Notes: generated by a model from the sequence alone, not told the origin. Positions 1 to 64,000 are shown, counted from the first letter of the stretch. The stretch is 64,000 nt of DNA from Deltaproteobacteria bacterium (GCA_017302835.1 JAFLCC010000004.1:124001-188000); one strand, 5' to 3'. Numbers and translations are program-made.

Positions 1-1071
1 CTTGGATTGTTCAAAATAAGAAATATTTATATTTTCGGCAATATTCAGTTTTCCCGAATCCGGAACCAGCTCTTTCATGATCATTTTTAATAAAGTACTT
101 TTCCCTGAACCATTTTTTCCCATAATGCCTAATCGTGATTTACTGGAAATTAAAAAATTAAAATCATTCCATATTTTTTGTTCCCCGTAAGAAAAATAAA
201 CATGGGTAAATTCAACTAATTTTTTGGGTCCTTTTTGTTCACCGAAATCAAAGTTAATATCTTTGATATTCACTTTGGCTTTTAGATCTTTGACCTCATC
301 AGAAAGCACTTCATGACTCAAGATACGTGCTTTTTGCTTCGTCTGACGTGCCTGGGCACCGCGCCTCAGCCATTCGGTTTCGCGGGTCAAAGTATTTTTC
401 TTCTTTTCAAGAGTGGATTTTTGCTGCTCGAACAACATGATTTTATTTTCCAAATGAGTGGCAAAATCAGTTTTAGAGTTTAAAAGGTAATTGGGGTTTT
501 TCTTGTCCAGATCAAGAATCTGAGTGCAAGTTCGTTCCAAAAACAACCGGTCATGGGTGATCATTAAAAATGACAAATTTTGTTCAGTTAAAAAATCTTC
601 TAACCAGAGAATAGAATCCACATCTAAATGATTTGTGGGCTCATCGAGGAATAAAAAATCAGGATTTTTGGCTAACTCTCTAGCTAAGGCCATCCTCTTT
701 TGCATCCCTCCTGAAAACTCAGAAAACTTTCGTTCAGGATCTACATCTGACAAGCTTAATTTAGCTATCCACTCGAAAGCATGGGCATAGTCATCGGTCA
801 CTTGAAGAATGTTATCAAGCCAAGATTTACTTTCATCGAATTCAGGCTGTTGTTCCAAAAAACCAAAGGAGATTCCCGTCTTATGAACGATCTCTCCTTT
901 ATCAGGCTTAATTCTTTTTAATATAATTTTAAGCAAGGTTGACTTGCCCACTCCATTAGGACCGATCAAACCAATCTTATCATTTTCATTAATTCCAAAA
1001 CTAATATTTTCAAAAAGAGTTCGGCCTCCAAAAGAGTGAGATAAATTTTGACAAGAGACAAGTAAGCTCAT
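1..1071 (-). CDS. ABC-F family ATPase (Uup/EttA-like), 3' part outside the window
   Basis: This is a soluble protein with two ABC ATPase domains and no membrane segments. ABC-F proteins bind ribosomes and relieve stalling or antibiotic inhibition, or affect DNA transactions (Uup). My translation of the minus strand from ATG at 1071 gives the first Walker A GPNGVGKST, the signature FSGGMQKRMALARELA and Walker B FLFLDEPTNHLD. A charged linker rich in Lys, Glu and Arg follows, then a second Walker A GKNGSGKST near the left edge. About 357 codons are visible and the rest of the second ATPase domain is cut off. Its ATG overlaps the uvrC stop (ATGA), so it is probably translationally coupled to uvrC as the third gene of a uvrB-uvrC operon. 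The ABC-F class is very secure; the subfamily (Uup, EttA or YheS) is not resolved. Confidence 0.93.
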   Translation of the reverse strand, partial: MSLLVSCQNLSHSFGGRTLFENISFGINENDKIGLIGPNGVGKSTLLKIILKRIKPDKGEIVHKTGISFGFLEQQPEFDESKSWLDNILQVTDDYAHAFEWIAKLSLSDVDPERKFSEFSGGMQKRMALARELAKNPDFLFLDEPTNHLDVDSILWLEDFLTEQNLSFLMITHDRLFLERTCTQILDLDKKNPNYLLNSKTDFATHLENKIMLFEQQKSTLEKKKNTLTRETEWLRRGAQARQTKQKARILSHEVLSDEVKDLKAKVNIKDINFDFGEQKGPKKLVEFTHVYFSYGEQKIWNDFNFLISSKSRLGIMGKNGSGKSTLLKMIMKELVPDSGKLNIAENINISYFEQSK

Positions 1072-2942
1072 GATTCTCCTATATCGTCGTCTTCATTTAA
1101 TTGCAAAAGAATTCGCTCTGCCAATATTTTGCTAAAACCTTTAAGCCGAGCTATCTCCTCAGCCGAAGCTATCCTTAGATCTTCGATGGAATCAAAATGA
1201 GTGAGCAAGATTTTTTTTCTTTTTTCCCCCAAGCCAACTACAAAATCGAGTTCACTTTCTAAGGTTTTTTCTTCTCTTAATTTACGATGAAAAGTGATAG
1301 CAAACCGATGTGCTTCATCCCTGATATTAATCAAAATATTTAAACCTTCTGAGTTTTTTCTAAAACTCACAGGATTTTGTCTTCCAGGAATAAAGACTCG
1401 CTCTTCTGATTGGGTTAAATTTTCCGCTCTGAAATCCGAATCGGTTCTGGCCTTGGCTAAACCCACCACTGGAATATGTTTTTTATTTAGCTCTTGTAAA
1501 ATTTTGACAGCCTGGGACAGCTGCCCCTTCCCTCCGTCCACGACAATCAATTGAGGGTCTTCCCACTCGGTATGTTGAAAGCGACGGGAAATCACTTCGT
1601 ACATAGAGGCAAAATCATTTTGCCCTTCCACGGTTTTTATTTTAAAACGTCGGTAGTTTTCCTTTGAGGGTGTTCCCTCTTCAAAAACTACTTGGGAAGC
1701 TACATTCTCACTTCCTTGAAAATTTGAAATATCATAACATTCTATGCGTTGAGGCCGAGAAACTAAACCCAACTTTTCCTTAATTTCATCCAGACCCAAA
1801 TATTTTTCTTCATTTTTTTGAATTTCCTTTTCAAAATGAGATTTAGCATTTGCTGAACACATTTCCATCAACTGACGGCCCTTTTCATCCGTGGGAAAGC
1901 GAACCTTGATGACTCTGTCCGCTCTGGTTTCTAATACTTTAGCCAAGAGGACCATTAAATCCGTTCCAAAATCAGAACCTACAAGAACAATATCTGGAAT
2001 GATATTTTCATCATAATATTGATTGATAAAAGAGACAAACCACTCCCTCTCGTCTTCATTGGGATCTTCTGGGTTGAGGGTTAAGAAATGAGATCTATTG
2101 CCAATAATATTTCCCTGTCGGATATGTAATGTTTCCACCACACAACCTCGCTCATCGCCGTGATAGGTGATCACATCTTGGTCCCTATCCGACTGGGCAT
2201 TGATAACCGATTGCTTTTCTAAAACGCTTTTCATTGCCTTTATAGAATCCCTTAACTTCGCCGCTGGTTCAAATTTTTCTTCGTCGGCCAGGCTCATCAT
2301 TTTTTCTGTTAAAGCTTTTATGACTTTTCTATTTTGCCCTTTCAAAAACAACAAAGCTCCTTCGATTTCTTGCCGGTACTCTGACTCAGAAATATAACCC
2401 ACACAGGGTGCTGAACACCGTCCGATTTGATAGGTTAGACAAGGCCGTTTTCGACTTTTAAACATGCTATCTGAACAATCTCTGATTTTAAACGTACGAT
2501 TTAAAAATCGAATGGTACCACTCACTGCGTAACCGCTGGTATAAGGTCCAAAGTAAATACTGGAATCTTTTTTGACTTTACGACTTAATAACAAACGGGG
2601 GTAATTCTCTTTCCAAGAAAGACGAATGTAGGGATAACTCTTGTCATCTCGTAACCGAATATTATATTTAGGTTTGTATTTTTTAATTAAAGAGGCTTCC
2701 AGTAAAAACGCCTCCACTTCGGTTTTTGTGATAATGTACTCAACAGCCCTGATGTTTTGAATTAAAATTTTCGTTTTTCCTGAATGATCCAGATTTTGAA
2801 AATAACTTCGTACTCGGTTTCTAAGAATTTTGGCCTTACCAACGTAGATCACCTTATCTACTTCATTTTTCATTAAGTAAACACCACTTTGAGTGGGAAA
2901 ATCTTTTACTTTTTCTTTGATTTCATCAAAAATTTCACTCAT
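1068..2942 (-). CDS. uvrC: Excinuclease ABC subunit C (UvrC)
   Basis: UvrC makes the dual incisions of nucleotide excision repair in the UvrB-DNA complex in the cytoplasm. The 624-residue length is normal for the family. The GIY-YIG nuclease domain is at residues 16-95 (SGVYLMKN, VIYVGKAK), followed by a Cys cluster around 165-180. A UVR domain at about 205-245 (EEKFEPAAKLRDSI) binds UvrB. The RNase H-like second nuclease domain begins near 400 (IECYDISNFQGSENVAS), and C-terminal helix-hairpin-helix DNA-binding motifs include VVGLGEKRKKILL and LKGFSKILAERI. It lies 8 nt downstream of uvrB and overlaps the next gene by 4 nt, so uvrB, uvrC and the ABC-F gene are probably one transcript. No frameshift or missing motif was seen. 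Confidence 0.98.
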   Translation of the reverse strand: MSEIFDEIKEKVKDFPTQSGVYLMKNEVDKVIYVGKAKILRNRVRSYFQNLDHSGKTKILIQNIRAVEYIITKTEVEAFLLEASLIKKYKPKYNIRLRDDKSYPYIRLSWKENYPRLLLSRKVKKDSSIYFGPYTSGYAVSGTIRFLNRTFKIRDCSDSMFKSRKRPCLTYQIGRCSAPCVGYISESEYRQEIEGALLFLKGQNRKVIKALTEKMMSLADEEKFEPAAKLRDSIKAMKSVLEKQSVINAQSDRDQDVITYHGDERGCVVETLHIRQGNIIGNRSHFLTLNPEDPNEDEREWFVSFINQYYDENIIPDIVLVGSDFGTDLMVLLAKVLETRADRVIKVRFPTDEKGRQLMEMCSANAKSHFEKEIQKNEEKYLGLDEIKEKLGLVSRPQRIECYDISNFQGSENVASQVVFEEGTPSKENYRRFKIKTVEGQNDFASMYEVISRRFQHTEWEDPQLIVVDGGKGQLSQAVKILQELNKKHIPVVGLAKARTDSDFRAENLTQSEERVFIPGRQNPVSFRKNSEGLNILINIRDEAHRFAITFHRKLREEKTLESELDFVVGLGEKRKKILLTHFDSIEDLRIASAEEIARLKGFSKILAERILLQLNEDDDIGES

Positions 2943-2950
2943 AAGATTTA

Positions 2951-5020
2951 TCAGCTCGACTCATCTGTACGGCCCAAATCATTAAGACTCAGTGATTCTC
3001 GTTGATTGAGATCTAGAATCTCTATCCGTTTTATTTCGTCACGAATTTTTGCAGCCTCTTCAAACTCAAGATTTTGAGCTAATTTTTTCATTTTTTGTTT
3101 TAATTTTTCTAAGTTCTTTTGTAATTCATTTGGCTTTTGCTTAAGTATTTCTGCTTTTTTATTTTCACTCATTAAATCATAAGTTCCCAAGGACCCGTCA
3201 AAAAGATTTCCAAGTCCTTCTCTGATTTTTTTCTTAATTGTTTCCGGGGTGATCCCATGGGTTTGATTGTATTTTTGTTGGATCATTCTTCTTCTTTGGG
3301 TTTCCGCCATGGCCTTCTTCATTGAATCTGTCATTCTATCTGCATAAAGTAAGACTCGACCCTCGGCATTTCTCGCTGCTCTTCCGATGGTTTGAATCAA
3401 GGATCTTTCTGAACGTAAGAATCCTTCTTTGTCTGCATCCGTAATGGCGACTAAACTGACTTCAGGAATATCCAATCCTTCACGTAATAAATTGATCCCT
3501 ATAAGAACATCAAAAACTCCTAATCTTAAATCCCTTAGAATTTCCGTACGCTCGATGGTTTTGATTTCACTATGTAGGTACTTGACCTTAACACCTACCG
3601 ATTCATAGTATTCAGTTAGATCTTCAGCAGATCGCTTGGTCAAAGTCGTGATTAAAACTCTCTCTTTCTTTGCCACCCTGATTTTAATTTCTTTTAATAT
3701 ATCATCGACCTGAAAACGCACAGGACGCACTTCAATTTCTGGATCCACCAATCCTGTAGGACGGATTATCTGCTCAATAATAATTCCTTGGGATTTTTCC
3801 AATTCATAATGAGAGGGGGTCGCCGAAACATAAACCACTTTATCCATTGTCTTTTCAAATTCGCTAAAATTTAAAGGACGATTATCTAGTGCTGATGGCA
3901 ACCGAAATCCATGCTCCACCAATGTTAATTTTCTTTGTCTATCGCCTCGGTACATTCCACCAATTTGAGGAACGGTGACATGAGATTCATCGATAAAGGT
4001 GATAAAGTTATTTGGAAAATACTCAATCAAGGTCGGCGGCGGTTCGCCAGCTCCCCTGCCAGTAAGGTGTCGCGAGTAGTTTTCAATTCCAGAACAAAAA
4101 CCCATGTGTTCGATCATTTCAATATCATAGTAGGTTCGCTGTTCCAGTCGTTGAGCTTCAAGAGGTTTGAGTTGTGACTTTAATTCCTGAAGACGCTCCC
4201 TGAGCTCGTCTTGAATTCTCACAATGGCCTTCTTTAAATTTTCCTCACTAGTTGCGTGATGACTTCCAGGATAAATTCCAATTTGGTCTAACTCTTCTAA
4301 GATTTTTCCTGTGAGGGGATCTACCCAAGAAATTTTTTCGACGTAGTCTCCAAAAAATTCAATTCGCAAAGCCCGCACATCTTCATAAGTTGGAAAAACT
4401 TCGACAATATCTCCTCGCACACGAATGGTGCCTCGATGAAAATCAATATTATTTCGTTGGTATTGAATGCGTATCAACTCTTTTAAAAAATCATCTCGTT
4501 TCAGTGCGGAGTTACTTACCACATGGACCATCAAATTTTCATAGGCTTCAGGACTGCCGAGGCCATAAATACAAGAAACAGAGCTCACGATAATGACGTC
4601 CCTGCGATCAAACAATGACCTGGTTGCTGAGTGTCGCATCCGATCAATTTGGTCGTTGATTGCCGAATCTTTTTCAATATAGGTGTCGGTCGAAGGTAAA
4701 TAGGCCTCTGGTTGGTAATAATCATAGTAGCTGACAAAATATTCTACTGCATTTTCAGGAAAAAGTTCTTTAAACTCGCTGTAGAGCTGAGCTGCCAATG
4801 TTTTATTTGGAGCGAGAATGAGAGCTGGCTCATTTAATTGTTCGATCACATGGGCCATGGCAAAGGTCTTACCACTTCCTGTAACTCCTAAAAAGGTTTG
4901 ATGTTGAATGCCCTTCTTAAAGTGCTCGATCATTTGTTCAATAGCCTTGGGCTGATCCCCGGCAGGCTTAAACGAAGAAATTAATTTGAAATTTTTTTTA
5001 TACTTTTTATTCAGGCTCAT
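2951..5020 (-). CDS. uvrB: Excinuclease ABC subunit B (UvrB)
   Basis: UvrB is the helicase-like damage-verification subunit of nucleotide excision repair. It receives DNA from UvrA and recruits UvrC. The 689 residues carry Walker A GVTGSGKT at 45-52. The damage-probing beta-hairpin region is rich in Tyr ([20 protein letters not shown], about 97-116). Walker B region DESHVTVPQ, the helicase motif QTIGRAARN and a C-terminal UVR domain ([20 protein letters not shown]) that pairs with UvrC are also present. ATG at 5020 is preceded by a perfect inverted repeat (5022-5041) instead of a strong Shine-Dalgarno sequence. The gene sits 23 nt after the small membrane-protein ORF, so it may be read from the transporter transcript, from its own promoter, or both. 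Confidence 0.98.
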
Positions 5021-5021
5021 T

Positions 5022-5041
5022 CTCTAAATTAAAATTTAGAG
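5022..5041. promoter_or_regulatory. Perfect inverted repeat at the uvrB translation start
   Basis: The arms CTCTAAATT (5022-5030) and AATTTAGAG (5033-5041) are exact reverse complements separated by 2 nt. On the coding strand this palindrome ends one base before the uvrB ATG and covers the place where the ribosome binding site should be. It could be a repressor operator, an RNA hairpin that hides the start site, or a weak terminator for the upstream transporter genes. It does not match the TTACN3GTAA LexA box reported for Bdellovibrio. Confidence 0.5.
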
Positions 5042-5043
5042 GT

Positions 5044-5148
5044 TTATTGAAAAAGTGCAAGGGATTTAAGAACCACCTGATAAATACCCCAACCTAGAGG
5101 TATTAAAACAAAAAGCCAGGAATAAACCAGTTGTGTTTTTTCAGACAT
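5044..5148 (-). CDS. Small single-pass membrane protein, MFS (OFA) transporter small subunit
   Basis: This 34-residue ORF reads MSEKTQLVYSW, then a hydrophobic stretch LFVLIPLGWGIYQVVLKSLALF. That is one transmembrane helix with an internal Pro, Gly and Trp and a Lys near its end. It starts at the second of two in-frame ATGs (5151 and 5148). The Shine-Dalgarno AAGGAG overlaps the TAA stop of the OFA transporter and lies 6 nt before the ATG at 5148, a classic coupled arrangement. Very short proteins of this pattern (W-L, IPL-WG, LK-LALF) encoded just after oxalate/formate-antiporter-type MFS genes are known as the MFS transporter small subunit. The assignment rests on position and pattern. The role is presumably assembly or stability of the transporter. 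Confidence 0.8.
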   Translation of the reverse strand: MSEKTQLVYSWLFVLIPLGWGIYQVVLKSLALFQ

Positions 5149-5158
5149 CATTAACTCC

Positions 5159-6505
5159 TTATTTTTGATTCTCAGTCAGTGGTTTCACTAACATGTTGGC
5201 AATAAAACCAATCAATAGCACTATCAACATCACATACAATGTAAAAGAATAACTTTCAGCTAGAGGCACCCCTTGGGCCAACTGTCTTTCCTTGATATAA
5301 GTGATTAAAACAGGCCCCAAGATTCCGGCTGTTGACCAAGCTGTAAGTAATCTTCCATGGATGGCTCCTACGTTATAGAGCCCAAAAATATCCTTCAGAT
5401 AGGCAGGGATCGTGGCAAAGCCCCCACCATACATGCTCAATATCAAACAGCAAGTGATCACAAACAACATCAATTGATGATTTTTTCCTAGTGTGGGTAT
5501 CAAAGCGTATAACAATAAACCTAATCCAAAATAAATAGCGTAGGTTAATCTTCTTCCTAAACGATCAGAAAATGTCGACCACAAAAACCTTCCACTTAAA
5601 TTGAAAATGCTCAAAAGCCCTACAAAACCGCCGGCGGCCGCAGGAGTCACCAACCCACCAAACATTTCCTGTATCAAGGGCGACGCCTGGGAAAGAAGAG
5701 CAATACCCGCCGTAACATTGGTACACAATACCACCCACAGCAACCAAAATTGTTTCGTACGAATTGCTTTTTCAACACTCACATTCAAAACACCCTTGGC
5801 TGTATCCATTTTATTTTCGTTGAGAGAGGACTTATTGACGACAGGCTTAAGCAACGCCGACTTAGGAATTTTAATATTCACCACACCAAAAGACATCATT
5901 ACAAGGTAAATCGCACCCATGGCAACAAAGGTAGAAAGAACACCATTGGAGGATGCCGTTTTAAAATGATTCATTAACGTGATAGCTAAGGGAGAACCAA
6001 TCATAGCTCCTCCACCAAAACCCATAATCGCTAGTCCCGTTGCCATTCCTGGCCTGTCAGGGAACCACTTCATCAATGTGGATACCGGGGAAATATAACC
6101 AAGGCCCAACCCGATACCACCCAGAATTCCATATCCCAAGTAAACCAACATAATCTGATGAAAATAAATTCCAATGGAGGAAAGAAAAAATCCTCCAGAA
6201 AAACAAAGTGTGGAAAGAAACATGGCTTTTCGAGGACCAACCTCTTCCAACCATTTACCAAATACAGCCGCCGACAAACCCAGCATCACAAAGGCCAGGG
6301 AAAAAATCCAAGTTACCGTCGAAAGTTTCCAATCAGCAGCATCGGCATGATCAACGCCAATTAATTGAGTCAAGGGAATATTAAAGACGCTGAAGGAATA
6401 GGCTTGGCCGATCGATAGATGAATGGCCAAAGCCGCTGGAGGAATCAACCATCGATTGAAATTATCTGGAGCCACAGTTTTTTCTTTTTCAAAATAAGAC
6501 CACAT
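5159..6505 (-). CDS. OFA-type MFS transporter (oxalate/formate antiporter family)
   Basis: This is a twelve-helix inner-membrane carrier of the major facilitator superfamily. The residues LIPPAALAIHLSIGQAYSFSVF near the N-terminus, YGILGGIGLGLGYISPVSTLMKWFPDRPGMATGLAIMGFGGG in the first half, and FWLLWVVL at the start of helix 7 are typical of the oxalate:formate antiporter (OFA) family. Members move small carboxylates; the substrate here is not known. The reading frame extends 2 codons further to a TTG at 6511. ATG at 6505 has AAGGA 8 nt upstream and fits better (448 residues). The small membrane subunit gene starts 10 nt after the stop. The leader at 6523-6563 contains small inverted repeats (AGAGGT/ACCTCT and TTAAGAG/CTCTTAA) that might be regulatory. 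Confidence 0.93.
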   Translation of the reverse strand: MWSYFEKEKTVAPDNFNRWLIPPAALAIHLSIGQAYSFSVFNIPLTQLIGVDHADAADWKLSTVTWIFSLAFVMLGLSAAVFGKWLEEVGPRKAMFLSTLCFSGGFFLSSIGIYFHQIMLVYLGYGILGGIGLGLGYISPVSTLMKWFPDRPGMATGLAIMGFGGGAMIGSPLAITLMNHFKTASSNGVLSTFVAMGAIYLVMMSFGVVNIKIPKSALLKPVVNKSSLNENKMDTAKGVLNVSVEKAIRTKQFWLLWVVLCTNVTAGIALLSQASPLIQEMFGGLVTPAAAGGFVGLLSIFNLSGRFLWSTFSDRLGRRLTYAIYFGLGLLLYALIPTLGKNHQLMLFVITCCLILSMYGGGFATIPAYLKDIFGLYNVGAIHGRLLTAWSTAGILGPVLITYIKERQLAQGVPLAESYSFTLYVMLIVLLIGFIANMLVKPLTENQK

Positions 6506-6595
6506 GAACAAGATCCTTGAATAGAGGTTTAAGAGATAGAAAGCAATTCACCCGACCTCTTAACACAAAATCATCTGACAATATAGAAAAATTTT

Positions 6596-6904
6596 TTATG
6601 CTGCCTTTTCTTCAGCTTCCCAAATATCAAGCTGAATCTGTAGGTTCATCCACATTTTAGGACTGCTCTTAAGCACTTTACTAATAAGAACAGCAAATTC
6701 AGCACTCATGGCTCTTTTACCGCCTATGACCTCATTGAGTTTCGTTTGCAACGTAGACTTCTTTGACAATCCGCCCGATGCTTCAACCAGAAGTTCTGCA
6801 AAATAAGACTGACTATAGCCCAGCTCATCCAGCCACAGACTTTTTAGAATCTCTCCAGGATGAGAGGGCTTTCTTGTGGATCGTTTTTTAGGGTATTTCT
6901 CCAT
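6596..6904 (-). CDS. higA: HigA/VapI-type antitoxin with helix-turn-helix
   Basis: This 102-residue DNA-binding protein is the second gene of a toxin-antitoxin pair with the toxin gene first, as is usual for higBA. The N-terminus has HPGEILKSLWLDELGYSQSYFAELL, the HigA pattern HPGEIL..E.L...G.SQ..LA. A helix-turn-helix spans about residues 30-70, with a conserved stretch EVIGGKRAMSAEFAVLISKVL. The C-terminal tail MWMNLQIQLDIWEAEE matches the HigA W-L-LQ-YDLW pattern. ATG at 6904 has a strong AGGAGG 5 nt upstream, 9 nt after the toxin stop. By analogy it neutralises the toxin and represses the operon through the palindrome at 7241-7261. Confidence 0.9.
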   Translation of the reverse strand: MEKYPKKRSTRKPSHPGEILKSLWLDELGYSQSYFAELLVEASGGLSKKSTLQTKLNEVIGGKRAMSAEFAVLISKVLKSSPKMWMNLQIQLDIWEAEEKAA

Positions 6905-6913
6905 CAGTTCCTC

Positions 6914-7210
6914 CTAATGATAATCTTCAACTCTAACATCAAAGAATTCATTTTGTTCAAATCTAAAAGTAATTCTCCATCCTGAGGTTTTATGAATGTC
7001 TATCGCCCATTGCCCTTTACGTTTACCTAAAAGCGGGTGAAGTCGGACACTCGGTGGGAAGCCATTCATCTTTAGCTCTTCAAAATTCTCAACGGCCTCC
7101 ATAACCTCAAGCAAATGAATAGCACGTTGCCAATACTGCTTGGGCAATCCCTTACAAGTTCCATTGTGGTAAAGGTCAGAGGCGATCTTGTTGCCAAAGT
7201 CCCTAATCAT
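6914..7210 (-). CDS. higB: HigB/RelE-fold toxin
   Basis: HigB toxins are ribosome-dependent mRNA interferases of the RelE fold. The 98-residue protein starts MIRDFGNKIASDLYHNG and contains the core KGLPKQYWQRAIHLLEVMEAV. It then has the family pattern PPSVRLHPLLGKRKGQWAIDIHKTSGWRITFRF and ends in FFDVRVEDYH, close to HigB of the graT/higBA class. Conserved Arg residues in W-R-I-T-F-R are present. The start ATG is entered by a 4-nt overlap (ATGA) from a three-codon ORF, ATG GCC ACA TGA (7207-7218). The consensus Shine-Dalgarno AAGGAGG sits 8 nt before that mini-ORF, not before higB. A weaker AAAGG lies 8 nt before the higB ATG. Confidence 0.9.
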   Translation of the reverse strand: MIRDFGNKIASDLYHNGTCKGLPKQYWQRAIHLLEVMEAVENFEELKMNGFPPSVRLHPLLGKRKGQWAIDIHKTSGWRITFRFEQNEFFDVRVEDYH

Positions 7211-7240
7211 GTGGCCATCCTTTAAACCTCCTTGAAATAT

Positions 7241-7261
7241 ACTATATTACGGTAATGTAGT
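7241..7261 (-). promoter_or_regulatory. higBA promoter with operator palindrome
   Basis: ACTATATTAC and GTAATGTAGT flank a central G and are complementary at 9 of 10 positions. On the minus strand a possible -35 TTTACT (7259-7264) and -10 TATATT (7236-7241) are 17 bp apart, so the palindrome fills the spacer. A HigA dimer bound there would block RNA polymerase. Coordinates give the palindrome. The promoter elements are my reading and are not tested. Confidence 0.65.
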
Positions 7262-7357
7262 AAAGATAAATCTTGCGACAGTCGATGCCGGCCATGACGA
7301 AATCATCACGAGGCAGCCGCCTTGACTATAATCGCACTTTTAACAAAAAATGTCTTG

Positions 7358-7404
7358 AAAAGCCCCCTTTTTTAGACAATTATTGTACAAAAAAGGGGGC
7401 TTTT
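7358..7404. terminator. Strong bidirectional hairpin, terminator-like
   Basis: AAAAGCCCCCTTTTTT (7358-7373) is exactly complementary to AAAAAAGGGGGCTTTT (7389-7404). The 15-nt loop itself contains ACAAT/ATTGT. The G5/C5 core followed by T-runs on both strands is the form of a bidirectional intrinsic terminator. No intact gene ends here on either strand. It sits immediately before the remains of the DUF4143-type gene, so it may have arrived with an insertion or be a relic of a lost neighbour. Confidence 0.75.
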
Positions 7405-8662
7405 TTGTTCAGACAGCAGGAAGAATACATTCACGCATGGTTCAATAAAACTATAAGTCGTAAGCCTTTGATTCTTTCTATTTGCATTAAATAATCCCAC
7501 AAAAATTATCGATGTTATTGAAGATATTTTGAATTTACAATTAAGTAAATCAAAACAGAAACTACTTTTTTTAGACGAAATCCAAGCAACCCCCGCAGCC
7601 CTGCCCTGCTTAAGATATTTTTATGAAGAAATTCCAGAGTTACCTGTTATTGCAGCTGGGTCTCTGCTCGAGTTTATGCTAAATGATCATAGTTACTCGA
7701 TGCCTGTTGGGCGAATTGAATTTTTGCATATGGGGCCGATGAATTTTAATGAGTTTTTAATAGCAAAGAAAGAAACTTATTTTTTAGAAAAACTATCGAA
7801 AATTAGCTTTAATCAGTTAGATAAAATCTCTGATGATTTTCATAAAAAAGGACTAGAATTAATTCGTGAATTTTTATTTATTGGTGGTATGCCAGAAGCC
7901 GTAGCCAATTATATTGAAAATGGGGTTGATTCCGTTGCTCCAATCCATGCGCAAATCCTTCAAACCTGCCAGAATGATTTTGTTAAATATGCAAAAAAAA
8001 CTCACCTTGATAAGATTCAAAAAGTATTTCGTTATTCATTTCTTAATCCATGTCAAAAAATTAAATATTCCAATATCTCAAAAGACGATCTGACGAGGAA
8101 TGTAAAATTCAATTTACACCTTTTAGCTCAGGCAAAAGTAATAGCCAAAGTACTGCATTCCAACTGTTCTGGACTTCCACTAGAAGTAAGTGAAGATGAC
8201 TCTATTTTTAAAATTTTAGCTCTCGATGTTGGCCTGATGAATCAGCTGCACGGCTTAATTTTGAAAAATTTTAAAAACTTTAACGAACAAGAAATAATTA
8301 CAGAAGGCTTAATTGCAGAGCAGTTTGTAGGGCAGCATTTATTATATCGAAATCAACCCTATATGGAACCCAAACTTAATTACTGGTTGCGCGAAGGAAA
8401 AGAAAAAAATGCAGAAATTGATTTTATAATTGAAAAAGAAAATAACATCCTAGCCATTGAAGTCAAAGCTGGAGCTGCTGGAAAAATTAGATCTCTTCAT
8501 CAATGGATGAAGGATATTCCCTATAAAAAGAAAAAAGCTATTCGCTTTAATTTATCTAAAGGAACCATTGAAAAGGTAAGCTATCAAATGGAAAAAGGGA
8601 ACTTAGAATACTCACTTTTAACTCTTCCACTTTATTTGATCCAACATTTTATCGAATCATAA
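7405..8662 (+). pseudogene. AAA (AAA_14)/DUF4143-type ATPase gene with the P-loop deleted
   Basis: The largest open segment (from TTG 7529, 377 codons) starts at Walker B, LLFLDEIQATPAALPCLRYFYEE. It continues through sensor residues (VIAAGSLLEF) to a PD-(D/E)XK-like C-terminal region (AEIDFIIEKENNILAIEVKAG), the layout of AAA_14 plus DUF4143 proteins. The frame is open upstream to 7472 and reads NNPTKIIDVIEDILN, which fits the family just before Walker B. In another frame, 7405-7476 encodes FRQQEEYIHAWFNKTISRKPLIL, which looks like the family N-terminus just before the missing P-loop. About 40 residues including Walker A appear deleted, with a frame change near 7476-7485. ATP binding should be lost. 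The role of intact relatives is poorly known. Confidence 0.8.
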
Positions 8663-8689
8663 ACCCATTCTTTCATTGAAAATAAATGT

Positions 8690-9853
8690 CTATTCAAACT
8701 GGATTAGTTGATTTTTTGTACCTTCAATCAGGCAAGTGTGATTTGTGTTTTTTTGAATATCTGAAGCCAGATTTTGGAAATATATATTCATTTCGTCTAA
8801 AAGCTCTCTTTGACTGACAACTTCACTGAGCGCTAGTGCTGCAACCTCTGGATCGTGAATGTGGCCAATTCTGTTCCATAATGTTTTAAGACCAGAGATT
8901 TGAATGCGGCTAATTAACGAATGTATCACACTTGCTCCAACAAGATAACTTGGATGATAGCCATCTTTATCAAAAGTTCGAAATAGATTATTATCGAAGA
9001 GGCGAAGAATATTTCCATTTAGGTTTTTACTTGCAATCTGAAGATCATGACAAAACAGAGTTCCTACTTTTTCAAATGGGATACCATCATGCCAAACCTC
9101 TTGAAGCTGAACCCATACAGCCAATCCTTCGTTAAGGATGGCATGGGGAAAATGCCCATGACCTTTCCACCACTCTCCGGGGTAGGAGGTATAAGAATGT
9201 ACCAACTCGTGTAACAAATAAGACGGTGGAAGGTTTTGACCAACAAACACAAGATAATTGCCTCGTGAACCGCCTGATACGATTGGATTAAATTGAAAAC
9301 CAACATTCTTTGCAGTTTTAAGATCGTTTAAAAAATACACGTCTTGAGTTTTTTCCTTCTTAATAGAAAAAAGAAAAGTAATCTTTTCGAACCAGTCCTG
9401 CATTTTTTTAGAATAAAAAGCTCGCATATCCGTAGTTAGCGGTTGGGCTGCAATCAATCTTCCTGAGTAAATCGAGGACTTACTCCATTCGTTTGAAAAT
9501 TGAGACCATACCGGCTGGAGATCTAGGCCTATTCTACAATTGTTAGAGCTGCAAATATAAGCCAAATTTAGAAAATCAAAAAAACCAGAAGGACCATTAC
9601 TGACCTGAAATTTTGAATTGATTTTTATTGAATTTCCAAAAGCATAATACCAAGGCAACTGGTGACAAATCGATAAAGAGTTTGGTTCCCAGAATTGGCG
9701 ACAGAATCTTTTTATGTCGAAATTCTGATAGGAAAACTCGGCATTGATGTCAACCACTAACCTATCAGGCCCAGTTAAAATAGAGTCGGCGATAGCCCCA
9801 AGCGAAATCAAAATAAAGAAAAAAAATATTGCGATTTTTTTATTGAGACTCAA
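8690..9853 (-). CDS. Secreted putative zinc metallopeptidase (HExxH, gluzincin-like)
   Basis: Unrecognised family of 387 residues. An N-terminal signal peptide (KKIAIFFFFILISLGAIA) predicts export. HELVH at 215-219 is a zinc-binding HExxH motif. A downstream NEGLAVW with Glu242 lies 26 residues after the motif Glu, the spacing and context (NEG-A-W) expected for a gluzincin third ligand. Four Cys residues in the first third (51, 63, 101, 106) may form disulfides. It lies 33 nt after a second secreted protein gene on the same strand, so the two may be one unit. It could degrade periplasmic or external protein, or prey or host material; the substrate is unknown. The peptidase call rests on the motif only. 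Confidence 0.75.
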   Translation of the reverse strand: MSLNKKIAIFFFFILISLGAIADSILTGPDRLVVDINAEFSYQNFDIKRFCRQFWEPNSLSICHQLPWYYAFGNSIKINSKFQVSNGPSGFFDFLNLAYICSSNNCRIGLDLQPVWSQFSNEWSKSSIYSGRLIAAQPLTTDMRAFYSKKMQDWFEKITFLFSIKKEKTQDVYFLNDLKTAKNVGFQFNPIVSGGSRGNYLVFVGQNLPPSYLLHELVHSYTSYPGEWWKGHGHFPHAILNEGLAVWVQLQEVWHDGIPFEKVGTLFCHDLQIASKNLNGNILRLFDNNLFRTFDKDGYHPSYLVGASVIHSLISRIQISGLKTLWNRIGHIHDPEVAALALSEVVSQRELLDEMNIYFQNLASDIQKNTNHTCLIEGTKNQLIQFE

Positions 9854-9886
9854 TTTTACCTTCCGAGTGTTACGAGCTTACGACAA

Positions 9887-10729
9887 TCATTTAATAGCTT
9901 CTAACCTTGTTTTTCGAAGTATGTTGAGTGGAGTTCCTGAATTGCAGTTGGTTCCTGATAAACCACATTCCCACATCACTGCATGTACAGGATTTTCCAT
10001 CGTTGCTAAATTAATTTTTCCTGTTTGCCGGTCAATATGTAGTACTGTTTTAACAACCTCAACCCCTGCTAAAGCCTGATATTTACCGTTAGGTTGCAAT
10101 TCAACTTGAAAGAAATTATTTTTCTGATCATCTGAATTCATCTCCAACCAGTTCCAACCAAGTGGAAAGTCAACCTTGCAGCCTTTTTTGGGTGGAATAT
10201 TATTAACTATGAAAATAGCGGACTCAACACTTAGTTCCGCAAGTTCCAATTCAAAATCTAAACAATCTTGGCCAAAAAGTACATTTCGTTCCCTATTGGT
10301 CCATGAGTTGGCTTTTCCTTCCTCAGAAACAAAACTTTTATCCCCCGGCATTCTTAGATTGATTTGTTTAAATGCAATCATTGCGTTTGCATAAAAGTTC
10401 AGAGTATCTAACAAAGGACCTATTCTCATATTGGCGGGTGGAACTTCCATTGAAAAAGATGAATCTAGACTTAAAATCTGAACATAATCTGGGGGCAACG
10501 GAAAAGGATTATGATTCATTGATATTTCGGACCATTTCCACTTTTCAACATTTGACTTTACTTCAATGGTTGCCACTCCCTGATATTCAAAAATGGAATG
10601 AGCATTTATTTCTTGAGTGTTCGAAATTCGATAACTTAAAGTGTTACCCTCAACGTACTTACGGGTAATTACTTGCGCTTCAACAGTAAAATATTTAATT
10701 AACAAGAAAACTAAAACAAAGGCTTTCAT
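9887..10729 (-). CDS. Secreted protein of unknown function
   Basis: I do not recognise this gene. The frame opens at 10765. The Met at 10729 begins a signal peptide, MKAFVLVFLLIKYFTVEAQ, and I prefer that start (280 residues), although no good Shine-Dalgarno precedes either one. The mature part looks beta-rich with no obvious motif. A few Cys residues, including a C-terminal pair in ECGLSGTNCNSG, suggest disulfides after export. It lies directly upstream of the HExxH zincin gene on the same strand and may be its partner. Cell location is predicted periplasmic or secreted. Confidence 0.7.
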   Translation of the reverse strand: MKAFVLVFLLIKYFTVEAQVITRKYVEGNTLSYRISNTQEINAHSIFEYQGVATIEVKSNVEKWKWSEISMNHNPFPLPPDYVQILSLDSSFSMEVPPANMRIGPLLDTLNFYANAMIAFKQINLRMPGDKSFVSEEGKANSWTNRERNVLFGQDCLDFELELAELSVESAIFIVNNIPPKKGCKVDFPLGWNWLEMNSDDQKNNFFQVELQPNGKYQALAGVEVVKTVLHIDRQTGKINLATMENPVHAVMWECGLSGTNCNSGTPLNILRKTRLEAIK

Positions 10730-10978
10730 AGAAAATGAGTACCTGATACCTTGAATCCCTGTCAAAATATTATCTTTTCTAACCTATTTTCATAGGAAAA
10801 TAATTCATTCCAAAATACTGTTTTTACTTTACTGGCAAAAACCCCTAAATGAAGTATTATTTTTGACTCTATACTCGCATAGATAAATGCAAAAAGTTGG
10901 AGGTAGAAAGTTGGAGATTTATTGAAATGGTGAGCAAAGAAACGATTGTTTTTTTACGAAATTTTTTTGAATATAAAA

Positions 10979-11368
10979 ATGGTATTCCTTCTCATCTGGT
11001 TAAATCTCATTCCAGCAGCTCAAATCTTGGAACTTCTAGGAAACAAAAAACCTTCAGTAAGTACGACCCCATCGAATCAGTATGGTGCTGGCCAAAATTC
11101 CACTACTGCCTCTCTCGAAGTAACCTATTAAAAGCAAAGTCTTCCATGAGGATCAAAGGTTTTTTCAGTCTCTGGGTATCGCTGTCAGATTGGAGGCTCT
11201 TGGCAAAAGCGAACTTATCCTGAACCTATGACCTCCGTATCTGGATACACTTGGCAAAGAAAATTTAAAGCTAATGTGGGCGATCGCTATAGTGGATATT
11301 GCGGTCACTATGAATTTGTTTTTCTGGGACAAAGATTAAAAACATTTCGAGATATTAAAAGGCTTTAA
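10979..11368 (+). pseudogene. Possible broken gene for a small secreted protein
   Basis: One frame starts with a signal-like sequence, MVFLLIWLNLIPAAQILELLG, and runs to Leu-Glu-Val-Thr-Tyr. It is interrupted by TAA at 11129 and TGA at 11147, then is open again from 11150 to a TAA at 11366. The second part has protein-like character (SGYRCQIGGSWQKRTYPEP, SGYCGHYEFVFLGQ) with paired Cys. A competing frame over 11123-11223 also reads plausibly (KVFHEDQRFFQSLGIAVRL), so the exact lesion is unclear. It could be a degraded gene or two chance ORFs. Confidence 0.35.
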
Positions 11369-11499
11369 GCGTCAGAAGTGTTCTGAACGAAGGTTTTGTA
11401 TTTTTAACTGCCCTTCTGTGTTATACAATTGTTCTACATTTAAAATGCGGTGTAACTACACATGAAGATAACAGACTTCAACCAGATAATGAAAGAATC

Positions 11500-11664
11500 A
11501 TGGACAATTCGAATAATCGATCAGGGATAGAGGCTGCCCAAAATCTAATAAATGAGAACAAATTCAATATTGAAAATCTGGAACAAAAAGGCTTAGACGC
11601 ATTAAGAAAAAAACAACTTAATGTGATTAACCCAAGTTTGACCATTCCCGAGGAGCCAAAATGA
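11500..11664 (+). CDS. Small ORF coupled to the next secreted protein
   Basis: This 54-residue hydrophilic ORF starts at ATG 11500 and ends in TGA overlapping the ATG at 11661 (ATGA). It has a coiled-coil-like run (ENLEQKGLDALRKKQ). The frame is open further upstream to about 11356 and reads VFLTALLCYTIVLHLKCG, a hydrophobic stretch with a Cys that could be a lipoprotein signal. No ATG, GTG or TTG start is found there, so the true 5' end may be damaged. It probably works with the downstream gene or is a remnant. Function unknown. Confidence 0.45.
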   Translation: MDNSNNRSGIEAAQNLINENKFNIENLEQKGLDALRKKQLNVINPSLTIPEEPK

Positions 11665-12074
11665 AAAAAATAATCTTTAGTTTTTTTATCTATACAACTC
11701 TATTGTACTGCACCTGTTTCGGCGACACATTTTGGGGATCTGACTTTTTAACGGTCAGCGAGGCTCAAAAGAAATGGGGAATTTCAACATTCGTAGGTGA
11801 GAAGTTTAGAAATGCTTCAGAAAAAGACAGGGGCCCCATGGCAACAGATGCAATCAAAAGAAAAGTATATGTGGGCACAGATATGCTCGCAGTTCGTAAA
11901 ATTATGGGTACACCCAACAGCTATTTTTTCAGCGACACCATTTACGCTTATAAAATTACAGAGCCCGCAACAAATAAAGAATCATGGCAATTAATTTTTG
12001 TTCCCGACGATAAATTAGAGAAGGTTAAGGAAGTTAAAATTCGAAAAAAGTGTTGCTACAAATCTCCATTATAA
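11661..12074 (+). CDS. Secreted protein of unknown function
   Basis: This is a 137-residue protein with a signal peptide (MKKIIFSFFIYTTLLYCTCFG) and a mature domain of about 115 residues ending in KIRKKCCYKSPL. The stretch MATDAIKRKVYVGTDMLAVRKIMGTPNSYFFSDTIYAYKI resembles the pattern of small outer-membrane-assembly lipoprotein folds (SmpA/OmlA-like: V..IMG.P......D...Y). That is only a loose resemblance. It is translationally coupled (ATGA) to the small ORF before it. It converges on metG with about 70 nt between stops, where I see no clear terminator. Confidence 0.65.
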   Translation: MKKIIFSFFIYTTLLYCTCFGDTFWGSDFLTVSEAQKKWGISTFVGEKFRNASEKDRGPMATDAIKRKVYVGTDMLAVRKIMGTPNSYFFSDTIYAYKITEPATNKESWQLIFVPDDKLEKVKEVKIRKKCCYKSPL

Positions 12075-12145
12075 ATGTCAGCCAAAAAATCAGAAAAATA
12101 AAATTTTATGAAAATAACTAAAAAAATTCTCGCAAACAATTTGCA

Positions 12146-13696
12146 TTAAGTTTTTTTGGTTTCTATTCTAGGAAATAAGGGAGTCCCATCACTCAAATGA
12201 AATTCTTTCATCACAAAATTTAAGGACTCTTCTTTATCCATTTGAGCTCCTAATAATTTTCTCGCACTTTCGGCAGAGTCAGGAATAAAGGCCGTCAACA
12301 ATACCGTGATAAAGTTTAAATTTAACAAGGCCGTGTACATCACACGTTGAACACCTTGCGGGTCATCTTTCATTTTCCATGGCTCTTTTTGGTTGATGTA
12401 CGAATTCAACTGCCTGACTCCTGACCAAATGGTATTCAGTGCTCGGTGATGTTCTCGCTCTTGCATCTCTTCTTTGACTTTGGCGTAAAAGTCCAATTTA
12501 AAATCCACAGCACCGCTGAGATTCACAGATTCTTTGGATTGAGTCTCGGGGGATTGAACATCGCTAGGTTTCACTATGGAGCCTAGACTTCGCAAGGAAA
12601 GCTTTACAACCCTCATTAATAAGTTGCCATATTCATTGGCTAGCTCATTGTTATGAGCCCTGATCACTTCATCTGTCGAGAAAGCTCCATCCTGTCCTGA
12701 TGGAATGGCTTTTAATAAATAATACTTTAAAGAATCAATATGAAATTGTTCTAAACACTCTTCGGGAGAAACCCCATTCCCTGCCGTCTTGGACATACGT
12801 TTGCCATCGGAACCCAAGACCATGCCATGAACATAAACCTGCTTAGGAATTTCAAGACCGGCCGATTTCAACATGGATGGCCAAATCACCGAATGAAACC
12901 ATGAAATATCTTTTCCTATGACGTGCATGCTGGCTGGCCAATTTTTTTGAGCTGAAATATCTTGAGAGTTCACATCTATAACAGCACCCGTATAATAATT
13001 TATAAGAGCATCAAACCAAGTGTAAACTACCATGTCTTTGTCACCAGGAACGGGGATTCCCCATCCTTGATTGGGTCGAGAAATAGAAAGATCCAAGAGC
13101 TTGTCGCCATCGAGACGGCTCAATAATTCACTCCGAATATTCGAAGGAAACAAGAACTCTGGATTATTTTTAATATATTCAGTGATCCAATCTTGGTATT
13201 TAGAAAGGCGAAAAAAATAACCATTTTCTTCCATAAACTGAAGATCGGTCTCGTGAACTGGGCACTTCCCATTTTTGGATTGGGTCTCTGTATAAAAAGC
13301 TTCGCAGGCAAGACAGTAATGACCACTATAGCGATCTAAATAAATATCCCCATTGGCTTTTAATTTTTCCCAAAACCAAGCGACAATTTGATAATGCCTT
13401 GGTTCAGTGGTTCTAATAAAATCATTATTTGAAATTTTTAAATCTGCACACAACTTCCTAAATTTCAGGACATTCTCGTCCACATAATTTTGGGTAGAGG
13501 AAGCCCCCGCTTGCTCGGCCGCTTTGCTTAACTTCTGTCCATTTTCATCAGTTCCCGTCAAAAAGAAAACGTCATTTCCCATCAATCGGTACCAACGAGC
13601 ATAGCAGTCTGAAACAACTTTTTCATAGGCATGCCCTAAATGAGGAGCTCCATTGGGATAGTCAATTGCTGTGGTGATAAAGAATTTCTGCTTCAT
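12146..13696 (-). CDS. metG: Methionyl-tRNA synthetase
   Basis: This is the cytoplasmic enzyme that charges tRNA(Met). The 516 residues show the class I signature HLGH at 19-22 in PNGAPHLGHAYEK. Zinc-knuckle ligands are Cys128, Cys131, Cys145 and His148, followed by the KMSKS loop KRMSK at 299-303 and the anticodon-binding helical domain. It ends without the C-terminal EMAP/Trbp111-like tRNA-binding domain, so it is of the short type. The single-copy, complete signature set marks this as the housekeeping enzyme. A second MetRS-like protein in this window (17602-19398) is specialised and is not a replacement for it. The gene is monocistronic in appearance. Confidence 0.97.
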   Translation of the reverse strand: MKQKFFITTAIDYPNGAPHLGHAYEKVVSDCYARWYRLMGNDVFFLTGTDENGQKLSKAAEQAGASSTQNYVDENVLKFRKLCADLKISNNDFIRTTEPRHYQIVAWFWEKLKANGDIYLDRYSGHYCLACEAFYTETQSKNGKCPVHETDLQFMEENGYFFRLSKYQDWITEYIKNNPEFLFPSNIRSELLSRLDGDKLLDLSISRPNQGWGIPVPGDKDMVVYTWFDALINYYTGAVIDVNSQDISAQKNWPASMHVIGKDISWFHSVIWPSMLKSAGLEIPKQVYVHGMVLGSDGKRMSKTAGNGVSPEECLEQFHIDSLKYYLLKAIPSGQDGAFSTDEVIRAHNNELANEYGNLLMRVVKLSLRSLGSIVKPSDVQSPETQSKESVNLSGAVDFKLDFYAKVKEEMQEREHHRALNTIWSGVRQLNSYINQKEPWKMKDDPQGVQRVMYTALLNLNFITVLLTAFIPDSAESARKLLGAQMDKEESLNFVMKEFHLSDGTPLFPRIETKKT

Positions 13697-13886
13697 TCCG
13701 ATTCCTTGTTACATGTAAAGATCTTAAGAATTTATCATGATGAATCTACAGACCTTCGCTTTAGGGGTCAAAGCATAATGCAAGATTGCTGACTGGTCTC
13801 TCAATTGCGATGTATAAAAAATATGTTGAAAATAATGACAGGCTATTTTTGATCAGAACACAGGCAGGCTTTGTCTTTGACTAATT

Positions 13887-14351
13887 ATGAAAATCAGAGG
13901 TAATCCTAACTTTATGAAAAATCCCAAAATCATCCCGGCAAAACCATCTTCAACCTCTGCTTTAAATAGACTTAAACTCGCGGCCTATTCAGCTCAAAAA
14001 AGTGCCTACGCCCCCTACTCTGGATATTTTATTGGTTCTGCCCTCGAAGATGCTACTGGAAATGTCTTTTCAGGTTGCAATATAGAAAACTCTTCCTATG
14101 GAGGAACGGTTTGTGCTGAACGGGTGGCTATCTGGAAGGGGGTTTCTGAGGGCATGAAACTTCCCATTAAAACCTTGATGGTTGTTTCATCGACTAAAGA
14201 CAAATGGCCACCTTGTGGGTTTTGCCGACAGATCATGGCAGAGTTCTGTGATCCAAAAACCATTATCTACTTTGGAAATAAAAATAAGGAATTTAAGAAA
14301 ATGACTTTTGCAAAGTTATTGCCTGAGGCCTTTGGGAAAAATTTTCTCTAA
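13887..14351 (+). CDS. cdd: Cytidine deaminase
   Basis: This zinc hydrolase converts cytidine and deoxycytidine to uridine and deoxyuridine in pyrimidine salvage. Of 154 residues, the conserved core holds YAPYSGYFIGSALED (substrate pocket) and the catalytic CAE in YGGTVCAERVAIWKG. The second zinc motif, PCGFCRQ, is also present. The size fits the homotetrameric CDA family. Two in-frame Met starts exist, 13887 and 13914; neither has a strong ribosome binding site, and the first 9 residues are not conserved in character, so 13914 is possible. The stop codon overlaps that of the convergent nucleotidyltransferase gene by 4 nt, so no terminator separates them. Confidence 0.95.
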   Translation: MKIRGNPNFMKNPKIIPAKPSSTSALNRLKLAAYSAQKSAYAPYSGYFIGSALEDATGNVFSGCNIENSSYGGTVCAERVAIWKGVSEGMKLPIKTLMVVSSTKDKWPPCGFCRQIMAEFCDPKTIIYFGNKNKEFKKMTFAKLLPEAFGKNFL

Positions 14352-14686
14352 TTTCTGCCATTTGACTCGCTATCTTTAAACCAAATTCTTTTTTCCTGCG
14401 TTATCGAAGCTTCATAATCTTTCAAACAAGTCTTGGCTGTCAGAATATCAACCTTTATTGGCAGATTAGATTCCTCACACCTTTCCCTGAGTAAATTAAG
14501 TTCTCTTGAATCCAACTCAGGCTCGCAGTCAATCCAAAGATCGATATCAGAATATTTTTTATGCTTCCCACTCGCTCGGGACCCAAATACGAAGATACTA
14601 AATGTTTTTTTGAATTTCATGGAATCTTTTAAGATTTCCTTAAGTTCCGCTTCAGCATTGGGAGATAAACCAAAATTAGTTTTCAT
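14348..14686 (-). CDS. MNT-type minimal nucleotidyltransferase (putative antitoxin)
   Basis: This 112-residue protein has the pol-beta nucleotidyltransferase signature GSRASGKHKKYSDIDLWID, with the catalytic Asp pair in SDIDLW, and a downstream KVDIL strand carrying the third Asp. MNT proteins paired with HEPN or HI0074-like partners form toxin-antitoxin modules, in which the transferase modifies and neutralises its partner. The gene overlaps its partner by 11 nt (14676-14686) and is translated second. Its TAG stop overlaps the cdd TAA from the other strand. Confidence 0.88.
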   Translation of the reverse strand: MKTNFGLSPNAEAELKEILKDSMKFKKTFSIFVFGSRASGKHKKYSDIDLWIDCEPELDSRELNLLRERCEESNLPIKVDILTAKTCLKDYEASITQEKRIWFKDSESNGRN

Positions 14687-15059
14687 TTATTTTTTTTTGC
14701 AAGATTGAAAACAATTCTTTAGCTAAGGGTAAGAATACCTTTGCCAGTTCATAACTTTTTTTCGCCAGTTTTTCACCGTACTCATGACTGGTTTCATTCC
14801 TTGATTTTTGAAACTCTAACCAAGCTTCCACACTTGAGATCCAACCCAACCGTCCCATCTCTCTAAAAGTGGCTTTGGGAGACTCCGCTTCGACTTCATA
14901 GTTTTTCAATGTACGTTGAGCTAATTTCCACATTAATTCATAACAATATTCAAACCTTTGAATTGTCCCATCTCTTTCCAAATCCGACGGTTTTTTTATA
15001 CTTAAGGCCAATTCTAGATGAGCGAGTGCCTCTTTTGAGGGATTTAAAGATAATTTCAT
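14676..15059 (-). CDS. HI0074-family partner of the nucleotidyltransferase (HEPN-like)
   Basis: This is a 127-residue all-helical protein. The pattern ERDGTIQRFEYCYELMWKLAQRTL followed by FREMGRLGWI and KSRNETSHEYGEKLA is the HI0074/nucleotidyltransferase-substrate-binding family, related to HEPN. The R-N-x-T-S-H-x-Y motif resembles the RX4-6H catalytic motif of HEPN RNases. Whether it is a toxic RNase or only a substrate-binding subunit is not resolved by sequence alone. It is the first gene of the two-gene unit, with the MNT gene overlapping its end. Confidence 0.87.
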   Translation of the reverse strand: MKLSLNPSKEALAHLELALSIKKPSDLERDGTIQRFEYCYELMWKLAQRTLKNYEVEAESPKATFREMGRLGWISSVEAWLEFQKSRNETSHEYGEKLAKKSYELAKVFLPLAKELFSILQKKINEN

Positions 15060-15112
15060 TTAATCAATCCTTCTTCATAAAAACTAAATCCCCATTTCAT
15101 TTCTGTCAATAG

Positions 15113-16516
15113 CTATAAACTCAATTGCTTTATCGAAACCATGACACTTCCTCTGGCTTTCCAAAGATCTTGGAACTGAGTTATCTTTAGTTGTTTATCC
15201 TTTCCCTGACGGGCCTCCCATGGATCCATTAAGAAAATGTAATCCTTATTGATACTCTTGACCAAGCCATAATGACCAGCATCTTCATCCCACCAAGTAA
15301 CAAATATAACTCGTTGCTCATGAAGTTTTTCATTTAACATTTCAATTGAGGCTTCTTTAGCTAGCTCGACAAAAAATCCATAATCAGCAGCTAGCTCTGC
15401 AATTCTCTCTGGTTGAGTGTATCCTAAAGCGAGAGTTCCTAATTTTTCTGCGAAGTGAAGTTCACCTAAAGAAATTCCCTTAAAATAACGATACATACTT
15501 TCAAAACAAGCCGCTCCACAAGTAAACTCCAAACTTTGTGGAACCTGAGGAAGATCTAAAGCTTCCACTTTATTTTTTTCGTTCGTTAAAATAAAATACG
15601 TAGTGATAACAAAAAGCAATGAAATTAGAAAATCATATAGAACAAAATCTTGGTGAAACCATAGTGACTCCAAAGGCTGAATGGCTAAGGCTGATATTAA
15701 TGTAGGAAATTCAGCTGTGGCTATATCCGTTTGAGCATAGAGTTCCATCGTTGAATAATAGGCCCCGAACATACCAACACCCGATAACGTAGCCAATAAG
15801 ATTGAATAGAAATCCCAAGAGCGAGACCAGGACAAGGAAGTGGACATGCCCATTTGCAAAAAACCATAGAAAATAATCGCCAGGGAAGGAGTTAAAATAG
15901 TGATGACTCTATTTTCATCATGCATGCTTTTTTTAATAAAATAATAACCAAAACAAAGTAGAAAAATTCCAGATCCCAAAATAGAAACTCCTAAGAGCCA
16001 ATTTTTTTCGTGCTGAATATTTGTTCCGTAAATCACAAGTAAAACAATTGAGACCAAGGAAAGTAATTTTGATCTAAGTGTCGAAACCTGCCCTACCAAG
16101 GAGCCTAACAAGATCAACATGGGAACATCTATGTTTGAAAGTACGGATACGGCCGAGGCCGACAACCAGTAATAACTTATTGAAAAAAATGATAAGGCCA
16201 AACCTGCAATGAGCGCACGTAGGAACTGGGTTTTGATTGATTTGGGAATCAACGAAATATGATGATTAAACGCCCAAGCAAAAACAAGTAGTAAACAAAT
16301 AACTCCTCGAAAAATTAAACTTTCAGAAACGGGGATTCCTTGTAGGGCTAGACCCCTCATCGATAAACCCGTAGCTGTCAAACACACAATCATCACCGTA
16401 GACCATTTTAGAAATGAACTCTTCATTCTTATGGGATAACCCATTTTATTGATGAATAATATTGATCTATTTTCACCGAAATCATTTATTTTTACTAACC
16501 ATTTAATTTGACTCAA
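15113..16516 (-). CDS. EamA/DMT-type permease fused to a C39-like cysteine peptidase domain
   Basis: The protein has 467 residues in one continuous frame. Residues about 34-312 hold some ten hydrophobic segments with the layout of EamA (drug/metabolite exporter) permeases. Residues about 320-467 form a C39-type papain-like domain: Gln327, Cys333 in FTCGAACFESM, His415 in DAGHYGLV and Asp431 in FLMDPW, the full catalytic set. C39 domains normally sit on ABC exporters and cut double-Gly leaders; a DMT carrier host is unusual. The frame starts at TTG 16516, only 5 nt after the LysR stop; Met codons at residues 25 and 31 are possible starts because the first helix begins near 34. Linkage to the LysR gene and the divergent biosynthetic operon suggests product export or self-protection. 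Confidence 0.85.
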   Translation of the reverse strand: MSQIKWLVKINDFGENRSILFINKMGYPIRMKSSFLKWSTVMIVCLTATGLSMRGLALQGIPVSESLIFRGVICLLLVFAWAFNHHISLIPKSIKTQFLRALIAGLALSFFSISYYWLSASAVSVLSNIDVPMLILLGSLVGQVSTLRSKLLSLVSIVLLVIYGTNIQHEKNWLLGVSILGSGIFLLCFGYYFIKKSMHDENRVITILTPSLAIIFYGFLQMGMSTSLSWSRSWDFYSILLATLSGVGMFGAYYSTMELYAQTDIATAEFPTLISALAIQPLESLWFHQDFVLYDFLISLLFVITTYFILTNEKNKVEALDLPQVPQSLEFTCGAACFESMYRYFKGISLGELHFAEKLGTLALGYTQPERIAELAADYGFFVELAKEASIEMLNEKLHEQRVIFVTWWDEDAGHYGLVKSINKDYIFLMDPWEARQGKDKQLKITQFQDLWKARGSVMVSIKQLSL

Positions 16517-16521
16517 ATCCT

Positions 16522-17421
16522 TTATTTGAAATGAGGTGACGCTGCCGTGACTACTTTTTTAGTAACCAATGAAATCAAAAGGTCCAGGGCCTGGGTACGA
16601 ATTCGGTATTTAGGCCAGACGGCAACAATTTTATAATCGGCATCCCAACCACGGGGAATATAGGTTTCTATTTCAGAGCGATGGCTGTAAGCCAGAAAAT
16701 CAGGAATCAGCGTCCAAACCTGACTGTGCCGCATGGCCTTGATAGCCACATCATAACTATCGTACATATTTACGATTTTTGGTTGCATCCGCAATCTTTG
16801 AAAAGCGGGATGATTTTCGCAATTCTCGATACCTTGTGCGGCCAAGGCCGCAATATAAGGATATTTTTCTAGATCCTCGATCCGTCGCTCATGCAAAAAG
16901 GGATGTCTTTTGCTGAAAGCTATGACCAGCTTTCCTTGATGCAATTGTTCTTGCTCGTGGTGAGGGCCTGACTGGGGGGAAAAACAAATCCCCATATCAA
17001 TCTCTCCAGTTCCCACTCTGGCCAAAACCTCGCCCGATCTGAGAGTCTGAAGGGTCGCAGTTAAGGCCGGATGGGCTTGTTGAATCCCCATCCATGTCGG
17101 AGTTAAGAATTCAGAACAAAGGGTATGAGTTGCGGCAAGACGGTAATGCCCTCGCATGGAAGAAATTTCTGAAGATAACTCTTCACGAAGGCGCCCTGCT
17201 TCTGCCAGCAGAAACTCCGCCCGGTCTAAGAGGAGCTTTCCATGTTGAGTGAGTTTAATTTGACGGCCTTGTTTTTCAAAGAGAGTTCTACCGAACTCGT
17301 CTTCAAGGGCTGCGATGCTGTGGCTGATGGCACTGGGGGATATATTCAGAAATCGCGCGGCCTGTCCTATGTGTTGGCGCCTTGCTGTTTCGACGAAATA
17401 TTGAAGCTGATCCAATTTCAT
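16522..17421 (-). CDS. LysR-type transcriptional regulator
   Basis: This is a 299-residue LTTR. The N-terminal winged helix-turn-helix reads LDQLQYFVETARRQHIGQAARFLNISPSAISHSIAALEDEFG, residues 3-44. An effector-binding domain of the periplasmic-binding fold follows. It is divergently placed against the five-gene plus-strand operon at 17602 and co-directional with the permease-peptidase gene behind it, the standard geometry for a pathway regulator with its exporter. A perfect inverted repeat 20 nt upstream of its start is the likely operator for autorepression and control of the divergent operon. The effector is unknown; an intermediate or product of the operon is the natural guess. Confidence 0.93.
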   Translation of the reverse strand: MKLDQLQYFVETARRQHIGQAARFLNISPSAISHSIAALEDEFGRTLFEKQGRQIKLTQHGKLLLDRAEFLLAEAGRLREELSSEISSMRGHYRLAATHTLCSEFLTPTWMGIQQAHPALTATLQTLRSGEVLARVGTGEIDMGICFSPQSGPHHEQEQLHQGKLVIAFSKRHPFLHERRIEDLEKYPYIAALAAQGIENCENHPAFQRLRMQPKIVNMYDSYDVAIKAMRHSQVWTLIPDFLAYSHRSEIETYIPRGWDADYKIVAVWPKYRIRTQALDLLISLVTKKVVTAASPHFK

Positions 17422-17440
17422 GAAGACTCCTTATTAAATA

Positions 17441-17462
17441 TTCAATGGTCACATCCATTGAA
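17441..17462. promoter_or_regulatory. Likely LysR operator between divergent genes
   Basis: TTCAATGG (17441-17448) and CCATTGAA (17455-17462) are perfect inverted arms with a 6-nt spacer. Outer arms AAGACT (17423-17428) and AGTCTT (17462-17467) extend the dyad. T-N11-A pairs typical of LTTR boxes occur (T17441/A17453 and T17449/A17461). It lies just upstream of the LysR start in the roughly 180-bp divergent region. The rest of that region, up to 17601, is A+T-rich with no second dyad that I could see. Confidence 0.65.
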
Positions 17463-17601
17463 GTCTTTTTACCAATCATTCTATTTTTTTCAACAGTTAT
17501 TCTGAAAATAGATCAGTTTTATTCATATATAAATTAAGGTACACCTTTTTTAAGTCATCACAGTTGTTACGCCGATGACTCAAATCCAGAAAGAAGGTGA
17601 T

Positions 17602-19398
17602 ATGGATATTATATTTAAGAATCAAGTCGACTATAAAGAAGCTTATGGAATCCTCTGTGGCTCTCTGCCGAAAAGGAATCTTCACCAGGGCCTTTCTCCC
17701 ACATTCTGTCAAATTTTAAAAGACGGAAAAACCACTCCTCATGACCATTTCGAACCAGAAATTTTTTTCATCATGAAAGGCTTCGGGAAAATGATCATTC
17801 AAAATAAAAACCAATTAGTGTCTAGCGGTGATTTAATACAGATCCCCCCCTTTGCGAATCATCAGCTGATCAATATGGGGGATGAAACTTTAGAATTTTT
17901 GTCAGTTTATAGCGAAGATTATGAGGTTCCTGAAATTCCAAAAAATGTTTTGTTAACCGTAGCTCCACCGACTCCCAATGGACCTCTGCATTTGGGACAT
18001 ATCAGTGGTCCTTATTTAGCAAGTGACATCGTCGCTCGCTATCACAAATCTCAATCTGTCTCTTTACATTCCCACTGTGGAACGGATGATCATCAAAATT
18101 ATGTTCATGAAAAATCAAATAACTTAGGAGTCCCTGTGGATGTCTTTCAAAAAAACACCAGGAACCGAATTTTAAAGGGATTGAGCCATCTGCAAATTCA
18201 GTTTGATGACTTTATCGAACCAAAATCAAATCACGCTTACCAATTCCAAGTTTTAAATTTGGTTAACAGAGCCGTCTCAAAGGACGTGATTCAAAAAGAA
18301 TTTATTTCCCTGCCCCATTGTTCAAATTGTGATATCACCCTTATCGATGCTTTGGTAAAAGGAAGCTGTCCTCACTGCCTTTCGGCCAGCAGCGGAGGCT
18401 GTGAAAATTGCGGCATCGTCGTTCCCCCTCATGAATTGCTTTCACCCAAATGCAATCGTTGTGGGCGGAGTGCTCAGACAAAAAACATTGAGGTTTACAC
18501 TTTCAATCTCGGCCACTACCTTCCCTTGATTGAATCGGACCTTAATGCTCTTCCTTTGTCCCCAAAAATCAGAGAGCTCGTTGGAAAGGTTCAAAACTTA
18601 AAGGAGGCTAAGGTTTTAGTTTCTCATCCTTCGAACAGTCAACGGGGATTAAAATTTCCTGAGTCCGATCAAAACATTCATGTTTGGTTTGAAATGGCGG
18701 CCCAGTATGAATCCTTTTCTCTTGGCTCTTCAACGTGGGTTCACTTCTTTGGGTTTGATAATAGCTTTCATTATTTATTATTTATACCCTCATTGCTAAA
18801 GGCTTTGAATTCAAAAACTAAACTACCAAATGCAGTGGTCACCAATGAGTTTCTATTGCTCGACGGATTAAAATTTTCAACGAGCCGGGACCATGCGATC
18901 TGGGCTGATGAATTTGCGGGAAATACAGATCATTTACGATTTTATTTAAGCTACCTTCGTCCCTCACAACAAAGTTCAGATTTTTCACTGAGTGAATTTC
19001 AACTATTTTCTCAGAATTTAGAAAAGCTTTTGCAGACAGCTAGGCAACGAGCTATCCATTTAAGTCGAGAAACCCATCCTGACTTGTCTTCTTCAGTAGC
19101 CCTTGAGTGCCACCGCTTAAAAAGGGATTTAGATTATTTATTGAGCCTCAATCAATTAGACATCCGACAGGCTGCTCGGAGGATCTATCAGTTTTTGGAT
19201 CACACCGTGAACTCTTTTGGATTGCCTCAGGATGATTTCTTAAGGCTTCAGTCATTGGCAAATCATTTAACTCCCTTTATGCCAACAGAAGCCGCCAGGC
19301 TGTTGCCTGAGATTTGGAAAGACCAATTCTCAGGGAGTCCAACCAACGAGAACGAAGAGCTGGGGCAAAGTCATAGCCCCGGGGAGACCTCTGTATGA
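17602..19398 (+). CDS. Cupin / methionyl-tRNA-synthetase-like didomain enzyme, putative N-N bond-forming (hydrazine) synthetase
   Basis: Start ATG 17602 is chosen because AGAAGG lies 4 nt upstream; the frame opens 9 codons earlier at 17575 without a ribosome site. Of 598 residues, 1-105 are a cupin with ligands His47, His49, Glu53 and His87. The rest is MetRS-like: PPTPNGPLHLGH (HIGH motif 130-133), four CxxC pairs (240/243, 256/259, 267/270, 284/287) forming zinc knuckles, and KFSTS at 424-428 in place of KMSKS. The enzyme known with this exact two-domain layout is the Spb40 type (also in triacsin and pyrazomycin-type pathways). It activates an amino acid through the synthetase domain and joins it to N6-hydroxylysine, the cupin completing N-N bond formation. 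It heads a five-gene overlapping operon that contains the expected hydroxylase and oxidase. The amino acid substrate is not readable from sequence. Confidence 0.9.
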   Translation: MDIIFKNQVDYKEAYGILCGSLPKRNLHQGLSPTFCQILKDGKTTPHDHFEPEIFFIMKGFGKMIIQNKNQLVSSGDLIQIPPFANHQLINMGDETLEFLSVYSEDYEVPEIPKNVLLTVAPPTPNGPLHLGHISGPYLASDIVARYHKSQSVSLHSHCGTDDHQNYVHEKSNNLGVPVDVFQKNTRNRILKGLSHLQIQFDDFIEPKSNHAYQFQVLNLVNRAVSKDVIQKEFISLPHCSNCDITLIDALVKGSCPHCLSASSGGCENCGIVVPPHELLSPKCNRCGRSAQTKNIEVYTFNLGHYLPLIESDLNALPLSPKIRELVGKVQNLKEAKVLVSHPSNSQRGLKFPESDQNIHVWFEMAAQYESFSLGSSTWVHFFGFDNSFHYLLFIPSLLKALNSKTKLPNAVVTNEFLLLDGLKFSTSRDHAIWADEFAGNTDHLRFYLSYLRPSQQSSDFSLSEFQLFSQNLEKLLQTARQRAIHLSRETHPDLSSSVALECHRLKRDLDYLLSLNQLDIRQAARRIYQFLDHTVNSFGLPQDDFLRLQSLANHLTPFMPTEAARLLPEIWKDQFSGSPTNENEELGQSHSPGETSV

Positions 19399-20390
19399 AA
19401 TCCATGGAGTTTGATATGGCTATCATTGGTGGCGGATGTATCGGAAGCAGCATTGCTGCCGAATTGAGCCGCAGGGGATTTCGAAATGCCGTTTTAATCG
19501 ATCAAGGAAGATCTACACAAAGCGCAACTGCCAGTTCCGGTGGAATTCTCAGAGTTTTCCATGAAAACCTTGATCATATGGAGTTAGCATTAAATAATTT
19601 AACTCATTTAAAAACCTATCAAGAGGAAGAGATTCTTAAAGAAAAAAACCAATTCAATGGCAGCCTTTACTTTTTTGCTTCCCATCGATTAAAATCCTTC
19701 GAAAAAAATTTTCATTATCTTGAATCTAAAAATTACCCATTTGAAATATTGAATTCAGACACAGGCTCAGAAAGATTTCCTGATTTTCTGTGGTCAAAAA
19801 ATCAGCTTGCGGTCTATGAGCCCCTGGGCTCTCATCTTTCGCCTTTGCAATTTGCAACTGATTTATTGAATTTCAGTCAGAATTCAGGACTTACCCTTGT
19901 TGATGATTTCTCTGTTGAAAGATTTTGTTTTTTTCGTGATCGTTATAAAATTTTTAGCAGTGATGCCGTGATAACGGCCAAGACCTTAATTTTAGCCGGT
20001 GGAGCGCGCCTGGTTCCGCAGATGAAAGATCTGGGAATTAGCGATACCTTGAGTATTGAATCACTCAAAATCTATCGTTCTTCAAAACCAAATACTGATT
20101 TTCAACTTCCAAATTATTTTGACAGAGAAAATTTAGAGTTTGCTCGATTAGGCCATGGTTCTGAAATTATTCTATCCCATCTCAAGTCTCAACGACTATT
20201 AAATGTTTCTTGGAATGAAAGTTCTTTTACCGAAATCACGGCCAATGACTGCTATTCTCCAAACCGTCAAGGAGCCGCTGGCTTTTTAATGGGACACCCT
20301 CGCTTGTTACTGGCCACTGGCTGGGGAGGCACCGCCTTCAAATTTGCATTAGAAATTGGCCATCGAATAGGAAATCTCTTTTATGTTTGA
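19395..20390 (+). CDS. FAD-dependent oxidoreductase, D-amino-acid-oxidase (DAO) family
   Basis: This 331-residue flavoprotein has an N-terminal Rossmann motif IIGGGCIGSSIAAEL at about 10-24, an ASSGG turn, and a C-terminal FAD-contacting stretch ATGWGGTAFKFALEIG typical of DAO. Its ATG overlaps the stop of the didomain gene (ATGA), so the two are coupled. In the Spb39-type pathway the DAO-like partner oxidatively cleaves the N6-(carboxyalkylamino)lysine intermediate, releasing a hydrazino acid and 2-aminoadipate semialdehyde. That role is the best fit here by context. The active site cannot be confirmed by eye, and a plain amine or imino-acid oxidase is the alternative. Confidence 0.88.
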   Translation: MKSMEFDMAIIGGGCIGSSIAAELSRRGFRNAVLIDQGRSTQSATASSGGILRVFHENLDHMELALNNLTHLKTYQEEEILKEKNQFNGSLYFFASHRLKSFEKNFHYLESKNYPFEILNSDTGSERFPDFLWSKNQLAVYEPLGSHLSPLQFATDLLNFSQNSGLTLVDDFSVERFCFFRDRYKIFSSDAVITAKTLILAGGARLVPQMKDLGISDTLSIESLKIYRSSKPNTDFQLPNYFDRENLEFARLGHGSEIILSHLKSQRLLNVSWNESSFTEITANDCYSPNRQGAAGFLMGHPRLLLATGWGGTAFKFALEIGHRIGNLFYV

Positions 20391-21702
20391 ATCAAATCGA
20401 AAAACCATGGTGGTGATTGGGGCTGGACCGAAGGGCCTGGCGACAGCGGTGAAAGCCAAGGTCCTTGAAGAATTTGGACTCCCTGTTGACCGAGTTATTT
20501 TGATAGAAAAAAACAAGGTCGCTGCCAATTGGTCAGGTGATTTTGGCTACACTAATGGAGAAATGAAATTAGGAACCTCACCCGAAAAAGATGTCGTTTT
20601 CCCTATCGAAACAGATGTGGGAGATCCCATTTTAAATCAGCAGATTCGCCACCGACTTTTACAATTTACATGGACTTCATTTTTGGTTGAAACCAATTGT
20701 TTTTCTGACTGGGTCGATCGTGGCCGTCCGGCCCCTTGCCACTTACAATGGGCAGGCTACTTACGATGGGTCTCTGAAAAACTGGAGCCACAAGTAAAAA
20801 TACTTGTAGGTGAAGTCACGGCCATTGACCTTAATCCCACGGGCACTCGGTGGGAGCTTCAACTAAAAAATTCTCACGAAAAGATAGAGGCCGATCGATT
20901 GATGCTCACGGGGCCAGGACAAACACGCAAGGACTTTCTAGCCGAAGCTAAGACGCAAGATTTGCCTTCTGTTTTTGATTTGGAATCTTTTTGGGAGGCC
21001 ATCAAAAATAATCACTTTCCATCCTATGGCCCCATTGCCATTGTAGGAGCCGGTGAAAATGCCGCCTCTGCATTGCTAGCTCTTTCAAAATACGCTCCGA
21101 ATTTGCGAGTGGACATTATTTCCCCCAAAGGATTTATTTCTACACGCGCAGAAAATTACTATGAAAATCAATTTTATAGTCAGCCAGAACGACATCACTG
21201 GAGCGCTCTGGAAATAAAGGACCGCATTGACTTTATCGAAAGAACGGATTTGGGTGTTTTTTCAGTCCATGCGATGAATCTACTCAATGAGCAAGTCAGG
21301 CACGCCATTATTCCCGGCCGGGTGGTGGGAATATCCCACCAAGAAGAAAACGTTGAGGTGAAGATCAAGCAGGCTCAACAGATCTCCCTAAGATGCTACA
21401 AAACGGTTATTCTGGCCAGTGGATTTGATCAAGTGGCCACTTTAAAAAGCTATTTGTCGGAACGGGCTCTTGAAGCTTTAAAGAAGGCTTTGGGCGGACC
21501 TCTGATCCAAAAAGACCTGATGATGAAAATTCAAAATGATTTATCTGTGGAAGGAATGACCCCTTCCCTGCATTTACCCATGCTGGCAGGTCTCAGCCAA
21601 GGACCTGGTTTTACCAACCTAAGCTGCCTGGGGAAATTGTCTGACCGCATTTTCTTACGAGCAAGCTCCGAACAAAGAAAGAAGGTTTCTCATGAGTCAT
21701 AA
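20383..21702 (+). CDS. Lysine/ornithine N-monooxygenase-like flavoprotein
   Basis: This 439-residue protein has two dinucleotide-binding sites. The FAD motif VVIGAGPKGLA has its Gly residues at 13-18. The NADPH motif IAIVGAGENAASALLAL is at 218-234. A late VILASGFDQ matches the ATGY/ATGF-type signature of microbial N-hydroxylating monooxygenases. The layout fits L-lysine N6- or L-ornithine N5-monooxygenases, which supply the hydroxylamine for siderophores or for hydrazine formation. No siderophore assembly (NIS or NRPS) gene is nearby, whereas the cupin/MetRS and DAO genes are directly upstream; lysine hydroxylation for N-N bond formation is therefore favoured. It overlaps its neighbours by 8 and 11 nt. 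Confidence 0.87.
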   Translation: MFESNRKTMVVIGAGPKGLATAVKAKVLEEFGLPVDRVILIEKNKVAANWSGDFGYTNGEMKLGTSPEKDVVFPIETDVGDPILNQQIRHRLLQFTWTSFLVETNCFSDWVDRGRPAPCHLQWAGYLRWVSEKLEPQVKILVGEVTAIDLNPTGTRWELQLKNSHEKIEADRLMLTGPGQTRKDFLAEAKTQDLPSVFDLESFWEAIKNNHFPSYGPIAIVGAGENAASALLALSKYAPNLRVDIISPKGFISTRAENYYENQFYSQPERHHWSALEIKDRIDFIERTDLGVFSVHAMNLLNEQVRHAIIPGRVVGISHQEENVEVKIKQAQQISLRCYKTVILASGFDQVATLKSYLSERALEALKKALGGPLIQKDLMMKIQNDLSVEGMTPSLHLPMLAGLSQGPGFTNLSCLGKLSDRIFLRASSEQRKKVSHES

Positions 21703-22324
21703 AATTGGCTTCGCAACTTCCCAACAACAATCCCAGATTGAATCTCTGCGCCTGCAAGAATACGCTCAAGCCAAGGGCTATTCTGTCGATCTAACAACGC
21801 TTAAATGGAAAGCCTCTGATGAGGACAGTTTTGTGATGTACGCCCAAATTGGAGAGACCTTGGTTTCGACCATGCGAGGTGAAATCATCAATGATCAAAG
21901 CCTTCTCGAGAAAAAATTAGAATGTCCTTTGGATTTTAAAGCCAAACTAGAATGGCCCGTTTTGTTATTGAGCCGAGCCGCCACTTTGAAATCACACCAA
22001 TCCATCGGAATGAATTTACTCCTACGATATTGGTTTTTAAAATTCGCTGATTTTCACCAAATACCCTTGGTCTTAGGAACCTTTGTTGACGGCTCCCCCA
22101 GACAAAATACTCTTTTGAAAATGGGTTATCAATTTTTTGAAAACAAACTCGGTTGGCAACAATCTACCTACCGCTCGCACCGCCCCGTTATCATTGCCGC
22201 TCTCAATATGAAAACCCATGGAGTACAGGCTCAAGATTTTTGTAAAGCCCAATTATCAACAGATGCACAACAATTTAATTTTAAGGGAAACTTCCCAGAA
22301 CTTAGATATGTGAGGAATATATGA
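21692..22324 (+). CDS. GNAT-like acyltransferase, N-acyl amino acid synthase-like
   Basis: This 210-residue protein shows the faint outline of a GNAT or FeeM-type acyltransferase. An N-terminal helix (QIESLRLQEYAQAKGY) is followed by strands ending in LVSTMRGEI, a region LLLSRAATLKSHQSIGMNLLLRYWFLKFA that fits the acyl-CoA pyrophosphate-binding loop and helix, then VDGSPRQNTLLKMGYQFF. It has no recognised catalytic residue. It lies in the middle of the operon, overlapping the hydroxylase by 11 nt and the methyltransferase by 4 nt (ATGA), so it is probably a tailoring enzyme. Acylation of the hydrazine or hydroxylamine nitrogen is the obvious proposal and is inference. Confidence 0.7.
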   Translation: MSHKIGFATSQQQSQIESLRLQEYAQAKGYSVDLTTLKWKASDEDSFVMYAQIGETLVSTMRGEIINDQSLLEKKLECPLDFKAKLEWPVLLLSRAATLKSHQSIGMNLLLRYWFLKFADFHQIPLVLGTFVDGSPRQNTLLKMGYQFFENKLGWQQSTYRSHRPVIIAALNMKTHGVQAQDFCKAQLSTDAQQFNFKGNFPELRYVRNI

Positions 22325-23127
22325 ATCGCCATAGCAACCAAAAAGGTTCTTATCAATTTGAAAAATTAGAAAGCCGTACCATGGAGTCCCGCATGTTAGC
22401 CAAACGAGCCCAAATGCGACTAGATGGTTTTCCCGATCTCTTAAAACGACATGGCTATCCTGGAAAGGGAAAGATCCTTGAAGTAGGTACGGCTCAAGGA
22501 ATCCGTGCCCGAATCATGGCTGAACAATTTCCTGACTCTAAGGTCGTAGCCATTGATCGGAGTCCCGAATTATTAATCCCCGCCATTGAGGAAAATAAAG
22601 ATTTAACTAATTTAAAATTCAAACAAGCGGATATTTATGATTTACCCTTTCCTGATGAAAGTTTTGATTTTGTCTATGCCCGTTTGGTTTTCATGCATCT
22701 TGACAATCCCCTTTTGGCCTTAACAAAATTGAAACAAATTTTAAAACCAGGAGGTCGCCTTCTCATTGAAGACGCTGATCGAGATTGCATGTTTTTCGAA
22801 CCAGCACCGCAAAGCTTTCCAGAATTTTGGCGTCAAATTCAAGAAGGACAGCGACGCCTAGGCGGAGATCCCAATGTGGGGCGAAAGCTTGGCCCCTTGC
22901 TCACTCAAAGTGGATTTAAAAACACTCTCATTGAAGTCCAGCCTATACTTGGAAAAGGTGCTGATATTGATTTTTTAGTTCAAACATTAATGCCCAGTTT
23001 GAACGTCTATCTTGATCCCAAAGACCGGGATTTTGGAAAATCCGCCATCGCCGATCTGGCTCTCCTTGCAAAAAATCCACTGGCCCAGTTCTATCACTTC
23101 TGGTTTGTCGTCAGTGGAGAGAAATAG
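22321..23127 (+). CDS. Class I SAM-dependent methyltransferase
   Basis: This 268-residue cytoplasmic enzyme has motif I ILEVGTAQGIRA (52-63), an acidic motif II loop VVAIDRSP, motif post-I/IV DLPFPDESFDFVYARLVFMHL and motif VI LKPGGRLLIED. The ubiE/Methyltransf_11-25 type is common in natural-product pathways. It is the last of five overlapping genes (ATGA with the GNAT-like gene). Methylation of a nitrogen, oxygen or carboxylate of the pathway product is likely, but the acceptor cannot be read from sequence. No terminator is evident in the 124 bp before the transposase gene on the other strand. Confidence 0.9.
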   Translation: MNRHSNQKGSYQFEKLESRTMESRMLAKRAQMRLDGFPDLLKRHGYPGKGKILEVGTAQGIRARIMAEQFPDSKVVAIDRSPELLIPAIEENKDLTNLKFKQADIYDLPFPDESFDFVYARLVFMHLDNPLLALTKLKQILKPGGRLLIEDADRDCMFFEPAPQSFPEFWRQIQEGQRRLGGDPNVGRKLGPLLTQSGFKNTLIEVQPILGKGADIDFLVQTLMPSLNVYLDPKDRDFGKSAIADLALLAKNPLAQFYHFWFVVSGEK

Positions 23128-23251
23128 GCTGGCCTCGTCGAATACAAAACTGCATGTAAGCAGCTTAACTCGTACAAGCAAATATCCAAACAACTGTCTT
23201 TTTATTCAACATTATCGTCGGAATATTTTTGAAAAAGCGATAGCCCTTGTT

Positions 23252-23926
23252 TCAACTTGAATTCCCACCTAAATCTTTGGTTTTTGTCCTCACTCCGAAG
23301 GACTCCAAAACGTTTTGATAAATATAAGTCGTGATAATGTTAAACTCCCTTCCCCAACTCACGATTCTTGAATAGATCCGAGTCTCCCAAAACTTATTCT
23401 CCCTCACCGCCGGAGGGGCACCGCGTGGCTGGGGACACTTCGCCGTTTTCTGGCCGCCCACCGGCACTGACCCATGCCCCGCGGGCTGGCCTTTTTCCCC
23501 TGGTTGAAGCGGAAAATCTCTAAGGATATTCTGGGCTATATGACCAGCGGTCACACGAAAAAAGTTCTGCAAGGACTCGCGGGTCTTCCCTCTTACCAGC
23601 AGATGAATATGGTTGGTATTGATGGCTTTCTCATAAATGGAAATCTTAAACCGACCGGCAGCTTTCTTTAAGATACCCTGAATCATCGGTTGGTGTTTAG
23701 TCAGCTTGCGGGCACCGCGCGCGTAATCACTGCGCAGAACTAAATGCAAGGGTTCCTTAACAGATAGGGGTCGTTTCCTGCGCTGACGAGCCTTAGGAGT
23801 CTGACCTCCGTGCTCTTTGTAATTTTTCAAACGTTTTGGAGTGATGAGCGTTCTGGGATTTTTCAAAGTATTAATCAGTGACTTTGAGTTTGCTTGTGAT
23901 TTCTTCATGAGGCTTTGGCAATGCAA
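23252..23926 (-). mobile_element. RAYT/IS200-like Y1 (HUH) transposase
   Basis: This 224-residue protein is related to REP-associated tyrosine transposases. The HUH metal motif is NHIHLLVRG. The region after it (LQNFFRVTAGHIAQNI) and the C-terminal TYIYQNVLESFG with candidate catalytic Tyr match the Y1_Tnp group. Between the two halves is a Gly/Pro/Gln-rich insert (about residues 145-175) encoded by unusually GC-rich DNA; the N-terminus is basic. RAYTs act on short palindromic repeats rather than moving as full insertion sequences. No long terminal inverted repeats were seen, but a 12-bp GC-rich word recurs in and beside the gene. The protein looks complete. Confidence 0.85.
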
Positions 23927-23952
23927 AATTCAAAAACCTGCGCGGTGCCCCT
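23414..23952. repeat. GC-rich 12-bp word repeated in inverted orientation around the transposase
   Basis: AGGGGCACCGCG occurs at 23414-23425 and its reverse complement at 23941-23952. The core GGGCACCGCG is also at 23710-23719. Such GC-rich strings are rare in this A+T-rich window. Two copies are inside the transposase coding region and one is just 5' of its start, in a GC-rich stretch from about 23935 to 24015. They may be REP-like recognition sequences for the RAYT, or coding coincidence. Confidence 0.4.
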
Positions 23953-24058
23953 GGGGGAAAGCTGAGCCACCTGGAAAACCGAAAAACGGAGGCTACCCTG
24001 CCCGAAAAAGCTAAAGTCCTTATTTCAATCTGAGAACTTACTTAAACATGCCTCTTCG

Positions 24059-25225
24059 CTATTGCAAATGGACAGATTGAGTGAAAGCTTCTTGCAGTGC
24101 CAGTTCATTGAAGGATCCATATTCAATTCCAGCTTCATCGGTTTCAAGATCTGCGATGAGTTTCCAAGGCCGAAAGAAATTCTCTCGCTCATAGATTCTA
24201 AGCCTTGCGGCTCCATTAAGAGCTTCATAGTCTTTAAAGAGCTCTCCCTGAGGGGTCGTAAAAGGAAGCAGCATAAACTTTTCTTTTGGAGCAAAGGCAT
24301 CGATGATGACTCTTTGATTTTTTTTATTAATGGCATCCACATGCCATTTGCCAAAATGAATATCTAATTTTATTTTGTCGCCATCAGGAAACCTAAATTT
24401 ATAATCCCGACCGAGATGGGAAACTCCTAACGTAAAGCCTTCAAAAACTTCACCAATACCCTTAATGTTAGGCATCCCTCCACCACTAGCTAGTTTCGTC
24501 GTTGGAGAATCTTTAAAATTATTTGAAACAATCCACGCCCACCATTTAGGAAAAGAACGTCCCCAGTTTCGGTCCTGATAACCATGAGCTTTATCTAATT
24601 CAATTCTTTCTCCATTAAAATTTATCCAACCAGTCATTTCCATATTTGCTTGGGCTGGATACCAATATATATTTGAGATCTCTGGAATAAACATGGTCCA
24701 TCCCATAGCATTGAAACTCCAGGTTTTTTTAGTTTGAATGGACCAACTCACGTGTTCACTGGTCTCTGAAATAATATCTCCATGAAAAGAAGTGGGGGTG
24801 ATGAGATTACCTGAGCTTGCCTTGAAAATAATATCGTCTTCTTTTAACTTACCCACATTGGCAACGAATTGATTGGGAAGAAATCGCTCCTCAACAATTT
24901 TCCTTCCTGAAAAATTACCGGCATTCACAAAAACCTTAGAGGACTCACGAGTTCCTAATTTATCCCAAGGATTTACCAACCCATAACAGAAGTAAAAAGA
25001 TTTTTTTGTTTTTGGATCTACGACCTTAAAATACCACCACTCATACCAGTCATTGTGATCTTTTTCATTCCATAACAATTGATTGTATTTATCCTGTGTA
25101 AAAGACCGACTGGCTATCGATTCCTCTGTTTTAGATTGAGCTTTTGCCGATAGCGATAGCCATATTGGTAGTTGTAAAGCACTTGATAAACTCGACACTA
25201 ACATTAAAGAAATAACTATTTTCAT
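24059..25225 (-). CDS. Secreted tocopherol-cyclase-like protein
   Basis: This is a 388-residue protein with a signal peptide (MKIVISLMLVSSLSSALQLPIWLSLSAKA). ATG 25225 has GAGG just upstream and starts the signal, so it is preferred over the frame opening at 25264. The body matches the tocopherol cyclase-like beta-barrel family: NDWYEWWYFKVVD near the N-terminus, then KAHGYQDRNWGRSFPKWWAWIVSN, the conserved YQD.NWG..F..W.W stretch. Plant tocopherol cyclase closes chromanol rings, but bacterial secreted relatives are uncharacterised and may bind or modify lipids. The gene is alone in orientation between the transposase and a nucleotidyltransferase pair. Confidence 0.8.
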   Translation of the reverse strand: MKIVISLMLVSSLSSALQLPIWLSLSAKAQSKTEESIASRSFTQDKYNQLLWNEKDHNDWYEWWYFKVVDPKTKKSFYFCYGLVNPWDKLGTRESSKVFVNAGNFSGRKIVEERFLPNQFVANVGKLKEDDIIFKASSGNLITPTSFHGDIISETSEHVSWSIQTKKTWSFNAMGWTMFIPEISNIYWYPAQANMEMTGWINFNGERIELDKAHGYQDRNWGRSFPKWWAWIVSNNFKDSPTTKLASGGGMPNIKGIGEVFEGFTLGVSHLGRDYKFRFPDGDKIKLDIHFGKWHVDAINKKNQRVIIDAFAPKEKFMLLPFTTPQGELFKDYEALNGAARLRIYERENFFRPWKLIADLETDEAGIEYGSFNELALQEAFTQSVHLQ

Positions 25226-25275
25226 GACCTCATTTTTAAGTTTATGAAAACAAAAGTAAATCAATCCTTAAGTGC

Positions 25276-25806
25276 CTATTGAGTATTTATACTACATCTA
25301 GACTTTTGGCTTAATTTGTACTGATTTCTGGAATGAAGAGATTCTTTTTTTTCTGGCCACTCACTTTCAATAATGCTGTAGAGGTCTCCTATTTCTAATT
25401 TTCGTATGATGACATACTCGGGGGGTGCTAGCCAAAGTTCTAAATTATTTCCTAAACTTATTCGTTTTCGATTATTGAAAGCCCATTCGTGCAAGGGATC
25501 GTTGGCATCAAGATAAATGTCAGCTTTTAATCCACTCGCAATTGAAATAAGGTTGAAATGTCCATAGGGGCGACGTTTAGATTCTATTCTAATAACTTCT
25601 TCTGGCGGACAATAGTATTTTTCTAAGGGAAAAAATGAAATTAATTTTAAAATCTCACTTGGAGATAAATGAATGACTATATCGATATCATGAGTGAGTC
25701 TTGGTTCTCCATAAAAGATGGAGGCTATAGATCCAGTTACGAAGTAAGGGATGTCAATTAATTCTAGTGGGGCGATAAACTCGGTGTAAAATTCAAGTGG
25801 TTGCAT
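25276..25806 (-). CDS. Nucleotidyltransferase-like protein with a probably damaged C-terminus
   Basis: The N-terminal two thirds (176 residues in total) fit the pol-beta-like DUF6036 group: YFVTGSIASIFYGEPRLTHDIDIVIHL gives the G-S/D-x-D signature, then ADIYLDANDPLHEWAF and LAPPEYVIIRKLE. In intact relatives, as I recall them, this is followed by an EGGS.KHL.DI pattern. Here the frame instead reads IGDLYSIIESEWPEKK and ends oddly. The alternative frame just after the junction reads TALLKVSGQKKK, which resembles the expected family end, so a deletion plus frameshift near 25370 is likely. It overlaps its small upstream partner by 14 nt. Role unknown, perhaps toxin-antitoxin-like. Confidence 0.7.
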   Translation of the reverse strand: MQPLEFYTEFIAPLELIDIPYFVTGSIASIFYGEPRLTHDIDIVIHLSPSEILKLISFFPLEKYYCPPEEVIRIESKRRPYGHFNLISIASGLKADIYLDANDPLHEWAFNNRKRISLGNNLELWLAPPEYVIIRKLEIGDLYSIIESEWPEKKESLHSRNQYKLSQKSRCSINTQ

Positions 25807-26008
25807 ATAAAAATATTTTCCTTACTTCTGCTTGAACCTGCTCTTCACTCCAATCAGGATGAATGGCTCTTATTCCAGCAGTTTTCAAAACCCATGCAGC
25901 TTCTCTTAATTTATGGAATTCTTTCCATTTCTGAGCATATGACATTTTTGAATAAATCTCTAATTGAACGGATTCTTCTTTTTTATAATTTTTTATATTA
26001 TTGATCAT
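25793..26008 (-). CDS. Small partner protein of the nucleotidyltransferase
   Basis: This 71-residue protein has the pattern QLEIYSKMSYAQKWKEFHKLREAAWVLKTAGIRAIHPDWSEEQVQAEVRKIFLYA. That pattern is found in small proteins encoded directly upstream of DUF6036-type nucleotidyltransferases. It overlaps that gene by 14 nt and comes first, so the two form a cassette. Whether the pair is a toxin-antitoxin system is not established. ATG at 26008 gives a short basic leader; the conserved part begins near residue 13. Confidence 0.7.
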   Translation of the reverse strand: MINNIKNYKKEESVQLEIYSKMSYAQKWKEFHKLREAAWVLKTAGIRAIHPDWSEEQVQAEVRKIFLYATT

Positions 26009-26092
26009 AAGAAATTAATTTTCCATTCCAGTTTCAAAAAGGCCCCAAACCATTATGCAGGAAAAGTTGGCCGTAGACAATTTAACTATGAC

Positions 26093-27781
26093 TTATCTTG
26101 CATAACTTGCATAAAAAGATAAACAGGAGGGCCCTGAAATGACTCTGGGAGTTGCTTTTAAATAGTTAGTAAGAATTAAATCCAATTGGGAGGCCCTTAC
26201 TTTCCCCCAAAATACATTCCCATGGGGATCGATCTCCCCGCTTGGCAATTTACTTGTCCTTAAGTTTTCAAACAAGCCGTATTGAAGCAAAATTGGCATC
26301 GCTTTGACTCCACCGAGAGACATAAAACGACGACGGACTTTATCTGGAATCATTGGATGAATTCGTACCACAATCGTGGGATCAGAATTTCCGCCGTTAA
26401 GACCATATGGAGTAAAATAATCCATCGTGATGGGAATAATGTTTACTTTTCTTATTCGTTGAAGTCTGCGAATAGGACCATTCAATTGAAAAGGGCCTTC
26501 GCGGACGGGAGAAGCGGCGTTGTCTCGTGCTGGTCTCATCCCCTGAGGAAATAGGATAACCGATCGGCTACCCGTGGTCCCGATGATATCCATCAATTTA
26601 TCAATGGGATCAATTGGGTTGGGATTATTTCTATTCCCAACGACAACAACTCCTTTATTATTGTTCAAAGCTTGAATAAGCCCAGGGGCAATTTTATCTG
26701 GCAAGAAATTTCCAGCTGCCATAAATAATATGGCATTATCTAACTTCAATTTGGCTATTCCATGCATATCAATGGAAGCGTCTCCATGATTAGGAAAAAT
26801 GATATTCACTGTATTTGGGTCATCCAAAGGAGGCAAATTTTCTTTACCAACAACGGAAACTCGCTCACCTTTTATCGCTCCTAACAAACGAACACCTCGA
26901 TTTATAACCGCCGTGATAGGTACGCTTTTTTCGTCCGGTTGATGATTTAGAATATGGTTTTGAGCGAAACGAGCCGCAAGTGGTAGCATAGACATACCTA
27001 GTTTCTTTACTTGTTTTAGAATGGCTTCAACAAATACTTTTGAAATACTTTTGGTTCCCAATTTATCATAATGATGAATATCTGTGATTGTTGCTCTCAC
27101 TTTTGCGATGAACTTATTAAATGGAGTGACTCTATAAATATCTTTGGCTTGACCATATTGATTTTTATTCTCCACATAGTCGTTTTTATATTTGATAATT
27201 TCATCGTAGGATTTTTTCAATAATTCTAAACGACGACCTTCGACAGGACTTGATCGTAAAAATTCTATTTCTTGCCGCAAAAGCTTTAAACCAACAGCTA
27301 TTTCCAAGTCCTGTGATTTTTGGTCGTAATCTTCAAATTGGTCAATAAATTCACCACCTAAATGAACTCCCACATTGACAAGATTGTAAAGGCTTCGAAA
27401 TTCAACCGATCTGCTATTGCTTAATTCAAAAGGAATGTCTTCTCCTTTGTCGAGTAGCTCTTTCTCATCTGATGATAAAAGCTCGGAACGACGATGAAAT
27501 TCAGCCATAAAACCTTCCGCAGAATATCCATGCTGTTCCAAAAATTTTTTGTTTTCAAATAACTCCTTTTCCAAGACTGTAATTTCTGCCATGGCTTGTT
27601 GAATTCGTAATTCCAGGGCTCGATTTTGTTCCCGCAAGGTATCTAATGGGATGTCAAATGGAGAGGACAATTCCGGAGTAACTAAATAGTCCAGATTTAT
27701 AGCAGTCTCATTTTTGGCCCAATTCGTGGAACTAAAAATCAATAAAGAAATGACTAAAAAGAATTTATTAAAAAATGCCAT
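26093..27781 (-). CDS. Exported PlsC/LPLAT-like acyltransferase with a long N-terminal helical region
   Basis: This is a 562-residue protein. A signal peptide or N-terminal anchor (FNKFFLVISLLIFSSTNWA) is followed by a long, charged, coiled-coil-prone region of about 170 residues. The glycerolipid acyltransferase domain is at about 300-500: IIFPNHGDASIDMHG in the place of the H(X)4D motif, then ILFPQGMRPARD in place of FPEGTRS, with further residues IIPITMDYF. The His-Asp spacing is imperfect (H-G-D or H-X5-D), so activity needs checking. The probable substrate is a lysophospholipid or other lipid at the membrane. It is divergent from the lipoprotein gene at 28105. Confidence 0.75.
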   Translation of the reverse strand: MAFFNKFFLVISLLIFSSTNWAKNETAINLDYLVTPELSSPFDIPLDTLREQNRALELRIQQAMAEITVLEKELFENKKFLEQHGYSAEGFMAEFHRRSELLSSDEKELLDKGEDIPFELSNSRSVEFRSLYNLVNVGVHLGGEFIDQFEDYDQKSQDLEIAVGLKLLRQEIEFLRSSPVEGRRLELLKKSYDEIIKYKNDYVENKNQYGQAKDIYRVTPFNKFIAKVRATITDIHHYDKLGTKSISKVFVEAILKQVKKLGMSMLPLAARFAQNHILNHQPDEKSVPITAVINRGVRLLGAIKGERVSVVGKENLPPLDDPNTVNIIFPNHGDASIDMHGIAKLKLDNAILFMAAGNFLPDKIAPGLIQALNNNKGVVVVGNRNNPNPIDPIDKLMDIIGTTGSRSVILFPQGMRPARDNAASPVREGPFQLNGPIRRLQRIRKVNIIPITMDYFTPYGLNGGNSDPTIVVRIHPMIPDKVRRRFMSLGGVKAMPILLQYGLFENLRTSKLPSGEIDPHGNVFWGKVRASQLDLILTNYLKATPRVISGPSCLSFYASYAR

Positions 27782-28104
27782 AAGTTAACTACCGATTGCG
27801 AAAATCATTCCATTTCAATGATAATCAATCGCAAGTGAAGTTCAAAAATCAGTTTACCCATGGTGAAAAGTGTAGAACATTTAAACAGACGACTTAATTT
27901 TTAACACCTTTGTTTGCCTATAAGTTTAAACAAATCTTATAACTCATTTGGTGCTGATACTTGGGGTGATAAATCCTATAAATTCGCTCGATCGATTTTG
28001 AGTTTGTTTGAAACATTCTTTGTAGCAAATTGAAACATGAAAGAAATTTATCTAAAGAATATACAAAAAATTCCGATCTTAGTATCATGATAAAGGATTT
28101 CTAC
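27782..28104. other. Divergent intergenic region
   Basis: A 323-bp A+T-rich gap lies between the acyltransferase start and the lipoprotein start. AAAGGA 7 nt before ATG 28105 is the ribosome site of the lipoprotein gene. The lipoprotein frame is open upstream to 28030, but that segment lacks a signal and is probably leader. I see no RNA gene, repeat or convincing paired -35/-10 element. Confidence 0.4.
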
Positions 28105-30528
28105 ATGAGTCGCCTTATTGTAGCTTCACGCTTTCTGACTTTGTGTGTTTTTATGTTCCTAGAAATCGGCTGTATGTTGAGTTCCAGCCTTGTAATCGAA
28201 AAAGGGGAATCAACTAATCCTGAGAATCAGTCTCCATCTTCTCCAATCTCCTATGATCCTGATATGATTGTAATTGGCCAACCGAATTGGTATGCCGTCC
28301 AACCAAACTTCACCTATGATCCAAAAGTGAACACTTTGTCCAGTCCAAGAGATATGGTTAAAATTGGAAATAAATATTTTGTAACTGATAACAACAACCA
28401 TAGAATAATCGTATTTGAGAACTCAATTTCTGGCACTCCCTCAATTGTTCTTGGCCAACCGAATTTCAATTCTGGTATCATTAATAATAACAATGGCTTT
28501 CACGAAACTTCAGCAAGAGGATTTTTGAATCCAACTCAAATAACCTCAAATGGAACCCAACTCGCCGTAGCTGACGCGAATAATAACAGAGTACTCATCT
28601 GGAACTCCATACCAACTACCTCCTTTCAATCTGCTGACATCGTCATTGGACAGGTTGACTTTCAACAACGTCTTGGAAATCGAGGGGAATCAACTCCAAA
28701 CGCAGGAACTCTTTGGGGTCCCACAGGGGTCATTTTTGTTGGTCAGAAATTGGTCATTGCTGATCAGTCTAACCATCGTCTTCTTATCTACAACTCAATA
28801 CCCAATACCAATGGCGTCTCTGCCGATTTTGTTGTTGGACAAGCAGACTTCAACGCTAACTCTATCAATCGCACAGGAAGCACTACTGTCCCTTCAAATA
28901 AAAGTTTATATTTTCCATATTATTTAAGTAGTGATGGAACCAGATTGTTGGTTGGCGACGTTTATAACAATAGAGTCCTCATTTGGAATTCCTTGCCAAA
29001 TAGTAATGATGCTCCTGCTGATGTTGTTATAGGACAAACATCATTTACAAGTAACACCGCCTCCACTTCACAATCAGGTCTCAACCGTCCAAGACATATG
29101 CTAATAGTAAATGGTTCCTTATATATAAGTGATACAAATAACAACCGAATTGTATACCATTCTACGATTCCATCGTCTCCTGGAGCTTCAGCCACTGCAA
29201 TATTTGGACAGGCATTATTTACTCAGTCTTCAGCAAATAGAGGGCAACTTCTTCCGACTTCAAATACTTTTTCCTTACCAACTTTCCTTGCTTACATTGA
29301 CGGCTCCCTATGGGTTTCAGACTCGATGAATTCTCGTCTTCTTAAGTTTTCAAATCCGCCCACTCCAGGTAATATTGCCGAAGGCGCCTTAGTCAGTGCA
29401 AGTGAGGTTTGGGGGCAACCTAGTATGACAACGGGATATCCAAACCAAGTTACATCTCCAAATAAAAATGGATTTGGCAGAGTTTCAGGGGTCTGTGCTT
29501 ATGCTGATTGGCTTGTGGCTTCAGATGTAGCAAATCAACGTTTCTTGGTTTTTAATCGATCTGATATAACCTCTGGCGCTATTTCGGTCATTGGACAAAT
29601 GGATTTTAATTCGAATCTCGCTAATCAGGGGGGTGCCTCACCTGCTGCAAATACATTGTCGGTAAATTCTTCTGGATTAGATCCTTCCTGCGCCTTTGAC
29701 TCTAAGGGCAGATTGTATATTTCTGATAATGTAAATAATCGAGTTTTAGTTTGGAACCAAATTCCCTTAACCAACGGAGCTAATGCTGATTTTGCCTTTG
29801 GACAGACAAATTTTACAACATCAACGGCACAAGGCTGTACTGACTCTGGACTTAACAAACCGACAGGCCTTGTTGTCGTAAATGATAAATTGGTAGTGAA
29901 CGATTATGGATATCATCGAAGTTTGATTTTTGACGTGTCACTAACCAACTTAAAAAGGTCAGCGGATTTGGTTATAGGAGCTCCAAATTTCACTTCTTGT
30001 TCAGGAGGAACCTCCTCTACGCTCTCCAAATATCCTTGGAGTGCAACTTGGGATGGAAACCGTCTTTATGTTGTCGAATATGGAAATAATAGAATCATGG
30101 TTTATAATTCCTTTCCTTCTTCTAACGGTAAAGCTGCTGACTTTGTTATTGGCCAACCAGACTTTACAAGTGTACTTTCCGGCACTTCAGCAAACAGATT
30201 CCTGAAAGGCACTTCCGGGGGGGTAAGAGGGAGTCCTACCGTTTTCAATGGTTTTCTGCTAACGCCTGATTATTATAATCAAAGACTGCTTGCTTTTGAT
30301 ATCAATCTATTAACCAACGGAATGAATGCGAGTTATGTTTTTTCTCAACCTGATTTAAATTCGGGGCTTCCGACAGTTTCACCTGGAAATAATTCCAACA
30401 CTGCTTTTAACCAATTTTGGCTAATCATGGGCATTCATAATTTTCCAGATGATGACTATATTTGGATTTCAGATTCTATAAGACTTATTCGAGTAAAGAA
30501 ATCCAAACTCTTTAATTATTCAAATTAA
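28105..30528 (+). CDS. Beta-propeller (NHL-like) lipoprotein
   Basis: This is an 807-residue surface or periplasmic lipoprotein. The lipobox LEIGC follows a signal starting MSRLIVASRFLTLCVFMF. The body is a long array of NHL-like units. Each unit combines a V-IGQ-DF motif (VIGQPNW, VIGQVDF, VVGQADF, VIGQTSF) with a D-N-NNRVLIWNS motif, spaced by about 60-70 residues. Propellers of this type bind proteins or glycans. The last repeat ends in YIWISDSIRLIRVKK. The 3' end overlaps the convergent pseudopilin gene by 17 nt. A very hydrophilic, Asn/Ser/Thr-rich composition suggests outer-surface exposure. The binding target is unknown. Confidence 0.85.
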   Translation: MSRLIVASRFLTLCVFMFLEIGCMLSSSLVIEKGESTNPENQSPSSPISYDPDMIVIGQPNWYAVQPNFTYDPKVNTLSSPRDMVKIGNKYFVTDNNNHRIIVFENSISGTPSIVLGQPNFNSGIINNNNGFHETSARGFLNPTQITSNGTQLAVADANNNRVLIWNSIPTTSFQSADIVIGQVDFQQRLGNRGESTPNAGTLWGPTGVIFVGQKLVIADQSNHRLLIYNSIPNTNGVSADFVVGQADFNANSINRTGSTTVPSNKSLYFPYYLSSDGTRLLVGDVYNNRVLIWNSLPNSNDAPADVVIGQTSFTSNTASTSQSGLNRPRHMLIVNGSLYISDTNNNRIVYHSTIPSSPGASATAIFGQALFTQSSANRGQLLPTSNTFSLPTFLAYIDGSLWVSDSMNSRLLKFSNPPTPGNIAEGALVSASEVWGQPSMTTGYPNQVTSPNKNGFGRVSGVCAYADWLVASDVANQRFLVFNRSDITSGAISVIGQMDFNSNLANQGGASPAANTLSVNSSGLDPSCAFDSKGRLYISDNVNNRVLVWNQIPLTNGANADFAFGQTNFTTSTAQGCTDSGLNKPTGLVVVNDKLVVNDYGYHRSLIFDVSLTNLKRSADLVIGAPNFTSCSGGTSSTLSKYPWSATWDGNRLYVVEYGNNRIMVYNSFPSSNGKAADFVIGQPDFTSVLSGTSANRFLKGTSGGVRGSPTVFNGFLLTPDYYNQRLLAFDINLLTNGMNASYVFSQPDLNSGLPTVSPGNNSNTAFNQFWLIMGIHNFPDDDYIWISDSIRLIRVKKSKLFNYSN

Positions 30529-32341
30529 CTGCACACATACTAGCAGCAGGGTCTTTCGTGCATACATAATCCTTCAGGGTTTTCATTTCGGTTTTCAGCG
30601 CTTTGGATTCTAATTCAAGCTCTTCAATTCTTTTTTTCAAGACATTATCAACTGAATGAAGCTGTTGAATTCCTTTTGCTAGGAGAGCCACCATTTGCGA
30701 GTATTTAACGCCCACAATTTTTCCAAGACTAGATTTCTGAGCAAAACGTTCATCGATTCTGATTGCCTCTTCAGCAATAAAACCAATTTCCTTATATCCA
30801 TTCGATTTCAATTCATAAGCTACGGGTTGCAAACGAAGGATTTCTTCCAATCCGATATCAAGAGGTTGAATGTTTTTCTTAAATTTTTTAAGGGAAACAC
30901 AAGCGTCCATGACTCCAGTTGTTCCGTCATAACAGACCGGAGCCGTTGTGCCTCCGTGAGTTCCAGGGAAACCGCCACTTATCGTCCCCGCATTTAAGTC
31001 AAGTTCTGTTCGTGGAGCGGTAGTCCCAATTCCGACTTTTCCGGCATTATCAATTATCATCCGATCAGTGCCATTCACATAAAAGTAAAGGTCGGCTTGT
31101 GGTTGATTGTTAGAGTGAATCCTTGCTCGAAGCGTTCCGTTAAAATCTTTCCATTGCAGGTCGCCGGGATCATTCGGGAAGGCTGCCAGCGCTTGGATAA
31201 TAATACCATTTGCGCCAGAAGCATTCACGCGAATGTTACCATCGACTTCAAACTTTTCTGATGGCGTCGCCGTCCCAATACCGACGTTACCTGACTCATT
31301 GATGACCATTCGATCTATTGAAGCTGTGGCCCCGTTGGGTATCGTTTTAAATACGAGTTTTCCTCCATTGCTTGTGGCATCCCAAGTTTCAGTGGATTGA
31401 ATGGCCATACTGGTTGGCGCTGCGTGGTTTGTAAATCCAACACCATTGTACCCACTTCCATAAAACCAGCCCAGATAGTCTCCGGCTTGAACGGCTGTGG
31501 GTGCTGCTTGTGTCCCGCGAGAACCTCTGACTTGTACGGCTCCTCCCCTAGGACCAACCTGCCCATATCTCGTAGCCGTTATCCCTCTTCCTGCTCCTTC
31601 CACAACTTCCAGAGCATCTTCTGGGGCTACGGTACCAATGCCGACTCTTTTCAAGGCTGGTTCCTCAAAAATACCCGAGTCCATCAACATCCCTGAAATT
31701 CCACTCCATTTTGCTAAATAATTCGTGGTTCCTGTCCCCGTTGAAATCCCATTACAAGAGCTTATCAATGCAATCGAGGGATTGGTGTCATCTATGGTAA
31801 ATTTTTGAGTCACAAGAACAGGCGGACTAGGTTTACTCAAAGAGCCCGGGCCTACTTTAAATTGAATTTGCCATTGCCCCTGCCAGTCTCTGGGATTGGC
31901 TCCTCCTCCACTGGGCTTTAAATTTATCAATTTAACGGTGTCTACAATCAAATCTCTAGCTCCATAGAGAGGTTGATTATTACTAGCCAAAAGCAATGGA
32001 GAGCTCAATCCACCAGAGCAACCAGAGTAAAGATTTGTAACAGCAATGATTTCACTTCCCGTCGTGTTTGTACTATCAAAATGAAGAGCTGCAAAATTGG
32101 CTAAATTTGGATTGGTTACATTGTTTTGAAATTGGCAACTGCAATTTGAAGGTTTGGCAAATGTAGAAAGGAGAGTATTGGTAAAATCAGTAATCTCCAT
32201 TTTTTGGGATAAATATTTTTGATCCTTGTACTGGAAAATGATCATTTCCGAAATAAACCCAATAATGATGGCTCCGATTCCTGTGGCTACAATCACTCCT
32301 GCCAGACTAAATCCTTTTGGTCTTCTCAATCCATCCCCCAA
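30512..32341 (-). CDS. Pseudopilin-like protein with C-terminal S74 (intramolecular chaperone) domain
   Basis: The 609-residue protein begins with a type IV pilin-like leader RPKGFSLAGVIVATGIGAIIIGFISEM, a prepilin-peptidase-type G-F site and a hydrophobic helix; the usual Glu5 is replaced (Gly). The middle has low-complexity repeats (VGIGTATPSEKFEVDGNI, KVGIGTTAP), as in phage tail-fibre shafts and Bdellovibrio cell-wall surface anchor proteins. The C-terminal 110 residues (LKKFKKNIQPLDIGLEEI, GFIAEEAIRIDE, GVKYSQMVALLAKGIQ, then a coiled coil) are a peptidase S74/endosialidase-chaperone domain, which trims and trimerises fibres. The combination suggests a secreted trimeric fibre exported by a T4P or T2S-like route. 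Its stop overlaps the convergent lipoprotein gene. Confidence 0.85.
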   Translation of the reverse strand: MGDGLRRPKGFSLAGVIVATGIGAIIIGFISEMIIFQYKDQKYLSQKMEITDFTNTLLSTFAKPSNCSCQFQNNVTNPNLANFAALHFDSTNTTGSEIIAVTNLYSGCSGGLSSPLLLASNNQPLYGARDLIVDTVKLINLKPSGGGANPRDWQGQWQIQFKVGPGSLSKPSPPVLVTQKFTIDDTNPSIALISSCNGISTGTGTTNYLAKWSGISGMLMDSGIFEEPALKRVGIGTVAPEDALEVVEGAGRGITATRYGQVGPRGGAVQVRGSRGTQAAPTAVQAGDYLGWFYGSGYNGVGFTNHAAPTSMAIQSTETWDATSNGGKLVFKTIPNGATASIDRMVINESGNVGIGTATPSEKFEVDGNIRVNASGANGIIIQALAAFPNDPGDLQWKDFNGTLRARIHSNNQPQADLYFYVNGTDRMIIDNAGKVGIGTTAPRTELDLNAGTISGGFPGTHGGTTAPVCYDGTTGVMDACVSLKKFKKNIQPLDIGLEEILRLQPVAYELKSNGYKEIGFIAEEAIRIDERFAQKSSLGKIVGVKYSQMVALLAKGIQQLHSVDNVLKKRIEELELESKALKTEMKTLKDYVCTKDPAASMCAVNLNN

Positions 32342-32782
32342 TTAAAGTTTGATTGTTCTTACTTTTTAACTGCATAATTATGATTTCCACAAATTATTTT
32401 GACACAGCGATAAGCGTAGTTCTTGTCATTTTCTGAGTCAAATTGATTCAGTTTAGAAAAATCAATTTCATTTTTTGGATCGAAATTTAATATTCTAGCT
32501 TCATTTCAAGAAAACCACACTATTTGTGAAAGACTCAAATATTTAAAATTAAATATTAATTTTCATTTCAATCTACCTGAAGTTTCTTAACTTCTCAGAA
32601 CTCGCGCGAAGAGCTCGGCAGAACTAGACCAAAATTTAAATATTTGTTTCCAAAACGTAAATCATCTGGCGTTTGTTTCAAAATGAAATTTTAATTAGTT
32701 GAAGCGAAGTATTAACATGAAATTAATGGCCATTGGCTAAGCCGAAATATTTTAAACTTTTTACTTTTCAAACGAGGATTTT
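32342..32782. other. Divergent intergenic region between pseudopilin-like gene and lipoprotein gene
   Basis: A 441-bp A+T-rich stretch that must hold two promoters. It contains small dyads such as AAATATT/AATATTT-type repeats near 32540-32575. A lone TTGACA at 32399-32404 has no convincing -10 at 17 bp. CGAGGA precedes ATG 32783. I see no further gene or RNA. Confidence 0.35.
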
Positions 32783-33658
32783 ATGAAATTAAAATTATTT
32801 TATTTATTATTTATTTCCTTATTTGCCCTAGTCAATTGCTCACAAAAAAAAGACAATGGAAGTGGTGGACCTGTTGAAACAGTGACCAAATATGACACTC
32901 TCATTCAAGCTTTGGCGGAAGCCACTATCCAAGCTAATTCTACAGAAGAAATCAATAGTTATAGATCCTGCGATGGCTCGGCGGGTGCTCTTCTTTGGAA
33001 TGATTCACCCGTTTGGAAAAATGGAGTAAAATATGGATTTCTTTCTGGGGGATGGTCAGAACTATGGGTTCAAAATTCAGATTGTAATAATGGGTTCTTA
33101 CTTAATGGCAATGATGTTCTGCGCACCACCACTTCTTCGCTCCTGACGCTGCCAAGTTCTGGGCAAATTAAAACTGATACTTTGGGTGGCGTCTACCAAG
33201 GCATCACTTTTGAAAATGGGGGCGTTAAAATCACAAGGTTAGGGGAATCGAGAACCGTCGAGATGTCCCCTTCAGCCTCAGCACTCCATAAGACCTATAC
33301 GGATAAAGCTGGAAGTACACTTTTTGATTTTTATATTCAACTTGATTTGACGATAACGGGAACACAGTTAAATCGAATCTATAATGGATTGGGATCATCC
33401 TCTAGGACTATAAATGGAACAGTCTTGGTCTATGATGCAACTTCTAAATATATAGCTAATAACTTATTTAGTGCTGTTACCTGGGGTGATGAATCCTGCT
33501 GTTACCCAACGAACGGAATGATTTCAACTTCATTTTCCGGTGAAAATATCCCAGCAAATTCATCTGTTTTAACTTTTACGAACGAGTGTGGAATTGGCAA
33601 TCTCACTTTTTCGAACAATTCATCAAACGAAAGAATAGAGCTAAAAAGTTGTCAGTAA
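32783..33658 (+). CDS. Lipoprotein of unknown function
   Basis: This 291-residue protein has a signal and lipobox (MKLKLFYLLFISLFALVNC, Cys20). I do not recognise the family. The mature part is Ser/Gly/Asn-rich with about six Cys residues (for example CDGSAG, DESCCYPTNG and a terminal KSCQ) that could pair in the periplasm. Predicted strands alternate with turns, suggesting a beta-fold. Its stop TAA is directly adjacent to the stop TGA of the convergent 1299-residue lipoprotein gene, with no base in between. Ribosome site CGAGGA. Confidence 0.75.
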   Translation: MKLKLFYLLFISLFALVNCSQKKDNGSGGPVETVTKYDTLIQALAEATIQANSTEEINSYRSCDGSAGALLWNDSPVWKNGVKYGFLSGGWSELWVQNSDCNNGFLLNGNDVLRTTTSSLLTLPSSGQIKTDTLGGVYQGITFENGGVKITRLGESRTVEMSPSASALHKTYTDKAGSTLFDFYIQLDLTITGTQLNRIYNGLGSSSRTINGTVLVYDATSKYIANNLFSAVTWGDESCCYPTNGMISTSFSGENIPANSSVLTFTNECGIGNLTFSNNSSNERIELKSCQ

Positions 33659-36600
33659 TCAGTTCGAACCAACGTAATACTCTCCAATGGCATCTAATCC
33701 ATTTTGTTTATAGACAAAATAAAAAGCTTCTTTTGAAGAACTTGTCCATTCCAACGTTTTTCCTCTGGTGCTACAACCCATAGAACTCGAAGGTAACATT
33801 AGCTCTGTAGCGGTACCAGAACCATTAGCTCCACTCACAACAAATTTGTAAAGTTTAGCGTTGCTAGCACAATAATAAAATACGGTTTTATTATCTCCAG
33901 TCTTTTTAAAATTATAATTAAAAATACTATGCGGAAGGGCCGCAGCTATGGAATTGACCCGACTGCCAATTATGACATTATCACCAGCTCCTACAACACT
34001 TTGCCTGACAAAATCTACCTTGAGAATGGAGTTCGAACCTCTCCAGCTCATAAAAAGAGAATCTTCCCCAGGTATGAATCGATGAGGTATAGTTGTCGAA
34101 TGCCAGCTTGGAAAATTATTATCACCGGTTAGAATAGTGCCACCGACATTTGAGATTCTTTCAGTCACGCCACTATATCCAGCACAGTCTCCATCTTTTC
34201 CCATGACATGTTGAACCAGGGAAGTAGACAAATTCGTAGAGGTGATAGGGTTCAAATCTGGAATGCTTGTTGGAAGTCGCAGGGCTTTCATATAGCACTG
34301 TTTATAAGACCCCAGTTGATTACCCTTTGAATCTGTGTTTGCATAACTCCAGTCATGGGTAGTCGCTAAAATAGTTTTATTTCCCGTCCTATAGTCAATA
34401 CCAAAGGCTGGTATCACCGCAGGGTATGCAGATGAGAAATAAGGAGATCTTGAGACCGTCGAGATATCACAGTTCATACCATTGTTATTATTGCAGGACG
34501 ATGTTGCATTTGATGATAAAAAAGTCTTTGAATTATTATAAGCCCCCAAAATCATTTGACCAAATCTATCTCCTGAAGCGTTTCGATAAAAACGTGCAAT
34601 TCCATTTCTGGGTCCACCTGAGGATTGCGAAAAAATATCCCCATTATCAGGATCGACAACAAAACCTGTGCTCCAATCCCAATATTGAATTTTATATACA
34701 GAGCCAGACATTTTCATATCCCCAGCTTTGGTACTTGAATTAAAGGAATTCCCAATGGCTGAATTTGAAGTTCCCCATGAGTAAAAACCCGTTTGACAGA
34801 CTAAATTCCCATCACCCGGATTTATATCACATTTTCCTTCACCTTCATTTCCCATAATGTGGCGGATTCTTTGTCCTGGTTCAATTTCCCTCATGGCATT
34901 TTCTCTGGTATCAAAAACAATGATCTTTTGGTTTCCACTGGCTCCCCAAACTCCAAAATGTTCTATCATATTAAATCTAGCGGCAAAGGGACTTCCCTCA
35001 TTGCCAAATTTTCTAGACTGCCCTAGTATCGTCCTGATCTTGTTATTGACAATGGCTCGAACTCGACCTCTATCATAAAAATAGGAAATATTGTCATCGG
35101 TTAAATAATAATCAAGTATATCCACATAGCAATCAGAAGCACGAGTTTCATCAAAACACTGCCCTCGACCATCTCTAAAGACTTTTTCCCATGTATTTAG
35201 GCTCGCATTATACCGAAGCACACCATAAGCATCTTGCATCACATGTAAGGCGCCTTTTCTGCTTTGTAAATGACTTGCATACCCCCATTTTCCAATAGGA
35301 TTAGGATAAATCGTATTGGATCCACGAGATTTTCCACTTCTTGGGTTAAAGGTGAGCCCCGAAGGAATGATGGATTTATTATCTGCTAAAGGGACTCCCC
35401 CTCTAACCGCGATGGACTCGATATAGCTATTTGAAGGATTGAATAAAAGACCTGGCACACTTCGTAAATTGGTTTCACTCAAATTAAAGTATGGGTCTTG
35501 TTTAGAATTGTAAGCGCCGACGCCGCAAAGTCTTATTGGATAAATTCGATTCACTAAATTACCCTTTAAATCTTTGTTTTTAAAAACGGTAATATAAGGA
35601 GCCTTCCCAACTTCAGACTGTACCTTCTTATCAAACAAAGGAGCCGATGAAAAATAAATATCCCCATTTGGTAATGGCCACATGAAAGTACTATAAGCAT
35701 CTGTATTTAAAAAATCATAATATAAAGAAGGAATTCCCTTTGTGTTGGAGGTTGAAAAACAACCTTCACTTGTTAAATATTTAAACTGCCCATCGGCGTT
35801 CTTATCAAACCATCCAACCTTATCCGTACCAGAAACCAAACCACTATCTTTAAATCTCTCCAACCCAGGTTTGACTCCAACAAGGGTTGAAATCTTTCCA
35901 TCTTTCTCGACTCGACGGATTCTGTTTTTTTCCAAAATTAAAAGTCTATCTTTATAATCCAATGCAATTCTTAAGGGCACAGTTTGCGCTTCACTGATAT
36001 CCTGATCCTCACCGGGTTGAACATTTAACGATGGATTTCCTTTTTTAATATATACTTTGCTCTCGCCATCAGACGGATCAACAGAAAGAATTCCAAACTT
36101 GTCATCCCTGATGTAAACACGTCCCCAAGAGGTGACCACAATAGATCCAGGATTTGTTCTTTCGGTACCACCACCACCAGCGTATGAAAAAATAGCACTC
36201 TCTCCACTATTTCCAAGACTGTTATCCGTATTGCCTGCCACATTTCTAAACACTCCACTGTTCATAGGTGGGGTCGCTACGGAATTCACTAATCCAACAT
36301 CATTGACAGCACGAACCCTCACACGAAAGTAGCCTCCCACAGGCAGATTGGCTCCGTTCCAAATATAACACCCTGAATACTTTTGATCATCTCCATCTGC
36401 AAAACAATTCCCATTTTGAACATTTATAATATTATCAGTGGTAACCGGTAAAAACGTTTCTTCGTCGATAGTATACTCTAAGACTATCCCTTTGGTTTCT
36501 TTAAGCTGACCTTTTCCATTTGGTAAGATTTTCCATTTTATAAAAACGCTTGAACCAGAAATAACACTCAGCTCTTCCCTTGATGGAGGGATCGACGGGC

Positions 36601-37558
36601 TCTTCGTATTTGCCGCAATCACTTCTCTGATTTCAGGGGGTTTCACAATCACTAAATTGATTGAAGTTTTATCTTTATTTTGAAGACCAGTACCATTTTC
36701 AATAACAGAAATATTTCCCGCCGAATCCTTTACCCAAACTCTTATTTCATGAGAATAAGGAACAAAACCAATAAAAATAGGGGCTTTGGTGACTTTTAAA
36801 TTTTTTGAGGGCTCGATATCGACATTTGCAAAAATCTTCCAACATTCAGCATCCTCGGTAGGAGCCACTGAAGAATCCACTTTAATACAGTATTCAGTTA
36901 CTGGACTGAAAGAATCCGAAGCTTCAAAAGACACGCCCATATAACTTCGATTTACTTCAATTTTAGTAAAACCCTGACCAAGATTTTGAGAAGTCTGATC
37001 ATTAACAGATAAAGAATTTGCTAAAATGACTGGTGGCGAATTATCTACTGTAAAGTTGCCATCAGTCTCCTTGGTGTATCTGGTTCCAAAAGCATTTGTC
37101 GTTGTTAGTTTTATCTTGTAGGTATTAGATTCCCAACTTAATAAATCGCTGACTTCCCAATCATACTCCATGAGGCTCGCCCCCATGCTCGGAATCGAAT
37201 CGGCGACAACTTCCCACGTCGCCCCATTCGTTCGACTAAACTCTATTTTCGTTGAATAAAGTCCTTCATCTTTTGCATCAACGGGTTCAAGGTACCATTT
37301 AATCTTGTGCGTTTTCCCACCCTTAACGTACTCTCCACCCAAAAATGATTTCATATTTAAACCAGGAACGTTTATTTCAGGATCAATAGGATTATTCAAA
37401 CCAGGATCCCCCGTCACTGGTACTGATGGCATTAGTGAAAAAAGTTTCTCTGGGTCCCCGTCTTGGACCCGACTTGAGCAGGACATAAGTAATAGTAAAA
37501 CACAGCTGCCTACGATTTTGTGTAACTTACAAGTTACCCTTTGATTAATGAAACTCAT
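33659..37558 (-). CDS. Large lipoprotein with Ig-like region and NHL-like propeller
   Basis: This is a 1299-residue exported lipoprotein with lipobox LLLMSC. Residues about 60-330 hold two beta-sandwich-like segments (GGKTHKIKWYLEP..., FTVDNSPPVILA...). The remainder has propeller-like units such as SIVVTSWGRVYIRD, RIALDYKDRLLILEKNRIRRVEKDGKISTLVG and GFVVDPDNGDIFS. The N-terminal 830 residues align in pattern with the upstream 753-residue protein (same order of KWYL/KYRT, IFIGF/VFLGF, WVKDSAGNIS/WIKDQSGNVS), so they are paralogues. It is the last gene of the minus-strand lipoprotein operon. Its ATG overlaps the previous stop (TAATG). Function is probably binding at the surface. Confidence 0.8.
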   Translation of the reverse strand: MSFINQRVTCKLHKIVGSCVLLLLMSCSSRVQDGDPEKLFSLMPSVPVTGDPGLNNPIDPEINVPGLNMKSFLGGEYVKGGKTHKIKWYLEPVDAKDEGLYSTKIEFSRTNGATWEVVADSIPSMGASLMEYDWEVSDLLSWESNTYKIKLTTTNAFGTRYTKETDGNFTVDNSPPVILANSLSVNDQTSQNLGQGFTKIEVNRSYMGVSFEASDSFSPVTEYCIKVDSSVAPTEDAECWKIFANVDIEPSKNLKVTKAPIFIGFVPYSHEIRVWVKDSAGNISVIENGTGLQNKDKTSINLVIVKPPEIREVIAANTKSPSIPPSREELSVISGSSVFIKWKILPNGKGQLKETKGIVLEYTIDEETFLPVTTDNIINVQNGNCFADGDDQKYSGCYIWNGANLPVGGYFRVRVRAVNDVGLVNSVATPPMNSGVFRNVAGNTDNSLGNSGESAIFSYAGGGGTERTNPGSIVVTSWGRVYIRDDKFGILSVDPSDGESKVYIKKGNPSLNVQPGEDQDISEAQTVPLRIALDYKDRLLILEKNRIRRVEKDGKISTLVGVKPGLERFKDSGLVSGTDKVGWFDKNADGQFKYLTSEGCFSTSNTKGIPSLYYDFLNTDAYSTFMWPLPNGDIYFSSAPLFDKKVQSEVGKAPYITVFKNKDLKGNLVNRIYPIRLCGVGAYNSKQDPYFNLSETNLRSVPGLLFNPSNSYIESIAVRGGVPLADNKSIIPSGLTFNPRSGKSRGSNTIYPNPIGKWGYASHLQSRKGALHVMQDAYGVLRYNASLNTWEKVFRDGRGQCFDETRASDCYVDILDYYLTDDNISYFYDRGRVRAIVNNKIRTILGQSRKFGNEGSPFAARFNMIEHFGVWGASGNQKIIVFDTRENAMREIEPGQRIRHIMGNEGEGKCDINPGDGNLVCQTGFYSWGTSNSAIGNSFNSSTKAGDMKMSGSVYKIQYWDWSTGFVVDPDNGDIFSQSSGGPRNGIARFYRNASGDRFGQMILGAYNNSKTFLSSNATSSCNNNNGMNCDISTVSRSPYFSSAYPAVIPAFGIDYRTGNKTILATTHDWSYANTDSKGNQLGSYKQCYMKALRLPTSIPDLNPITSTNLSTSLVQHVMGKDGDCAGYSGVTERISNVGGTILTGDNNFPSWHSTTIPHRFIPGEDSLFMSWRGSNSILKVDFVRQSVVGAGDNVIIGSRVNSIAAALPHSIFNYNFKKTGDNKTVFYYCASNAKLYKFVVSGANGSGTATELMLPSSSMGCSTRGKTLEWTSSSKEAFYFVYKQNGLDAIGEYYVGSN

Positions 37559-39819
37559 TATTCACCTGCCTTAAACGACAAGATAGATTTTACTTTTCCA
37601 TCATCATCAATAAAACGAAGTCTGTTTTGATCTACAAAAAAGACTCTTCCCCACTCCGTTACAAAAAAATCTTTAATACGAACTTGGCAATTTCCTGAAG
37701 GCGTATCATTGGCACAGTAGCTGGCACCTGCGCCAAAATCAGAAAGAAGTGAGAGCCAACTCGATCCCGCTTCATTACTTGAAATTTTACTTAAAGTTCC
37801 CTGAAGAGCGTTCATCATAAAAATTTGCCCTGAACGATGAGAAGAGAAAATGACATTTCCCCAATGCCAAGGAGTAAAAGATTGGATCTGCTCTAGAAAC
37901 TGTCCCTTGCCATCAAAGACAAGGCTCACCAAATCATTGCAAGTTTTAGATGCGCCAACACCGGTTGGAGCGCAAGCTCTTAAATATATTTTTTTAATCT
38001 CGCTAGTTTGAAAATCAAAAACAGCAGTAGAAACTCCATAGACCTCTAAATCTTTTAACGAGTCCCCATTTTCGGTAGTTAATTCTTCACCTTTACTGTT
38101 GACCGTTTTCATTGTCAGGGTGCTGATTCTTAGGCTTTCAGACCGATTTGGATTATAAAAACGAAGACTAAAAACATTCCCACTGGCAGGTTTTAATTGT
38201 TTCACCGGATCTTCACTAGAGAACATCAAGGACCCGTCTGGCAAAGAAGAAAAACTTCCAAACCATCGCAAGTTATCAGAATAGGTAATTTTTAAATCCG
38301 TAGCGGATTTATCATCAGAAGTTATTTGACTTCCGCCACCAATGAGATCGTCAAAGTGAGGACTAGCTGTTGATAAATTGGTTACTTTTGAAATAAGGAC
38401 GTCTCCAGTTTGGGTTTTATCCATGACCCATAAATCCTCATTTGAATCCAAAGCTATACGAAGTGGATCATAAACCCGAGCTGTTGCCGTTCCCCCCGTC
38501 AGATGATTTCCTTGAGGGATTAATACCGAATAAGTGCCATTATTTAAATCAAAACGAAGAATTCCTTTTGGTGTGCCATTATGTTTTATATAGGCCACTC
38601 CAGCGGAGGTAACAACCAAAGATCCAGGATCCCCCATATTAAGAGCACTGTCTCCACTGGCGTATTTGGCAATGGTTCCAGAGGCCGAAGCATTTGAATT
38701 TAATGTTAAATCAGCATCAAAAGTAGGAGTCAGGGTGTGAGTATCAGGGTTCCAAAAAGAAGACCCGGAATGAGAAACTGAGCTTTGCGAAAGAACCACT
38801 TTGTCTTTACCTGCTAAACCATAGGTTGTCACGTCATCAACCGTGTTCGATGTCATTGTGGATACATTGCCTGATTGATCTTTTATCCACAAATAATAAT
38901 TAAGACTTGCTTTGGCGGTAAATCCTAAAAAAACAGGAATGGATACAATTGTCATATCTTGTTGAGAATTTACAGAATACACAGGGTTAAAAGGCATTGT
39001 TGAAACCCAACAGGAATCATTCTGGTCGGGAGTTGTGGTTTCTAATTTAAGACATAAGTGACTCACTCTATTTAAATTATCACTGGCTGCATATAATTCT
39101 AACTCAATAAAACCATTTAGATTTGATTGCTTAATTCCAAAACCTTTTTTAGGTGAGGGTTGAGACGTGGCCAAACTTGGAGAAATGGAATCGATAGTAA
39201 AGTAACCGCTAGACTGTACTGTTCCAGATTGATTATCCAGTCGCTTACTCGTAACTCGAATTTTAAAATCAAGACCATTTAATAAAATAGGATTTCCGGA
39301 AGCATCCAACAAACAGTTTTTACCTTCAACATGAGGACAAATATTCCATTTGTAGGAAACAATTTCGTTATCATTTGACACTATTTTGTCGGCTATCAAC
39401 TTCCAATCAGCATCTGATTCTCTTTTAAATTCCAACTTGCTGTAAACAGATTTAAATTTGGCATAAGAAATATGAGTTCTATATTTAACATAGTATGAAT
39501 TTCCACCTTTTAAAAACTCATTATTATTTAAATTCAATAAATCAACAGAAATAACTCCATTTACATTAGGGTCGCCAAACTTATCGCCTCCCTCCGAAGT
39601 ACAGGTTCTGCCGATGGAAGGATCTTCATAGCAATTTCCACCCGTTCCGCTTCCTCCGCTTCCAGGGACTGTTGAATTTGAATCAGAATTTTTTGGATTT
39701 TGAGTGGAGCTTCCATCTGAAAGTAAACCATCTTTAGGATCGCTAACACGAGAATCACAAGCACCAAAGAATAAGACTCCTGATAACAAGAAAAAAACAT
39801 AAAAATAGAGTTTCTTCAT
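37558..39819 (-). CDS. Lipoprotein paralogous to the next gene, shortened at the C-terminus
   Basis: This is a 753-residue lipoprotein (start ATG 39819 with GGAGG 5 nt upstream; frame opening at 39837 is less likely). The lipobox is LFFGAC. It shares the order of domains with the 1299-residue neighbour: beta-sandwiches, then VVTSAGVAYIKHNGTPKGILRFD, LRIALDSNEDLWVMDK and a last unit TEWGRVFFVDQNRLRFIDDDGKVKSILSFKAGE. It ends exactly where the neighbour continues with GQSRKFGNEG, so it lacks the last ~470 residues. Either it is naturally short or was truncated. The stop TAA shares a base with the next ATG. Confidence 0.8.
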   Translation of the reverse strand: MKKLYFYVFFLLSGVLFFGACDSRVSDPKDGLLSDGSSTQNPKNSDSNSTVPGSGGSGTGGNCYEDPSIGRTCTSEGGDKFGDPNVNGVISVDLLNLNNNEFLKGGNSYYVKYRTHISYAKFKSVYSKLEFKRESDADWKLIADKIVSNDNEIVSYKWNICPHVEGKNCLLDASGNPILLNGLDFKIRVTSKRLDNQSGTVQSSGYFTIDSISPSLATSQPSPKKGFGIKQSNLNGFIELELYAASDNLNRVSHLCLKLETTTPDQNDSCWVSTMPFNPVYSVNSQQDMTIVSIPVFLGFTAKASLNYYLWIKDQSGNVSTMTSNTVDDVTTYGLAGKDKVVLSQSSVSHSGSSFWNPDTHTLTPTFDADLTLNSNASASGTIAKYASGDSALNMGDPGSLVVTSAGVAYIKHNGTPKGILRFDLNNGTYSVLIPQGNHLTGGTATARVYDPLRIALDSNEDLWVMDKTQTGDVLISKVTNLSTASPHFDDLIGGGSQITSDDKSATDLKITYSDNLRWFGSFSSLPDGSLMFSSEDPVKQLKPASGNVFSLRFYNPNRSESLRISTLTMKTVNSKGEELTTENGDSLKDLEVYGVSTAVFDFQTSEIKKIYLRACAPTGVGASKTCNDLVSLVFDGKGQFLEQIQSFTPWHWGNVIFSSHRSGQIFMMNALQGTLSKISSNEAGSSWLSLLSDFGAGASYCANDTPSGNCQVRIKDFFVTEWGRVFFVDQNRLRFIDDDGKVKSILSFKAGE

Positions 39820-39821
39820 TT

Positions 39822-41849
39822 TTACCTCCCCACGCAACGAACACTCAGTTCAGAGGTTTTTGGTTGAATCCTTCGATATCCATTTCCAATATTAATAACC
39901 CATGCCTTATCCACTTCCGCCGAAGAACTCGTTGCCGTCCATTCCTCACTTCCGACAGAAACATCGGGTAAAACGAATCTGAGTCCATTGTGATTTGCTA
40001 ACATGTAGTCGTACATTGTAGGCAAACGCCAAAACACCCTGCCATTATTTTTTTGAGCTACTGGCAAGGTGGCAAGCCCAGCCTTACCAGATTGATTTGT
40101 CCCCGTACTCATAAATCCATATGTGGCCGAGGCATCATCAGCGATAAATCCATTAAAACCTTCAATACAAGCGCTGATAGGGTGCTTATTTAAATTATTC
40201 TGGTATCCGTCAGAAGAATCACATATATTTGCAGGGTCATCTTCACGAAATTTCTCATCAATGAGATTGCTATTGCTATTTCCAGAGGCCTTACACCAAG
40301 TAAGACCGATAGTTCCTGATACCTTGGAGCTCCATAATAATCCTGTAGAATTGTCTTTCCAAACTTCATAGTTAACTCCAGGAGAAATATTTTTTCGAGA
40401 AATTAACGTCCACTTTCCCTGTCCTGCATTTCCTTTTAAAATCCCATCCCAAGTGGTGTTTACACTCCCAAGAACAGTCCGACAGTTGGCTTCTTTAGCA
40501 TCCATAGTTCCGTTATTTTGACCGCAACTGGTATCACCCCATGGGGTCACATTATCATTTAGTTTTCGATTAACTTTATTGCTATTAGAAATTTCTTCAG
40601 AGTCAGTAGCAATTTTAGGAATGAACCGATAACTTGTAGGAGCTGCCGACAACGGATTATAAGAGGCCTCAACCTCACTAAAGGGAGGCGATGGTGGCCG
40701 AGGTCCTGGTGGTTCTTGATAGACCATCCTCTTTATTCCGGGATCCCGATGGGCTCCAGAACCCCAGTAAAAACCTTCCGTAACAAAAGTTCCCATGACA
40801 CCATATATTTGCTCACCGGCCTTGATGTTACTTGCTACCAAATAACCAGTTGATTGATCTTTGGTGGAAAAATTAAAAAAACAATTTCCAGAATTATCAT
40901 CATCACAATTTTTAGCTCTTCCCCCGTAAGGCTGATCATAAACCCAATTTCCAATTTTACTTGGAAAACAGGCTACCTGGTTAATAGCATCATCAACCGC
41001 AGGATCTTCATTACAAGTTTTTACTCTGTAAACTATTTTATAGGTACTCGGATTGGCTGTATCTACTTTGACCCAACAGGCTGAAGTGAGAACCTGCCCA
41101 ACGACACAATCAGCAGCTCTTCCACCATAGGCCGTGGTATGTAAATAATCTCCTTCTTTAACTTCGCAGTAGTTTTTCACAATAGAATTGACATCACATT
41201 TTTTAAAATCAACTTGATTTGGATAAAAATAATTATTACCACTTTGATACCAACAAGGCCCGGAAAAACTAGTCCCTGTTTCCGCTGTAGTTACCGGTGT
41301 GCAAACTTGGGATCTCCCTCCGTAGGGAGTCTGATAAGCGTTTTTATTATTTGTTTTTAAAATACAGGTAGAAGGATTTATCATTCCATTGACTAAATTT
41401 GATGAAACACACTGAGCTAACGATTGATTATCCAGATCTCCGCTCACTCCAAAAATGGATTTACCTTTGGCAATATTTGTTGCTACTAAATCTAAATCAT
41501 TCAAAGTGACCGTTTTATTTTCATAAAAACCTACGGGCACAGTGACGCTTTTACTTCCTGTTGACCCAATAAGATTAGTTCCTATCTGAGTATGACCATT
41601 AAATTCAGAATCATAGGTATAACTTCCTTTTTGATTCACAATACACTCACCTGCGGCACTTGCACCCTCTATACATTTTTGAGAAGTGGTAGGAACAGGC
41701 ACAACAACGGTGTTGTTATTTGAAGGTAAAACGTTGGCATCTCCGTTAACAGCGGCAGTTTCTTTTTTTTCAATTTGGTCTTTCTTTTCACAAGAAATTT
41801 GTAGAAGAAAGAAAATGGTTATTCCAATATATTTGTACGACCTATACAT
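39822..41849 (-). CDS. Lipoprotein with YGGR/CW repeats and a C-terminal DUF1566 domain
   Basis: The protein has 675 residues with lipobox LLQISC. Three repeats of the form Y-GGR-x2-C ... CW (TPYGGRSQVC, TAYGGRAADC, QPYGGRAKNC) span roughly 170-330. The C-terminal ~220 residues form a DUF1566/Lcl C-type-lectin-like fold: EVWKDNSTGLLWSSK, WRLPTMYDYMLANHNG, EEWTATSSS, RCVGR. Such lipoproteins are displayed on the surface and may bind glycans. It is a clear paralogue of the upstream gene. GGGGG lies 4 nt before the ATG. It overlaps its upstream neighbour by 31 nt and is followed 2 nt later by the next lipoprotein. Confidence 0.83.
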   Translation of the reverse strand: MYRSYKYIGITIFFLLQISCEKKDQIEKKETAAVNGDANVLPSNNNTVVVPVPTTSQKCIEGASAAGECIVNQKGSYTYDSEFNGHTQIGTNLIGSTGSKSVTVPVGFYENKTVTLNDLDLVATNIAKGKSIFGVSGDLDNQSLAQCVSSNLVNGMINPSTCILKTNNKNAYQTPYGGRSQVCTPVTTAETGTSFSGPCWYQSGNNYFYPNQVDFKKCDVNSIVKNYCEVKEGDYLHTTAYGGRAADCVVGQVLTSACWVKVDTANPSTYKIVYRVKTCNEDPAVDDAINQVACFPSKIGNWVYDQPYGGRAKNCDDDNSGNCFFNFSTKDQSTGYLVASNIKAGEQIYGVMGTFVTEGFYWGSGAHRDPGIKRMVYQEPPGPRPPSPPFSEVEASYNPLSAAPTSYRFIPKIATDSEEISNSNKVNRKLNDNVTPWGDTSCGQNNGTMDAKEANCRTVLGSVNTTWDGILKGNAGQGKWTLISRKNISPGVNYEVWKDNSTGLLWSSKVSGTIGLTWCKASGNSNSNLIDEKFREDDPANICDSSDGYQNNLNKHPISACIEGFNGFIADDASATYGFMSTGTNQSGKAGLATLPVAQKNNGRVFWRLPTMYDYMLANHNGLRFVLPDVSVGSEEWTATSSSAEVDKAWVINIGNGYRRIQPKTSELSVRCVGR

Positions 41850-43855
41850 CGAACCCCCGCTGTCATCCCCCGGTTGATAAACTTATGGTTTCCGAGTTTA
41901 GTTGAAAAGGCCCATGCCTCTGCTTTATTTGAATTATTTATTGTGGCCGTCCATTCAAATAAACTTGAATTACCAGAAAGCGCTTTTCCCATGTCAGGTA
42001 AAACAAATCGAATCCCATTATACTCGGCCACTTCATAATCATAAACACTTGGTAACCGCCAACCTACAGCTGGTGTTGATAACGAAGAAAGACCACTTTT
42101 ACCTTCTTCGGATGGATCCAATTCAGTAAACCCTGTCCCTTCATAGCAGGCACTTATCGCATTTCCAGAGGTGTTTTGATAAAGTGAATTATCGCAATAA
42201 TCGTTTGGATCGTTTTCTTGGGCAATATTTCCAGTTATATTATTATTACCTGAAGCCTTACACCAATTCGCATTCGTTGAGATAAGAGAACTCCACAATA
42301 AGCCAGTATTTTCATCTAACCAAACTTCACGGCCTCTATTGGCAAGACTTTGGCCACGGCGAGAAACCAGTTTCCATTTAGATTGCCCCGCATTTCCACG
42401 ATTGGTACCATCCCAAACAGCATTAATACCAAAAACGTTGGCACAGTCAGAAATTCGAGAACGCGTGGTCCAGGAGTTTCCACTGGCATCTTTGGCTCCA
42501 ACACCGCAAGAAGCGTTTCCCCAACCGGATCGATCGACGCCAGAAATTTCGGTAGCATAGGTTCCATCATTATCCAATCTAGCCATAGGAACTTCGCGAT
42601 ACCCATCTGATAACCCTGCATCTTTATCGCTAATTCCTGAATAAACAAAGGTTTCGTCAGAAATAGCCAGAGGGTAGGCGTAAGAATCTCGATGGGCACC
42701 GGACTTCCAAGAACCTTCGCCTCTAAATTTGCCTTTGATACCAAAAATAGTGACACCAGCCTTAATAACACTAGGAATTAAATTGGGCTCCAAAACATTT
42801 TTTTCAACGGTCAACCAACAAAAACCATTCTTATTTTTTAAACAAAGCGCTTCTCTACCTCCATACTTTTGAAGGTATACATATCCTGCCGACTTACTAA
42901 CAATGCTAGAAGGATCTTCAGAATTATTGCTATTGATTCGAACTCGACAATCTGAATTTGTTTGTGAATTCCAGGAACACCAGTTACTCAAAAGATTCGA
43001 AGTAACAAAACCTCTACTTACTGTATTTATTTGATCGGCCCAACACGAAGTAGAATTTTTGCTTTCATCTGTTTTACACAAATTTGACCTTCCTCCATAG
43101 GGTGAATCATAAACAAAAAGACTTGGTCTGGCCCAACACATTCCTCCTACAGGAATAGGTGTTAGTGAATTTTCCATAGAAGTAGCACACTGAGGAGAAA
43201 CCGTTTTTTGGACTGGAGAAGTATAAACTTTTGATGCTGAATCAACCCAACATCCGTTCTGAGGAATGGTGCTATTGTTTAATGAGCACAGATTAAATCG
43301 CCCACCAAATAGAACATCATATATATACAAATCTTTTGAAAGGGCACACCCGCCTACCCCAAAAGTGATAGGATAATTTCCTATATCACAAGCATCCGAT
43401 CGCGAAATATCTAGGGTGCCAACAACACCAAATAAATTAACATCTTTCTTAATATTCCCAGCAACTAAATTCGCATCTGAAAAATTAAGATGCGTCCCTC
43501 CAGGAAACCATCCCACTGGAATTAAATCTGATGATTTATCGCGAATCTCGATATCAGTTAAACGATCAGGCCCCCTCCCACCATTTTCAGCTGAATAAAA
43601 ATACATGTTCGTGGAAAGTTTGCAAATTTCACTATTAAAACCGTTCACTATACAATTAATTATTTCTTTTCCTGCCGGAATATTCACAGTGCCGTCTTGA
43701 TTCTCACCTATTTCCGTTGTCTGACCTGAATTTGCTTCAGGTAAAGAATCTGAAGTACTATTGTTCGGTGAGCAAGCACTCATTATGAAAATCAAGCCGA
43801 TCAAAAAGCTGGATAAAGAAAACTGAATTAACTTTTCAAATAAAGTAATTTTCAT
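41819..43855 (-). CDS. Lipoprotein with YGGR/CW repeats and a C-terminal DUF1566 domain
   Basis: This is a 678-residue paralogue of the next gene (start ATG 43855 with AGGGGG upstream, preferred over a frame opening at 43882). The lipobox is IMSAC. Repeats ENGGRGPDRLTD, LFGGRFNLC, SPYGGRSNLC and KYGGREALC lie at about 70-350, each with a following CW. The DUF1566-like end has EVWLDENTGLLWSSL, VGWRLPSVYDYEVAEYNG and FEWTATINN, then VRCIGRTNILE. This is the first gene of the lipoprotein operon; a ~300-bp gap separates it from the envelope-protein genes behind it. Similar repeats in the two paralogues indicate recent duplication. A function in adhesion or carbohydrate binding is likely but unproven. 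Confidence 0.83.
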   Translation of the reverse strand: MKITLFEKLIQFSLSSFLIGLIFIMSACSPNNSTSDSLPEANSGQTTEIGENQDGTVNIPAGKEIINCIVNGFNSEICKLSTNMYFYSAENGGRGPDRLTDIEIRDKSSDLIPVGWFPGGTHLNFSDANLVAGNIKKDVNLFGVVGTLDISRSDACDIGNYPITFGVGGCALSKDLYIYDVLFGGRFNLCSLNNSTIPQNGCWVDSASKVYTSPVQKTVSPQCATSMENSLTPIPVGGMCWARPSLFVYDSPYGGRSNLCKTDESKNSTSCWADQINTVSRGFVTSNLLSNWCSWNSQTNSDCRVRINSNNSEDPSSIVSKSAGYVYLQKYGGREALCLKNKNGFCWLTVEKNVLEPNLIPSVIKAGVTIFGIKGKFRGEGSWKSGAHRDSYAYPLAISDETFVYSGISDKDAGLSDGYREVPMARLDNDGTYATEISGVDRSGWGNASCGVGAKDASGNSWTTRSRISDCANVFGINAVWDGTNRGNAGQSKWKLVSRRGQSLANRGREVWLDENTGLLWSSLISTNANWCKASGNNNITGNIAQENDPNDYCDNSLYQNTSGNAISACYEGTGFTELDPSEEGKSGLSSLSTPAVGWRLPSVYDYEVAEYNGIRFVLPDMGKALSGNSSLFEWTATINNSNKAEAWAFSTKLGNHKFINRGMTAGVRCIGRTNILE

Positions 43856-44111
43856 TCTTCTTCCCCCTCTAAAAATTTGCAATCTCGTCTCAATTTACCT
43901 TAAATTGTCTCTTTAAGTTGCTGTCCCTCAACTATGATATCAATTTTTATTAACACTTTCTACAACTCTGAAATTATTGAAAAAAGAATGTTCAAAGGTC
44001 TGTATCAAAATGATTTTTCAAAGATCAATACGCCTCAGTTCCTGGCTATTTCCATTTCTACTTTACATAGGCTAGGTCAAGATAGGAAGGAATCCAATTG
44101 AAACGTATCAA

Positions 44112-44136
44112 ATAGATCCATTAATTATGGATCTAT
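44112..44136 (-). promoter_or_regulatory. Perfect inverted repeat, possible terminator or operator
   Basis: ATAGATCCAT (44112-44121) and ATGGATCTAT (44127-44136) are exact inverted arms with a 5-nt loop TAATT. It lies 44 nt after the stop of the minus-strand envelope-protein gene and is followed on the minus strand by TTTGAT. The stem has little G/C, so it would be a weak terminator; an operator for the following lipoprotein operon is the alternative. The rest of the 44137-44179 and 43856-44111 gap shows nothing else that I can support. Confidence 0.45.
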
Positions 44137-44179
44137 AATTCAAGCCATTTTAAACAGGCTATTAATACGGGTTCTAAGA

Positions 44180-45607
44180 TTAAAATTGAAGATTAAACAT
44201 CAACTGATCTAAATCAGCTTTTCGAGAAAGACCCGAAGAATTGCGAACATTTAAAGATTGTTTTTCGTAGTAGATTCCTAACTCCCATGGTTTAATTCCA
44301 ATAAAAGTATAGGAATAACCAAGCTTCAACATAGTATGACCTTTAATAACATTGGACCCGAGGGATTGCGATCCTACGGAAAAATCGACTTTATGAAACT
44401 CGTTAATATTATATGAAAAATGAAGACCTAAACCCATTTGCCCCACCTGAATCGCGGTGTTACTAAAAGGATGAGAAAAACTTCGATAGGAAGTTAATAG
44501 ATTTGCAAGAATATTAAATTTTTTCTGATACAACAAATATCCAAAATTAGTATTAAAATCAAAATACTCTAGCTTTTCTTCACTTACCCCATATGGCAAT
44601 GTGGTTGAAGACCCTACGCTGACTTGATATTTATTAGCCAAGAGTTTACTCCGAGCGTAAACCTGAGCTGCAAAAGAAGAACTACTTTTCTTGGTATTTC
44701 CATAATCCGCATTTTCAATCTGTAAAGATAGCGAGTCCATTCCCAGTGCGAAGTTGACATCAAAAGTCGAAGATATAAATGCCGCCAGTTTTAAAATATA
44801 AGATTTTTCAGAGGCAGATAGGGTTTTATTTTTATCAGTCAATGAATCTATTTTTTCTTTTAAGTTTACAATTTCTGTTTGAAGTCCCGATATAAATTTC
44901 TGATTTTTATCATATTCTGCATTCGCAGCCAAAATCTCAAACTTATAATCTCCCTTATGTTTAATAAGAATACTGCCAATAACTCTATCAGCATTATTTG
45001 TATTTGGAAGCTCATACAAACGCCATCGTTCACCTTTTCCTTTGTAATCAAAAAAAGAAGATGAAACAATTTCAGCATCCTCTGGCACTGAAATAACAAT
45101 AGCTTTAGGTTTCTGTGGTCTTTCGATGCAATTTACTCCTACAGCAAAATTCGGCGAATTTTCCTTTTCGACCTTTAATTCAGGAAATGCGGATCCACAT
45201 TGATGGTAGAAAATCTGAGTTTTATCAAATTTATGAGTCAATTTAATTCTTAACTTAACACCCATACTATCTTTGATTTCAATTTCATTTTCTAAAAAAG
45301 ACGAAGTGAATTTTATATTTCTTCCCGACCAAGAAATTCTTCCGGTTTTAGCTGTAACTTCTTCAAGAGTTAATCTTGCAGGAACTTCCAATTCTACATA
45401 AAATGAAAATGCATTCAAGGGAACTCCTATATCTTTTGAAACCTCCTGAAAAAGTTCTTTTTCATTAATAACCTTAAAATCTTTCATGAGTTCTACGTCC
45501 AAGGGGTTTTTATTCTTTATTTTATAAAGTTCAATTTTAGCAAAAGAACTCAGCGGTGCATAACTAAAAAAAAATAGAATGACAAACCAAAGACTTTTCT
45601 TACACAT
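44180..45607 (-). CDS. Envelope protein with a coiled coil and a C-terminal beta-barrel-like domain
   Basis: This is a 475-residue exported protein starting at ATG 45607 (GGGGAGAT 6 nt upstream), which begins the signal peptide CKKSLWFVILFFFSYAPLSSFA; the longer frame to 45778 overlaps the previous gene and is unlikely. After the signal comes a beta-rich region with a Cys pair (YHQCGSAF and VGVNCIERP). A coiled coil follows (residues about 235-265, NLKEKIDSLTDKNKTLSASEKS), then about 200 residues of alternating amphipathic strands ending in MFNLQF with a terminal Phe. That pattern fits an outer-membrane beta-barrel. Its place behind the MotA/MotB-like genes suggests it is part of the same envelope complex. 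Confidence 0.7.
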   Translation of the reverse strand: MCKKSLWFVILFFFSYAPLSSFAKIELYKIKNKNPLDVELMKDFKVINEKELFQEVSKDIGVPLNAFSFYVELEVPARLTLEEVTAKTGRISWSGRNIKFTSSFLENEIEIKDSMGVKLRIKLTHKFDKTQIFYHQCGSAFPELKVEKENSPNFAVGVNCIERPQKPKAIVISVPEDAEIVSSSFFDYKGKGERWRLYELPNTNNADRVIGSILIKHKGDYKFEILAANAEYDKNQKFISGLQTEIVNLKEKIDSLTDKNKTLSASEKSYILKLAAFISSTFDVNFALGMDSLSLQIENADYGNTKKSSSSFAAQVYARSKLLANKYQVSVGSSTTLPYGVSEEKLEYFDFNTNFGYLLYQKKFNILANLLTSYRSFSHPFSNTAIQVGQMGLGLHFSYNINEFHKVDFSVGSQSLGSNVIKGHTMLKLGYSYTFIGIKPWELGIYYEKQSLNVRNSSGLSRKADLDQLMFNLQF

Positions 45608-45626
45608 TTTATCTCCCCATCTTAAT

Positions 45627-46427
45627 TTAATAAGAATAACCAAGGCCGACACTGAGTTGCGAATTTCCCAAAATATACTTTCCGGAATTGTTATTGAAAG
45701 AATAATCAAATTGATGATACTGACCACCCCAATACAAGGTAGAAGACCATTTTTTTGAAAAAACTCTAACAATTCCAATCACCCCATCAAGAGATACCCC
45801 CGAATGAACTCTTAATTCGCCATGGCTTCGAACTGGTACCTGCAATCTATTTCTCCATATAAATGTTAAATATTTAGTCGCAAAGATATCAAAATGAAAA
45901 CCAGCAGATAGGGTGTCAACACCTTCATTATTTATAGTGTAACCAGATTCATTTTGAACCATAAAAGGCATCGAATGAATTTGATATGAAAAAATAATTC
46001 TTGGTTTCCATTGATACTTTAAAAAAACAAAGTCCTCAGGCATCAAGTACTCACCACCAATATTTGTGTAAAACCACTTAACATGATTATTATTTAATAC
46101 CAGTGAGTTTGAATTCATGTTGGAAGTAGGATGATTTTGATACTCCATTTTATATCTAAAATCTTTATTTATCTTGATGGTCGCTTCAACTAAAAAAGAG
46201 GGTCCGCCAAAGTTTCTAAAATCTACAGGCTCTATATTTTGAGGTGGTTTTTGCTGAAACACTAAATAATTAATACCTGAACCAAAATAAATACAGTAAT
46301 CACAATCTGTACCTAAAAAATCTGTATTCACTTTTTTACTGGAGGTGTTGCTGACTGGTGATTTAGGAAGGACTTCAGCAGAGGAAAAACAAAACACCAT
46401 TAAGAAAAAGGAAATTAATTTAGTCAC
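45627..46427 (-). CDS. Predicted outer-membrane beta-barrel protein
   Basis: This 266-residue protein has a signal peptide (MTKLISFFLMVFCFSSA) and a periodic pattern of amphipathic strands (VEATIKINKDFRYKMEYQ, FVFLKYQWKPRIIFSYQI, FDIFATKYLTFIWRNRLQ, STLYWGGQYHQFDYS). It ends in SVGLGYSY, with aromatic residues as in OMP C-termini. The family is not recognised. It lies 49 nt after the MotB-like gene and 19 nt before the next envelope gene on the same strand, so the four genes read as one operon. Possible role: anchor or outer-membrane pore for the motor-like pair. Confidence 0.7.
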   Translation of the reverse strand: MTKLISFFLMVFCFSSAEVLPKSPVSNTSSKKVNTDFLGTDCDYCIYFGSGINYLVFQQKPPQNIEPVDFRNFGGPSFLVEATIKINKDFRYKMEYQNHPTSNMNSNSLVLNNNHVKWFYTNIGGEYLMPEDFVFLKYQWKPRIIFSYQIHSMPFMVQNESGYTINNEGVDTLSAGFHFDIFATKYLTFIWRNRLQVPVRSHGELRVHSGVSLDGVIGIVRVFSKKWSSTLYWGGQYHQFDYSFNNNSGKYILGNSQLSVGLGYSY

Positions 46428-46476
46428 ATTTATATACTACAGCACTAGACTAAAAATGGTCAATTGGTAATTTATT

Positions 46477-47409
46477 TTACAAAAGCACTTCCATTTTACC
46501 TAGCTCACTCACTTTGACTTTATAAATAACTGTTTGGTTTTTACCAAGACTCAATTTAGCTTCAGGGAAAATAATTTTTTCTAGACCAATGATAATAGTT
46601 GTATTAACGACAGCATCCTGTTCATTTCCATACTGATTATAAAGCGTCACCTTTACTTCGTATTCGCCTGGAATAACTTGATTTGATGTCCAAATCTCAG
46701 CTCCAGGACCATATCTTGAGTCTAGAACAAATTCCCCAGACATCCCTTCATACTTTCGATTTTTAAAGTTAAAGAGTTTCCCTAATGGATTTTTTACTGT
46801 TAAATCAATGTCGTGCTTTTCTGTCTCCCACTTTGAAAAAATGAGCATATAGTTTTTAGTTTTCAATTCTTCATTTGTTTTTTTAAGCCTAAACAAATCT
46901 TGCTCTGACTTTTTAAGCTCTTTATTCATTTCTTCTAACTTCTGACTCAGTTCTTTCATTCTTTCAATCGGTTTGCCGTCTTCACCAATGACATTATTTT
47001 TTGCTTCTAAATCATTAATTATTTGTTTTAACTTTTTGTTTTCCTCTTCTGTTTTATCAAAAAAAGCCACCTTGCTTTTTAAAACTTTTATTTCATCTAC
47101 TGAATTGTTTTTTTCTTTTTCCATATCACTTGTTTTTATTTTTAAAATATTTAGCTCTTTCTCGATTTTATCGAGTTCTTCTGAAGTTATTTTTCTATTT
47201 TGACTCACTTTTTTAGTCTCGCCATTTAAAGAACTTGAAATTGCCAACAGTTTTTCAGTTGAATTCCCGGTATTTTCTTTCGCTATTGAATACATTAAAA
47301 CAAAAAAACCAAATAGCAATGTCATCAAATCAGAATAACTAACTAGCCATTTTTCATCGTGATGCATCTGGTGGTTTTTTTTTCTGTGACCTGAATAGTC
47401 AAATGGCAT
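46477..47409 (-). CDS. MotB/ExbD-like membrane protein with coiled coil and DUF2135-like periplasmic domain
   Basis: This is a 310-residue protein. The N-terminal EKWLVSYSDLMTLLFGFFVLMYS is the MotB plug-and-helix signature with the ion-carrying Asp27 (SYSD). It is followed by a highly charged coiled coil at about 70-180 (EELDKIEKELNILKIKTS...). The C-terminal ~120 residues do not contain the OmpA-like peptidoglycan-binding domain of MotB or ZorB. They resemble DUF2135/YfaP-type beta-sandwiches instead: HDIDLTVKNPLGKLF, then SRYGPGAEIWTSN, IPGEYEVKVTLYNQYG. The 2-nt spacing after the MotA-like gene marks an operon. Function: probably a proton- or sodium-driven device whose stator arm ends in an unusual domain. 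Confidence 0.85.
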   Translation of the reverse strand: MPFDYSGHRKKNHQMHHDEKWLVSYSDLMTLLFGFFVLMYSIAKENTGNSTEKLLAISSSLNGETKKVSQNRKITSEELDKIEKELNILKIKTSDMEKEKNNSVDEIKVLKSKVAFFDKTEEENKKLKQIINDLEAKNNVIGEDGKPIERMKELSQKLEEMNKELKKSEQDLFRLKKTNEELKTKNYMLIFSKWETEKHDIDLTVKNPLGKLFNFKNRKYEGMSGEFVLDSRYGPGAEIWTSNQVIPGEYEVKVTLYNQYGNEQDAVVNTTIIIGLEKIIFPEAKLSLGKNQTVIYKVKVSELGKMEVLL

Positions 47410-47411
47410 AT

Positions 47412-48449
47412 CTATTTCTTTCTATTTGCTACTTTTTGGAAGTCATAAACTTCCAACGCAACTGTTTTATCGTTATCACCTATATGTTCATCTGGGGTTT
47501 CATCTTTGCCGTCTGAAGCATCCAATAGAACTATCTCTTTGATAACATCTTTAAACATTATTCTTTCCTTCAGGGGAAATTTACTTAACATGAAGTCATA
47601 GATATGAATTCTGGAGTATTTTTCTTTTATCAAATAAATAACATCAATTACAAATTCCCTCACTTTTTGTTCTTCTTCCGCTTGCCGAAGTGCCAAATCA
47701 CTGAGTGGTAGAATGACAAAATTTGCACCTGCAATCCCCCAAAAAGTAGCAACTAATGCCGTGGCCATGGCCTTTCCAATTTGCTCCGTTCCACCCGCAG
47801 ATCCCACTTGCTGCATCATTTCGATCATCCCCGTGGAGGCTCCTAAAAGACCTAATGCTGGAGGAAACTTTGAAATTGCATTCAAGGTTTTTGCATCATC
47901 AAAATATCTATCTGTAATAGAATCTTTTAAATTATGCAGGAGAGCCATCAATTGTTTTGTAGAAAGTTTTTTTTTAGAAAGAGCCACAAAGCACTCTTTG
48001 GTAAATGGATGACTAAATTCAAAATTTGACATATTAGATTGTTGAAAATAGGACTCAGTGGCTTCAACAAGCTCGATGGCCATTTGAAACTGGGTTCTAT
48101 TTCTCTTTCTTCCCGATAGATAAACTCCAAAAATAATAAAATCAGCAAGATCGGCAAGCTTTTTAAAAGGATAGGATACCAACGTGATCCCAACCGTTCC
48201 AAAAATAACTATCATGAGGGCATGAAAATTTAAATATAAAGCAGGATTGACGGCTGGCTCTATAACACCAAAATACAAAACATAAAAAATGATCAACGAG
48301 CCTAAAAAAACGCTCGATCGGTTTGGCAAAACCATTTGAAATCCTCCCAGGATCTTGAGGGTCCATTCTGAAACTTTCCTCAGAAAACTCTCGGTGATTT
48401 TACAGCAATTATTAAGTCCAGAACTAAAATTAGCTCCGTTCTGGGCCAT
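47412..48449 (-). CDS. MotA/TolQ/ExbB-family proton-channel-like protein
   Basis: This 345-residue inner-membrane protein has the MotA order. TM1-2 are at about 47-95 (LGSLIIFYVLYFGV, ALMIVIFGTVGITLVSYPF). A cytoplasmic loop of about 100 residues follows, then TM3-4 with the conserved KFPPALGLLGASTGMIEMM (194-212) and GKAMATALVATFWGIAGANFVILPL (225-249). The Pro and Gly/Ala pattern of the flagellar MotA/TolQ family is retained. A further charged cytoplasmic tail of about 90 residues is present. No flagellar gene lies near, so this is not the flagellar stator; the best comparison is with ExbB/D-, TolQ/R-, AglR/S- or Zorya-like pairs. It heads the minus-strand envelope operon. Confidence 0.88.
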   Translation of the reverse strand: MAQNGANFSSGLNNCCKITESFLRKVSEWTLKILGGFQMVLPNRSSVFLGSLIIFYVLYFGVIEPAVNPALYLNFHALMIVIFGTVGITLVSYPFKKLADLADFIIFGVYLSGRKRNRTQFQMAIELVEATESYFQQSNMSNFEFSHPFTKECFVALSKKKLSTKQLMALLHNLKDSITDRYFDDAKTLNAISKFPPALGLLGASTGMIEMMQQVGSAGGTEQIGKAMATALVATFWGIAGANFVILPLSDLALRQAEEEQKVREFVIDVIYLIKEKYSRIHIYDFMLSKFPLKERIMFKDVIKEIVLLDASDGKDETPDEHIGDNDKTVALEVYDFQKVANRKK

Positions 48450-48573
48450 GGTCTTTGACTTCCTTAAAGATAAAATTAGCTTAGAAAAAATTCTATTTTT
48501 TTAAAATCTCAGATTGATTCAATTAAAATACGGTTAAAAACAACTATTATATCTCAAAATGGGAAATATTACC

Positions 48574-48587
48574 ATTACTTAAGTAAT
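48574..48587. promoter_or_regulatory. 14-bp perfect palindrome in the divergent region
   Basis: ATTACTTAAGTAAT is an exact palindrome, 58 bp before the giant-lipoprotein start and 125 bp before the MotA-like start on the other strand. It could bind a dimeric regulator of both operons. The region also has A+T-rich segments, but no confident -10/-35 pair. The strong AGGAGG at 48635-48640 belongs to the lipoprotein gene. Confidence 0.4.
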
Positions 48588-48644
48588 CAACTTAACCTTC
48601 CGATAGTCCTGATAGGATTAATTTTGATTGATCCAGGAGGAACA

Positions 48645-51600
48645 ATGAGAACGTTAATGAATAGTTTCCGCCATTTAGTGTTGGTTACCTACTTGCTTTC
48701 ACTGGCATCTTGTGTTTTACCAAAAAACGAAAATCTGAGCCAAACCATCTTACAAGAGATGAACCAGGATACAGGAGCTTCAAAAGAATTTGCTGGATTG
48801 GCTTCAGCGCAAACAATTTCCTCCAATAAAGTGCAATTAAGTTGGGTGCCATCAACAAATCCTGATGTTATTGGTTATGCCGTTTATGATACCAGCTTAG
48901 CCTTTAATCCAAAATTAATTAAAACGGTAAAAGCACCAGCAGAGGGAGTGGCCATCACCAATTTATCTCCCCAGACTTTCTATTCATTTAGGGTGAATGC
49001 ATTTAAAAAAGACCAAGTTAATGATCCAAATAAAGTCGATATTGGAGCCATACCTTATGGAGGTATTTCTTCCGTAGAAGTTCAGAGTTCGACAACGGCA
49101 GTTTTTAAATATGCTGATGGAAGTAATGCAGATAAGATTTTAGTTTACTGTAAAGTTGGATTGCTTGCTATTGAAGAAACCCTAATTGCTACAATTACAA
49201 ATACGACAAATTCGCAAAGTTTGATTTCTGATTTAATACCAGGAGAAACCTATAAATGCAGAGTTGTCTTAGATATTGGTGGGTTTCAAGATAACAATAC
49301 AACTACAGTTACTTTTATTCCATTAGGTGAGGCTTCACAACTTGTTTTTTCCTCACAACCAACAAGTGGAAGCGCTGGCGTGGCTATTCCAGGACAACCC
49401 GTTGTTTCTATTCAAGACAGTAGCGGTAATGTGATTGTTGCAGGACCTGATTCTACGGCTCAGGTAACCCTGACCATTGCACCTCCTGGAGCTGGAGTGG
49501 TTGTTGGTACATCTACAGTTACAGCAGTTAAGGGAGTGGCCACATTTACGGGCCTAAGTTTCCAAGAGGCGGGATTAAAGTCTTTAAGGGCGACAAAATC
49601 AGACACTTCAAATCAAACAAATGGTTCAGCGCCCTTAACAGTTGATTCGGATAGTTTTACAATTTCTCCAGGACCAGTAGACGCAACAAAATCCTCCATC
49701 AGTATTTCCCCTGCCGTACCTCCTGCAACTCCATTGGTAGCGGATGGCAATGCCTCCTATTCCGTCATCATCACTTTAAAGGACCAATATAATAATCCGA
49801 TTTCAGGTATTAAACCCACCTTTGCATCTTCAATTTCAGGAGACAATCTAACTCAACCTTCGGCATTTACAGACTCAACGGGAAGCTCTTCAGGATCAAT
49901 AAGTTCAACCATCGCAGACACTTCGTCACCTTTTAGATCTTTAACGATTTCATCTCCGGCGGGTTTAGGAACCCTTTCGGTTTTGGCACCTTTTGTTCCT
50001 GGAGTCGCTACAAAGCTTGGCTATATTGTTCAACCCGTAAATTCGCCAGGCGGAGCCTTAGGGATGGCCCCCATTCAAATAGCTATCATGGATGCTAACA
50101 GTAACGTGGTTAATACGGGTGCGGCTTCGACATCTTCAATTACCGTATCCATTGCCTCGAATGTTAACGGCGCGGTGCTTTCAGGAACGACAACTGTTAC
50201 TGCAGTTAATGGAATTGCTGCGTTTAGCAATTTAGGAATTGACAAGACTGCAGTAGGATATAAGCTGCTAGCCAGTTCTGGAAGCTATATTCCCTCCTAT
50301 AGCAATTCGTTCAATATTACTTCGGGAACTCCGCAAAAAATAACAGTGACCTCAGGATCAAATTCTGTGGTTTCAAATGTTTGTAGCGGAGTTATTACGG
50401 TCCAGCTTAAAGACAACGGAAATAATCCAGCAAATGCCATTCAAAACACCCCCATTTCAATTTCAGGTTTAGGTAGTGGCTCTTTATATACAAGCAGTAC
50501 TTGCAGCGGTTCACCCATTTCAGCAACTCTAACGTTTGCAGCAGCCACAAATACGAAAACTTTGTATCTAAAAGACTTATCCAGCGAAACCTTAAATTTA
50601 GTCTTTAGTGATACCTCCAGTGTTTTAACCACTGGTACCTTTACAATGAATGTATTGCCGAACAAGATTAGTATCGCAGCCAACATGCCCTCACCTCCAG
50701 CTGCTTCAGGCACACCGATGTCAGTTGTGGCAGGAGCTTGTTCACCCGCAATTGTTATCACTCCAAGGGGCGAGAATGGCACTCCCGGACCTTTACCAGC
50801 CATTACGAGTGTTTCAATCACAGGGTTAATCGGTACAAGTGCGCAAATATACTCAGACTCAAGTTGTACGCAGCTACTGACTCCCTCTAATGTCTCTTTG
50901 CCAATCACTGCAGGAACAGGGACTTACCCAATTAATATTTATTTAAAGGATCCAAAGTCTGAGGCCTTGAATCTCAATGTAACAGATAACGCAGCCGTTA
51001 TGACTTCGACTTCTTCAAATCAACCAATTTCTATTTTACCCTCTAAAATTATTTTCAGCGGCCCCACGACTGTTGTTGCCGGAAGATGCTCAACGGCTTA
51101 CACCGTGTCACTCAAAGACGAGCAAAATAATCTTGTAAATGCAGATACAAATAAAACAATAAATATCAATGGCCTTAGCGGGACAACAACTGGAGCTTTT
51201 TACAATACAAACAATTGCAGCGGTTCGCCATTGAACACACAACTTGTTATTCCCCAAGGGAGTCCATCGGTAATGGTCTATTTCTCAGACACAACAGCTG
51301 AAAGTTTAACTGTTCACCTGTCAGATCCCAATGGTCTAATGAGCAATTCAGCATCGATATCCATAGGAATTTCCCCTGCGGCATTTCAAATCACCGGGCC
51401 AACACCGGCAAACTCTAAAACAACGGTTTGTGCAGGTCCATTTACAGTCAACACCTTAGATGGAGCGACTGTACCTAACATCACGGCAGCTATTAATTCG
51501 ATTGTAGCCAATCTAGCCCAATCAGGTTACGCCGCCGGATTTATTGATGCTGGGAAATTTTACAGTGATAGTCATTGCGGCACCCAAATAAGTAGTTTGA

Positions 51601-54560
51601 CTTTTAATTCAGGAGATAATTCTAAAATCTTCTATTTTAAAGGCCAATACCCTGCCGCATCCCTTACAATTGCGGCGTCTGATGCGGCGGCAGTTTTAGA
51701 TTCAGGTTCCACAAACTGGACAATCCTTGGTGAAAAGGGATGGATTGGAACTCTTGGCAGTTTTTTGGATTCCGCTGGAGAACTCCTCTGGTTTAGAACA
51801 GGAGTCAGCCCGGTTTCGGCAAGAATGGATGCTCCTTCGACTATTAGAGATTTAACTTTTGATTCATCTAAAACGTTTCTATATGCAGTGGATGAGTCTG
51901 GCCAAAGAATTATTAAATTTGATTACGTAAATCAAAGATATGTCGGATGGCTCGGTGGATTTTCTAATCCAAATAATGCAGCGGCACTCATTTCAGGAAG
52001 CAAGAAATCGCTTTACCCAGCTCTGCCTTCCTCAGCAAGTTGCATCGCCACCACCTCGGGAAACGTCACACCGGGATGGTGCTTAGGTGGTCAATCTTAT
52101 GCTTCAAGTAATTCAACCTCTGGAGTTTTATATAAACCTCGACAATTGACAGTGGACAGCACTTACGTCTACGTAACCAATTACAATTCCCACATTGTCA
52201 CCAGATATGATGCTAATTCTGGAGCCTATGCAGGCTGGATAGGAGGAATAGCTTCAACACCCACGGGAATTGGTCCTGGAGGTCCAGGAAGCTGTACAAG
52301 CACATCTTCTGGTATTACGCCTGGATGGTGCAAGGGGGGGAATAATGCCGCAAACACCAGCTCCACATCAACGTGGGGGAATGGAAATGGTTACATGTAC
52401 TACCCGAATGCCATCGCAAATGACGGCACGTATTTATACGTCGGTACCTACGGTGCTATCTTAAGATTTAATCTAGCTAGTGGTGCTTTTGCAGGGTGGA
52501 TTGGCAAAGCCTATACCACTCAACCAACCTCAGGTGCTTCGGGCTGTACCTCCTTATCTTCTGGAACAACGACGCCTGGATGGTGTTATGGTGGTACCTT
52601 TCAAAGTATCAATCCAAATACTGCCACAGGAATAGGAAGCCTAAGGGGAGGAATTAACTTTCCAAGATCCATATATTTAAAAGATGGTTTTCTTTATGTT
52701 CTTCATAATGATTCTAGTGGAACTATAAACTATTATAATGCCTCTACGGGAGCGTATGTCGATAGACTACCAAGCTTGTCTTTTAATTGGAATGGGTCTA
52801 TCGATTTTGTTTTTGATACAATTACAAATCTATTTTATGTTGCTGACACATCAAGAGTCATCGCTGTGGATAGCGATGGATTAGTTAATGGCTGGCTTGG
52901 TAAAGTCAATAATACTAGTTCACTCACATCGGCGCTTGGCTATACCGGTGATTGTTCTGTTCTTGGAACCAACGACAACACCCCTGGATGGTGTTTAGGC
53001 GGATCTGCAAAATCTGGAATGGACGAACAGGCTTTTGAGGAAAGCTATTCTATAGAAAATGACGGCAATGGAAATATTCTCGTTGGAAATTACCGAACCG
53101 CCTTAATTAAAAAATATAATATGACGACAGGAGCCTACATTGGCTCCTTAGGCTATTCAAGCACGGCCCCTGAAGAGTGGTCAAATGACGCTACTACCGA
53201 GGCTGAATTGTATGGTTTTGGAAATAATGATTTTTATTCCCCGATGGGAGGATATAGTGACGGCACTTACCTCTACGTTTCAGATTGGGGAAATGGAAGA
53301 GTTAAAAAAATAAGCTTAGCAACCGGAAAGCTTATTGGTTGGATTGGTGGCGTCACAACTACGCCCACAGGAGGAACACACTCAGACTGTGTGACAACAA
53401 ATCCTATGTCAGTGACTCCAGGCTGGTGCACAGGAGCCTTGGCTAATCCTTGGTACCATATTCTTAACTTCGCTGGAAGCGGTCAAATCAGTGGATTGAT
53501 GCAAATTCCTAACGGAATTACTGGAGATGGAACCCATATTTATGTGACAGATCAGGCTTTACATCGAATCAACAAATTTAATGCCGCAACGGGAGCTTTT
53601 GTTGGGTGGGTTGGAAATATCGCAACTTCACCAACAGGAGGTGCCGGCGGCTGTGTGGGTGCCACTGTGGGAACATTCACTCCTGGTTGGTGTACCGGCG
53701 GTCAGAGTGGCTCTGGAACCGGCGATGGGATGTTAAATTACCCTAGCGCTATCACCTATGTGGCGGCCTCTGGAAAATTATACGTTGTTGATAATTTAAA
53801 CCATCGAATTTCTTCTTATAACCCCTCAACAGGCGCCTTTACAGGCTGGATTGGGCGTATTGGGTCAGCTCCCAGCGGAGGATGCTCCACAGTAGACAAT
53901 GGCTCTTACAACGTTTCTACAGGAGGTTGGTGCACGGGTGGAACCTCTGCCGAATCTAGTGGTTCCGGCGATAAATTTGGCGGATTTAGATTTTTTCATT
54001 GCACTGGCTGTTCACCTTTATCTGCATTCGGTTATCCTGGTGGAATTACTTCCGATGGAACAAATTTATATGTTTCTAATTTTTACAATTTTAGAATTGA
54101 TAAAATTAGTTTAGATGGAACCTGGCAATCTGCAGTTCTTTCAAGATGGGATCAATATACCAATACTTGGCAGTCAAATGGAGCCGTGGTTGGTGGATGG
54201 AACCCAGGATGCGAGTACCCCATGGGGCTTTGGACTGATGGTACAAATTTATATGGAACTGGTTATAGCATGTGTAGTTATGGTCAATCTGGCGTAGCTG
54301 TTTGGAAAATGAATTTATCATCAGGAAATATGATTGGATGGCAAGGAGGAGTTTTACCAGGTGTTTCCATTGTTGGCGGCGAAACGGGGTGCATTGGTGC
54401 CAGCACAAAAACACCAGGTTGGTGCCAAGGGGGTGCCGCCATGCAGGGATTTAAGCTGGGGCAATTCAGCAATGCTTACTATGTAACTGGTGAGACATCT
54501 GGAAGTTATATTTATGTGATAGATGCAAACACGAACAGAGTGACTCGAATACTGAAGTAA
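48645..54560 (+). CDS. Giant lipoprotein: FN3 and Ig-like repeats followed by a PGWC-repeat propeller
   Basis: This is a 1971-residue lipoprotein. ATG 48645 has AGGAGG 4 nt upstream and begins a signal ending in SLASC (lipobox). After an FN3-like unit (VQLSWVPSTNPDVIGY) come at least six bacterial Ig-like domains, several with the pattern of Big repeats (STVTAVKGVATFTGL; TTVTAVNGIAAFSNL) and some with one Cys. From about residue 1030 the protein changes to a propeller-like array with a repeated Cys motif: a segment of the type GAYVGWIGG, a C, and then TPGWCxGG about eight times (once GGWC). The pattern GWIGG...C...PGWC recurs with a period of roughly 100 residues. It heads the plus-strand operon. 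A surface adhesin is likely. Confidence 0.85.
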   Translation: MRTLMNSFRHLVLVTYLLSLASCVLPKNENLSQTILQEMNQDTGASKEFAGLASAQTISSNKVQLSWVPSTNPDVIGYAVYDTSLAFNPKLIKTVKAPAEGVAITNLSPQTFYSFRVNAFKKDQVNDPNKVDIGAIPYGGISSVEVQSSTTAVFKYADGSNADKILVYCKVGLLAIEETLIATITNTTNSQSLISDLIPGETYKCRVVLDIGGFQDNNTTTVTFIPLGEASQLVFSSQPTSGSAGVAIPGQPVVSIQDSSGNVIVAGPDSTAQVTLTIAPPGAGVVVGTSTVTAVKGVATFTGLSFQEAGLKSLRATKSDTSNQTNGSAPLTVDSDSFTISPGPVDATKSSISISPAVPPATPLVADGNASYSVIITLKDQYNNPISGIKPTFASSISGDNLTQPSAFTDSTGSSSGSISSTIADTSSPFRSLTISSPAGLGTLSVLAPFVPGVATKLGYIVQPVNSPGGALGMAPIQIAIMDANSNVVNTGAASTSSITVSIASNVNGAVLSGTTTVTAVNGIAAFSNLGIDKTAVGYKLLASSGSYIPSYSNSFNITSGTPQKITVTSGSNSVVSNVCSGVITVQLKDNGNNPANAIQNTPISISGLGSGSLYTSSTCSGSPISATLTFAAATNTKTLYLKDLSSETLNLVFSDTSSVLTTGTFTMNVLPNKISIAANMPSPPAASGTPMSVVAGACSPAIVITPRGENGTPGPLPAITSVSITGLIGTSAQIYSDSSCTQLLTPSNVSLPITAGTGTYPINIYLKDPKSEALNLNVTDNAAVMTSTSSNQPISILPSKIIFSGPTTVVAGRCSTAYTVSLKDEQNNLVNADTNKTININGLSGTTTGAFYNTNNCSGSPLNTQLVIPQGSPSVMVYFSDTTAESLTVHLSDPNGLMSNSASISIGISPAAFQITGPTPANSKTTVCAGPFTVNTLDGATVPNITAAINSIVANLAQSGYAAGFIDAGKFYSDSHCGTQISSLTFNSGDNSKIFYFKGQYPAASLTIAASDAAAVLDSGSTNWTILGEKGWIGTLGSFLDSAGELLWFRTGVSPVSARMDAPSTIRDLTFDSSKTFLYAVDESGQRIIKFDYVNQRYVGWLGGFSNPNNAAALISGSKKSLYPALPSSASCIATTSGNVTPGWCLGGQSYASSNSTSGVLYKPRQLTVDSTYVYVTNYNSHIVTRYDANSGAYAGWIGGIASTPTGIGPGGPGSCTSTSSGITPGWCKGGNNAANTSSTSTWGNGNGYMYYPNAIANDGTYLYVGTYGAILRFNLASGAFAGWIGKAYTTQPTSGASGCTSLSSGTTTPGWCYGGTFQSINPNTATGIGSLRGGINFPRSIYLKDGFLYVLHNDSSGTINYYNASTGAYVDRLPSLSFNWNGSIDFVFDTITNLFYVADTSRVIAVDSDGLVNGWLGKVNNTSSLTSALGYTGDCSVLGTNDNTPGWCLGGSAKSGMDEQAFEESYSIENDGNGNILVGNYRTALIKKYNMTTGAYIGSLGYSSTAPEEWSNDATTEAELYGFGNNDFYSPMGGYSDGTYLYVSDWGNGRVKKISLATGKLIGWIGGVTTTPTGGTHSDCVTTNPMSVTPGWCTGALANPWYHILNFAGSGQISGLMQIPNGITGDGTHIYVTDQALHRINKFNAATGAFVGWVGNIATSPTGGAGGCVGATVGTFTPGWCTGGQSGSGTGDGMLNYPSAITYVAASGKLYVVDNLNHRISSYNPSTGAFTGWIGRIGSAPSGGCSTVDNGSYNVSTGGWCTGGTSAESSGSGDKFGGFRFFHCTGCSPLSAFGYPGGITSDGTNLYVSNFYNFRIDKISLDGTWQSAVLSRWDQYTNTWQSNGAVVGGWNPGCEYPMGLWTDGTNLYGTGYSMCSYGQSGVAVWKMNLSSGNMIGWQGGVLPGVSIVGGETGCIGASTKTPGWCQGGAAMQGFKLGQFSNAYYVTGETSGSYIYVIDANTNRVTRILK

Positions 54561-54586
54561 CTTTGAGTTTTTTAGAGGTGGTTTTC

Positions 54587-57500
54587 TTGAAGTTGATAGG
54601 ACGTTTAATTAAATTAACTTTCGCTATTCTTTCAGGCTTTTGCTTGATGACTTCGCTTTCATGCAGAAGTGGAGGATCTGCGACCGGTGTTATTCCAACA
54701 GAATCTGCAGAATCATCCACTCCCCCAATCGTCAATATTCCAACAATTGCCTTTCCCTTGACGAGTCCCTATTATTCTCAAAGCGACTTTTTAGATATTT
54801 CTGGCTTGTGTATGGTTGGATACACGGTGGGTTTATCAGGATCCTTTAATGCACAAGAAATCTGCGAAAACTCCATGTTTACTTTCAGAGTGAATAAAAA
54901 CACTGATGGTGTTTATGCCTTTTTAATCACCCAATCAAGTCCAAACAATGTTATTTCTAACCCTGTTTCAATACTTTGGGTGCGGAAAACAAGCGTCTCG
55001 AGTCCCGGCATTAAGTCACCGGCCATTAATCCCTACTTTTCTGCCGAGGGGGTTCTGACTATTTCCGGAGCCTGCGAAACAGGTGCGACAATTAGCCTCA
55101 GTGGGGACGGAGCCGGATCCACAACCTGTCAGGCATCACAATTTAGTTTAAGTCTTCCCAAAGCTTCTGATGGAGATTTTAACTTGTCGATTATTCAAGT
55201 AGACCAAGCCGGAAATTCTTCCACATTACCCTTTGTATGGAAAAAACACTCTCTGACAGTCCTCCCATCCCATCCAACTCTGACAGTAAATACCCCTCAG
55301 GTATTGACACTAAGTGGAGGTACAGAGTCTTTTTCCGTATCTATTTCAACAAACTCTTCGGGTGGTAACTACAATTCATCCACAAAAACCTACACTCCTG
55401 GAATTGTTGCCGGAGGAATTGATGTCTTAACAGTGACGGACAGCATAGGAGAAACAACTCAAATACAAATAACTGTTGTTCCCGGAGACCCAGATCATTT
55501 AGAAATGGGATCACCAAGTGGAGACAATCAAACCGGAAACCTTGGACAACTTTTGCCAACGGCCTTAAAAGCAAAAATAGTAGATAAATACGGAAATGGA
55601 ATTTTCAATTACCCATTGTATTTTCAAAAACTATTAGGAGATGCCGAAATCGTTGACAATCCAATTCAATTTTCTGATTCTGCTGGTGCTGTTTCTGTCA
55701 ATGTAAGAATGGGATCAGGAGCCTTATCAAACCAAATTAAAGTAGGACCATTATCGGGCGTTTTAATGGATGTGAACGCCACTGGAAATACCTCACTTCT
55801 TTTTAATGAACTCACTCTTTCAAGTTCTGCGGGGTACATTGGAGCGCTCTATGGGATTAGCCAAAATCCACAAGGAATGGTGGTGGCAGATTTTAATGGA
55901 GATGGAATCCAAGATATGGCGGCACTCAATTCAGGTGATCCAAGTATTGGCATTTTGTTGGGATCAGGTAAAGGAAATTTCAAAAAAATGACAAAGATCC
56001 TTTCTTTGTGTAGCTCTCCTAATGGGATTTCAAATGGAGACTTTAATTCTGATTCCAAAGTTGACCTGGTTGTTACCTGCGGAAGTTCAGCTTTTTATTC
56101 TTTGCAAATAATTCTTGGAAATGGAGATGGCACTTTTCAAGTACCTGCTAATATTGCTATCGATGCCAATGAAAACATTCCCTATGGAATCGTCGTAAGT
56201 GATTTTAGTGGTGACTCTAAACTTGATATAGCAACCACCTCAGCTGGATCTGGAAAAGTCTTTGTGAGAAAAGGCAATGGAAACGGAACTTTCCAAGCTC
56301 CAGTTTCATACGATGTCGCCAGCTCACCAGGGGCTTTAACTTATGTTGATGTCAATAATGATGGGAAACTGGATTTAGTTGTAGTCAATTCTGGTGATAA
56401 CACCGTATCCGTTTTAAAAAATAATGGATCGGGAACATTTTCCACATTTGGACTCTACGGAACTGGGGTGGCACCTACAGCTGTGGCAGCGGCGGACTTT
56501 GATGGTGACGGATTTGCCGATTTAGCCATAGTTAATAATTCAGATAGTTCTGTTTCTATTTTTATCAATGATCAGACAGGACATTACAATGCAGGAACTG
56601 ATCTTTCTGTAGGAACGAACCCAAACTCGATCATAGCTAAAGATCTAAATGGAGATAGCAAGATTGATTTAGTTATCAGTAATGGATCTGATAACAGTGT
56701 GAGTGTATTTTCTGGCGCTGGAAACGGAGTTTTTACCAATATTGCAAACGTGGCCACATTGACTAATCCAAATCAGGTAACCGCTTTTGATATTAATACC
56801 GATGGAAGTCAGGATTTATTGATTCTTGGATTTAGCTCTCAGCAGATTCAAGTTTTACCCGGTAGATCCAACTTTTCATTTGGATATCTTTCTACCGTTG
56901 GTGCAAATCCTGTAGCCATGGTCATCGTTGATTTGAATAAAGATCAAATTCAAGATGTTGCTGTTGTTAATAGCAATAGTAAAACGGTTAGTCTTCTTCA
57001 GGGTCTAGGAAATGGACTTTTCAATCTCACATCCACGTTAAATACAGGTGACAATTCAAATGCCATTGCATCAGGTGATTTACGAAAAAACAAAACTAAA
57101 GATTTGATTGTCACCTGTCCCAATCTGGGGCATGTGAAAGTTTATCTGGGTAATGGCGATGGTAGCTTTGCTGCCCCGGTAAATTATACAACGGGAGCTG
57201 GCCCCTCATCGGTAATTACCATTGACTTTAATAATGATGGACTTTTAGATATTGCTACCGCAAACCTATCCAGCAATACGGTAAGTGTCCTATTAGGAAA
57301 TGGTGACGGAACCTTTCTTACCAAAGTTGAAAATCCTGTTGGTAATGGTGCCACCAGTCTTGTTGCGGCAGATTTAAATGGTGATAGAAAACTAGATATC
57401 GTTGTCGCCAATCTATATAATAATTCTATCAGCGTACTTCTTAACAACGGTGATGGAACCTTTCAAACTCAAGTAGAGTATTCTTCGGGTATGGGAACAA

Positions 57501-57892
57501 TAAGTCTGCTGGCAGCTGACTTTAATAATGATGGAAAAGCAGATATTGCTGCGACGAATTCTGCAGAAGGTACTGTGAGTATTTTTATAGGTGTAGGAAA
57601 TGGAGCTCTTAATTCTCCAAATGTTTTTTCAGCGGGCTTAGATCCAAACGGCCTCATCGCTGCAGATTTCAAGGGAAATGAAAAACTTTCTTTAGCTGTT
57701 GCCAATGGTTACAACAACACTTTCACTGTATTATGGGGTACTGGAAGCGGTCAATTTACGACCTCAACCACTTACTCTTCTCAAGGAAGTTTATCTGCAA
57801 TAGGTGTTGGCGAACTGAATGGGGATAATGTCAGTGATGTCCTTGTTCTTGATAGTATTTCAAACAAACTGGAAGTGTGGATTGGACATTAA
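54587..57892 (+). CDS. Giant lipoprotein with VCBS/FG-GAP repeats
   Basis: This is a 1101-residue protein with lipobox LMTSLSC after FAILSGFC. The likely start is TTG 54587, which has AGAGGTGG 5 nt upstream; the frame opens at 54563. The N-terminal 400 residues are Ig-like. The C-terminal ~680 residues contain about a dozen FG-GAP/VCBS units such as VVADFNGDGIQDMAALNS, IDFNNDGLLDIATANLSS and AADLNGDRKLDIVVANLY. Each carries a DxDxDG-type calcium site and is followed by VSVLLGNGDGTF-type strands; the period is about 45-50 residues. Such integrin-like propellers bind calcium and ligands outside the cell. It follows the previous gene after 26 nt and overlaps the next start, so the three are an operon. 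Confidence 0.85.
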   Translation: MKLIGRLIKLTFAILSGFCLMTSLSCRSGGSATGVIPTESAESSTPPIVNIPTIAFPLTSPYYSQSDFLDISGLCMVGYTVGLSGSFNAQEICENSMFTFRVNKNTDGVYAFLITQSSPNNVISNPVSILWVRKTSVSSPGIKSPAINPYFSAEGVLTISGACETGATISLSGDGAGSTTCQASQFSLSLPKASDGDFNLSIIQVDQAGNSSTLPFVWKKHSLTVLPSHPTLTVNTPQVLTLSGGTESFSVSISTNSSGGNYNSSTKTYTPGIVAGGIDVLTVTDSIGETTQIQITVVPGDPDHLEMGSPSGDNQTGNLGQLLPTALKAKIVDKYGNGIFNYPLYFQKLLGDAEIVDNPIQFSDSAGAVSVNVRMGSGALSNQIKVGPLSGVLMDVNATGNTSLLFNELTLSSSAGYIGALYGISQNPQGMVVADFNGDGIQDMAALNSGDPSIGILLGSGKGNFKKMTKILSLCSSPNGISNGDFNSDSKVDLVVTCGSSAFYSLQIILGNGDGTFQVPANIAIDANENIPYGIVVSDFSGDSKLDIATTSAGSGKVFVRKGNGNGTFQAPVSYDVASSPGALTYVDVNNDGKLDLVVVNSGDNTVSVLKNNGSGTFSTFGLYGTGVAPTAVAAADFDGDGFADLAIVNNSDSSVSIFINDQTGHYNAGTDLSVGTNPNSIIAKDLNGDSKIDLVISNGSDNSVSVFSGAGNGVFTNIANVATLTNPNQVTAFDINTDGSQDLLILGFSSQQIQVLPGRSNFSFGYLSTVGANPVAMVIVDLNKDQIQDVAVVNSNSKTVSLLQGLGNGLFNLTSTLNTGDNSNAIASGDLRKNKTKDLIVTCPNLGHVKVYLGNGDGSFAAPVNYTTGAGPSSVITIDFNNDGLLDIATANLSSNTVSVLLGNGDGTFLTKVENPVGNGATSLVAADLNGDRKLDIVVANLYNNSISVLLNNGDGTFQTQVEYSSGMGTISLLAADFNNDGKADIAATNSAEGTVSIFIGVGNGALNSPNVFSAGLDPNGLIAADFKGNEKLSLAVANGYNNTFTVLWGTGSGQFTTSTTYSSQGSLSAIGVGELNGDNVSDVLVLDSISNKLEVWIGH

Positions 57893-60800
57893 ATTTAAGA
57901 GGATAATTACTTTATTTGAGTTGATCTTGATGTCATTTAGCTTGTCTTCATGCACTATTGCTTCAGATCCAGAGGGAAATAGTGGTACTTCTGCCATTCT
58001 TGAAAGCATTAATTTGGTTTCTTATACAGAATCAAAAGCCCTTGTAAAGGTTATTGGATCATTGCCAAGAATTAGTTCAGTAGAATTAAATGAAGTCATT
58101 TTTCATACCAAATTAGATTGCTCCGACGACCCCATTGGTCGAGGTCTACAAAAAGATTTTTTGACCACCGGTATCGAAATCCAAGTCTTCATTGATAAAA
58201 AAACAGATATTTATATTCAATCAAACACTTCAAGCGAATGTCATTTTTTAGGAAGTTATACTTTCACTTCATCTCCGCCAGAACCTCCCACTCTTTCTAA
58301 GATGATTCCCGCTTCCCCTTCAAGGACATCAACGACGCCAACACTTTTTGGGAAGGCATTACCAAACTCGAAGGTCTATTTCTACAAGGAACCTAATTGT
58401 TCCACCTTATTAGGAAATGGAAGTGCCAATGATTTTAGTTTAATTGGAATCATTTTAAATGTCCCTTCGGACAGTCAAGTTGAAATCTATGGACAAACAA
58501 GAGATCCATTAAATAAAGTATCTATCTGCCAACTTTTGACAACCTATCAACATATATCCAGCGGTCCAGATCCTGTGGTTTTTTCATCAACGGCTCCAGC
58601 TTCTCCGAACAATCAATCAACCAACCCAACTATTAAAGGAGTCGCATCTTCGAATTCAGAAACTGTGGCCCTATATAAAGATCCTGGCTGCTCCGATCTG
58701 ATTTCTTCGGGAACAGCCGCTGATTTTAATTCAATAGGATTTTCAATAAATGTGAATCAAAATGTAAGTTTAACAATTTACGCTAAGGCCTTAGATGGAA
58801 ATGGCAACCCATCTGTTTGCAGTTATTTAACAAGTTATCTTTTTGATAATGTGGCACCCTTAGCTCCCGTATTTAACTCGACAAACCCAACCTCCCCGAC
58901 GAGGTTAACAATTTACCCCCAAGTTAAAGGAATCGCTTCCGTAGATACAGCAACTGTTAAGTTTTATAATTCTCCTTTGTGCCTTGTTCAGACAGGACTT
59001 GGAAGCAAAATGGATTTTGAAGGCAGCGGAGTTTTTGCAACTGTTGTTCAAAATTCAATCACGCCAATTTATGCAAAGTCATTCGATTTTGCAGGAAATG
59101 GTTCTGCTTGTACCTACTTTTTAGATTTTAAAAATCAAACCATTGCGCCAGATATTCCAGCATTCGGAGGAACAACACCGGCCTCACCCAATAATTTGAC
59201 TCCCAATCCATTGATATTTGGAACAGCCTCTGAAACCACAGTGAGCTTAGATTTCTATTCAGATTCTACTTGCAATAGTTCTATAGGTTCAGGAACGGCT
59301 AGCAGCTTTAATGGAAGTGGTATTCAACTAAATACACCAAACATACCTAACTCGATAAACTTGACGCCGATATATGCCACAGCGACAGATACAGAAGGCA
59401 ATGTCTCAACTTGTACACAAATTGCCACCTATGGTTACTCTACGGCCGCAGCAGCTAATGCCACTTTTATAGGTTCGGTACCCTTATCACCCTCCAGAAC
59501 TTCAACCACACCCTTCATAGTTGGAAGTGCCCCCATTTCAGTGGCTCAAGTTTATCTCTTTAAAGATGTATCTTGCACTCAGCAAATAGGTTCTTCTACA
59601 AAGAATGTTTTTTTTGCTCAAGGAATTCAAGTTAATGTTTTACCCAATAGCGTGACAACAATTTACTCTAAAACACTTGATGTCTATGGAAATTATTCTA
59701 ATTGTTCGTTTTTAACTTCTTACACCCACGACAATGTTCCTCTCTTTGATCCCTTAATTATTTCATCAACTCCGTCTTCGCCAAATAATGCTTCCTCAAA
59801 CCCAAGCATTTTAGGCTCAGTCGTGATAAATGTTCCTGGCAAGATTTTACCTATGAACCAAGTAAAGCTCTATGACAGCTTTTTATGTATTAATGAAGTA
59901 GGTTCAGGAACGCCCAATTCTTTTACCACAACAGGAATACAATCCACCTTGGTTCCAAATAGTGTCAACTCAGTATATGCTAGAGCCTTTGATGCCGCAG
60001 GAAACAAATCAAATTGTGCCTATTTGTTAGATTATCTTTTTGATAATATTCCTCCTGGAAATCCATCCTTGGCATCTGCAACTCCCATGACGCCTTCCTA
60101 TACCAGAGAGACCAACATTGTGGGCGTCATTTCAAGTTCTCAAAATCTCACGGCGCTCGCTTCCGTTTCCATTTATCTAGATTCCTTATGCACTAACTTG
60201 ATCACATCAGTTTCACCGGCTCAATTTACTTCTTCAGGAGTCCTTCTTACTAGTAATCGCAATACCACGACGCCTTTTTATGCTCAAGTTCAAGATGCGG
60301 TTGGAAATAGATCAAGTTGTTCCCTATTAGTTAACTTTCTCCATAATGATATTGGTCCAGCGAATCTAATGACCACTCAAAATATAGATGGATCTGTGAA
60401 CTTAAATTGGAATACTGATAATACGGCTAGTCCTTCTCCAAAATATATAATCAAAAAAGCAACTAAAAGTGGAGGGCCTTATACGGTTATCGAATGGAAC
60501 AACTCAGGTAATTCATTTAAAGATAGTTCCGTATCTAACAATAAAAACTATTATTATGTGGTTGCAGCTACTAATAATACAGGAACTAGCAATAATTCAT
60601 CCGAAGCCCATCGTCTTGTTTCCGCTGGCGCCGCTCAAACTGCAACAATGTTAGCTGCGACACCAGGAGCCAAAGTTGTTGAACTCTCTTGGCAAGGATA
60701 TTCTCCAGATATGTACTATAAAGTTTTGCGATCGACCCAGCATGGAGGCCCTTATACTGAAATTAAGTCAGGAATTACAAGTACAACCTATAAAGACACA

Positions 60801-63800
60801 ACTCCATCAAATGGCACGACGTATTTTTATGTTGTTAAAGGGGCGAATCCCAATGGAGTGAGTGTTCAATCCAATGAGGCTGTAGCCAGAGTTTTAAGTG
60901 CCCCTAGTGCTCCTCAAAATCTCGAAGGATTTTTAATTATGCAGAATCCTAATTGTGCCGGAAATCCTGGTATCACCTTAACTTGGACAGCACCAAGTTA
61001 TTATAGTGCCTTTATGGTTCGAAGAAGTGCTATTCCTCAATCGACTCAAGACTACATAACGACATCCGCAACTTCATATACTGATTGCAATTTGAACACA
61101 AACGATACCAATTTTAGAGCGAACCATTATAGCGTCCAAACCCTATGGGGTCCATCTTCTGCTTACGTAAGGTCTCCGCTTTCCCAAACAGTAGGGTTTT
61201 CTTATTATTCAGGTACTAATTTTGTTGTCAATCCAGGGGATAATAAAATGATTCTTTCCTGGACAGACATTTATCCTGCTGAATCCTATCAAGTTTGGCG
61301 TTCAGACCAAGCCGGTTGGCCTAACTCAAATTATGTCCTCCTCGATGGGAATGTCTATGGGACAGTCTACACAGACAATACAGCACTGAATGGAACAGCT
61401 TATTTCTATATGGTATTAGCAAACTACCAGAACAATCAAACTGGAGGAAACGGCACCGAAGTGGGTAGGACACCAAGTGCGACATCTGGGGTCCCCTCTA
61501 ACTTGCAAATTACCGAAGATAAGGGAAGTGGAAATCCATCTCTGGGTTGGTCTGCACCAGAAAAATATAATTATTTTAATATTTACAGATCTACTGCCTT
61601 AGGCGGCCCTTATGGCTATGTTGGCTCTTCTTATGTAAATTCCTATATCGACAACTTATCAACTCCAGATTTCTACTATTATCAGGTTGTGAGTGTTTGG
61701 GGTCAGGTAGAGTCACCACCCACAAATATACAATCTTATCGATTTGGTATAACCAACGTCACGGCTACGGCATCAGCAAGTCAAATAACACTTAATTTTT
61801 CATCGGTATCGGGTGCCAATCAATACCAAATTTATCGAAGTTTAAGTGAAACCGGATCCTTTTCACTCATTGATACAGTAGCATCAAGTCCTTTCGTAAA
61901 TTCTAGCTCGTCCCCGGCCGCTCACCCTGCTTTGAGCGGGCAAGGCTATTTTTATTCCGTAAGACCCTCTTTCCCTGATGGAACTTTTGGACAGCATTCA
62001 AGCAAAGTAAACGCCCAACTTACAAGTGACAATGTTCCTTCGGGATTAACTATTGTAGCCTCTAGCGCCTCATCCATTTCACTTAAGTGGGCAAAAATTA
62101 ATAATGCTACTCTCTATTACGTATACAAAGCGACAACCTCAGCAGGTCCTTACACTCTCGCCACAACAGTCTCTACTAATGAAGCTTTTGTCGGGGGATT
62201 GATTGGTAATACAGATTATTATTTCAAAGTGGAATCAAAAGTGGGAACCCAGGTTTCAAATAAATCTAATTTCATCCAAGGTTTACCTGTGGATATGCCA
62301 GAACAACCATCCTATGAAAAAGGAAATAACCAGATTAGTCTCTCATGGACGGCCCTTGCAGGTGCCACTTCCTATATTTTATACAGATCTTCTGATTTGA
62401 TAAACTACACTCCCGTGTTGAGTTCTACCCTCAGCACCTCTTTTTCTGACGTGGGGGTGACGAACGGGAGTATCTATTTTTACAAACTAGAAGCTGTTTT
62501 TTCCTTATATTCTTGGACTTCCGAGTCAACTAAGGGAATCACACCAGGTATAACCCCCGCTGCTCCTCAGGGACTTGCCCTAGTTGAAACCTTATCTTCA
62601 ACTAGTGTTAAATTAAGTTGGACATCGGTATCAAGTGCTAATTTATATAAAGTATATCTTTCTTCGGTTAGTGGTGGCCCCTGGGGGACTGCCGTACTTA
62701 GTAGTTCAGCAACCATTGGCATCGTCTTAACTGGTTTGACCACAGGGGCCGTTTACTATGCTTGTGTGACGGCATTAAATGGATTGCTTGAGTCTGGTTG
62801 TTCCTCAGAAATTTCCTTCATTCCAATCACCCCACCCAGCGCCCCTCTTGTCGTTGCAACGGGTGTAGGTATTGACCTCAGCTGGGGAAGCGTCGCCGGA
62901 GCGGCAACCTACGACATCTATCGATCCACAAACAAATTTATTTTTGAAATCATAGCTACTGGAATTGCCCCTACGGGATACTCTGATCTCACAGCAACAG
63001 CTGGTCAGCATTATTACTATAGATATGACCCATGGAATCCAAGTGGAAATCCGTATCCCTGGTCTGCCCCTTCAGTCGATATTGTCTTTGGATCATCCAT
63101 TGCTATTCCAGCAAGTCTTTCTCTGCTTTCCCTGGACGCAAGCAATGTTGTCTTAAATTGGGCTCCCTCTAGTCAAGCTGCCAACTATAAAATTTATAGA
63201 TCCCCAGTTTCGGGATCAGGACATGTATTAATTAACACGCTTAGTGCTTCTTTAAATGAATATACAGATTCTGGTCTATCCGCTGGAACAGATTATTATT
63301 ATACAGTGAGTGCGGTAAATTCTTCAGGCGTTGAATCTGGAAAATCAAATGAAGTTGGAATAAGAATGGTAACAGGACCAACTTCTATTAGTACATCAAA
63401 TGTAGCAAATAAAGTTCAAATATCTTGGAGCAGCCTAGCTGGAGCCAGCTCTTATGTGGTATCCAGAAGCGATTCCTCAGGAGGGCCCTATGGTTCTGTA
63501 GGGACAACAGCATCGAACAGTCTCCTGGATTCAAATATTGTTAATGGTAAAACATACTACTATGTCGTTGAAGCCAAATTTTCTGGAACGATAAAATCAG
63601 CTATTTCAAGTGAAAGTTCGATTTCTGCAATTAAAGTTATGAATCTTCAGGTCCCGATAGAGCTCACTGATCAAACACTGGCCTCGGACGTGATGGCGGT
63701 TACTTTTAATAGGGCGCAAGTAAGTTTAGATACTTCAGAATACGATGGAACCGTATCCTATGACTTTGAAATCCTAGCAACAAATGCAGATTCCAACAAT

Positions 63801-64000
63801 TCAAATGTCGAAATTGTAGATTCCTCTGGAATAACCAAAGCAACTGTCATCATACCTTCTGGAACCTCTTCATTTACCAGATTAAGAAGCAGTTTCATCC
63901 CAAATGCAGGATTTGATTTTTATCAATTGAAGCTTAGCGCAACTACAAATAATTCAGATGTCAAAATTGAACAGGCAAGAATTTTGGTTACCCAAGTAGG
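57882..64000 (+). CDS. Giant lipoprotein: Ig-like Cys repeats then an array of FN3 domains, 3' end outside the window
   Basis: A single frame is open from TTG 57882 (overlapping the previous stop by 11 nt; GGAAG 6 nt upstream) to the right edge, at least 2039 codons. The next internal Met is 57930. The lipobox is LSSC after FKRIITLFELILMSFS. From about 58300 to 60350 come seven repeats of roughly 90 residues with the pattern SP...TSTTPTLFGKA...V..Y.D..C. From about 60370 to 63630 there are about twelve FN3 domains, recognised by LNWNT, Y.V.RS and YYY.V.A. The final segment (63640 on) is different, probably a cap. The repeats suggest a long flexible surface stalk. No stop or frameshift was seen. 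Confidence 0.83.
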   Translation, partial: MDIKFKRIITLFELILMSFSLSSCTIASDPEGNSGTSAILESINLVSYTESKALVKVIGSLPRISSVELNEVIFHTKLDCSDDPIGRGLQKDFLTTGIEIQVFIDKKTDIYIQSNTSSECHFLGSYTFTSSPPEPPTLSKMIPASPSRTSTTPTLFGKALPNSKVYFYKEPNCSTLLGNGSANDFSLIGIILNVPSDSQVEIYGQTRDPLNKVSICQLLTTYQHISSGPDPVVFSSTAPASPNNQSTNPTIKGVASSNSETVALYKDPGCSDLISSGTAADFNSIGFSINVNQNVSLTIYAKALDGNGNPSVCSYLTSYLFDNVAPLAPVFNSTNPTSPTRLTIYPQVKGIASVDTATVKFYNSPLCLVQTGLGSKMDFEGSGVFATVVQNSITPIYAKSFDFAGNGSACTYFLDFKNQTIAPDIPAFGGTTPASPNNLTPNPLIFGTASETTVSLDFYSDSTCNSSIGSGTASSFNGSGIQLNTPNIPNSINLTPIYATATDTEGNVSTCTQIATYGYSTAAAANATFIGSVPLSPSRTSTTPFIVGSAPISVAQVYLFKDVSCTQQIGSSTKNVFFAQGIQVNVLPNSVTTIYSKTLDVYGNYSNCSFLTSYTHDNVPLFDPLIISSTPSSPNNASSNPSILGSVVINVPGKILPMNQVKLYDSFLCINEVGSGTPNSFTTTGIQSTLVPNSVNSVYARAFDAAGNKSNCAYLLDYLFDNIPPGNPSLASATPMTPSYTRETNIVGVISSSQNLTALASVSIYLDSLCTNLITSVSPAQFTSSGVLLTSNRNTTTPFYAQVQDAVGNRSSCSLLVNFLHNDIGPANLMTTQNIDGSVNLNWNTDNTASPSPKYIIKKATKSGGPYTVIEWNNSGNSFKDSSVSNNKNYYYVVAATNNTGTSNNSSEAHRLVSAGAAQTATMLAATPGAKVVELSWQGYSPDMYYKVLRSTQHGGPYTEIKSGITSTTYKDTTPSNGTTYFYVVKGANPNGVSVQSNEAVARVLSAPSAPQNLEGFLIMQNPNCAGNPGITLTWTAPSYYSAFMVRRSAIPQSTQDYITTSATSYTDCNLNTNDTNFRANHYSVQTLWGPSSAYVRSPLSQTVGFSYYSGTNFVVNPGDNKMILSWTDIYPAESYQVWRSDQAGWPNSNYVLLDGNVYGTVYTDNTALNGTAYFYMVLANYQNNQTGGNGTEVGRTPSATSGVPSNLQITEDKGSGNPSLGWSAPEKYNYFNIYRSTALGGPYGYVGSSYVNSYIDNLSTPDFYYYQVVSVWGQVESPPTNIQSYRFGITNVTATASASQITLNFSSVSGANQYQIYRSLSETGSFSLIDTVASSPFVNSSSSPAAHPALSGQGYFYSVRPSFPDGTFGQHSSKVNAQLTSDNVPSGLTIVASSASSISLKWAKINNATLYYVYKATTSAGPYTLATTVSTNEAFVGGLIGNTDYYFKVESKVGTQVSNKSNFIQGLPVDMPEQPSYEKGNNQISLSWTALAGATSYILYRSSDLINYTPVLSSTLSTSFSDVGVTNGSIYFYKLEAVFSLYSWTSESTKGITPGITPAAPQGLALVETLSSTSVKLSWTSVSSANLYKVYLSSVSGGPWGTAVLSSSATIGIVLTGLTTGAVYYACVTALNGLLESGCSSEISFIPITPPSAPLVVATGVGIDLSWGSVAGAATYDIYRSTNKFIFEIIATGIAPTGYSDLTATAGQHYYYRYDPWNPSGNPYPWSAPSVDIVFGSSIAIPASLSLLSLDASNVVLNWAPSSQAANYKIYRSPVSGSGHVLINTLSASLNEYTDSGLSAGTDYYYTVSAVNSSGVESGKSNEVGIRMVTGPTSISTSNVANKVQISWSSLAGASSYVVSRSDSSGGPYGSVGTTASNSLLDSNIVNGKTYYYVVEAKFSGTIKSAISSESSISAIKVMNLQVPIELTDQTLASDVMAVTFNRAQVSLDTSEYDGTVSYDFEILATNADSNNSNVEIVDSSGITKATVIIPSGTSSFTRLRSSFIPNAGFDFYQLKLSATTNNSDVKIEQARILVTQV

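Follow-up and report, generated by a model that had tools for sequence, protein, structure and literature searches.

The window analysed here, a stretch of 64,000 nucleotides from a Deltaproteobacteria bacterium (GCA_017302835.1, JAFLCC010000004.1:124001-188000), encodes a MotA/MotB-type pair in which the MotB subunit ends in a predicted coiled coil and a DUF2135-like beta-sandwich (hereafter the arm). The existence of a gene system comprising this motor, the arm, an outer-membrane barrel protein and a set of lipoproteins is well supported. A dedicated barrel and sets of large lipoproteins are co-inherited with the motor, and this pattern suggests that some predatory-type bacteria (Bdellovibrio relatives) possess a machine, not described before, through which force generated at the inner membrane reaches the cell surface. 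We consider it probable that this machine is a nonflagellar 5:2 motor, driven by ions, whose force crosses the periplasm and acts on the outer membrane, the barrel and surface lipoproteins.

A sequence-only reading of the window had claimed four ORFs between positions 44180 and 48449, and all four are present there, on the minus strand and in the order MotA, MotB, small barrel and coiled-coil/barrel (Table 1). That reading had also placed a lipoprotein operon after the barrel genes. A run of lipoprotein genes (two Lcl-type, one of 759 aa and one of 1299 aa) indeed follows on the same strand, with gene ends touching or overlapping, beyond a gap of approximately 325 bp that separates it from the motor genes in this genome. 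In Bdellovibrio qaytius the first lipoprotein gene shares 8 bp with the MotB gene. Scans for promoters and terminators yielded no matches above chance level.

Table 1. Coordinates of the motor genes, their subdomains and the neighbouring lipoprotein genes, counted from the first nucleotide of the window.
Feature	Position	Strand	Size, basis and remarks
MotA-type ion-channel subunit	47412..48449	-	345 aa; Pfam MotA_ExbB 1e-15, clade profile against structures, tree
MotB-type subunit (plug helix, coiled coil and C-terminal arm)	46477..47409	-	310 aa; MotB_plug 1.7e-15, without OmpA
MotB plug/transmembrane helix with ion-binding Asp	47230..47388	-	residues 8-60; Pfam stretch
Predicted coiled-coil shaft of MotB	46855..47214	-	approximately residues 66-185; sequence and linker length
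DUF2135-like beta-sandwich arm of MotB	46480..46866	-	21-member alignment, model, hhalign
Small predicted outer-membrane barrel	45627..46427	-	266 aa; outside the conserved set; weak relatives, non-syntenic
Conserved outer-membrane partner (predicted periplasmic beta domains, helix and 10-strand barrel)	44180..45607	-	475 aa; alignment, model, Foldseek, co-occurrence
Lcl-type lipoprotein 1	41819..43882	-	lipobox MSAC; likely start is ATG at 43855
Lcl-type lipoprotein 2, tandem paralogue	39822..41849	-	Pfam Lcl_C 7.8e-8
759-aa lipoprotein	37558..39837	-	FGAC lipobox; paralogue of the 1299-aa gene (33659..37558)
1299-aa large protein	33659..37558	-	likely lipobox LMSC; relatives adjoin the motor in L042 and L093

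The MotB-type subunit matches the plug family of Pfam (MotB_plug, 1.7e-15) and carries its Asp within WLVSYSDLMTLL. Plug positions W, SY, D and MTLLFG are invariant in an alignment of 10 relatives. The sequence-only reading held that the Asp-bearing helix is kept and that a coiled coil replaces the OmpA-like domain, and this agrees with what we find: Pfam detects no OmpA domain in any of the 10 arm-bearing MotB members, the window protein included, and it detects one in all six flagellar-type MotB proteins tested from the same and related genomes. The possibility that the C-terminal domain is an OmpA variant was likewise examined, and the arm itself gives no OmpA match. The linker from the transmembrane helix to the arm is 115-355 aa long (median approximately 167), compared with 60-73 aa for the same linker in OmpA-type MotB proteins of relatives (n = 4, those measurable). 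If helical, the linker of the arm-bearing proteins would extend over 17-53 nm (median approximately 25 nm), a length suited to spanning the periplasm.

The arm consists of the C-terminal 129 residues, and 13 positions (W13, HD.D, D49, GPG.E.W, G67, Y69 and N81) are invariant in an alignment of 21 proteins. Its AlphaFold model is all-beta with a pLDDT of 94.8, and a PDB fold search with the arm returned generic beta-sandwiches only, with nothing better than 1e-3. There is no direct match between the arm-MotB members and Pfam DUF2135 (PF09906) at E-values up to 1, and the link to DUF2135 thus rests on profiles. The arm profile retrieves free-standing secreted proteins that belong to DUF2135 according to Pfam and come from other families of the phylum, and a profile-profile comparison (hhalign) of the arm with these proteins gives a probability of 98% and an E-value of 1.7e-13 over 107 columns. 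Judged by such profiles, the arm is a remote relative of DUF2135 (YfaP), and the resemblance seen in the sequence-only reading is borne out in that form. One of the retrieved proteins adjoins DUF2300 and DUF1175 genes, like the Escherichia coli yfa operon, in which our comparison found yfaS, yfaT and yfaA, and which also contains yfaQ and yfaP. In the yfaTSQP operon, a domain of the same family by profile-profile comparison belongs to a free secreted protein beside DUF1175 and DUF2300 proteins, whereas here it forms the tip of a motor subunit.

The MotA-type subunit matches Pfam MotA_ExbB (1e-15). A profile of the arm-MotA clade retrieves MotA/PomA structures only when searched against the PDB at E-values up to 0.01, and GldL is not matched at this threshold. 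A tree built from 49 A subunits groups the 17 MotA proteins of the arm type in one clade (support 100/100) that sits on the MotA/PomA side, away from ExbB/TolQ and from the flagellar MotA subclades of the same genomes. Membership in a flagellar or a Tol clade had been named in advance as one result that would refute the proposal; the clade lies outside Tol and outside every flagellar subclade, but nesting within the flagellar MotA branch and a sister relationship to it are not separated by an AU test (p-AU 0.47). Because the pore residues (equivalents of P173, T209 and P222) are conserved, the arm-type motor presumably conducts ions, and membership of this family points to a 5:2 MotA:MotB assembly. 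The equivalents of R90 and E98 of E. coli MotA, which face FliG, are variable in the 17 arm-MotA proteins and mostly kept in flagellar MotA proteins, in a region that aligns poorly.

For the coiled-coil/barrel gene, the ORF spans 44180-45778 and translation most likely begins at the ATG at 45607, giving a protein of 475 aa that begins with a signal peptide recognisable by eye. In the model of this protein (mean pLDDT 80, pTM 0.44), residues 282-474 fold into a 10-strand barrel, alongside helices and two beta domains assigned to the periplasm; the protein is predicted to lie in the outer membrane. Members of the partner family share two invariant Cys residues and a GK(G) motif in the periplasmic part, with the barrel at the C-terminus. 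The nearest solved barrels identified by Foldseek are of the FadL, OpcA and OmpT/Pla kinds. Barrels with 10 strands are normally closed, which makes direct export through the barrel unlikely. The 266-aa barrel was also considered as the conserved partner and was rejected, as it is a generic barrel whose weak relatives occur only within other large ORFs and are non-syntenic. Thus, one of the two envelope proteins initially grouped with the motor is a conserved partner, whereas the other is not.

In profile searches of 369 Bdellovibrionota genomes, 21 gave strong matches to the arm and 21 gave strong matches to the barrel. The two occur together in 19 genomes, compared with approximately 1.2 expected (Fisher 1e-27, uncorrected for relatedness, which inflates the p-value), and these genomes are spread over families f1, f2, f4, f10, f14 and f26. 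The barrel is not detectable in two arm genomes (G055 and G105), and the arm was not found in two barrel genomes (G100 and G104). At most loci the barrel gene adjoins the MotB gene or lies on the distal side of the lipoprotein genes. Of the four genes on whose synteny in relatives the earlier interpretation depended, three keep their neighbourhood or are inherited together in several families of the phylum; the 266-aa barrel does not. A scan of genome contigs with a strict arm pattern returned Bdellovibrionota members only, the named carriers being Bdellovibrionaceae, Pseudobdellovibrio and B. qaytius, although this pattern is too narrow to prove restriction to the phylum. The survey thus covers one phylum plus this one narrow scan.

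Among the 369 genomes screened, none of those in g6, a large sister genus that we infer to be Bdellovibrio proper, carries the set. Its absence from most of Bdellovibrio proper indicates that the set is not the general gliding machinery of the genus, and the proposal of gliding as a general role is weakened accordingly. Absence from most relatives also indicates that whatever the set does is dispensable to the lineage. A 2026 review describes the gliding machinery of Bdellovibrio as unidentified (PMC13104615).

There are five loci (L050, L094, L098, L099 and L100) at which the arm is carried by a different B subunit with the motif SAIDLFAS, here called the type II form. The A subunits that are readable at these loci (L050, L099 and L100) group with ExbB/TolQ in the tree. 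The barrel family adjoins the type II arm in L050, L098 and L100, and L098 also carries one of the lipoprotein sets described below. Since arm and barrel also accompany an ExbB/TolR-like motor, the arm is tied to the barrel independently of the motor. We regard this two-motor pattern as the strongest evidence that the arm, barrel and lipoproteins would work together as a module distinct from flagella, and it argues for modular delivery of force to the outer membrane.

The two-motor pattern also bears on the idea that the arm-bearing pair is a specialised flagellar stator acting on the (sheathed) polar flagellum, with the barrel located in an outer-membrane disc or in the sheath. This is improbable in our view. 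It would account for the position of MotA in the flagellar-type branch, from which the AU test does not separate it, and for the genome context in B. qaytius, where flhF, flhG and a sigma factor gene lie directly upstream of the set; the expectation that flagellar genes are not nearby holds within the window but fails in this species. The flagellar export gene flhA is present in all 21 arm genomes, a distribution compatible with a flagellar link, although its presence in every one of them makes it uninformative as a discriminator. However, arm-MotB lacks the OmpA anchor, the FliG-facing charges are not conserved (in the poorly aligned region), flagellar genes are missing around the set at other loci, and the genome of the window has other MotAB pairs with OmpA. 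In addition, the type II form is built on an ExbB/TolR motor that has no flagellar counterpart, and the relatives without the set include Bdellovibrio, which is a flagellated genus.

In a 2025 survey, MotAB and their relatives are divided into flagellar motors with an OmpA anchor ('FIT') and a generic ExbB/TolQ kind ('GIT') (PMC12505986). The pair in the window resembles the FIT stators MotAB and PomAB in its MotA-type A subunit, its conserved pore residues and its plug helix with Asp. It differs from them in having no OmpA peptidoglycan-binding domain, a linker that is two to five times longer, a DUF2135-like tip, variable charges at the torque interface (where the alignment is poor) and a pairing with a barrel and lipoproteins. 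With respect to ExbBD/TolQR, the window MotA is outside the ExbB/TolQ branch, whereas the type II proteins of L050, L099 and L100 are inside that side of the tree. A MotA-type motor that lacks the anchor and is apparently aimed at the outer membrane breaks the FIT/GIT division, and the set illustrates how a motor of the flagellar type can be turned to another use.

The grouping of type II A subunits with ExbB/TolQ, together with the shared logic of an inner-membrane motor, a periplasmic arm and an outer-membrane partner, might suggest a role of the Tol/Ton kind in envelope maintenance or uptake, wherein the barrel is energised for lipid homoeostasis or import. We consider this very unlikely. 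The window A subunit is of the MotA type, the set includes no TonB, TolA, Pal or TonB-dependent receptor, and many separate ExbB/TolQ-type genes are found elsewhere in the genome. Moreover, patchy presence (21 of 369 genomes) and large lineage-specific lipoproteins are a poor fit to a housekeeping role.

Lipoboxes are visible in most proteins of the lipoprotein run in the window, and we assume that these lipoproteins are exposed at the surface. Two kinds of set accompany the motor. The first combines an Lcl-type tandem pair with a protein of 1175-1299 aa and is found in the window, L042 (B. qaytius) and L093; the 1299-aa protein of the window shows 28% identity with L042_1871 at 99% coverage. 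The Lcl-type pair also occurs without the large third protein in L106. The second combines an S8 subtilase of 920-1164 aa with a Cys-rich tandem pair (L040, L044, L097, L098, L103 and L105), and the Cys-rich pair is also present in L104. Complete, full-length matches to these sets are confined to arm genomes (six of six for the Lcl-pair type and eight of eight for the subtilase/Cys-rich-pair type), with cut-offs for completeness that were picked after the gap in E-values had been seen. The profiles of the two sets align at their signal peptides only, and we claim no homology between them.

This association could instead reflect ion-powered export or assembly, in which the motor, acting as a kind of energised Slam, drives large Cys-rich lipoproteins to flip or mature, either through the barrel or next to it. 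The lipoprotein genes form one run with the motor at several loci, complete cargo sets are restricted to arm genomes, the cargo is large and Cys-rich, and one set includes its own subtilase. However, the modelled barrel resembles closed barrels of the OpcA/OmpT class and offers no pore for a folded protein, and the motor and barrel occur without large lipoproteins alongside at L043 and L046-L048. We consider export unlikely, though it is the most plausible of the alternatives to force transmission.

Under the preferred reading of force transmission to the cell surface, a MotA5:MotB2 complex would draw on the ion gradient to make the shaft rotate or tilt. The arm would dock onto the barrel protein at its periplasmic domain, and the force would pass from the barrel to a surface lipoprotein complex made of the two tandem paralogues and the large third protein, of either the Lcl or the subtilase type. 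The force might then drive movement, deployment or assembly of that complex. Contact between arm and barrel and the nature of the output (motion, display or export) are suggested by gene association. The envelope-spanning machine envisaged in the sequence-only reading has withstood all tests made as far as its architecture of motor, DUF2135-like arm, dedicated barrel and linked lipoproteins is concerned, and the moving or displaying of lipoproteins is consistent with the gene links.

Such a machine has parallels among known systems. It shares with GldLM (PorLM) of type IX secretion and Bacteroidota gliding the logic of an ion-driven 5:2 motor, a long shaft, outer-membrane partners and moved surface proteins, but here there is a DUF2135-like arm and a 10-strand barrel partner, and no type IX genes were seen in the clusters. 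With AglRQS-Glt of Myxococcus gliding it shares a motor, a trans-envelope complex and a surface adhesin, but the window motor is of the MotA type whereas AglRS are placed among the GIT proteins (PMC12505986), and a general inspection of the clusters showed no recognisable Glt protein. By analogy, the set would work like GldLM-GldKN or AglRQS-Glt, from a different motor branch and with different periplasmic and outer-membrane parts.

The ZorAB proteins of Zorya are likewise a MotAB-related motor outside flagella, and a Zorya-kind phage defence could be imagined given an operon with unknown proteins and weak matches of ZorB profiles to the plug. The ZorA profile misses the window MotA, which has no ZorA tail, and the MotB lacks the OmpA domain typical of ZorB. 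No nuclease or helicase effector accompanies the set, in line with the absence of nearby Zorya effector genes stated in the sequence-only reading. We therefore reject a Zorya identity, and a defence role is extremely unlikely.

A literature search of open-licence papers found no paper in which MotA, MotB and DUF2135 appear together. The set is a new combination within the known 5:2 ion-driven motors, and it is quite possible that the module represents a new system. More tentatively, and with somewhat less than even confidence, we propose a new class of trans-envelope ion-driven machine in predatory bacteria, wherein an exchangeable module of coiled-coil shaft, DUF2135 arm and outer-membrane barrel, mounted on either a MotAB or an ExbB/TolR-like motor, actuates interchangeable sets of surface lipoproteins that are adhesin-like or protease-bearing. 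The set is a testable candidate for powering surface proteins in Bdellovibrio relatives. In the genome of the window, three of the 15 MotA/ExbB-family genes are of the arm type, located in the window, on contig C5 (L039) and on contig C10 (L040).

The arm domain carried by the MotB-like subunit likely has its source in the DUF2135 family of yfa-like operons. Such operons are found in L108-L113 of the Bdellovibrionota loci, where the DUF2135 gene is the final gene, and the DUF1175 and DUF2300 genes of the operon in L109 were confirmed. Two proteins of a sister genus that combine PEGA and DUF2135-like domains, one of them also bearing a ZU5 domain, are a further context for this fold. The DUF2135-like arm is also borne by ExbB/TolR-like motor pairs (L050, L094, L098, L099 and L100), wherein the B subunit has the motif SAIDLFAS. 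L050 and L100 also have in common an uncharacterised protein of about 400-430 amino acids that adjoins the outer-membrane barrel.

Features discussed in this section
Location	Strand	Feature	Size
L102:4346-7507		PEGA and DUF2135-like protein, sister genus	1041-1053 aa (L102/L114 pair)
L114:5596-8721		PEGA and DUF2135-like protein, sister genus	1041-1053 aa (L102/L114 pair)
Window 30512-32341		fibre-like protein, Peptidase_S74 (endosialidase chaperone) domain	
Window 48624-64000	plus	three very large proteins	1978, 1109, >2060 aa

The three very large proteins of the window contain Big_1, fn3, NHL and FG-GAP repeats, and their genes are transcribed away from MotA. Relatives of the Peptidase_S74 protein (1564-1687 amino acids) are encoded near motor genes in L093 and L096.

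Fragments lie upstream of the motor pair on contig C10 of the window's own genome (L040:11762-12961). Among them is one that matches part of the protein encoded at 33659-37558 of the window with 82% identity, and looks like a decayed recent copy. Two barrel-family genes in tandem (G000:C10:1111-3611) stand at the distal end of the lipoprotein cluster on C10.

In three genomes of the same genus (L046, L047 and L048), mreB, two uncharacterised genes and a histidine kinase gene precede the motor, arm and barrel genes.
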